Assembly: GCA_009699665.1 (NCBI GenBank)
Contig: WLNS01000002.1
Location: 1-38,351, forward strand
Reading direction: 5' to 3'
DNA from: Actinomycetota bacterium
GTDB lineage: Bacteria; Actinomycetota; Actinomycetes; Actinomycetales; Microbacteriaceae
DNA: 38,351 bases
Part shown: positions 1 to 38,351 of the stretch, in pieces
Position numbering within the stretch: position 1 is the first letter of the stretch
Layout of the letters: each line of letters starts with the position of its first letter
Translations under genes and position numbers: made by a program
Notes under the pieces: model-generated
What the model was told of the DNA's origin: nothing
Databases searched by the model: none
Seen by the model: the letters and a program-made list of their open reading frames with translations, nothing else

Positions 1-88
1 AATTCATCCTAAGCACCGCGAGGTCGCCATGAGGCGTCTGACGCCCCAGATAAACTGCGGTGATGATGCCCCGACGAGAAGGAATCGC

Positions 89-1351
89 GTGACCACACCA
101 GCGTTGAGCGACGAACAGCTCCGCATCTTTGAGCTGGTTGAAGACTCTCGCGAAAATCTTTTCATCACGGGTCGAGCCGGCACGGGCAAGTCGACACTTC
201 TGAATCACATAGCGGCTCACACGACAAAGCAGATTGCCATTTGTGCACCGACCGGAGTGGCGGCGCTCAATGTTGAGGGTCAAACTATTCACGCCCTGTT
301 CAACCTGCCTATCGGCTTGATCGGCAATCAAGATCTCACCCACAACCCGCACAAGCGCAAAATATTGGCGGCCATCGAGCTGCTCGTGATCGATGAAGTT
401 TCTATGGTTAATGCCGACGTGCTCGACGGTATCGACCGAACGCTGCGCGAGGTGCGCCACAAGCGCCACCTGCCTTTCGGCGGCGTTCAGGTGGTGATGT
501 TTGGCGACCCCTATCAGCTGCCTCCGGTGGATGCCAAGGGCATTGAACGCGAATATTTCGCCGACAACTACGCGTCGATGTGGTTCTTTGATGCTCGGGT
601 GTGGCGTGAAGCGGGCGTTTCGACGGTTGAACTCAACGAGATTCACCGGCAACATGACAATGACTTTAAGCGACTCCTTGAGGCCATCCGACGCAACGAA
701 GTGACCCAAGAAATGGCCGAAACGATTAACGACGTCGGAGCCCGCGAGGCTCCTGAGGGCATCATTACGCTGGCGACGCGCAATGATCGGGTCACCACGA
801 TTAATGCCCGGCACCTGGCCGAACTTCCCGGAAAACCAAAGTCGGCCGTGGCCGATGTCAACGGGGAATTTCCGCCCGGCTGGTTTCCCGCCGACGAGGA
901 ACTTCACCTTAAGCCCGGCGCGCAGGTGATGTTTCTGCGCAATGACCCCGACGGCCGCTGGGTGAATGGCACCATTGGCCGGGTCAGCAAGATTGGCGCC
1001 AACGTCAGTGTCGAGGTAGACGGCAACGTGCACGAGGTCATGCCCTCAACGTGGGAGCGATTTCGCTATAGCTACCGGGCTGCGACCAAAGAACTGACGC
1101 GTGAGGTCGTTGCGGAATTCACTCAGGTTCCGCTTCGTTTGGCGTGGGCGATGACCATTCACAAGTCCCAAGGCCAGACATACGACCAAGCGGTCATCGA
1201 TCTCGCCTCGGGAGCATTTGCCGCGGGCCAAACCTACGTTGCACTGAGTCGCCTCACGTCGCTGGACGGTCTCTACCTGACGCGTCCGCTGAAGCCCGCT
1301 GACGTGCGCGTAGACCCCAACGTCGAGCGGTTCATGGCGGCACTCCGTTAG
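89..1351 (+). CDS. PIF1/RecD-like DNA helicase (AAA ATPase)
   Basis: Walker A ITGRAGTGKSTLL, Walker B LLVIDEVSMV, C-terminal LAWAMTIHKSQGQTYDQAVIDL and TYVALSR motifs. The ORF opens at 29, but a GTG at 89 preceded by a purine-rich RBS (gagaagga) is the more likely start. Confidence 0.85.
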   Translation: MTTPALSDEQLRIFELVEDSRENLFITGRAGTGKSTLLNHIAAHTTKQIAICAPTGVAALNVEGQTIHALFNLPIGLIGNQDLTHNPHKRKILAAIELLVIDEVSMVNADVLDGIDRTLREVRHKRHLPFGGVQVVMFGDPYQLPPVDAKGIEREYFADNYASMWFFDARVWREAGVSTVELNEIHRQHDNDFKRLLEAIRRNEVTQEMAETINDVGAREAPEGIITLATRNDRVTTINARHLAELPGKPKSAVADVNGEFPPGWFPADEELHLKPGAQVMFLRNDPDGRWVNGTIGRVSKIGANVSVEVDGNVHEVMPSTWERFRYSYRAATKELTREVVAEFTQVPLRLAWAMTIHKSQGQTYDQAVIDLASGAFAAGQTYVALSRLTSLDGLYLTRPLKPADVRVDPNVERFMAALR

Positions 1352-1358
1352 AGAAAGA

Positions 1359-1481
1359 CCCTCGCCAATCCAACAACCTCAACGGTCGTTGGCCCCTGCG
1401 CGCGTCCCCGCCGGTGGCGTGGGCCCAGGGAATCGACGATTCCAGCGCCGCCCTCGCCAATCCAACAACCTCAACGGTCGT
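1359..1481. repeat. Pair of 31-bp direct repeats (1359-1389 and 1451-1481)
   Basis: ccctcgccaatccaacaacctcaacggtcgt occurs twice, 92 bp apart, between the helicase stop and the tRNA. The spacer contains the 13-nt perfect inverted repeat gaatcgacgattc (1430-1442). Confidence 0.9.
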
Positions 1482-1488
1482 CGGCTTG

Positions 1489-1559
1489 AGCGGGCGACGG
1501 GAATCGAACCCGCGCTATCAGCTTGGGAAGCTGAAGTTCTGCCATTGAACTACGCCCGC
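1489..1559 (-). tRNA. tRNA-Gly (anticodon CCC)
   Basis: Reverse complement GCGGGCG TA GTTCAATGGCAGAAC T TCAGC TTCCCAA GCTGA TAGC GCGGGTTCGATTCCCGT CGCCCGC T folds as a cloverleaf with a 7-bp acceptor stem, loop TTCCCAA and a GGTTCGATTCC T-arm. No encoded CCA. Confidence 0.95.
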
Positions 1560-1640
1560 AGTGGTTCGCCGTTTAGCGTAGCAAGGGCTTCGACGCGCTG
1601 CCTACGCTGGGCTCCGATGGGCCTGCTTTAGACTGGGCGG

Positions 1641-2246
1641 GTGCTTCTTTCCGATCGCGACATTCGAGCCCAGATTGATGCCGGCAGAATTGCTCTCGAC
1701 CCTTATGACGCGGGCATGATTCAGCCGTCGAGCATTGACGTTCGCATAGATCGCTACTTTCGACTTTTTGACAATCACAAGTATGCGGTCATTGATCCGG
1801 CGCAGGATCAACCCGACCTCACCCGACTCATCGGGGTGGAGGCCAACGAGCCCTTTATTCTGCACCCGGGCGAGTTTGTGTTGGGCGCCACCTACGAGCA
1901 GGTCACGTTGCCCGACGATATTGCCGCGCGTCTTGAGGGCAAGAGTTCACTGGGACGGCTCGGACTCCTCACGCACTCGACGGCCGGATTTATCGACCCC
2001 GGGTTTTCTGGTCATGTCACCCTCGAATTATCAAACATGGCCACCCTTCCGGTGAAGCTGTGGCCGGGTATGAAGATTGGCCAGCTGTGCTTCTTTCAGC
2101 TCTCGTCGCCCACAGAAAAGCCCTACGGCTCGGCAGATTACAAGTCGCGCTATCAGGGTCAGCGGGGGCCGACGGCCTCGCGGTCGTTTGCTAACTTCCA
2201 CGTCACCGACGTGAGTGTGACGAACGCCGGTGCTCCGGGCGAGTAA
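1641..2246 (+). CDS. dcd: dCTP deaminase
   Basis: [34 protein letters not shown]..; [35 protein letters not shown] motif; [12 protein letters not shown]-terminus. GTG start. Confidence 0.95.
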
Positions 2247-2265
2247 CTGACGCGCTGGCGAAATG

Positions 2266-2291
2266 ACTCGTAACGATATATCGTTACGAGT
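2266..2291. promoter_or_regulatory. 26-bp perfect palindrome, candidate PadR operator
   Basis: ACTCGTAACGATATATCGTTACGAGT equals its own reverse complement and ends 25 bp before the PadR start codon. Confidence 0.8.
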
Positions 2292-2315
2292 ACATCGATT
2301 CGCACGGAGGTCATC

Positions 2316-2861
2316 ATGAAAGAGTCCTGGTTTAAGAATTCTGACGGTGCGTGGCCGGGTGCCGCGGCGTGGGAGACCCTCGACGATCTGCGCCACCAGT
2401 TCAAGCGCAACGTCGACATGCGCATGCGCCGCGGCGATGTGCGCGCTGCCATCATTCGCCTCTTGGCCGAGTCACCCATGCACGGCTACCAGATCATTCA
2501 CGAAATTGAGACGCGCAGCGGGGGGGCGTGGAAGCCCAGCCCCGGGTCGATTTATCCAGCTCTGCAGTTGCTGGCCGACGAGGGTCTGATTGTCTCCCAT
2601 GAGGCCGAAGGACGGCGCACCCATTCCCTCACCGAGAGTGGTCGTGCGCTGGCCGAGAGCGAATCGACCGTTACGGCGCCATGGGTCACCGGAAGTGACC
2701 GGGAACCCGGACCCCGTGGTGCTCTGGCCATGGCGGGCATTACGGTCGCCCGGGCTGCCGCCGACGTTGCCCGCAAGGCTAAAGAAGAGAAGATTCTTGA
2801 GGCCACGAGCGTCCTCGACGAGGCCGCGAAAAAACTGCGGGCGATGTTGACGCAAGATTAA
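2316..2861 (+). CDS. PadR family transcriptional regulator
   Basis: RGDVRAAIIRLLAESPMHGYQIIHEIETRSGGAWKPSPGSIYPALQLLADEGLI is a typical PadR winged-helix sequence. RBS cggagg upstream of ATG. Confidence 0.93.
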   Translation: MKESWFKNSDGAWPGAAAWETLDDLRHQFKRNVDMRMRRGDVRAAIIRLLAESPMHGYQIIHEIETRSGGAWKPSPGSIYPALQLLADEGLIVSHEAEGRRTHSLTESGRALAESESTVTAPWVTGSDREPGPRGALAMAGITVARAAADVARKAKEEKILEATSVLDEAAKKLRAMLTQD

Positions 2862-2864
2862 GGG

Positions 2865-4598
2865 GTGGCACAACCCAACTCCGGCATCGCAAGCGAGCCC
2901 ATGACAGCGCGTCGATCGCGCTCACGTTACCGACGGATTGTTCGCTTTGCCGCACGACAGTTGGTCTCAACGTGGTGGTTCGAGCTCGTGCTACCGCGCA
3001 TGGGCCTGCGCTCAATCTCGGCCCGAACGCGCACCCGGCGACTCACCCTGATTGCGCGGCGGTTTCACGACCTGGCCATCGATCTCAGCGGCCTCATGAT
3101 CAAGCTGGGTCAGTTCATGTCCACCCGCCTCGACGTATTACCGCCCGTCATCACCAACGAGCTCAGTGGTCTTCAGGACGAAGTACCGGCCGTGGGGTTC
3201 GATGCCATTCGCGCCCTGGCGGAACGCGAACTGGGCGTTCCGCTCGAGGTGGCATTTAGTTGGGTTGACCCCGTGCCGCTGGCCGCCGCATCGCTCGGCC
3301 AAGTGCACCGCGCCATTCTCTCGGGGGCCGACCAAGAGCTCACCGGGCTGAAAGATGTGGTGATCAAGATTCAACGTCCGGGAATCGATACGGTGGTCGA
3401 CATCGACCTGCGAGCCCTTCGCCGGGTGGCCGGGTGGCTCAGTCGAATTCGTCTCATCAACAGACGGGCTGACATGCCCCGACTGATGGAGGAGTTTGCC
3501 ACCACTTGCCTCGAAGAGATCGACTACCTCAACGAGGGCGCCAACGCCGAGCGCTTTGGGATCAACTTTGCCGACAACCCGCGGGTGCGCGTGCCCGAGA
3601 TGGTGTGGGAGCGATCGACCCGCCGTGTGCTCACCATGGAAGACGTGACCGACATCAAGATCACCGATATCGATGGGTTGCGGGCTGCCGGCATCAACCC
3701 GAATGATGTTGCCGACGAGTTCGCTCGCGTCATGCTCGATCAGGTGCTCATGGACGGCTTTTTTCACGCCGACCCGCACCCCGGCAACGTGTTCGTGCAA
3801 CCATTGCCGGTTGCCGATGGTCAGACTGCGCCGAACTGGCGACTCACGTTCATCGACTTCGGCATGATGGGACAGGTGCCGGCCGGACTGGCCAAGGCTC
3901 TGCGGTCCACGCTGATTGCGGCTGCATCGCGCGATGGCGCGGGAATGATCGAGGGCATGCGCGAGGTGGGCGTGCTGATGCCAAGCGCGGACACGGTGGA
4001 ACTGGAGCGAGCCTTCATTAAACTGTTCGACCGGTTTGGCGGGCTGGGTTTTGCCGAGCTGCAGAAGGTTGACCCCCAGGAATATCGTGCGTTTGCGAAG
4101 GAGTTTTCCGACGTTGTTCGGGCGCTCCCCTTCCAATTTCCCGAGAATTTCTTGCTCGTCGTGCGGGCGCTATCGCTCATCTCCGGCATGTGCAGTTCGC
4201 TCAATCCGGAGTTCAACCTTTGGAACGCCGTTGAGCCCTACTCGGCCAAACTGGTGCGGGCTGAGGGTGGAAATTTCGTTCGAGCTTTCATCAACGACGG
4301 CCTCTCGTCACTTCGGCTCGCGGCCAAACTGCCCAAGCGCCTCGACGCGCTCATCTCCCGCGCCGAGCTCGGCCAGATCTCTGTGCGCGCTCCCGAACTC
4401 GAACGTCACACCCGAACGCTCAACCGCACCGTACGCCGTGTGATTTCGGCGGTCCTTTTTGCGGCCCTTTTTCTCGGCGGCTTGATCGTGATTGACCGCT
4501 CTGCCACCCTGGGCATCGTGCTGCTGTCGGTTTCTGCGCTGCCTCTGTTGCACGCGCTGTTTGCCGGCATGTTCTCTCGGCGCGGACCCTTGCCCTAG
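2865..4598 (+). CDS. AarF/UbiB/ABC1-type atypical kinase
   Basis: LIKLGQFMSTRLDVLPPVITNELSGLQDEVP, AAASLGQVHRA, VVIKIQRPGI, LDQVLMDGFFHADPHPGNVF, LTFIDFGMMG; two C-terminal TM segments. Confidence 0.93.
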   Translation: MAQPNSGIASEPMTARRSRSRYRRIVRFAARQLVSTWWFELVLPRMGLRSISARTRTRRLTLIARRFHDLAIDLSGLMIKLGQFMSTRLDVLPPVITNELSGLQDEVPAVGFDAIRALAERELGVPLEVAFSWVDPVPLAAASLGQVHRAILSGADQELTGLKDVVIKIQRPGIDTVVDIDLRALRRVAGWLSRIRLINRRADMPRLMEEFATTCLEEIDYLNEGANAERFGINFADNPRVRVPEMVWERSTRRVLTMEDVTDIKITDIDGLRAAGINPNDVADEFARVMLDQVLMDGFFHADPHPGNVFVQPLPVADGQTAPNWRLTFIDFGMMGQVPAGLAKALRSTLIAAASRDGAGMIEGMREVGVLMPSADTVELERAFIKLFDRFGGLGFAELQKVDPQEYRAFAKEFSDVVRALPFQFPENFLLVVRALSLISGMCSSLNPEFNLWNAVEPYSAKLVRAEGGNFVRAFINDGLSSLRLAAKLPKRLDALISRAELGQISVRAPELERHTRTLNRTVRRVISAVLFAALFLGGLIVIDRSATLGIVLLSVSALPLLHALFAGMFSRRGPLP

Positions 4599-4627
4599 TT
4601 CACGACCGGCACGCGAGTCGGGCAGGG

Positions 4628-5206
4628 CTAGGCACCTGTCGTGTTTGGCGTGATTCCCATCGGCGAAACAATGGCGGCCCACGCCCACTCGGTAGCTTTT
4701 TCGGCAGACGGCAACGGCTTCATGCTGATCCACTCGCGAATAACACCCAGCACGGCACCCGCGATGCTCGCGGCGGCAATGTTTACGGGCACGGCCAGGG
4801 CTTTTTGGGCTTCCGGCTGACTCAGTCCAAGCGTGGCCAAGCGCGCCATGCGATCGGTAAGCCGCGCAACGATGACGGGCGAGCCAGACGAGCTGAGCAG
4901 TGTGCGATAGAGACCAACGTTGTCGCGAACATGGGACAAAAACTTGTAAATGGTGTCGCGAGAATCTGCTTCCTGAGCTGATTCGTTCACCGATTCAAGG
5001 TGAGCTGACGCTTGCTCGGCAAAACTATCAAGCGCGTCGGCGAGCAGCGTCTCTTTGTCGGGGTAGTGCTGATAGAACGTGCTGCGGTTGATCCCGGCAG
5101 CCTCGGCGATGTCTGACACCGAAAGGTGAGCAAACTCGCGTTCTCGACACAGCTCAAGCAGGGCGGTCTGCATGCTGGTTCGCGTGCGCAAGATTCGGGG
5201 GTCCAC
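4628..5206 (-). CDS. TetR/AcrR family transcriptional regulator
   Basis: TRTSMQTALLELCREREFAHLSVSDIAEAAGINRSTFYQHYPDKETLLADAL HTH. Divergent from the MMPL transporter. Confidence 0.9.
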   Translation of the reverse strand: MDPRILRTRTSMQTALLELCREREFAHLSVSDIAEAAGINRSTFYQHYPDKETLLADALDSFAEQASAHLESVNESAQEADSRDTIYKFLSHVRDNVGLYRTLLSSSGSPVIVARLTDRMARLATLGLSQPEAQKALAVPVNIAAASIAGAVLGVIREWISMKPLPSAEKATEWAWAAIVSPMGITPNTTGA

Positions 5207-5349
5207 GCTTTTCCATTTCCTGTTAAACCGGTGTGAAAAAGTCTACACTCGGCGGCTATCCAACAGATGTTTGTTATCCTACAAGTGTCGGTTTTCTGTT
5301 GACCGCTCACCTTTTTCAAGGTTCTTCCGTAACGCGTAAAGGATGCGTC

Positions 5350-8067
5350 ATGGCTCGATTTCTCTATTGGCTCGGTAACTTCTCAGCCCGCCGCGCGTGG
5401 CTAGTCATTGGCTCGTGGGTGCTCATTTTGGGCGTTGCCCTGGGAGCCGCACTCGGCCTGGGGGGAACTCTCTCGAGCACGGTCACGTTGGACGGCACCC
5501 CAGCGCAATCCGTCATCGATCAACTGGCGAAGTCTTTTCCCGCAGCATCCCGCGGAAGTGCCCAAGTGGTCTTTCACAAGACAGACGGTTCCTCGTTCTC
5601 TTCGGCCGAAACGGCAGCCATTAATCAGGCTCTCGCCGCGGCAACGAATGTCTCAGGTGTCGATGCCGTGCTCAATCCCTTTGAGGCGCAAGCTGCCAAA
5701 GATCAGAAGGTTGCAGAACTTAACGCATCTCGAGCACAACTCGACGCGGCACCGGCGGAGCTCGCCGATGCGCTGGCTCAGATTGATGCGGGCCGAGCGC
5801 AGATCACGGCTGCTGAGACTCAGCTCGATCTCGGTCAGAGCGACGTGACGAACGGACGCGCACAATTAGCGAGTAAGAAAAGCGAACTCACGGCGTCACT
5901 GGGTCAGCTGGATGCGGCCCTTGCGCAGGCAGTGGGTGCGGGAGCACCGCAAGCCCAAATAGACGCCTTGACGACGCAGCGACAGCAGCTGCGCGACGGT
6001 TTGGCCCAGGTGTTGACACAGGCAGCGACACTCGCGCAGGCTCAGGTGAATATCGACCAAAACCGCGCGAGCCTGAACGCCAAGAAATCAGATCTGTTGA
6101 CCTCTGAGGCCCAGATCACCCAGGCGAGAACTGACCTGCCAGCTCAGTCGCAGCGACTGGCGTGGGGCGAAGAACTGCTCACGGCCGCGCAAAACTATCG
6201 ACTCGTCTCGACCGATGGGCAGACAGCCTTGGGGGCGGTCTATTTCAGCACGCCCCTGGCAGACGTTTCGGCGGTTCAGAAACAGGCTGTCGTGGATGCC
6301 CTGTCGACGCTCGATGTGCCGAACGTGCGAGTCGACTTTTCGAAAGAACTGACAACGTCACTGGGCACTCTCGTGGGACCGGGCGAAATTGCTGGCCTCA
6401 TCATCGCGGCCATTGTGTTGTTCATCATGCTGGGAACATTTGTGGCGGCCGGGTTGCCCGTATTGAGCGCACTCTTAGGTGTCGGCGTGAGCGCGTTGGC
6501 CGCGTTCGGTCTGTCGTCGGCCATCAGCATGAATTCAACGACGCCCACGCTCGCCATCATGCTCGGGTTGGCGGTCGGCATCGACTATGCCCTGTTCATT
6601 CTTAACCGTCATCGCCGGCAACTGAAAAGTGGCATGGGAATGAGAGAGTCCATCGCGCTGGCAAACGGAACATCCGGTAGTGCCGTGCTCTTTGCCGGGC
6701 TCACGGTGATCATTGCTCTGCTCGCCCTCAATCTCACCGGCATCGGGTTTTTAGGTCTGATGGGAACGATTGGCGCCGGCGCCATCGCCATCTCGGTGCT
6801 CTCAGCTCTCACGTTCACACCGGCATTGATGCACCTTTTCGGCCTCAAGCTGTTGAACCGCAAGGAGCGCGCGGTTCGTGCTCAGATCCTGAACGGCGAA
6901 ATGCCCGAGGTGAAACCGAAGGCCGTGGCCCGGGCCAAAAAAGAAATATGGGCCGCCAAGCGTCCCCTCGTTGCCCTCGCGCTCACCATCGGCGTCTTGG
7001 CCGTGGCCGCTATTCCTTTTGGGTCTATGCGGCTCGGACTTTCGGACGGATCATCGGAGCCGGTCGACTCAACCCAGTACCAGGCCTTCGCGCTGACGAG
7101 CGACGCCTTTGGTGCCGGCCAAAATGGTCAAATTACGGCAGCCGTTTCTTTTGATCGCGTGCTCACGGGCGACGACCTGCTGCGCACCAAGGCCGTTATC
7201 GTGCAGAGCCTAATGGCCGTGCCCAATGTGGTGTCGGCTGTCACGGGCGATCCGTCGCCGGACGGCAAAACGCTGGCCTTTTCGGTTGTCCCCACCGAAG
7301 GGCCTGCATCATCGTCTACCGAAGCCGTCGTGAAGGAACTTCGGGCTCAGGCGCCGACTATTCTGAACGACACCGGCGGAACTCTGGGCGTGACCGGTTT
7401 GGCCGCGGTGAATATCGATATTTCGCAAAAACTCTCGGACGCCCTGCCTCTCTATCTCGGCACTGTCCTCGGCCTCAGCATCTTGCTGATGATTCTCGTC
7501 TTCCGCTCTATCGCGGTTCCCGTCGTGGCCAGCCTCGGCTTTCTCTTGTCGGTCTTCGCGTCCCTGGGCGCCGTCACGGCCGTGTATCAGTGGGGGTGGT
7601 TGGGCACCATCTTTGGCGTGCACGATCCGGGACCCATTATGAACTTTTTGCCCACCATTTTGATTGGCGTGCTGTTTGGCTTGGCCATGGATTACCAGCT
7701 ATTTCTGGCAACCGGCATACGTGAGGCATTTGCGCGGGGCACGGGTGCCCGCGCGGCCATCACGCAGGGTGTTCGTGCCGGGCGAGCCGTGGTGATTGCC
7801 GCCGCCATCATCATGATTGCGGTCTTCGGCAGCTTCGCGTTCGCCGAGTCGACCATGATTCGACCGATGGGCTTTGGCCTGGCCTTCGGCGTGCTCGTCG
7901 ATGCCTTCCTGGTTCGACTGCTGCTTGTGCCAGCCACACTTCGTCTCTTGGGCCGGTGGGCGTGGTGGTTGCCACGCTGGCTCGATCGCCTGCTTCCCGA
8001 TCTTGACGTTGAGGGAGCAAAGCTTGAGCGCGGCCCCGAGAAGGAGTCCTACGTTCTGGTGGCCTAG
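5350..8067 (+). CDS. MMPL/RND-family membrane transporter with a long extracytoplasmic coiled-coil insertion
   Basis: MARFLYWLGNFSARRAWLVIGSWVLILG..; GLAVGIDYALFILNRHR and GLAMDYQLFLATGIREAFARG motifs; 12-TM-like layout. ATG at 5350 preferred over the upstream ORF opening at 5233. Confidence 0.9.
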   Translation: MARFLYWLGNFSARRAWLVIGSWVLILGVALGAALGLGGTLSSTVTLDGTPAQSVIDQLAKSFPAASRGSAQVVFHKTDGSSFSSAETAAINQALAAATNVSGVDAVLNPFEAQAAKDQKVAELNASRAQLDAAPAELADALAQIDAGRAQITAAETQLDLGQSDVTNGRAQLASKKSELTASLGQLDAALAQAVGAGAPQAQIDALTTQRQQLRDGLAQVLTQAATLAQAQVNIDQNRASLNAKKSDLLTSEAQITQARTDLPAQSQRLAWGEELLTAAQNYRLVSTDGQTALGAVYFSTPLADVSAVQKQAVVDALSTLDVPNVRVDFSKELTTSLGTLVGPGEIAGLIIAAIVLFIMLGTFVAAGLPVLSALLGVGVSALAAFGLSSAISMNSTTPTLAIMLGLAVGIDYALFILNRHRRQLKSGMGMRESIALANGTSGSAVLFAGLTVIIALLALNLTGIGFLGLMGTIGAGAIAISVLSALTFTPALMHLFGLKLLNRKERAVRAQILNGEMPEVKPKAVARAKKEIWAAKRPLVALALTIGVLAVAAIPFGSMRLGLSDGSSEPVDSTQYQAFALTSDAFGAGQNGQITAAVSFDRVLTGDDLLRTKAVIVQSLMAVPNVVSAVTGDPSPDGKTLAFSVVPTEGPASSSTEAVVKELRAQAPTILNDTGGTLGVTGLAAVNIDISQKLSDALPLYLGTVLGLSILLMILVFRSIAVPVVASLGFLLSVFASLGAVTAVYQWGWLGTIFGVHDPGPIMNFLPTILIGVLFGLAMDYQLFLATGIREAFARGTGARAAITQGVRAGRAVVIAAAIIMIAVFGSFAFAESTMIRPMGFGLAFGVLVDAFLVRLLLVPATLRLLGRWAWWLPRWLDRLLPDLDVEGAKLERGPEKESYVLVA

Positions 8068-8609
8068 TGTCGCGGGCCGAGCAGGCCAGCGTCTGCGAGC
8101 GCCGGCAGTTGCAGTGTTATCCACGGGCTAAATGCCCAGGGGGTTGCGGCGATTGCCGTCAGCAGATCGGCAGGCGCCACCCAGCGCAATTCGCAGACTT
8201 CGCTGGCGATCGGACGCGGAACATCGTCCGAGTGCGCCACGAACACCGGGCAGATCTCGTTCTCAACGATGCCCGAGGCATCCACCGCTCGATACCGAAA
8301 GTTCGGAAGAGCTTCGCTGACCCGGGTCACCGTGAAGCCAAGCTCTTCACGAGCCCGTCGATGCAGCGCCTCCTCGAGTGCTTCGTCGGGTCCGGGATGT
8401 CCACAAAACGAGTTTGTCCAGACCCCGGGCCACGTCTTTTTGCTGAGTGCGCGGCGAGTCACCAAAACGTGGCCCTCCGCGTTGAAGACGTGACACGAAA
8501 ATGCAAGGTGCAGAACCGTGTCGTTGGTGTGCACAGTGGCCTTTTCGGCTGTGCCCACGGGCTGGCCATCATTCGAAACGAGCACCACCAACTCGGTCAC
8601 CCTGCCCAC
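8064..8609 (-). CDS. idi: Isopentenyl-diphosphate delta-isomerase, type I (NUDIX)
   Basis: LHLAFSCHVFNAEGHVLVTRRALSKKTWPGVWTNSFCGHPGPDEALEEALHRRAREELGF. Its stop codon overlaps the convergent MMPL stop in the shared tetranucleotide CTAG (8064-8067). An internal GTG at 8598-8600 is an alternative start. Confidence 0.93.
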   Translation of the reverse strand: MGRVTELVVLVSNDGQPVGTAEKATVHTNDTVLHLAFSCHVFNAEGHVLVTRRALSKKTWPGVWTNSFCGHPGPDEALEEALHRRAREELGFTVTRVSEALPNFRYRAVDASGIVENEICPVFVAHSDDVPRPIASEVCELRWVAPADLLTAIAATPWAFSPWITLQLPALADAGLLGPRH

Positions 8610-8640
8610 GTCCCTTACGTTTGATAGATAGTCTCAGACT

Positions 8641-9510
8641 GTGAGTTCTAGCCTAGCGAGCGCCCTTTACGATGAGGTGGCGCACGAGACCGCCGCGATG
8701 GTCATTCGGCGGTATTCAACGTCATTTGGCATGGCCTCGCGTCTGCTGGGCCCGGGCGTTCGCGAGGATGTCGAGAACATTTACGGACTCGTGCGCATCG
8801 CCGATGAAATCGTCGACGGAGTAGCCGCGAATGCGGGCCTTGCTTCGGCCGCGGTGCGCCGCCGTCTCGATGATTTCGAACTCGAGACCGAGCGGGCGAT
8901 GTCCAGCGGTTACTCGTCGGACTTGATCATCCACGCTTTTGCGCTGACGGCGCGAAAGACCAGTATTGGAACCGACCTGACGCGCCCTTTCTTTGCGTCC
9001 ATGCGCGCTGACGTGTTGAAAAAATCGCACACGCAATCCTCTTTTTCTGATTACGTTTACGGATCCGCTGAGGTGGTGGGCCTCATGTGTCTACAGGCCT
9101 TTTTGGTGGGCGAAACCGTCACTGACGAACAGAGAGTCCGATTTGTCGCGGGGGCGAGGGCCTTGGGGGCAGCCTTTCAGAAGGTCAATTTTTTGCGCGA
9201 CCTTTCGGCAGATTCGGAGGGCCTGGGCCGTGCCTACTTTCCGGGCGTCGACGTCTCTCAACTGACGGACGAGACCAAGCTGATTCTCGTGGCCGATATA
9301 GACGCGGATTTGGCTGTCTCGGGTGCCATTGTGCCCGACCTGCCGGCCTCCAGTCGCCGAGCCGTGGCGTTGGCCCAGGGCCTGTTTGCTCAGCTCAATC
9401 GCCGCATCGCGAAGACTCCGGCGTCGATTTTGATGAACACCCGAATTAGTGTTCCGGGCCCCGTCAAGGCGCGCCTGTTGGTGGGGGCAATGATGGGAAG
9501 AGTCTCATGA
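8641..9510 (+). CDS. crtB: Phytoene synthase
   Basis: YSTSFGMASRLLGPGVREDVENIYGLVRIADEIVDG and GAAFQKVNFLRDLSADSEGLGRAYFP motifs. GTG start. Confidence 0.93.
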   Translation: MSSSLASALYDEVAHETAAMVIRRYSTSFGMASRLLGPGVREDVENIYGLVRIADEIVDGVAANAGLASAAVRRRLDDFELETERAMSSGYSSDLIIHAFALTARKTSIGTDLTRPFFASMRADVLKKSHTQSSFSDYVYGSAEVVGLMCLQAFLVGETVTDEQRVRFVAGARALGAAFQKVNFLRDLSADSEGLGRAYFPGVDVSQLTDETKLILVADIDADLAVSGAIVPDLPASSRRAVALAQGLFAQLNRRIAKTPASILMNTRISVPGPVKARLLVGAMMGRVS

Positions 9511-11105
9511 CGCGTGTAGTGGTTATTGGTGGCGGAATTGCCGGTTTGTCGTCGGCTGCGCTCTTGGCGCGCGACGGATATGACGTCACGCTGGTGGAGA
9601 AGAACGCGAGCGTCGGCGGCCGAGCAGGGTCGTGGGAAAAGGGTGGGTTTCGGTTCGACACCGGCCCCTCGTGGTACCTCATGCCCGAGGTGTTTGACCA
9701 CTTCTTCAAGCTGCTCGGCACGTCAGCCGAAGAGCAGTACCAACTTCGCCGCCTTGATCCGGGCTATCGCGTCTTCTTCCAAGACGACGTCGAGGCGGGT
9801 ATGCCGCCCTTGGACATTCGGGATTCTCGCGAGGCCAACCTCGACCTCTTCGAGCAACGCGAGCCGGGGTCGCGCGACAAGATGAGCGCCTACCTCGATT
9901 CGGCGAAGGACACCTATGAGATGGCGAAGGTGCGGTTTTTGTATACGAGCTTCGCCAAGCTCGGCCCACTCTTTCGCGCCGACGTGCTCAAGCGCTTGCC
10001 CAAACTGCTGACCCTGTTGCGGGTCAGTTTGGCCGATTTCGCCGCACGCTATGTGTCGTCACCGACCCTGCAACAGGTTCTGGGGTATCCCGCCGTTTTT
10101 TTGGGTTCGAGCCCCTACATCACGCCAAGCATGTATCACCTGATGAGTCACCTCGACTTGGAGGATGGCGTGCTCTATCCCGTCGGTGGCTTTCACAAGG
10201 TCATTACCGCGATCGAAAAAATTGCCGAAGCCGAAGGCGTGACGATTATTCGCAGTGCCACCGCCACGGCGATTGAAACGGATGGCCCGGGCCGCGGCGC
10301 GCGCGTGACGGGCGTCACTTACCGCGGAGCCCGGGGCGGCAAGCCCAAAACAATCCCGGCCGACATCGTCGTTTCGTCGGCCGATCTTTATCACTCAGAG
10401 ACGACGCTTCTTCCGGAGGCCCAGCAGACCTACCCGCAGAAGTGGTGGGACAAGCGGGTTGCCGGGCCCAGCGCTGTTCTGGTCTATCTGGGCATCGAGG
10501 GGCGCATCCCACAGCTGGATCATCACAACCTCTTCTTCACGAACGACTGGAACGATAACTTCGGCCGCATCTTTAATGAGCCGAGGTCGATTCCCGATCC
10601 GGCCTCGATCTATGTCTGTCGGCCCAATGCCACCGACCCGTTTGTGGCTCCCGTGGGTCAGACCAACCTGTTTGTGCTCATCCCCGTTCCGGCCGACCCG
10701 ACCATCGGCAAGGGGGGCCTGGCCGGCAAGGGCAGCGCACAGGTTGAGGCGGCTGCCGACGCCGCCATCGCGCAGATTGCCCGATGGGCCAAGGTGCCCG
10801 ACCTGGCCGAGCGAATCGTGGTGCGCCGCACGGTAGGACCGGCCGATTTTTCCGGCGACCTCAACGCGTGGCTCGGAACAGCCCTCGGCCCCAGCCACAT
10901 CCTGAAGCAGAGCGCTTTCTTTCGAGCCGGCCATAAGAGCAAGAAAGTACGGGGACTGTTTTACTCCGGCGGTTCGACGATTCCGGGCATTGGGCTTCCG
11001 ATGTGTCTGATCAGCAGCGAGATCTTGATTAAGCGCCTGAGAAACGATGGCTCGACCGAACCGATGTCGGAACCTCTCTTTCCGACAGTGGACCGAACGG
11101 TCTGA
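9507..11105 (+). CDS. crtI: Phytoene desaturase
   Basis: VVVIGGGIAGLSSAALLARDGYDVTLVEKNASVGGRAGSWEKGGFRFDTGPSWYLMPEVFDHFF; C-terminal LFYSGGSTIPGIGLPMCLISSEIL. ATGA overlap with crtB. Confidence 0.95.
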   Translation: MTRVVVIGGGIAGLSSAALLARDGYDVTLVEKNASVGGRAGSWEKGGFRFDTGPSWYLMPEVFDHFFKLLGTSAEEQYQLRRLDPGYRVFFQDDVEAGMPPLDIRDSREANLDLFEQREPGSRDKMSAYLDSAKDTYEMAKVRFLYTSFAKLGPLFRADVLKRLPKLLTLLRVSLADFAARYVSSPTLQQVLGYPAVFLGSSPYITPSMYHLMSHLDLEDGVLYPVGGFHKVITAIEKIAEAEGVTIIRSATATAIETDGPGRGARVTGVTYRGARGGKPKTIPADIVVSSADLYHSETTLLPEAQQTYPQKWWDKRVAGPSAVLVYLGIEGRIPQLDHHNLFFTNDWNDNFGRIFNEPRSIPDPASIYVCRPNATDPFVAPVGQTNLFVLIPVPADPTIGKGGLAGKGSAQVEAAADAAIAQIARWAKVPDLAERIVVRRTVGPADFSGDLNAWLGTALGPSHILKQSAFFRAGHKSKKVRGLFYSGGSTIPGIGLPMCLISSEILIKRLRNDGSTEPMSEPLFPTVDRTV

Positions 11106-11107
11106 GC

Positions 11108-11431
11108 GTGAGCTGGCTCTACCTCGCCGCACTGCTCTTTTCCCTCACGGGCATGGTGGTTCTCGATCGCCGCTTTCGACTGTTCTTTTGGTCAGATGCG
11201 CGCCGGGCGTCCATCGTGCTGCCGGCCGGAGTGCTGTTCTTTCTGCTCTGGGATCTCGCGGGCATTGGCCTCGGGATCTTCTTTCGGGGGCCGTCTCCTT
11301 ATGTCACGGGACTGGTGGTGGCACCCGAGGTTCCCCTCGAAGAAATCGCCTTTTTGGCGCTTCTCTGTTACCTCACGATGAACGTCTTTGCGGCGGTGAC
11401 GCGGGTGTTGATGCGGGGGACACACCCGTGA
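11108..11431 (+). CDS. crtYe: Lycopene epsilon-cyclase subunit (CrtYe/CrtYc type)
   Basis: Small 3-TM protein with VAPEVPLEEIAFLALLCYLTMN (PLEE motif), located between crtI and crtYf. Confidence 0.88.
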   Translation: MSWLYLAALLFSLTGMVVLDRRFRLFFWSDARRASIVLPAGVLFFLLWDLAGIGLGIFFRGPSPYVTGLVVAPEVPLEEIAFLALLCYLTMNVFAAVTRVLMRGTHP

Positions 11432-11784
11432 CCTACGTCTGGCTTAATGCGAGTTTCTTGGCCGCGGTGCTTGTTTTCTGGGTGGCGGCGATGGCTCTGC
11501 ACGGGCGTCGGGCGCGCCGCCGGATTGCTTCCGGCGAGGTGACCGCGACCCCTCGGCCCGGTCGACGCTTGGCCGCAGTTTTTATCACGCTCGCCGTGCT
11601 TCTCGTGCTCACGGGCATCTTTGACAACATCATCGTGGGTCTGGGAATCGTCAGTTATGACGAGACAAAGATTCTTGGCGTTCTCGTGGGAGTGGCTCCC
11701 ATTGAAGACTTCGCCTACGCCATTGCCGCCGTATTTGTTCTGCCGGCCCTGTGGCTTGTGCTTCCCGCGCGGAGACCCCGGTGA
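11428..11784 (+). CDS. crtYf: Lycopene cyclase subunit (CrtYf/CrtYd type)
   Basis: VTYVWLNASFLAAVLVFWVAAMALHGRR..GVAPIEDFAYAIAAVFVLPALW (PIED motif). The ORF track opens at 11047, but GTG at 11428 (GTGA overlap with crtYe stop) is the likely start. Confidence 0.88.
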   Translation: MTYVWLNASFLAAVLVFWVAAMALHGRRARRRIASGEVTATPRPGRRLAAVFITLAVLLVLTGIFDNIIVGLGIVSYDETKILGVLVGVAPIEDFAYAIAAVFVLPALWLVLPARRPR

Positions 11785-12689
11785 CGGCGCCAGCTCGGGG
11801 TGGCAACACATTCCGCACCCTTGTCATGTCGTCGCGGCCGCTGTCGTGGGTTAACACGGCGTTCCCGTTTGCCGCCGGCTACCTGATGACCACGCACCGG
11901 GTCGACCTCACCTTCATCATCGGCACGCTGTTTTTTCTCATCCCCTATAACGTTGCGATGTACGGCATCAACGACGTCTTTGACTACGAGTCAGACATGC
12001 GCAACCCGCGCAAGGGTGGTGTTGAGGGCGCGGTCTTGGATCGACGTCTGCACCGCCTCACCCTGTGGGTGGTGCTGGCCACCAACGTTCCTTTCCTCGT
12101 GTTTCTCGTTGCCGTCGGCAGCCCGCTCTCGTGGCTCGTCTTAGCCATCAGCATGTTTGCCGTCGTGGCATATTCCCTGAAGGGGCTGCGCTTCAAAGAA
12201 GTGCCGTTTCTCGATTCCCTCACCTCGAGCACGCACTTTGTCAGCCCCGCGATCTATGGCCTTGTTCTGGCGGGCGCCGTGTTCACTCCGGCGCTGTGGC
12301 TCATCCTGCTGGCCTACTTCTTGTGGGGCGTAGCCTCGCACGCCTTCGGGGCCATTCAAGACATACAGGCCGACCGCGAGGGTGGACTGAAGTCTGTCGC
12401 CACAGTGATCGGGGCGAAAGCCACGGCGCGCCTGGCATTGGCGGCTTATTTGTTGGCGGGTGTGGCGCTGGTCATTGCCGCCGGAACGGGCAAGGCCGCG
12501 TGGCCCGCCTTTTATGCCGCGTTCCTCGCCATTCCCTACCTGTTGATGGTGTGGCCATATCGATCGTTGTCAGACGAACAGTGCGAGCGTGCCAACCGTG
12601 GCTGGCGCGCGTTCCTCTGGATCAATTACGCGGTGGGCTTTGTGGTGACGATGTTGCTTATCCTGCACTGGATGCGCATCGGACTCTAG
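11781..12689 (+). CDS. crtEb: UbiA-family prenyltransferase, lycopene elongase
   Basis: SWVNTAFPFAAGYLM..YNVAMYGINDVFDYESDMRNPRKGGVEGAVLD..FGAIQDIQADREGGLKSVATVIGAKAT. GTG at 11781 forms a GTGA overlap with crtYf. Confidence 0.9.
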   Translation: MTAPARGGNTFRTLVMSSRPLSWVNTAFPFAAGYLMTTHRVDLTFIIGTLFFLIPYNVAMYGINDVFDYESDMRNPRKGGVEGAVLDRRLHRLTLWVVLATNVPFLVFLVAVGSPLSWLVLAISMFAVVAYSLKGLRFKEVPFLDSLTSSTHFVSPAIYGLVLAGAVFTPALWLILLAYFLWGVASHAFGAIQDIQADREGGLKSVATVIGAKATARLALAAYLLAGVALVIAAGTGKAAWPAFYAAFLAIPYLLMVWPYRSLSDEQCERANRGWRAFLWINYAVGFVVTMLLILHWMRIGL

Positions 12690-12740
12690 TCGGGCACGTC
12701 CGTGTCAACGAACGTACCGTGCGGTTTAGCGCAGCCCTCG

Positions 12741-14108
12741 TTATTTGCCCGAAGCGTCGCTGAAGCGCGGCTTGATGGGGATGATGATGATGAGGCCGAC
12801 GAGCAGCACGAAAACGATGGCCAAAATGCCCCAGTACTGAGCTCCGAGCGTTGTGGTGAGAATCCAGAAGATCAGGGGTGAGAGCCAGACGACCAAACGT
12901 CCGGTCGTCGCGTACAGACCAAACAGCTCGCCTTCGTTGCGGTTGTTTGAAACCCGGGCGAGCAGCGATCGACTGGCCGATTGGGTGGGGCCAACAAACA
13001 GGCTCAGCACGAGACCGCCGATCCAGAAGATGATGGGTCCACCGTCGTGGAAGAAGAAGATAAAGAGGCCGGCAATGATCAGACCGATGAGCGAGCCCAC
13101 GATGACGGGCTTGGGCCCAACACGGTTATCGATAACGCCACCAATGAACACGCCGATGCCGGCCACAACGTTGGCCGCGATGCCAAAGAACATGATTTGG
13201 GTGAAGTCGAAGCCAAAAACGGTCCCCGCCAGAATGGCACCCAAGGCGAAGACAGCGACGAGTCCGTCGCGGAAGATGGCGCTGGCGAGCAAGAAGTAAA
13301 ACGTTTGGCGGTCATTCGTGAACAGAGCGCGAATGTCGTGAACAAGTTTCTTGTAGGAACCGATCAGGCTGAGACGCTTGACGCCCGGTTCGGGCGTGAT
13401 CTCGGGCACTACCGTGAGCACCGGGATAGAGAAGATGAGCGACCAAACAGCCGCGATCAAAAAGATGATGCGAATGTTGAGCGCCGCATCGCCCGTGACG
13501 CCGAACCAGTGGCTGTCGCCGAGGGCAAAACCAAAGAGCGAGATGAGTAGCACCACAATTCCGCCGATGTAGCCCATGCCCCAGCCGAATCCGCTGACGG
13601 TACCCACGTTCTTTGGCGTCGAGACCTGCAACAGCATGGCGTTGTAGTTGACGTTCGCGAACTCGTAGAAAATGTTTGCGATGGCGTAGAGAACGATTCC
13701 GTAGATCCAGAACGACGCTGAGGGCTCAATGAAGAACATCCCGAACGTGGCGAGAATGACGATTCCCGTGTTGATACCCAGCCACATGCGGCGCCGACCC
13801 GTGGCGTCCGCACGCTGACCCAGAATGGGGGCCACGAAGATGATGATGATGCCGCCAATCCACACCGACATCGAGAGTCCGTTGGCGAGACCGTTCGCAG
13901 CCGCGTCGTAGGCCACCTTGGCCGGGCCCGTCTGCCCCGAGGCCTCATAGGCGGCGACGATCTGGGGGTCGATGAACGCGTCAGAAATGATGTAGCGCGC
14001 GAAGACGAAGGTGGTGATGAGCACGCTGAAGGCCGACGTGCCCCAGTCCCAGAGGGCCCACGAAAAGACTTGGCCGCGTTTACGTGTGGGTGCAACTGTG
14101 CTCGTCAT
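12741..14108 (-). CDS. MFS transporter, UMF1 (Atg22-like) family
   Basis: RGQVFSWALWDWGTSAFSVLITTFVFARYI; GQRADATGRRRMWLGIN; 12 hydrophobic segments. The ORF extends to 14129; MTSTVAPTRKRG at 14108 is a likely start. Confidence 0.88.
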   Translation of the reverse strand: MTSTVAPTRKRGQVFSWALWDWGTSAFSVLITTFVFARYIISDAFIDPQIVAAYEASGQTGPAKVAYDAAANGLANGLSMSVWIGGIIIIFVAPILGQRADATGRRRMWLGINTGIVILATFGMFFIEPSASFWIYGIVLYAIANIFYEFANVNYNAMLLQVSTPKNVGTVSGFGWGMGYIGGIVVLLISLFGFALGDSHWFGVTGDAALNIRIIFLIAAVWSLIFSIPVLTVVPEITPEPGVKRLSLIGSYKKLVHDIRALFTNDRQTFYFLLASAIFRDGLVAVFALGAILAGTVFGFDFTQIMFFGIAANVVAGIGVFIGGVIDNRVGPKPVIVGSLIGLIIAGLFIFFFHDGGPIIFWIGGLVLSLFVGPTQSASRSLLARVSNNRNEGELFGLYATTGRLVVWLSPLIFWILTTTLGAQYWGILAIVFVLLVGLIIIIPIKPRFSDASGK

Positions 14109-14215
14109 GGGCACAACGCTACCGGGCAACGGGCGTTCGGGATAGGGCTAGCAAGCCATCCGTAAGCGCGTTCATCAAGAATTTGCTCAATCACGGCCGC
14201 CCGAGCGCGGGAGAA

Positions 14216-14240
14216 AACTTGAGTGACTTTGACTCAAGTT
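14216..14240. promoter_or_regulatory. HAIR element 1 (HspR operator)
   Basis: aa-CTTGAGT-gactttg-ACTCAAG-tt is an exact match to the HAIR consensus CTTGAGT-N7-ACTCAAG, upstream of dnaK. Confidence 0.95.
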
Positions 14241-14271
14241 CGACTTGACATAGTTATCCACAGGTGGCAAA

Positions 14272-14292
14272 CTTGACACATCGAGACTCAAG
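14272..14292. promoter_or_regulatory. HAIR element 2 (HspR operator, one mismatch)
   Basis: CTTGACA-catcgag-ACTCAAG: one mismatch to the HAIR consensus, same N7 spacing. Confidence 0.85.
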
Positions 14293-14374
14293 TCTCGGTT
14301 AAGACTTCATACCAGCCACACACAACTCTCGGACCGGCACACCGGCGCCGAGGAACACGAAGGAGAAACAACAC

Positions 14375-16225
<1,851 letters not shown>

Positions 16226-16227
16226 CC

Positions 16228-16863
16228 ATGAGCAATAAATCACAGGCCGATGAGTCGAAAGAGCCGGAAGAACCGGTGGTGCGCGATAAGCGACGGGTCG
16301 ACCCCGAGACCGGTGAGGTAAGGCCGCAGGATGTTCAGGAGGAGCCCGAGGGCTCCTCCGAACTTCCCGCCGACGGCTATGAAGACGCCGATGTCGAGAC
16401 ATCACTGAACGATGTTGACGTCGAGTTTCTCGAGAAGGCCGCCGACGCCCTAGCTGCGGAACGTCTGGAAGATTTGCAGCGTGTCACGGCCGAGTACGCC
16501 AACTACCGCAAGCGCACCGAAGCCAACCGCGAGGTTGAGCGTGAGCGTCTGGTGGGCGACGTTGTGAGATTGCTTCTGCCGGTGCTCGATGACATCGAAC
16601 GGGCCGAGAAGCACGGCGATCTGATCGAGGGCGCTCCCATCACCCTGATGGCGACCAAGCTGCGGGCTGTCACCGAGCGTCTCGGGCTCGCGTCGTATGC
16701 CACCGTGGGCGATGCTTTTGACCCGAATCAACACGAGGCACTCTTACAGCAACCGTCGGCAGACGTGTCGGTTCCGACCATTCTCGAAGTGGTGGAATCT
16801 GGCTACATCCTGGGTTCAACCCAGGTTCGCCCGGCCAAAGTAATCGTCGCGACACCCGAATAA
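16228..16863 (+). CDS. grpE: Nucleotide exchange factor GrpE
   Basis: LQRVTAEYANYRKRTEANREVERERLVGDVVRLLLPVLDDIERAEKHGD; FDPNQHEALLQQPS; position between dnaK and dnaJ. Confidence 0.96.
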   Translation: MSNKSQADESKEPEEPVVRDKRRVDPETGEVRPQDVQEEPEGSSELPADGYEDADVETSLNDVDVEFLEKAADALAAERLEDLQRVTAEYANYRKRTEANREVERERLVGDVVRLLLPVLDDIERAEKHGDLIEGAPITLMATKLRAVTERLGLASYATVGDAFDPNQHEALLQQPSADVSVPTILEVVESGYILGSTQVRPAKVIVATPE

Positions 16864-16878
16864 CGAAAGGAGGCGCTG

Positions 16879-17844
16879 ATGGCTAGTCAGGATTGGTTCG
16901 ACAAAGACTTTTACAAGATTCTCGGCGTCTCGAAAGAGGTGTCGCCCGAAGAGCTCAAGAAGGTCTATCGCAAGCTCGCGCGCAAATATCATCCGGACAG
17001 CAACCCCGGCGACGCCAAAGCTGAGGCGAAATTCAAGGAGGTCACCGAGGCACACTCGATCCTCTCCGATCCAGCTCAGCGTGCCGAATACGATCAGATC
17101 CGCGCCATGGGCTCCGGCGCGCGCTTCACGGCGGGTGGCCAGGGTCGCGGCTTCGAAGATGCCTTCCGTGGCCCCTATGGCGGGCAGGGTGGCGGGTTTC
17201 CGCAGGGCAACTTTGAAGACCTGCTCGGCGGCATGTTTGGCGGCGGCACCTTTGGTCGAGCCTCCGGTGGATACCGCGGCTGGGGTGGTCCGAGCAAGGG
17301 GCAAGACATTGTGTCGACCGTTGTCGTGGACTTCTTTGAGGCACTACACGGCGACACCATGACCCTGCAGCTGCCGTCCGGCAATAGCGTCAAGGTCAAG
17401 ATTCCCGCCGGAGTTGCCGACGGGCAGAAGATTCGCATTCGGGGCAAGGGTCACGGCAGCCCCGATGGCGGCGACCCCGGAGATGTCGTTCTGACGGTGA
17501 CCGTAGGAAAGCATCCGGTGTTCGAACGAGACGGCCTGAATGTTCGACTTCAGGTACCCGTGACGTTTACCGAGGCGGTGTTGGGCGCCACGATTGAGGT
17601 GCCCACCATTGATGGCGACCCCGTCAAGCTCAAAGTTGCTCCCGGCACCCCGAGCGGTCGCATTTTGCGCGTCAAGGGTCGAGGCGTCAAGACGGGCAAG
17701 GGGCAGGGCGACCTGCTTGCCGAGATTATGGTTGCTGTGCCTACGCACCTCGACGCGCAAGCGACGACGGCGCTCGAGGCGTTTGCCGCGGCGGCACCCC
17801 AAGAAAATCCGCGGGCCGAAATTTTGCAACGCGGGCGACGATAG
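16879..17844 (+). CDS. dnaJ: DnaJ-family co-chaperone lacking the zinc-finger domain (CbpA/type II-like)
   Basis: [37 protein letters not shown]-domain with HPD, Gly/Phe-rich linker, then directly the C-terminal beta domains. No CxxCxGxG repeats. Confidence 0.93.
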
Positions 17845-17853
17845 GGGAGAGCC

Positions 17854-18288
17854 GTGGACGAAGACCAGCCGATCTTTACCATTTCGATGGCGGCCGAACT
17901 TGCTGCCATGCACCCCCAAACGCTGCGCCAGTATGACCGTCTCGGCCTCGTTCAACCCACGCGAACGGCGGGGCAGTCGCGCCGATACTCCATGCGCGAC
18001 GTTGTGCAATTGCGCGAGGTCGCTGGGCTCAGCGCCGAGGGGGTGAGCCTCGAGGGCATCCGCCGCGTGTTGGAACTAGAAAATGATGTCGCATCGCTTC
18101 GCGCCCGCGTGCGTCAACTCGAGACGGCTCTGGCCGACTCACTGCTCGCTCAGCCCGGTCGACGGGTCTTTGCAGCCGGTTCGGCGGGCGAGGTGCAGAC
18201 CCTGCGCACGGGCCAGCGCGTGCGACGCGCCACCGAGGTGGTGCGCTGGAATCCCCTGCGCCGCATCGAAGAGGGAGGCTCACGATGA
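17854..18288 (+). CDS. hspR: MerR-family heat-shock repressor HspR
   Basis: [69 protein letters not shown]; location in the dnaK operon with HAIR sites upstream. Confidence 0.95.
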
Positions 18289-20432
18289 ACCCGCAATCCC
18301 CGCAAGAAGAGCCGAAAAGTGCTCTCGAACAGTTTGGGATAAACCTCACCGAGCGAGCCCGAAACGGCAAGCTCGATCCCGTGATCGGCCGTGACGCCGA
18401 AATCAGACGGGTGAGCCAAGTGCTGACCAGACGAACGAAGAACAACCCCGTGCTGATTGGTGAACCCGGCGTGGGTAAGACTGCCGTGGTCGAGGGCCTG
18501 GCCCAGCGCATTGTCGCGGGAGACGTGGCCGAGAGCCTCAAGGACAAGCAGCTCGTCGCTCTGGACATTGGTGCCCTGATTGCTGGCGCAAAATTTCGGG
18601 GCGAGTTTGAGGAACGCCTCAAGGCAGTGCTCGCGGAAATCGACGCCTCCGACGGGCAGATCATCACGTTTATTGACGAGTTGCACACGTTGATGGGCGC
18701 CGGCGGCGGAGAGGGCTCGGTGGCAGCAGCCAACATGCTCAAACCCATGCTGGCCCGCGGCGAGCTGCGGCTGATCGGGGCGACCACGCTCGACGAGTAC
18801 CGCCAGTTCATTGAGAAGGATGGGGCGCTCGAGCGTCGCTTTCAGCAGGTCTTCGTGGGCGAGCCGAGCGTCGAAGACACGATTGCTATTTTGCGCGGAC
18901 TCAAGGAGCGTTATGAGGCGCACCACAAGGTGGCCATCGCCGATAATGCCCTCGTGGCCGCGGCGTCGCTGAGCAACCGATACATCACCTCACGTCAGCT
19001 GCCCGATAAGGCCATCGACCTGATCGATGAGGCGGCGAGCCGACTTCGCATGGAGATCGATTCGGCACCGGTAGAGATCGACGAGCTTCGCCGAGGCGTT
19101 GATCGGCTCAAGCTCGAAGAGTTGGCGCTCAAGAAAGAAAAAGACGACGCCTCCAAGCAGCGATTGGTCAAACTGCGAGAAGACTTGGCTGAGCGCGAAA
19201 GCAAGCTCGGTGAGCTCGATGCCCGCTGGCAGACCGAGCGCGCCGCACTCAACCGTGTGGGCGACCTCAAGGGACGCCTCGATGCAGCGCGCATCCAGGC
19301 CGATCGGGCGCAGCGCGAGGGCAACCTCGAGGCAGCATCGCGACTGCTGTACGGCGAAATTCCCGAACTCGAGAGCGAAGTAGCGGCAGCCGAGAAGGCC
19401 GAGTCGGACACGCCCCTGATGGTGAGCGACCAGGTCACGGCAGCCGAGATTGCTTCGGTTATCGCCGCGTGGACCGGCATCCCGGTCGACCGTCTGACAC
19501 AGGGCGAGACAGAGAAATTGCTGAACCTTGAAGCGGAGATCGGCAAGCGCCTGATTGGCCAGAAGAAGGCCGTGCGGGCAGTCGCCGAGTCGGTGCGCCG
19601 TTCGCGCGCGGGCATCAGCGATCCTGATCGTCCTACCGGGTCATTCCTATTCCTGGGTCCGACGGGCGTGGGCAAGACCGAGTTGGCCAAGGCGCTTGCC
19701 GAGGTTCTCTTTGACGACGAAAAAGCCATGATTCGCATCGACATGAGCGAGTACGGCGAGAAGTTTGCCGTTTCGCGCCTGGTGGGTGCGCCTCCCGGAT
19801 ACGTGGGATATGAGCAGGGCGGACAGCTGACCGAGGCAGTGCGACGGAGACCCTATTCTGTGGTCTTGTTCGATGAGGTCGAGAAGGCCCATCCCGAGGT
19901 GTTCGACCTTCTGCTTCAAGTGCTCGACGACGGTCGCCTCACCGACGGACAGGGACGCACGGTCGATTTTCGCAACGTCATCATGATCCTCACCTCGAAT
20001 CTGGGCAGCCAGTATCTCGTAGATCCGGAACTGTCCGAGGACGACAAAGAGCAAGCAGTGCAGAGTCTTGTGCGCCAGGCCTTCAAACCGGAGTTTGTCA
20101 ATCGTCTTGATGACATCGTCGTGTTTCAGGCGCTGAGCCAAACCGATCTGGGGTCGATCGTCGAGCTCTACATTGATCGCATGCAGACCCGGCTTGCGGA
20201 TCGCCGTCTTGACCTTGCCGTCACTCCGTCGGCCCGCACGTGGTTGGCCGAGCGAGGCTATGACCCGATCTATGGGGCCCGTCCGCTGCGGCGACTCATG
20301 CAACATGAGATCGACGATAAGTTGGCGACTGCCCTGCTGGCCGGAACCGTTCGTGATGGCGATATGGTCACGGTCGACCTCGCCGAGGACGGCCTTACTC
20401 TCGTATCGAACGGCCCGACGCCGACGCCATGA
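18285..20432 (+). CDS. clpB: ATP-dependent disaggregase ClpB lacking the N-terminal domain
   Basis: [24 protein letters not shown], central coiled-coil, [88 protein letters not shown]. Starts at [13 protein letters not shown] with no Clp_N repeats. ATGA overlap with hspR. Confidence 0.95.
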
Positions 20433-21024
20433 CAACCACGTCGATTGCCTTACGACTGACCCCGTTGTGAGAAACGTCGCGCGTGCGCAGGCCGATTTCT
20501 GACACGACCAGATTCGCCGCCGTAAAAGCGTTGGTCAATTCTTCTGTCGTGGGCAGAACGTCGGCATCCTGAGGTCCGCCGACGCCGTCCGTGAGGTTTT
20601 CGCGGGCGTGCCATACGCCAAACAGCGTGCCACCGGCAACGAGCTGGCGACCGGCATTGACAATAGCGGCAGCAAGCTCGGGGGCGGGAATCTGCAGGTA
20701 AGCAATGACCACGAGGTCTACCGGCGCGAGCAAGAAATCCTAATTCGAGTTTGCCTCAGCAACGTGGCCGTGAAAACGATTGCCGAGGCTGAGTTCTGCT
20801 GCACGTTCCAGAGACTTGCTCACCGCCACGCGGGAAAAGTCGAGGTTCTCGGCCACCCAGCCGCGCTGCGCAAACCAGAGAGCGTGTCGGCCCTCACCGC
20901 CAGCCACGTCGACCATACGGCCCGCCGGCAGAGCAGAGAGGTACTCCTCAACAAAAGTGTTCGGCTGCGGTGACCAGACCGACTCAACGGTGGCGTAACG
21001 GTCATCCCATTCGCGGGCATCCAT
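20395..21024 (-). pseudogene. Class I SAM-dependent methyltransferase interrupted by one in-frame TAG
   Basis: ORFs 20740..21024 (MDAREWDDRY..GRMVDVAGGEGRHALWFAQRGW..) and 20395..20733 (..LAPVDLVVIAYLQIPAPELAAAIVNAGRQLVAGGTLFGVWHARENL..) are in the same frame, separated only by TAG GAT TTC. Together they form one roughly 200-aa methyltransferase. Confidence 0.8.
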
Positions 21025-21039
21025 GATGGCGTTTGGCCG

Positions 21040-21429
21040 CTAGCCGGTGACGACGGTGAGGCCGGTGGTCTTCGCCGCCTCATCAACACTGCCGAGGTTT
21101 TGGACGTTGGTGAATCCCATGCTCGCCATCATGTCGAGGGCCTGGCCGGCGAGATTGCCCGAGCGGCAGTAGACCACGTAGTGAGCCGCCTTGTCGAGCA
21201 CGCCGATAGCCTGCATGAATTCCTCGCCCTGCCAGTTGATATTCACGGCACCCGCAAGATGGCCGGCGGCAAAGTTCTCCGGCGTGCCCACGTCGATAAC
21301 AATCGTGTCGGCGGTGAAGTCGATGGCGGCCATGGGCGCGTTACTTCCGGTTGGCGCACAGGCGCTGAGGCCAAATCCCGCCGCGCCGAGGGTTGCGGCG
21401 ATCGCCAACGCGGTGATGATTCGCTTCAT
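21040..21429 (-). CDS. Rhodanese-domain lipoprotein
   Basis: Signal peptide and lipobox (MKRIITALAIAATLGAAGFGLSAC); IDVGTPENFAAGHLAGAVNINWQGEEF; active-site loop VVYCRSGNLAGQA. Confidence 0.9.
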   Translation of the reverse strand: MKRIITALAIAATLGAAGFGLSACAPTGSNAPMAAIDFTADTIVIDVGTPENFAAGHLAGAVNINWQGEEFMQAIGVLDKAAHYVVYCRSGNLAGQALDMMASMGFTNVQNLGSVDEAAKTTGLTVVTG

Positions 21430-21445
21430 TTAGGTTATCCTCTCG

Positions 21446-21476
21446 ATACCCCCTAGGGTATACTCAGTCTATACCC
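21446..21476. promoter_or_regulatory. Candidate CsoR/CstR-family operator
   Basis: Two overlapping inverted repeats sharing the middle half-site: ATACCC-N4-GGGTAT (21446-21461) and GGGTATA-N7-TATACCC (21456-21476), in the divergent promoter between the rhodanese and the regulator. Confidence 0.75.
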
Positions 21477-21490
21477 ACGAAAGGTGAATC

Positions 21491-21748
21491 ATGAGACTAC
21501 CTGCCGAAGAACTAAAAAAAGCTCGCAACCGGCTCGTTCGTGTGCAGGGTCAAATTGGCGGCCTCGTGCGCATGATCGACGAAGGTCGCGACTGCACTGA
21601 GATTCTCACTCAGCTGGCTGCCGCGAGCACGGCACTGGATCGCGCCGGGTTCAACATTATTGCCACCGGAATGAGTCACTGTGGTACCGGTCCCGAGGGC
21701 GACATGAATCGCGATGCTCTCGAAAAAGCCTTCATGTCGATGGCGTAG
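21491..21748 (+). CDS. CsoR/FrmR/CstR-family (DUF156) repressor
   Basis: LPAEELKKARNRLVRVQGQIGGLVRMIDEGRDCTEILTQLAAASTALDRAGFNIIATGMSHC; conserved Cys pair. The CsoR copper-ligand His position (four residues before the second Cys) is Gly. Confidence 0.92.
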   Translation: MRLPAEELKKARNRLVRVQGQIGGLVRMIDEGRDCTEILTQLAAASTALDRAGFNIIATGMSHCGTGPEGDMNRDALEKAFMSMA

Positions 21749-21781
21749 CGAGCCAGACACATCCGACGCAAAAAAGGAGAG

Positions 21782-23449
21782 GTGAAAACCGTGAAGACAA
21801 TCATTATCGGTGGGGTGGCCGGCGGCATGTCGGCAGCGACGCGTCTGCGCCGACTCGACGAGCACGCCGACATTACGGTCTACGAACAGGGCCCCCACGT
21901 GTCGTTTGCGAACTGCGGCCTGCCTTATTTCATTGGCGACGTTATTGCGCAAGAACAGAGCCTGCTCGTGCAAACCCCCGACGCGCTGTTGCGTCGATTT
22001 CGACTCTCGGTCAAGGTCAACACTCGTGTGGTGCAGATCGACCTGGCATCGCGCACCATCACCGCACGTGATGTACTCACCGGAGAAGAACTCAGCGATA
22101 CCTATGACGCGCTCATTCTCTCGCCGGGTGCCCATCCCCGCGTGCTCGACATTCCGGGGGCTGAGCGCGCCTTCTCGCTTCGCGATGTGCCTGACGCGGT
22201 TCGCATTAAAAGCGCGATCGACGAAAAACAAGCCACGACGGCGGTTATTCTCGGCGGCGGATTTATCGGCGTTGAAATGGCAGAGAACCTGCGGCACCGC
22301 GGGCTGCACGTCACGATTGTGCAGTCGGGTCACACAATTTTGCCGCAGTTCGATCCCGAAATGATTGAGCCTTTTCACGCGTCGCTGCGCGCCAATGGCG
22401 TGAATATTATTCTGGGCCGAACCGCGACCGAGATTACCCACGATGAGGTTGTGCTCACCGACGGCAATCGCCTCCCGGCCGACCTCGTGATTTCGTCTAT
22501 CGGGGTGGTGGCTGATGTCGTGCTGGCCGAAGAAGCCGGATTGCGGTTATCTCCCGCGGGCGGCATCTGGGTCGATGAGAATCATCGCACCAGCGACCCC
22601 GCTATTTACGCTGTTGGTGACGCTGCGGCCAAACACAGTGACCTCACTGGCCAGGATCAGATGGTGTGGCTGGCAAACCTCGCCAACCGACATGGTCGTG
22701 CAGTTGCCGATGTCATTGCGGGAAAGCCCAGCCCGGAACACGCCAGTCAGGGAACGGGCATTATTGGAGCCTTTGGAATGGTCGTCGCCGTGACGGGCCT
22801 GACCGAAAAGGCCGCCCTCGGTGCGGGAATACCGATTCTGGTGGCTCACGCGCATCCGAGCTCTCACGCGGGCTACTACCCGGGCGCGGCGACCCTGGCT
22901 CTCAAAATTGTTTTCGCGCCCGACACGGGCCGCATTCTCGGGGCCCAAGCAATGGGAACCGATGGAGCAGATAAGCGCATCGACGTCTTGGCCACCGCAA
23001 TCTATGCCGGGCTCACCGTTGATGACCTGATGAACCTCGAGTTGGCCTACGCCCCCCAGTTTGGATCGGCCAAAGACGCCGTCAACCAGCTCGGCTATGT
23101 CGCAAATAATGTGTGGCATAAGCGAACACCGAGTGTGCAATGGCATGAACTCGACGCGCGCCTTGCCGAAGGCGCGACCCTGATTGACGTGCGAACGTCG
23201 GCTGAAAACGAAGCGGGCGATATTCCGGGCGCAATTCTGATACCGGTGGATGAACTGCGATCGCGCCTCGACGAGATTCCTGACGGCGAGGTCATTGTGC
23301 ACTGTCGGGTGGGCCAGCGCGGACATACCGCCGCCCAGGTGCTGCTGCAGAACGGCAAGAATGCCCATAACCTTGACGGAGGTTGGCTTACCTGGCGCGC
23401 TGGCATGGACGCTCGCGGGCGCGCACAATCGATGCTCACTCAGCAATAA
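21782..23449 (+). CDS. CoA-disulfide reductase / FAD-dependent pyridine nucleotide oxidoreductase with C-terminal rhodanese domain
   Basis: IIIGGVAGGMSAATRLRRLDEHADITVYEQGPHVSFANCGLPYFIG (CoADR active Cys); C-terminal LIDVRTSAENEAGDIPGAILIPVDELRSRLDEIPDGEVIVHCRVGQRGHTAAQVL. Start may be GTG 21782 or GTG 21791. Confidence 0.93.
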   Translation: MKTVKTIIIGGVAGGMSAATRLRRLDEHADITVYEQGPHVSFANCGLPYFIGDVIAQEQSLLVQTPDALLRRFRLSVKVNTRVVQIDLASRTITARDVLTGEELSDTYDALILSPGAHPRVLDIPGAERAFSLRDVPDAVRIKSAIDEKQATTAVILGGGFIGVEMAENLRHRGLHVTIVQSGHTILPQFDPEMIEPFHASLRANGVNIILGRTATEITHDEVVLTDGNRLPADLVISSIGVVADVVLAEEAGLRLSPAGGIWVDENHRTSDPAIYAVGDAAAKHSDLTGQDQMVWLANLANRHGRAVADVIAGKPSPEHASQGTGIIGAFGMVVAVTGLTEKAALGAGIPILVAHAHPSSHAGYYPGAATLALKIVFAPDTGRILGAQAMGTDGADKRIDVLATAIYAGLTVDDLMNLELAYAPQFGSAKDAVNQLGYVANNVWHKRTPSVQWHELDARLAEGATLIDVRTSAENEAGDIPGAILIPVDELRSRLDEIPDGEVIVHCRVGQRGHTAAQVLLQNGKNAHNLDGGWLTWRAGMDARGRAQSMLTQQ

Positions 23450-23494
23450 CCGACCACGAAACCCGGCGAACAAACCCAACGAAAGGAAAACTAC

Positions 23495-23614
23495 ATGTGC
23501 AAGCGCGTTGAATGTGACAAGTGTGGCAAGCCCACCTGGGAAGGCTGCGGAGAGCACATCGAAGAGGCACTCGAGGGCGTTGCCCCCGCAGACCGCTGCC
23601 AGTGCGAGAAGTAA
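23495..23614 (+). CDS. 39-aa Cys-rich small protein (not in ORF track)
   Basis: ATG preceded by gaaaggaaaa; translation MCKRVECDKCGKPTWEGCGEHIEEALEGVAPADRCQCEK, then TAA. CxxC and CxC motifs. Confidence 0.8.
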   Translation: MCKRVECDKCGKPTWEGCGEHIEEALEGVAPADRCQCEK

Positions 23615-23628
23615 TCTGACGCCGCGAC

Positions 23629-25137
23629 CTACTTCGGAAGTGTCAGGATTCCATCCAGGCGTCGAGCAACGCTTGAATCTGCGTCGCGGAGTTCTTCGGG
23701 AAGAATGAAATCAGGAGCGTCTTGCCAAGCGAGAGGCCGAAGGAATCGGCGCATTGCTGTGATGCCCACAGACGTGTGAATTGTGTTTGTAGACGGCCAC
23801 GGTCCACCGTGGTGTTGCGCCCAACTAACCCGCACTCCCGTGGGGAAGCCATTGAAGACCAGTCGCCCGGCCCGCGGTTTCACTACATTGACGAGCTCAC
23901 GGACGAAGTCTGCGTCGTCGGTCTGATAATGAATCGACGCTGTCAATGACGAGGGAATGTTCTCAAGTGCCGCAAACAAGTCGCTATTTCCCTCGTAACG
24001 CACCGCCATTATTAGTGGCCCGAATGCCTCCTCGGCGTGACCGGGCGTGAGGTCAGAGGCCGCCACGCTAAGAATGGTTGGTGAGACAAAGAATCCCTCG
24101 GCGCCTGGCGCTTGGCCCTCAGCGACGACAGAGACGCCTGATTCGGTTGACATGCGCAGTCTGGCACCCGCGTAGGAGTCATGCACCCGTTCGTTCAAGA
24201 GGACGGCGGCGTCTGCCTCGACGAACTTCGCAGCAAGATCAGTCAAAAATGCATCGCCCAACTCGCCTGTGGGAATGAATGCGAACCCGGGCTTCGTACA
24301 CAGCTGTCCGGAAGAAGCTATGACGGACGTGGCAAGCCCCGTAGCAATCTCGTCGGATCGGGCTAAGAGCGCGGCTGAGGTTATAACGAGCGGATTCATA
24401 CTGGAGAGCTCGCCATAAAACGGGATGGGCTCATCCCGCATGTCGATGATGGCTTGAAGGCGCTTACCCGTGTCTAGTGAACCAGTAAAACCAACGGCGC
24501 TAATGGCGGGTTCCGCAACCAGGGCAGCACCGGCTTTTTGCCCATAAACGATGCCTATTGTTCCGTCAGGTGCGCCAAACTCGCGGCAGGCCCGTTCCAT
24601 AGTTGCGAAAACTGCTGCGCATGTCAGTGGGTGCGCACTATGGGCCTTGGCGACGACGGCATTTCCGGCCGCGAGAGCAGAGGCCGTGTCTCCACCCGGA
24701 ACGCTGAATGCAAAGGGGAAGTTACTCGAGCCAAACACCGCGACCGCGCCCAGAGGAACAAGGAGCCGTCGCACGTCTGGACCGGGCCCGAGGGGAGTTG
24801 TTCCGGCGTGATCGATGGCAACCTCAAGAAAGCTTCCTTCACGGACGGCTTCTGAAAACAACTGAAATTGGAAGACGGTCCTCGTCAACTCACCGTTCAG
24901 CCGGACATCTGTCAAACCCGTCTCGGCCATTGCCGTGGGGATGAGGACTTCACGGTCTGCTTCGAGTGCTGCGGCAATGGCGTCGAGTAGGTCGGCGCGA
25001 CGAAGGCGGCCAATTGCGGCCAGCTCCTTTGCCGCAGTCGCGGCACGGTGTGAAATAGCGGCGACTTCCGCGTCACTCGTGACCGCCAAATCTGTCGCCT
25101 CAGTTGCTCCGGTTCTCGGGTTTGTTGTCGTAATCAC
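23629..25137 (-). CDS. Aldehyde dehydrogenase, alpha-ketoglutaric semialdehyde (2,5-dioxovalerate) dehydrogenase-like
   Basis: LVPLGAVAVFGSSNFPFAFSVPGGDTASALAAGNAVVAKAHSAHPLT; FTGSLDTGKRL; GELSSMNPLVI; ASSGQLCTKPGFAFI (catalytic Cys). Confidence 0.87.
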   Translation of the reverse strand: MITTTNPRTGATEATDLAVTSDAEVAAISHRAATAAKELAAIGRLRRADLLDAIAAALEADREVLIPTAMAETGLTDVRLNGELTRTVFQFQLFSEAVREGSFLEVAIDHAGTTPLGPGPDVRRLLVPLGAVAVFGSSNFPFAFSVPGGDTASALAAGNAVVAKAHSAHPLTCAAVFATMERACREFGAPDGTIGIVYGQKAGAALVAEPAISAVGFTGSLDTGKRLQAIIDMRDEPIPFYGELSSMNPLVITSAALLARSDEIATGLATSVIASSGQLCTKPGFAFIPTGELGDAFLTDLAAKFVEADAAVLLNERVHDSYAGARLRMSTESGVSVVAEGQAPGAEGFFVSPTILSVAASDLTPGHAEEAFGPLIMAVRYEGNSDLFAALENIPSSLTASIHYQTDDADFVRELVNVVKPRAGRLVFNGFPTGVRVSWAQHHGGPWPSTNTIHTSVGITAMRRFLRPLAWQDAPDFILPEELRDADSSVARRLDGILTLPK

Positions 25138-25190
25138 AGTGAACTCTTTCTTCTTTGAGTGAAGGGGAATGCTGAGGAAGATCTCATGAA

Positions 25191-26255
25191 TTAGGCACTT
25201 TCGCGCGAAATAATGTCGAAGCCTAAATCGCGAACGACTCGGCCCGGAGTCTTTCGACGTGAGGCCATTGCCTTCAACAGAATCTCTGCGGCCGCCCTGC
25301 CAACGTCCTTGTTTGGTGTAAGTACGGTCGTGAGTGAGGGGGAGAGGTGTTTGGCAAGGTCAAAGTCGCCGAGACCGGTCACCCCAATCCGGCCGGGCAC
25401 GTCGATGCCACGTGACACAAATTCGAGGATGGCGCCCTCAGCAAACACGTCACTAGAACACACAAGAAGGTCAGTCTCAGGATGGCGCATCAAGACCTCA
25501 CGAGCCAGATAGCGGCCTGCTTCAATACTGATGCCGAGGTCCTCAGTGTTTACGAACCGGAGAGGCTCGCCCGGCAACTTGGTGGTCACGGCTTCTTGAA
25601 ATCCACGGAGACGTTCGTTAGCGCGCTCATCCACATCACGAAGCCAACCGGCGAAGGTTGGATGTTTGAATCCTTTGGTGATGCGCGATTCTGTAAGTAC
25701 TCGAATAGCCTGACTGTTTGAGAATCCGACGAGGGAGTCGATGGGTTTTCCCGACAGAGTGAGCGTCTCAATAATGGGAATGTTGGCCTTTGACAGCATT
25801 TGTCTGGCGAGTCGCGTGTGGCTCGTTCCCGTCAGCACCATTCCGTCTGGACGGCGACCGAGGAAGGCGCGAATCATCTCTTCTTCGGGCTCCGGATCGT
25901 ATCCGGTCGTACCGACGAACAGGTGGTATCCGTTGGGGGACAGCGTCTCGTCAAGCCCACTGAGGACGTCGGTAAAGATAGTGCCTACGAGGTTGGGGAC
26001 GAGCGCGCCTACCGTCATGCTGCGATTAGAAGCGAGATTACGGGCGGTCATGTTGGGAACGTAACCAGTGGACTGAACAGCTTTTTGAACGGTGACGAGC
26101 GTTTGCTCGCTCACCTGTTCAGGTGTCCGAAGTGCGCGAGAGACGGTTTGCGCAGACACACCCGCGAGTTCGGCAACTTCGGCAAGCGTTACCGACTGGG
26201 TCGACCGGCGGCTCGTCTTGCCAGCACTTTTTGGGCGAACAACCGGGTCACTCAT
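25191..26255 (-). CDS. LacI-family transcriptional regulator
   Basis: VTLAEVAELAGVSAQTVSRALRTPEQVSEQTLVTVQKAVQSTGYVPNMTARNLAS HTH. ATG at 26255 forms an ATGA overlap with the upstream FAH gene; the ORF track opening at 26309 is an extension. Confidence 0.94.
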   Translation of the reverse strand: MSDPVVRPKSAGKTSRRSTQSVTLAEVAELAGVSAQTVSRALRTPEQVSEQTLVTVQKAVQSTGYVPNMTARNLASNRSMTVGALVPNLVGTIFTDVLSGLDETLSPNGYHLFVGTTGYDPEPEEEMIRAFLGRRPDGMVLTGTSHTRLARQMLSKANIPIIETLTLSGKPIDSLVGFSNSQAIRVLTESRITKGFKHPTFAGWLRDVDERANERLRGFQEAVTTKLPGEPLRFVNTEDLGISIEAGRYLAREVLMRHPETDLLVCSSDVFAEGAILEFVSRGIDVPGRIGVTGLGDFDLAKHLSPSLTTVLTPNKDVGRAAAEILLKAMASRRKTPGRVVRDLGFDIISRESA

Positions 26256-27436
26256 AAGAGTCCCCGTTGGGATAAATTTGTCATCAATTCGCGCAGACCA
26301 AACACCCACGGATCACAGTCTTCACTGTAACGAACTTCGTTTATCAGGCTACCGAGAAGGGGGCTCGAGATTTGTACGACGTCGCCTACCTTGTGGGTGA
26401 ATCCGGCACCCTCGGTATCTCGGTCCTTCGTGGGAGCAAAGAGCGTGCCCAGGTAGAGAACCGCGCCGTCAGGATACTGATGATGGCGGCCAATGAGCTG
26501 GCTGACGATGTCTTCAGGATCGCGGCTGATTTTGGACATGTCTGAGGCATCCTCAAGCACGAAGCCGTCGGGCCCGCTAATGGTCAGCCCCACCTTCATT
26601 GTCCGCACGTCATCGAGTGAAAAAGTTTCGTCGAATAGCCGAATCCAGGGCCCCAGCGATCCGGAAGCGTTGTTGTCCTTGGCCTTTGAGAGCAAAAGTG
26701 CGCTGCGGCCCTCGAGGTCGCGAAGGTTGACGTCGTTACCGAGGGTCGCACCAACGATTCTTCCGGTCGACGTTATCGCGAGGACAACCTCTGGCTCGGG
26801 ATTGTTCCAAGTGGAGCCGGAGTAAATCCCGACGGGCGAGCCGAAACCAACTGTGGCCAACGTTGGAGCCTTAGTGAAGGTCTCGGCGTCGGGACCGATA
26901 CCGACCTCCAGGTATTGCGACCAGAGACCCTCTTCAATAAGGAGCTTTTTGACGTTTGCTGCCTCTGCCGAGCCAGGAACAACTGTGGCGAAGTCGTTTC
27001 CAATTTTGGAGACCATGGACTCGCGAATGCGGAGCGCGTCGGCCGCGTTGCCCAAAGATCGTTCCTCGATGACACGCTCAATCATCGACACCGCAAAGGT
27101 GACCCCCGCGGCTTTGACGACCTGCAGGTCTATGGGGCTCAAGAAGTGGAAATTTAAGGCAGAACGAGATTCTGGGGCACTTGCAGCCAAAATGTCCTCA
27201 ACTGAACCCACGCACACGCCCGTTGCATCGTGAGCCGCGCGCGCGGGATCGTCGCTTTCCATGAGGTCCCTGACGGTCGCGAAAGATCCGCTGATGTCAT
27301 AAACGCCGTCTTCGCGTAAAACCACAGGAGAGGGTCCTTCTGCGGTCGGGTTCCAAATGCGCGAGATGAGGGTTCCGCGAACGCCATCTTCAGGAAGGAT
27401 GCGTGTTGAATCTCCATACGACTTTGAAGTGTTCAT
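26252..27436 (-). CDS. FAH-family protein, 2-keto-3-deoxy-sugar-acid dehydratase (XylX)-like
   Basis: LQVVKAAGVTFAVSMIERVIEERSLGNAADALRIRESM; LATVGFGSPVGIYSGSTWNNPEPEVVLAITSTGRIVGATLGNDVNLRDLEGRSALLLSKAKDNNASGSLGPWI. Start MNTSKSYGD at 27436. Confidence 0.82.
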   Translation of the reverse strand: MNTSKSYGDSTRILPEDGVRGTLISRIWNPTAEGPSPVVLREDGVYDISGSFATVRDLMESDDPARAAHDATGVCVGSVEDILAASAPESRSALNFHFLSPIDLQVVKAAGVTFAVSMIERVIEERSLGNAADALRIRESMVSKIGNDFATVVPGSAEAANVKKLLIEEGLWSQYLEVGIGPDAETFTKAPTLATVGFGSPVGIYSGSTWNNPEPEVVLAITSTGRIVGATLGNDVNLRDLEGRSALLLSKAKDNNASGSLGPWIRLFDETFSLDDVRTMKVGLTISGPDGFVLEDASDMSKISRDPEDIVSQLIGRHHQYPDGAVLYLGTLFAPTKDRDTEGAGFTHKVGDVVQISSPLLGSLINEVRYSEDCDPWVFGLRELMTNLSQRGLL

Positions 27437-27509
27437 CGGACTCCCTGACCTTTCGAGTGGGTTTGCTTCGCCTGAGCTATCGAGGCAGCGTGAAATTAAT
27501 GCGCATGGG

Positions 27510-28295
27510 CTAGCGTCTTCGGAACACGCCCTGCCGTTTCTCGGTAAAAGCTCGACGACCCTCTCGGGCGTCGTCTGTGGCGAAAGCAACCGTCTGAAGG
27601 TCTCGCTCGTACTTCATGGACTCCGAGAACGATGATTCACGGGCAGTGCGGACATTAATCTTGGCGTGCTCGGCGGCGATGGGAGGCCGCTCCGCGATCG
27701 TCTGGGCCAAAGCCATTGCTTCAGTCATGAGAGATGCGGCGGGAACTACACGCGTGACAAGGTTCCAGCGAAGTGCGGTCGCGGAGTCCACGGCGTCGCC
27801 AGTGAGAAGCATGTACGACGCATTACTCGATCCCGCTGCTGCAGTGAGGCCATAGCTCACACCGCCTCCGCCAATCCAGCCCAGTTTGATTTCTGACGCG
27901 GCAAATGAAGCATTTTCGGCAGCGATGCGGATGTCGCAGAGCAGGGCAGTTTCGAGACCGCCACCATATGCGTAGCCGTTTATTGCACCAATCAGAGGTT
28001 TGCTCAGCTCTCGAAGGGCGTCGCAGTAGTCGACTCGATTGCGAAAATCCCAGGGCGTGTCGTAGGAATCCAGAGCGCTGATATCAGAGCCACAGCAGAA
28101 CGCGCGCTCGCCGGCACCCGTGAGGACCACTGCGCGAATCTCCGGATCGACATTGAGCGCACGTATGAGCACTTCGAGGGCGTGCGACATGGCGGGAGTC
28201 ACGGAGTTGAGTTTCTCGGGCCTGTTGAGGGTGATGACCGCCACGGCGCCCTCGCGGGTGCATGTGACGTTCTCGCTACCCGTAGAAGTGTCCAT
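27510..28295 (-). CDS. Enoyl-CoA hydratase/isomerase (crotonase) family
   Basis: AVAVITLNRPEKLNSVTPAMSHALEVLIRAL; VVLTGAGERAFCCGSDISAL; KPLIGAINGYAYGGGLETALLCDIRIAAENASFAASEIKLGWIGGGG. Confidence 0.92.
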   Translation of the reverse strand: MDTSTGSENVTCTREGAVAVITLNRPEKLNSVTPAMSHALEVLIRALNVDPEIRAVVLTGAGERAFCCGSDISALDSYDTPWDFRNRVDYCDALRELSKPLIGAINGYAYGGGLETALLCDIRIAAENASFAASEIKLGWIGGGGVSYGLTAAAGSSNASYMLLTGDAVDSATALRWNLVTRVVPAASLMTEAMALAQTIAERPPIAAEHAKINVRTARESSFSESMKYERDLQTVAFATDDAREGRRAFTEKRQGVFRRR

Positions 28296-28296
28296 G

Positions 28297-29445
28297 TCAG
28301 ATCTTTCCGCCGGCGTGAGCTAGACCCTGGCTAAATGAGACGCGGATATCCTTCAGAATGTCGGTGGTCGCTTCACCGCTCACGAGTCCTTCGCGAATTC
28401 GCGCAGAGGCATACTCTTGATAGACGGCATATCCAGCGAAGCGCGGACGAACCTGGGCTCCCTGGATCGTGGTCAGTGTGTTGGCATAGAACCCGGCGGA
28501 TTGTCGGTTGAGATTCGGGTCACGCCATGCGCTGGCGAGAGCGGGCTGCCCATCGTGTGAGGGAATGAAGTTCGTTTGGGTATCGGCCGAGACGAGCCAG
28601 GCAACGTAAGCAACGAGTTCGGGACTTATCGAACGACGGTTAGTCACGGCCAACCCGGCACCGCCGATTGTTGAGCCACGAATACTCGATATTCCGCTTG
28701 GAGCGTCGCTAAATTGCACAGCCCGCGGCGTCATTCGGGCGAACTGTGAATATCCATAAATGAGGGGGACACAGGCAATGTCATTACGAGCGATCATTGC
28801 AGCGAGCAGGGCTATCGGATTCATTTTTAGCGTGCGAGGAGCCTGCCTTGTCACCAATTCGCGCATGATCTCGAGCACGGCTATAGCGATTGAGCTGTGC
28901 GGGAATTCACGCCACAAGCCATCATCTACCGCGGCGTCAAAACTGGCACACAGTGAGAGGAAAGTGAGAAATGCATGGGGGCCAGCAACGCTGAGGCACA
29001 CGGTCTGCTCGCGTCCAAGGCGCAGGATGTCCTCCCACGTTTTCGGAACAGAATCAATCAAGTCCGCCCGTGAAGCCATCACCTGGGTGGCCGCATCGAC
29101 GGGAAGGGCCCAAAGTTTTCCTTCCATTTGGTAACTACGAAAACTTGGCCCTACGAATGAATCTGAGAGCGCCTGAACACGTTCGACCCCGATGACATCT
29201 TCGATAGGTCGGAATCCACCGGATGCACACATGTCACCGACGTGCGGATGGTCCATGATGACAAGATCAAACCGCTCGGCGAGATCTTCGATGGGATGAG
29301 CCTCGAAGTGCTCGAGGGAATGTGCGCTCCAGGAAATGTCGAGCCCGAGGCCTTCCCGCGCTTCGGGGATCGATGCGAACAGCGCATTCTTACCTCGCGG
29401 ATTGTCCCAGGTTATTCCCGTGTAATGTCCCGTCATGTCAATCAC
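28297..29445 (-). CDS. Solute-binding-protein-fold (family 1-like) protein without signal peptide; function unknown
   Basis: MIDMTGHYTGITWDNPRGKNALFASIPEAREGLGLDISWSAHSLEHFEAHPIEDLAERFDLVIMDHPHVGD..LWALPVDAATQVMASRADLIDSVPKTWEDIL resembles type-1 carbohydrate SBPs. No hydrophobic N-terminus or lipobox. ATGA overlap with the CoA-transferase. Confidence 0.75.
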   Translation of the reverse strand: MIDMTGHYTGITWDNPRGKNALFASIPEAREGLGLDISWSAHSLEHFEAHPIEDLAERFDLVIMDHPHVGDMCASGGFRPIEDVIGVERVQALSDSFVGPSFRSYQMEGKLWALPVDAATQVMASRADLIDSVPKTWEDILRLGREQTVCLSVAGPHAFLTFLSLCASFDAAVDDGLWREFPHSSIAIAVLEIMRELVTRQAPRTLKMNPIALLAAMIARNDIACVPLIYGYSQFARMTPRAVQFSDAPSGISSIRGSTIGGAGLAVTNRRSISPELVAYVAWLVSADTQTNFIPSHDGQPALASAWRDPNLNRQSAGFYANTLTTIQGAQVRPRFAGYAVYQEYASARIREGLVSGEATTDILKDIRVSFSQGLAHAGGKI

Positions 29446-30653
29446 ACGTGCTCTTCGACGATAACGCCGCTCGTCATGAGTTCGTTGATTTCGGCGCCTG
29501 GGATTCCGAGTTCCGCAAGAATCTCGGTGGTGTGTTGACCAACAACCGGAGCGCCCATCCGCACGGCGGGATTGCCAGCCGAAAAAGTGTAAGGAAAGCC
29601 CGGTGTCTTGATGTGGCCTTCCGTGGGGTGCTCATATTCGACGAATGAGCCATTGTGCTTTATTTGTGGGTCATCAACAAGGTCCTCGTAGGTGTACACA
29701 GGCGCCGACCAAATTCCCACGTCGGCGAACGCGGCAAGCCACTCTGCACTTGTTTTGTTGACCAGTCTTGCTGCAGTCTTTGCGAACAGTTCGTCGCGGT
29801 GAGTCCACCCATGGACTTCATCGACCATCTCGACAAATGAAGGTTCTCCGATTGTCCGGCCGAGGTCGGGTAAATGCGCAAAAGCGAGCGCGATGTAGCC
29901 ATCGCTTGTCTCGAAAGTTCCATAAGGCGCTCGAATGTAGACGTGCGCGTTCGGCTCTTTGCCACGCTGCTGTTTGACGCCGCCGACAGTGAATACAGAG
30001 AGCTCCTGCATCTGCTGGCTAGTGATCACATCGAGCATGTTAACTTTTACGCACTGTCCCTCGCCGGTGCGCTCACGGTGGAAAAGCGCGACGAGCGCCC
30101 CCTCGAAGGCGGTGTTGGCAGTTATGGAATCAACCAAGAACTGACCAGCGGCGCGAGGCGGCTCACCCTCGCGCCCTGACGAAAACATCGCGCCACTGAG
30201 GGCCTGGAGCAGCAGGTCTTGACCGGGCCAGTTGACGTACGGCCCGTCGTCACCGTAGCCCGAGATCGAAACGTAAATTATCCGTGGGTTGATTGCTCGC
30301 ACGGTGTCGTAGTCAAGTCCCAGCCGGGCTGCTACTCCCGGACGGTAGTTCTGAAGGAAAATATCGGACGACTCAATGAGTCGGCGCATGACATCTGCTG
30401 CGGCGTCGGATTTCAGGTCGATGGCCAGGGAACGCTTATTTCTATTGAGTGAGAGGAAAGACACGTTAATTCGGTTGCCCGGGACACCACCGGCTGCCGC
30501 GTGACGTTGCCACTCACCGCTCGTAGGCTCGACTTTAATGACGTCGGCACCAAGATCGCCTAGGCGCTGGGCGGCAAACGGGCCGGCCATAGCCACAGAG
30601 CAGTCGATGACGCGAATACCGTCCAACATTCGAGGTGATTCTTGTGTACTCAC
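29442..30653 (-). CDS. CaiB/BaiF-family CoA-transferase
   Basis: MLDGIRVIDCSVAMAGPFAAQRLGDLGADVIKVEPTSGEWQRHAA; FLSLNRNKRSLAIDLKSDAAADVMRRLIESSDIFLQNYRPGVAARLGLDYDTVRAINPRIIYVSISGYGDDGPYVNWPGQDLLLQALSG. GTG at 30653 overlaps the upstream stop (GTGA). Confidence 0.93.
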   Translation of the reverse strand: MSTQESPRMLDGIRVIDCSVAMAGPFAAQRLGDLGADVIKVEPTSGEWQRHAAAGGVPGNRINVSFLSLNRNKRSLAIDLKSDAAADVMRRLIESSDIFLQNYRPGVAARLGLDYDTVRAINPRIIYVSISGYGDDGPYVNWPGQDLLLQALSGAMFSSGREGEPPRAAGQFLVDSITANTAFEGALVALFHRERTGEGQCVKVNMLDVITSQQMQELSVFTVGGVKQQRGKEPNAHVYIRAPYGTFETSDGYIALAFAHLPDLGRTIGEPSFVEMVDEVHGWTHRDELFAKTAARLVNKTSAEWLAAFADVGIWSAPVYTYEDLVDDPQIKHNGSFVEYEHPTEGHIKTPGFPYTFSAGNPAVRMGAPVVGQHTTEILAELGIPGAEINELMTSGVIVEEHV

Positions 30654-31765
30654 GGCTGACCACCTATTGCGCGAATGGCGGCTGTCGCAGCGGTGACTTC
30701 GCCTGCCGAGGTGAGGATTCGGATAGTTGCGTCGTAGTTTCGTGAGTCGCCGTTTTCGAGCCACGTGAGGCTGTCGTCTTTGCGGGCAGCGGCCTCACCG
30801 GTTACGTGATTACTTGACGGTTCCAAGCCCAGGGCATACTGGCCCTCGCGCAAGTTCTGCCATTCGAAGAAGCAGGGCATTGTTTCCGCATTCCACGTCA
30901 CTTCGACACCGGCTACTCCGTCGGGTCGGGCAAGCACGACACGGTGACGATTGTCGGCATCGGGCGTCAGTTCGTGTTCCCACACCTGCTCAATGAAGTG
31001 GCGTTTGGGAGCGATGAGCTCTTTGTAGGACGCCCCCTGCGTGGCAACGGAGTCGGATGCCCAGAGGTGTTGCGGCATAGCGGCGATTACCTGCGATCCC
31101 TCGTCCACAAACGGATAACCAAAATTCAGGTGGTAAAGGAACATGTGCGGGGTTCGCTCGAAACCGAGGTTGGTTACGACATCCTTCAGGCGTATTTCGA
31201 AACCTGCGATGTCCATCTCAATGGTCCTGGTCAGCTTCAGGTGCTCGCCGAAGGCGGTGGCCTGGATCACTTCACCCTTGACGCGAAGAACACCCCCATC
31301 GGTATCCCAGTCCTCGGTCACCTCGAGTAGACGAGCTGGAATCGCGGTGAGGCGTCCATGTAATCCGTGAGTTACCGTCTTCTTGGGAGGGTAGTGGTAG
31401 TGGCTCGCGTCGTACTCACCGCCGAATAAGGCGTGATCAAGCCCGCCCGTAACGAGCAGTCCGTCGATGGCCCTCAGCCATGACAGACCACCTTCGGCTT
31501 CGGATTCGTGAAGACCGGGGTGGCGATAGCCATTACCGCTGCGCCAGCCAAAGGGCACTCCCGCGACTCGCGCTCCACCGAGGTCGAATGCTCGGTCAAC
31601 GAGCACTTCGAGCTCAAGTCCGACGGCATTCCGCATGGTGAGCATGCGCACACCGCGTTCTACTCCGTTGTCGAGAACTACCTCGCGGATTCCGGCAAAC
31701 GCCGACAGGTCTCCCGTTCGCTTCTTCAGGTCTTCGAATGAGAGTGAATTTCCAAAAAGGTTCAT
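30650..31765 (-). CDS. DUF4432-type aldose 1-epimerase-like protein
   Basis: MNLFGNSLSFEDLKKRTGDLSAFAGIREVVLDNGVERGVRMLTMRNAVGLELEVLVDRAFDLGGARVAGVPFGWRS; LGLEPSSNHVTG. The ORF extends to 31786. Confidence 0.8.
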   Translation of the reverse strand: MNLFGNSLSFEDLKKRTGDLSAFAGIREVVLDNGVERGVRMLTMRNAVGLELEVLVDRAFDLGGARVAGVPFGWRSGNGYRHPGLHESEAEGGLSWLRAIDGLLVTGGLDHALFGGEYDASHYHYPPKKTVTHGLHGRLTAIPARLLEVTEDWDTDGGVLRVKGEVIQATAFGEHLKLTRTIEMDIAGFEIRLKDVVTNLGFERTPHMFLYHLNFGYPFVDEGSQVIAAMPQHLWASDSVATQGASYKELIAPKRHFIEQVWEHELTPDADNRHRVVLARPDGVAGVEVTWNAETMPCFFEWQNLREGQYALGLEPSSNHVTGEAAARKDDSLTWLENGDSRNYDATIRILTSAGEVTAATAAIRAIGGQP

Positions 31766-31770
31766 TTCGG

Positions 31771-32538
31771 CTACACCATGACCCATCCGCCGTCGACCTC
31801 GATGTTTTGGCCAGTGACGAACGACGAGTCGGCACCGAGCAAGAACGACACGACGGCGGCCAGTTCCTCGCCGTTGCCCCGGCGCTTGAGGGATTGTCGT
31901 TCAAGAACAAACTTGTTGTATTCCTCGGGGTTGGGGTGAATCTCGTCTGCCCTTGTGGGGAATGCCCCTGGTGAGATCGTATTCACGCGCACTCCCTTGG
32001 GGCCAAGCTCACGCGCTAGCGCTCGGCTCATCGCTACGGCAGCACCCTTGGTTGTCACGTAGCTAGAGAGAAGTTCCCATCCGCCGTGCCACGTAATCGA
32101 ACCGATCTGAACTATGGACCCACCTTCACGAGTAACCATCCGCTTGGCGGCGGCTTGAGCCCCCATGAAGTAGGCAGTCTGATTGACGCGAACGACCTCT
32201 TCGAACTGCGTTCGGGAGGTCTCGAGGAATGGAATGGTGGGGTACATTGCCGCGTTATTGACGAATCCCCACAGGGGGCCAAGTTGACTCTCACACGACT
32301 CGACGGCCGCGTCAATTGTTGAGGGATCGTTGAGATCGCACTCGAGAAGTGCGGCGCGGCCACCGGCATCTTTTATAAGTTGTGTCGTGAGCTCTAAATC
32401 TTTGCTCATTCGGCCGAGCACGCCCACGGCAAACCCATCCTCAGCCAATCGCAGGGCCGTGGCTCGGCCGAGCGCTCCAGCGGCACCGGTAACGATGGCT
32501 GAATATGAGGTGGCGTCAAAAGTGTTTGCCGTGGACAT
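31771..32538 (-). CDS. Short-chain dehydrogenase/reductase
   Basis: SAIVTGAAGALGRATALRLAEDGFAVGVLGR (Rossmann); YVTTKGAAVAMSRALARELGPKGVRVNTISPGAFPT; FVTGQNIEVDGGWVMV. Confidence 0.92.
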   Translation of the reverse strand: MSTANTFDATSYSAIVTGAAGALGRATALRLAEDGFAVGVLGRMSKDLELTTQLIKDAGGRAALLECDLNDPSTIDAAVESCESQLGPLWGFVNNAAMYPTIPFLETSRTQFEEVVRVNQTAYFMGAQAAAKRMVTREGGSIVQIGSITWHGGWELLSSYVTTKGAAVAMSRALARELGPKGVRVNTISPGAFPTRADEIHPNPEEYNKFVLERQSLKRRGNGEELAAVVSFLLGADSSFVTGQNIEVDGGWVMV

Positions 32539-32543
32539 AGTGC

Positions 32544-33461
32544 TTAGACTCCGTTTCGCTTGAGCACCTCGTCGACGAAGCGCTTTGCACGCGGAACATC
32601 GGACTCGTCGAGATGTTCGATGATGAGCGGCACATTGGGGCTGACTTCACTCAGGCGGCGAACGTAAAGGTCGTAATCAAGCTCACCAAGACCCGCGGCC
32701 GGCAGCTCGATTTCGCCCACACCACGGAACGTATGTGACTCGAGCTCGAGGTCGGCGCCGAGGTCGGCGTGTTTTTCTGACTTATCATCGCCAGACCGTT
32801 TGACGTCCTTTGCGTGTGCAATGCGCACGCGGTCCGACACGTTGTCAAACACGTCGTTGAGAATCTGCTGCATTGCGTCGATGTTGTGGATCTCAAAGTA
32901 GTTCGTCGGGTCCATCAAGAGTTCGATGCCCGGCTTCCCCTTGAAGTCGTTGAATACACGAATCGTCTCTTCAAGCGAGCCAATCACGTTGTTAACGTAT
33001 GTCTCCAACAGAAACGTCGCGCCGTGGTCGTAGGCAGTTTGACGCAGGTCATCTAGTTGAGCGAGGCACGTTTCGTAACCTTCCTGAGTCTTGTTCTTAT
33101 CATCGTGCACCCAGTCGCTGTCGGCGTTGAATGTTCCCGATTCAGAAATCACGTAGGGAGTGCCAAACGACCGAGCGTTACGGATCATTTCTTTGAGGTA
33201 ATCAACCCGGCGCTTGCGCTCGTCTAGGTCTGGATGCGTAATGTTCGTATAGCCCGAAATAGCACAGATGGGCAGGTCATGGTCACGAAAGGTGTCGCGC
33301 ACTTTCTTGGCCTTGGCCTCGGTTATTTGACCGGCACTCAGGTCTACGTCCTTGAAATGCAAGTCAAGTTGCACAGTGTTAAATCCGTGGTCGCGGATTG
33401 TCTTTGCGGTCGTCTCGAGCTCGTAAGGAAAGTATCCCGAGAAGATTCCTACTTGAATCAT
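32544..33461 (-). CDS. Sugar phosphate isomerase/epimerase (xylose isomerase-like TIM barrel)
   Basis: MIQVGIFSGYFPYELETTAKTIRDHGFNTVQLDLHFKDVDLS; GIELLMDPTNYFEIHNIDAMQQILNDVFDNVSDRVRIAHAKDVK; VPLIIEHLDESDVPRAKRFVDEVL. Confidence 0.88.
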   Translation of the reverse strand: MIQVGIFSGYFPYELETTAKTIRDHGFNTVQLDLHFKDVDLSAGQITEAKAKKVRDTFRDHDLPICAISGYTNITHPDLDERKRRVDYLKEMIRNARSFGTPYVISESGTFNADSDWVHDDKNKTQEGYETCLAQLDDLRQTAYDHGATFLLETYVNNVIGSLEETIRVFNDFKGKPGIELLMDPTNYFEIHNIDAMQQILNDVFDNVSDRVRIAHAKDVKRSGDDKSEKHADLGADLELESHTFRGVGEIELPAAGLGELDYDLYVRRLSEVSPNVPLIIEHLDESDVPRAKRFVDEVLKRNGV

Positions 33462-33525
33462 TGATCTCTACCTTTGTTCGTCATTACTTGTGAATGGGCA
33501 GCACTCTACGTTGAGTGCACATTTC

Positions 33526-34629
33526 TCAGGCAATCGGTACCTCAGAAAGTTTTACGGGGCGGTTTTCGTCGATCGACCGGTAGCCGGCTTCGACGAGGGC
33601 AATTGTTCGCACGTTGTCGTCGACAGTGAGAACGGGCGTCGTGTTGGTCGCAACGGCGTACTGGAGTTGTTCCATGACGCCGATAAACGCGTGCGGGAAC
33701 CAGTGCGTGTTCCAGGTTGGGCGAACCCACTTCCCCTCTGTCGTGTCTTGCGACGCGTACTCGAGAGTAGACGGCTTTCCATTGGGCCAGCCAATAGTTC
33801 CTTGAGCCACGCCTCTCGTTCCCTCGACCCGCCACCGGATGTAAAACTCCGAATCGAAGTCTTCGTCGCGCGGCCCGGCCCATACGTCCTCCATGCTTAC
33901 GGCGAGCAGTCCGGTGGGGAAGCGAAGGGTGGATACGACGATTCCGTCTTGGTGTGCGAATTGCGTGCGCGGGTCGGTTCTGGCGGCCGTATAAATTTCA
34001 TCGGGCTCGCCAAACAAATGACGAAGGGCATCTAAGTGATGCACGCTCATGTTCGAGAGGGTAAGCCGATCGTAATCTTCTAGGAATGATTGCCAGTGCG
34101 GAATTGCGCGCATGTCTATGCTGGCGAGAATGGGTTCGCCCAATTCCCCTCGATCGAGGATTTGCTTGAGAACGCGAATCGACTGGTCGTATCTCATGTT
34201 CTGGTTGACCGAGAGTAATTTGCCTGCGGCGTGGGCCTCGTCACGGAGTGCGACGGCATCGTCGAGAGTCAAAGCCAGAGGCTTTTGCGCGAGAATCCCC
34301 TTAATGTGAGGCTTCGTCAGCGCATAGCGAATAAGTTCGGGCTGTAGGTCCGGGGGATAAGCGATGTCGAGAATCTCAATCTGTGGGTCGTCGATGAGAT
34401 CTTTTGGCGTCTCATGAACCGTGAGAATCTTGTATCGCTCGGCGACCTCCGCGGCATGTGCCGGCGTTCGAGAGGCGATGGCCGCCACGGGAAAACCCGC
34501 CTCCTGATAGGCGGCGAGCTGAACCTCAGAAACAATCATGCCCGCACCGATGACCCCGATGGGTACGGTGTTGACACGAATCTCCACATCGGGCAGAAAT
34601 CCCTGACTTTGGCTTGTCATGTTCATCAT
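33526..34629 (-). CDS. Gfo/Idh/MocA-family oxidoreductase
   Basis: VPIGVIGAGMIVSEVQLAAYQEAGFPVAAIASRTPAHAAEVAERYKI; GILAQKPLALTLDDAVALRDEAHAAGKLLSVNQNMRYDQSIRVLKQIL (EKP-like motif and catalytic region). Confidence 0.92.
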   Translation of the reverse strand: MMNMTSQSQGFLPDVEIRVNTVPIGVIGAGMIVSEVQLAAYQEAGFPVAAIASRTPAHAAEVAERYKILTVHETPKDLIDDPQIEILDIAYPPDLQPELIRYALTKPHIKGILAQKPLALTLDDAVALRDEAHAAGKLLSVNQNMRYDQSIRVLKQILDRGELGEPILASIDMRAIPHWQSFLEDYDRLTLSNMSVHHLDALRHLFGEPDEIYTAARTDPRTQFAHQDGIVVSTLRFPTGLLAVSMEDVWAGPRDEDFDSEFYIRWRVEGTRGVAQGTIGWPNGKPSTLEYASQDTTEGKWVRPTWNTHWFPHAFIGVMEQLQYAVATNTTPVLTVDDNVRTIALVEAGYRSIDENRPVKLSEVPIA

Positions 34630-34662
34630 CCTAAAGCATCAAAAATTATTTTGCTATATCTC

Positions 34663-34691
34663 TTGTTAGCGCTAACGTTAGATGCTACTGT
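34663..34691 (+). promoter_or_regulatory. Candidate sigma70-type promoter with embedded LacI-family operator
   Basis: TTGTTA (34663-34668) - 17 bp - TACTGT (34686-34691). The 12-bp palindrome GTTAGCGCTAAC (34665-34676) with central CG, typical of LacI/GalR operators, overlaps the -35. Confidence 0.7.
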
Positions 34692-34806
34692 GAGGCACAC
34701 TATTCGTCAATATCGACTTTCGAATCAGTCCGCACCTGCGGAATCCTTCGGAATCGGTGAGGCGGATTGCCAAGAGAAACACACTAGGGATTTCGAAGGA
34801 GAAATC

Positions 34807-35868
34807 ATGAATACAAATGCAAAGCGGGCGAAGCGCGGACTCCGTATCGTCGCCCTTGCTGCTGTTGTCGCGGTTGGCGCGACTCTGGCAGCATGTTCAT
34901 CCGGCGGAGGGAACGCTGGCGAGAAGTTCGTTATCGGCTTCGAACAGCCACTGGGTGGTCAAGCATGGCGCGAAACTGGGCTCTCTGCACTTCAAGCCCT
35001 TGCCGCTCGTCCTGAGTACAAGGACATCGTCGAACTGAAGATCGTTCGAACGTCTGACAACGATGCTGCACAGCAGAACTCGGCTATGCAGGATCTTGTC
35101 GCTGCTGGAGTCGATGCCATTCTGTTTGACCCAGCATCTGGAACGGGTGCTGACGCGGCCGTTGCACAGGCAAAGGCTGCAAACATCCCGGTGATCGCTG
35201 CGGGTGGACCCTACGAGAACGACTACGTGTACATCGTTTCGACTGACTGGGCTAACGCGGGAACGGTTGGAGCCAATTGGTTGCTCGATAACCTTGGCGA
35301 CAACAAGAACGTTGTTGTTTTGGAAGGTATTGCGGGTGTACCGCTGAATGACCTGTCAATGCCGGGCGTCGAGAAGGTGCTCACCGAAGGTGGCGCCACA
35401 ATTGTTGCCAATGGCACCAACGCATGGAACGAGGCCGATGCTCAGAAGAACATGGCGGCAATCCTGCAGTCGAACCCAGGTGTTGGAGGCGTCTACTCGT
35501 TCCTCACCGGAGGTCAGGGCATCCCCCAAGCCTTCGTTGACGCGGGTCTTCCCTTCGTCCCCGTCGTAGGTGGTTCCGGTTACAACGGCGAGGCATGCAC
35601 GCTCGCCAAGTACGCCGACCAGGGCCTCAAGGGAGACATGGTGTTCGGCCAGCCGGCCATCTATGCTAAGGCTCTCGAGCAGACAGTAAAGCTCCTGCAG
35701 GGGGGAACGATTGAGAAAGCTCAATACTTCCCGCCACTCGAGATCACGGTTGCCAACGCTGCCGACTTCTGTCTCAAGGATCAGCCAGACAACTTCCAGC
35801 TCGGTTACGACTTTCCCGGTCTTAACATCACGCTGGAAGAGTTCCTGAAATTCCACAAGGCGTCGTAG
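34807..35868 (+). CDS. Sugar ABC transporter substrate-binding lipoprotein (ribose/periplasmic-binding type)
   Basis: MNTNAKRAKRGLRIVALAAVVAVGATLAACSSGG (lipobox); FVIGFEQPLGGQAWRETGLSAL; DLVAAGVDAILFDPASGTGADAAVAQAKAANIPVIAAGGP. ATG 34807 with RBS gaaggaga; the ORF track opening at 34414 is spurious extension. Confidence 0.93.
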   Translation: MNTNAKRAKRGLRIVALAAVVAVGATLAACSSGGGNAGEKFVIGFEQPLGGQAWRETGLSALQALAARPEYKDIVELKIVRTSDNDAAQQNSAMQDLVAAGVDAILFDPASGTGADAAVAQAKAANIPVIAAGGPYENDYVYIVSTDWANAGTVGANWLLDNLGDNKNVVVLEGIAGVPLNDLSMPGVEKVLTEGGATIVANGTNAWNEADAQKNMAAILQSNPGVGGVYSFLTGGQGIPQAFVDAGLPFVPVVGGSGYNGEACTLAKYADQGLKGDMVFGQPAIYAKALEQTVKLLQGGTIEKAQYFPPLEITVANAADFCLKDQPDNFQLGYDFPGLNITLEEFLKFHKAS

Positions 35869-35912
35869 TTTCGAATCGCCATTGAAATAAAGATAAGAAG
35901 GAAGTGAACCAC

Positions 35913-37478
35913 GTGGCAGAACAACGTCACACGGGTGCTGCGGAGCAATCCGCAGCACCCGGGCTCGCGACCTCAGCAGGCCCTCTGCTCAAGGTCTCGA
36001 ATCTCATAAAGCATTTCGGTCCCGTGCGCGCGGTTGACGGAGTTAGCTTTGAGATTTTACCCGGCGAAGTTCACGCCCTTGTTGGCGAAAATGGAGCGGG
36101 CAAGTCGACCGTAGCTAAAATTCTCGCCGGAGCTTATTCGGCCACGTCGGGGTCCATTCTCTTTGACGGAGAACTATTCACCCCCTCTAGTATTCGGCAG
36201 GCTCGTGACCTGGGGGTTGTGTGTGCTTTCCAGGAACTTGCTCTCGTTCCGGACTGGACCGTTGCCGAAAACCTCGTTTTGCCTTCGCGGGGCAATGGAG
36301 GCTTCGTCACTCAGCGCAGCCTCAACGCGCGCGCCGCCCAGGTTATGGGCGAATTAGAACTTGGTCATATCGACCCTCAGGCAATCCTGGGATCTCTGGC
36401 CTTGGCGGACCGCCAGCTCATCGAAATTGCGCGGGCCATATCTGCCAAACCGCGCCTGTTGATTCTTGACGAGGCTTCGTCAGCTCTCAACCCTCTCGGA
36501 GTTCAGTGGCTCTTTGGCCGTGTTCGCGACCTTCAGGTCCAGGGTGTCGGCGTGATTTATGTGTCTCATCGTCTCAACGAGATTCACGAGATCGCTGACC
36601 GCGGCAGTGTGTTGCGCGACGGCGTCTCGGTAAGCGACTTCGCTCGAGGCAGTTGGACTGACAATGAGCTCGTCTCTCAGATGGCTGGGCGGCCAGCGGG
36701 CAAACAGTTCCCCAAACCCGCCATAGTCCCTAAAGGCACGCCGGAAATCATCGGGATAGAAGGCCTGAGTTCTGCAGGCCTCAACAACATCGACTTCCGG
36801 CTACAAGCTGGAGAAATCCTTGGACTTGGTGGGCTTGCGGGGCACGGCCAGACTGAACTGCTGAAGGCCTTGTTTGGCGATGTTCAGGCTCGAGCCTCGT
36901 CGTGGAGAATTAATGGCAAGAATGTGAGCCGGTTGACGCCCCTTTCGGCAGTGCGCAATGGCCTGGGCTATGTTCCCGAGGACCGAAAAACGGAAGGCCT
37001 CGCACTTGAAATGGGGGTGGGCGAGAACCTACTCACCCCGTGGTTCCGAGCTTTCTCCTGGGGTGGAAGTATTCGTCTCGCGCAGGAGCGTGGCTGGATC
37101 AAAAACGTGCTGAGCGCACTGACCGTCAAAGCTCGCGGTCCGCTCCAAAAGGCTGGGGCACTTTCGGGTGGAAACCAACAGAAGTTGGTCTTTGGGCGTT
37201 GGCTGGAGCGCAATCGAAAAGCATTGATTCTTCACGATCCCACGCGGGGGATTGATGTTCGCTCCAAGCAGGAACTCTACGCGGCCATGGTTAAACTCGC
37301 CGAGTCTGGAGTGGGAATCGTTTGGTTTTCGACCGAGGTCGAAGAACTGCAAAACATGTGTCACCGGGTGATCGTCCTGCACAAGGGAACGATTGTTTCT
37401 GAATTGGTTGGCAAGCAGATCACGGTCGAAGCCATTGTGGGTGCCGCCGTTGGCAAGCGAGGTGAGGTTTCAGCATGA
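35913..37478 (+). CDS. Sugar ABC transporter ATP-binding protein (RbsA/MglA type, two NBDs)
   Basis: HALVGENGAGKSTVAKILAGAYSATSGSILFDGE; LILDEASSALNPLGVQWLF; second half GLGGLAGHGQTELLKALFG, LSGGNQQKLVFGRWLERNRKALILHDPTRGIDV. RBS aaggaag favours GTG at 35913 over 35904. Confidence 0.92.
   Translation: MAEQRHTGAAEQSAAPGLATSAGPLLKVSNLIKHFGPVRAVDGVSFEILPGEVHALVGENGAGKSTVAKILAGAYSATSGSILFDGELFTPSSIRQARDLGVVCAFQELALVPDWTVAENLVLPSRGNGGFVTQRSLNARAAQVMGELELGHIDPQAILGSLALADRQLIEIARAISAKPRLLILDEASSALNPLGVQWLFGRVRDLQVQGVGVIYVSHRLNEIHEIADRGSVLRDGVSVSDFARGSWTDNELVSQMAGRPAGKQFPKPAIVPKGTPEIIGIEGLSSAGLNNIDFRLQAGEILGLGGLAGHGQTELLKALFGDVQARASSWRINGKNVSRLTPLSAVRNGLGYVPEDRKTEGLALEMGVGENLLTPWFRAFSWGGSIRLAQERGWIKNVLSALTVKARGPLQKAGALSGGNQQKLVFGRWLERNRKALILHDPTRGIDVRSKQELYAAMVKLAESGVGIVWFSTEVEELQNMCHRVIVLHKGTIVSELVGKQITVEAIVGAAVGKRGEVSA
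35932..35961 (+). other. 13-bp perfect stem-loop with GCAA tetraloop at the 5' end of the ABC ATPase gene
   Basis: CGGGTGCTGCGGA-GCAA-TCCGCAGCACCCG: 13 uninterrupted Watson-Crick pairs closed by a GNRA loop. Confidence 0.9.
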
Positions 37479-38351
37479 CGACGACGACCGTGTTGGCGCC
37501 GGAAGGCCGGCCTCGCCGAGGGTTCTTTGGTATTCAACGTATGCGGCGGGAGGGTGCGACACCAGCCGTCTTGGCGTTCGTCGTATTCTTGGTGGTTTAC
37601 CTCATCATCAACCCGGGCTTGCTCACACCCCTGCAGTTCATGAACACGGCCAACGTCGTTGTTCCCGTCGCCATCGCGACAATTGCGCAGTTGATCATCG
37701 TGACGACCGGCGGCATAGACATCAGCATTGGCGCAGTAATGAGTTTGGCGAATGTCATCTTCGCAACGCAGTTTGCACTCGTGCCCTGGCCGGTTGCTGT
37801 CCTCATGGGTTTGGGCACCGGCTTGGCCTGTGGTCTTATCAACGGACTCCTTGTGGCATACCTGCGTCTCCCCGCAATTGCGGTCACGCTTGCCACAGCT
37901 TTCATTTTCGGCGCGTTAGCTCGAGAGATTCTCGACCGACCAGGTGGGGCGCTCGACGACAGCGTCTACGCGACCCTTGCCGGGAACCTTGCTCCATTCA
38001 TTCCGTTTGCCTACATCTGGCTGGGGTTGGTGGCAGTGGTGACATGGTTTCTCCTCCAGAAGACGCGCATCGGGAGAACCGTTTACGGGGTGGGTTCGAG
38101 CGAGCACGCGGTTTCTTCTGCCGGCATGCACTCGAGGCTCTCGGTTCTTTTCGCTTTTGGCCTGTCGGGCCTGCTAGTCGGGTTTGCCGCAATCTTTTTG
38201 GCAGGAGCGACTATGACCGGTGACCCCCGAAGCGGAGATCCATATGTGCTCACAACCATTGCAGCCGTGGCCCTATCCGGCGCGAGCTTTGCTGGTGGTC
38301 GTGGTTCGATTTTTGGCGCAATTCTTGCGGCAATCACTTTGACCCTCGTGA
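37475..38351 (+). CDS. Sugar ABC transporter permease (RbsC type), truncated by window end
   Basis: ATGA overlap with the ATPase gene; translation MTTTTVLAPEGRPRRGFFGIQRMRREGATPAVLAFVVFLVVYLIINPGLLTPLQFMNTANVVVPVAIATIAQLIIVTTGGIDISIGAVMSLANV..GPLSGASFAGGRGSIFGA-like end. Absent from the ORF track because no stop lies in the window. Confidence 0.92.
   Translation, partial: MTTTTVLAPEGRPRRGFFGIQRMRREGATPAVLAFVVFLVVYLIINPGLLTPLQFMNTANVVVPVAIATIAQLIIVTTGGIDISIGAVMSLANVIFATQFALVPWPVAVLMGLGTGLACGLINGLLVAYLRLPAIAVTLATAFIFGALAREILDRPGGALDDSVYATLAGNLAPFIPFAYIWLGLVAVVTWFLLQKTRIGRTVYGVGSSEHAVSSAGMHSRLSVLFAFGLSGLLVGFAAIFLAGATMTGDPRSGDPYVLTTIAAVALSGASFAGGRGSIFGAILAAITLTLV

Follow-up and report, generated by a model that had tools for sequence, protein, structure and literature searches.

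How is a sugar acid dehydrated in an operon whose flanks resemble oxidative sugar catabolism and whose centre is occupied by a CoA-transferase, a protein of solute-binding fold and an enoyl-CoA hydratase? Dehydration of sugar acids is known as the work of iron-sulfur enzymes (IlvD/EDD), enolase-superfamily enzymes and enzymes of the altronate/mannonate type. The locus belongs to a member of the Microbacteriaceae (Actinomycetota) and lies on contig WLNS01000002.1 (C89) of assembly GCA_009699665.1, a 1.45-Mb draft genome that is 83% complete; the window, that is, the whole stretch of DNA analysed here, spans this entire contig of 38,351 nt. The analysis suggests that the CoA-transferase and the hydratase, usually accompanied by the solute-binding-fold protein, occupy the slot of the usual sugar-acid dehydratase in an undescribed, CoA-linked breakdown. 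In the following, the CaiB/BaiF CoA-transferase is called CaiB, the SBP-fold protein without signal peptide SBPc, and CaiB, SBPc and hydratase together the cassette.

The operon is located on the reverse strand, with the genes in the order Gfo/Idh, TIM barrel, SDR, DUF4432, CaiB, SBPc, crotonase, FAH, LacI and ALDH. The three cassette genes are adjacent and tightly packed (27510-30653), as described in an earlier note on this DNA, and each is identified by a Pfam domain: the class III (CaiB/BaiF) CoA-transferase at 29442-30653 (CoA_transf_3, E = 1e-103), SBPc at 28297-29445 (SBP_bac_8, E = 7.2e-9; 36.3 bits against a cut-off of 27), and the crotonase-family enoyl-CoA hydratase at 27510-28295 (ECH_1, E = 2.7e-59). 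The overlap between CaiB and SBPc at 29445-29442 was placed correctly in that note but misread as ATGA; it reads GTGA, and SBPc is translationally coupled to CaiB. The gap of a single nucleotide between SBPc and crotonase, at 28296, is as claimed. A second GTGA overlap (30653-30650) connects CaiB to the gene for a DUF4432 aldose-1-epimerase-like protein (30650-31786; PF14486, E = 9.7e-86; PDB 3ty1), a family on which no relevant literature was found. Further upstream on the same strand are an SDR oxidoreductase (31771-32538; adh_short_C2, E = 1.7e-54), a xylose-isomerase-like TIM-barrel protein (32544-33461; AP_endonuc_2, E = 2.9e-24) and a Gfo/Idh/MocA oxidoreductase (33526-34629; Pfam E = 1.6e-14) with weak PDB matches to sugar and inositol dehydrogenases. 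On the downstream side follow an FAH-family gene (26252-27436, start inferred), a LacI/GntR-type regulator (25191-26255, start inferred; Pfam LacI and Peripla_BP), whose top NCBIfam models, GntR/IdnR, score under the cut-off, and an aldehyde dehydrogenase, ALDH (23629-25137; Aldedh, E = 8.8e-46). A ribose-type ABC importer (34834-38350, forward strand; Peripla_BP_4, ABC_tran) is transcribed divergently and comprises an SBP (to 35868, start approximate; Peripla_BP_4), an ATPase (35904-37478; ABC_tran) and a permease in an open frame from 37475 to the contig end. The setting among sugar genes reported earlier is thus confirmed.

The comparison of genome neighbourhoods across bacteria that the earlier note proposed showed that the three-gene arrangement recurs in Actinomycetota and in alpha- and betaproteobacteria. 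It was seen in Sinorhizobium, Rhizobium, Pararhizobium, Pseudosulfitobacter, Variovorax and Streptomyces and, within the window's own family, in many genomes, and for this reason is not a product of chance. The relatives' loci were annotated by tblastn. In the annotated loci of the six named genera both the gene order and the sugar genes are as in the window; the existing annotations of the cassette genes there read CoA transferase, 'solute-binding protein' and enoyl-CoA hydratase. SBPc is present in 47 of 293 sampled genomes of the window's family, was not found in other genomes of the same genus, and retrieved 145 plasmid records by tblastn, mostly of Sinorhizobium; phage records gave no match, and a contig search with the single SBPc sequence returned two weak loci only. 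Three kinds of cluster were distinguished. Class A comprises window-like clusters, with 61-68% identity to the window in CaiB, 55-59% in crotonase and about 40% in SBPc. Class A2 has the order CaiB-SBPc-crotonase-FAH-ALDH; upstream of these genes lie another Gfo/Idh protein, a protein of metallo-beta-lactamase fold and, in most cases, one of the enolase superfamily. Class B has a more distant CaiB (~38%) and SBPc together with a MaoC dehydratase, and its cassette adjoins an AKR, a fuconolactonase-like amidohydrolase and a FucD-like gene. Two minimal operons, in Streptomyces ITFR-6 (L091) and in a relative from the window's family (L066), contain only an MFS transporter, CaiB, SBPc, MaoC, FAH, ALDH and LacI; the transporter of L091 is a metabolite/H+ symporter of the shikimate-transporter type.

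The most informative companions of the cassette are the FAH and ALDH genes. Route II pentose catabolism ends with an FAH-type D-KDP dehydratase and a KGSA dehydrogenase (PMC6336799, PMC7374468). Over the FAH domain, the FAH protein of the window matches PDB 9kkt (E = 4.9e-123) and the 2-keto-3-deoxy-D-arabinonate dehydratase KdaD (2q18, E = 2.7e-17), and it is predicted to be a 2-keto-3-deoxy-D-pentonate dehydratase. Its active-site positions are invariant in 71/71 sequences, and the residues are identical whether the FAH relative belongs to a cassette locus (41) or not (30), the latter including FAH genes with an IlvD/Edd or altronate-type dehydratase as neighbour. The ALDH is predicted from similarity to be an alpha-ketoglutaric semialdehyde dehydrogenase; its top NCBIfam model is 2,5-dioxovalerate dehydrogenase, at a score far below the cut-off (106 against 750 bits), and its nearest PDB entries are the ALDH 1eyy and an NADP+ ALDH. 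CaiB occurs in 41 of the 71 FAH loci examined, and these 41 all have a hydratase (crotonase or MaoC) and in 31 cases an ALDH. The typical company of the cassette is accordingly an FAH protein and a KGSA-dehydrogenase-like ALDH, as predicted for the last two Weimberg steps. In several Sinorhizobium and Rhizobium operons the cassette is present and FAH is not in the operon, a point against the reading put forward below.

For the step that should precede FAH, no conventional enzyme was found at these loci. The earlier note saw no IlvD/EDD-type dehydratase in the window; this stands, and neither the operon nor the surroundings of the relatives' loci yielded a dehydratase of the IlvD/EDD, UxaA or UxuA type. 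An IlvD/EDD or altronate-type dehydratase lies near FAH in 0 of 41 loci with the cassette against 7 of 30 without it (Fisher p = 0.0015, uncorrected for phylogeny). In the unbiased order-level sample alone, with FucD-like genes also counted, the difference is not significant (1/16 vs 7/24, p = 0.11). The non-cassette FAH clusters in question carry IlvD/Edd (L087, L126) or altronate-type genes (L086, L090, L118, L124, L127), which likely catalyse the preceding step there. When 23-24 cassette genomes were searched in full with profiles, no IlvD/EDD match lay near the locus, and about half of these genomes have only one IlvD/EDD gene in total; GD_AH was found in 1/24 and UxuA in 0/24.

Other candidates for the dehydratase are present in part of the clusters. 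An enolase-superfamily protein accompanies 21 of the 41 FAH-linked cassettes. When the companion of class A2 was aligned to talarate/galactarate dehydratase, the metal ligands and the KxK motif were found to be kept, and the Asp-His dyad, which FucD-like and other reference sequences retain, was absent in nearly all of 22 sequences; the loss of the dyad makes it unlikely that this protein is a standard dehydratase. The FucD-like gene of class B has an intact dyad, so that the class B cassette need not be the missing dehydratase. The TIM-barrel protein of the window could be a dehydratase of the IolE type. The proposal that CaiB and crotonase replace the aldonate dehydratase is supported by genomic context and qualified by the dyad-less enolase-superfamily companions and by class B. 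These companions also bear on a CoA-dependent epimerisation, in which CaiB would make an aldonyl-CoA, the hydratase would invert C2 or C3 by reversible dehydration and hydration, and the right epimer would go to a further, dehydrating enzyme (in class A the TIM barrel, in class A2 the enolase-superfamily protein). The CoA-transferase family does include acyl-CoA racemases, as seen among the PDB matches, and a protein with KxK and metal ligands beside half of the FAH-linked cassettes would suit such a role, but the minimal operons have neither a TIM-barrel nor an enolase-superfamily gene, and we regard epimerisation as improbable.

The catalytic residues of both enzymes are conserved. The catalytic Asp of CaiB was found in 69/69 relatives, and both catalytic Glu residues of the crotonase (144 and 164 in rat ECH) in 48/48 family members. 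CaiB is predicted to swap CoA between the sugar acid and a thioester donor, and the crotonase to be an aldonyl-CoA dehydratase. The CaiB tree places the MaoC users L066 and L091, with full support, among crotonase users. The exchange of one hydratase fold for an unrelated one of the same chemistry is an argument that what the cassette requires is a step in which a CoA thioester is hydrated or dehydrated. The substrates of crotonases are 3S-hydroxyacyl-CoA thioesters, those of MaoC hydratases 3R-hydroxyacyl-CoA thioesters. Drawn in Fischer projection, an aldonate whose C3 hydroxyl points left is 3S (D-xylonate, D-lyxonate), and one whose C3 hydroxyl points right is 3R (D-arabinonate, L-fuconate). 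The FucD-like gene beside the class B cassette may be in keeping with a MaoC/3R pairing.

The acid on which the cassette acts could be a different one. CaiB and crotonase families mostly use other carboxylic acids, and class B coexists with what looks like a complete fuconate route (AKR, lactonase-like amidohydrolase, FucD-like protein), so that the cassette might handle an unrelated acyl-CoA, such as one derived from an acyl group on the sugar or from a carboxylate further downstream, and merely be co-regulated with the sugar pathway. However, the annotated loci showed no thiolase, acyl-CoA dehydrogenase or ligase with the cassette, the FAH and ALDH that accompany it in distant taxa belong to a single defined route, and the minimal operons encode nothing else that could make the FAH substrate; an unrelated substrate is unlikely. 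It is also conceivable, at rather low probability, that the cassette hydrates or dehydrates an already modified sugar acid (a keto or unsaturated acid formed by Gfo/Idh, TIM-barrel and SDR proteins) instead of a plain aldonate. Class A does have four upstream sugar enzymes and no recognisable lactonase, but the minimal operons appear to import the acid directly and do without such enzymes.

SBPc is very likely cytoplasmic, as a hydrophobic N-terminal stretch is found in 0/66 sequences, and the window protein also lacks one. Its profile matches sugar-binding SBPs in the PDB; a single-sequence AlphaFold model reached a mean pLDDT of only 37. That the gene encodes an ordinary transporter component, adjacent to CaiB by accident, is suggested by its Pfam solute-binding fold and by the sugar importers nearby, but these importers have SBPs of their own, the coupling to CaiB recurs in clusters with differing importer types, and a signal peptide is missing throughout; the transporter role was rejected on this last ground, and we hold it to be extremely improbable. 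SBPc is absent between CaiB and crotonase in three loci (L094, L129 and the class A module of L130) and is therefore not essential to the chemistry. It is probably an accessory protein, and our guess is that it is a sugar-acid-binding partner of CaiB.

The reading we put forward, at about even confidence, is that the cassette is a CoA-dependent aldonate dehydratase of an oxidative non-phosphorylative (Weimberg-like, 'Route II') pathway. The upstream oxidoreductases and isomerases would supply a pentonate-type sugar acid. CaiB would place CoA on its carboxylate, with SBPc probably binding the sugar acid for CaiB or the hydratase; the donor would be succinyl-CoA or, as in carnitine metabolism, the product thioester, in which case CoA cycles without net cost. 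The two Glu residues of the crotonase would take the C2 proton, acidified by the thioester, and expel the C3 hydroxyl, and the resulting enol would give a 2-keto-3-deoxy-aldonyl-CoA. CaiB would then hand the CoA to the next aldonate and free the 2-keto-3-deoxy acid. By homology, FAH would dehydrate this acid to alpha-ketoglutaric semialdehyde, and the ALDH would oxidize the latter to 2-oxoglutarate. With a sugar acid of the opposite (R) configuration at C3, MaoC would take the place of the crotonase, as the swap in the genomes suggests. More tentatively, and with confidence well short of even, the cassette may represent a general CoA-thioester route of sugar-acid dehydration in soil, plant-associated and aquatic bacteria (possibly also haloarchaea), in which a family III CoA-transferase and a cytoplasmic SBP-fold carrier work with a crotonase on 3S acids or with MaoC on 3R acids. 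If true, this would be a different chemistry for sugar-acid dehydration, a first role for the cytoplasmic SBP-fold family, an explanation for a widespread operon whose genes are at present labelled one by one with fatty-acid and transport functions, and a source of new parts for the conversion of pentoses to 2-oxoglutarate. No prior description of aldonyl-CoA or of a CoA-transferase acting on sugar acids was found in open papers, a coverage that excludes most subscription journals.

Among known systems, the Weimberg/Route II clusters (PMC6336799, PMC9795676, PMC7374468) share with the window an FAH-type D-KDP dehydratase, a KGSA dehydrogenase-like ALDH, sugar oxidoreductases, an importer and a regulator. 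In place of an IlvD/EDD, enolase-dyad or altronate-type dehydratase, the window has a CoA-transferase, an SBP-fold protein and a hydratase. The CUT1-type extracellular SBPs have the SBP_bac_8 fold of SBPc, whereas SBPc has no signal peptide and is coupled to a CoA-transferase, not to permeases. Haloarcula uses a succinyl-CoA:mesaconate CoA-transferase of family III and a MaoC-like mesaconyl-CoA hydratase (PMC5592240), likewise a CoA-transferase and hydratase pair acting on an unsaturated or hydroxy acid. The acid and the pathway are different, and the window CaiB scores 199 against a cut-off of 700 for the mesaconate CoA-transferase model. In the carnitine system, too, a family III CoA-transferase (CaiB) stands beside a crotonase with both Glu residues (CaiD), and CoA could cycle between product and substrate in the same manner. 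A carnitine-type function was rejected for the window, whose proteins score far below the NCBIfam cut-offs (138.1 against 413 bits for L-carnitine CoA-transferase, 155.7 against 500 bits for crotonobetainyl-CoA hydratase), and, unlike the carnitine genes, the cassette sits in a sugar operon. The proposed route is the logic of CaiB and CaiD in a Weimberg setting.

The window also carries, on the forward strand, a carotenoid-type gene run (8641-12689, +) with a synthase-like protein, an FAD desaturase-like protein, a lycopene cyclase domain and a prenyltransferase-like membrane protein, and a chaperone operon encoding DnaK, GrpE-like and DnaJ-like proteins, a MerR/HspR-like regulator and ClpB (14375-20432, +). 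The gene at 21782-23449 (+) encodes a CoA-disulfide-reductase-like protein that combines a pyridine-nucleotide-disulfide oxidoreductase and a rhodanese domain in one chain; two antisense ORFs opposite this gene are spurious. Elsewhere in the same genome lies another CaiB-family gene (L001, G000:C102:11124-12227).

Among the compared loci, a relative of SBPc, the solute-binding-protein-like protein of the cassette, adjoins an ALDH gene in L068 (8803-11414), with no CoA-transferase found near it in the 18 kb of locus covered. In L100 (6180-7297) SBPc is broken into two frames, the cause being a frameshift in the gene or an error in the sequence. A Croceibacterium plasmid (L129, 3958-19176) carries CaiB-crotonase without SBPc, and because GH78, GH88, DUF2264 and a P-loop 'kinase' are its neighbors, the locus hints at a polysaccharide as the origin of the sugar.

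Both hydratase types are neighbors on a Martelella mediterranea plasmid (L130, 9001-19197), where a crotonase-type CaiB module, lacking an SBPc of its own, adjoins a divergent MaoC-SBPc-CaiB module. A haloarchaeal sugar cluster on a Halobellus limi plasmid (L131, 7593-18932) contains a CoA transferase, a crotonase and a MaoC protein, with SMP-30, Gfo/Idh, two FAH genes and an ALDH gene close by; it is possibly a distant version of the cassette without SBPc.
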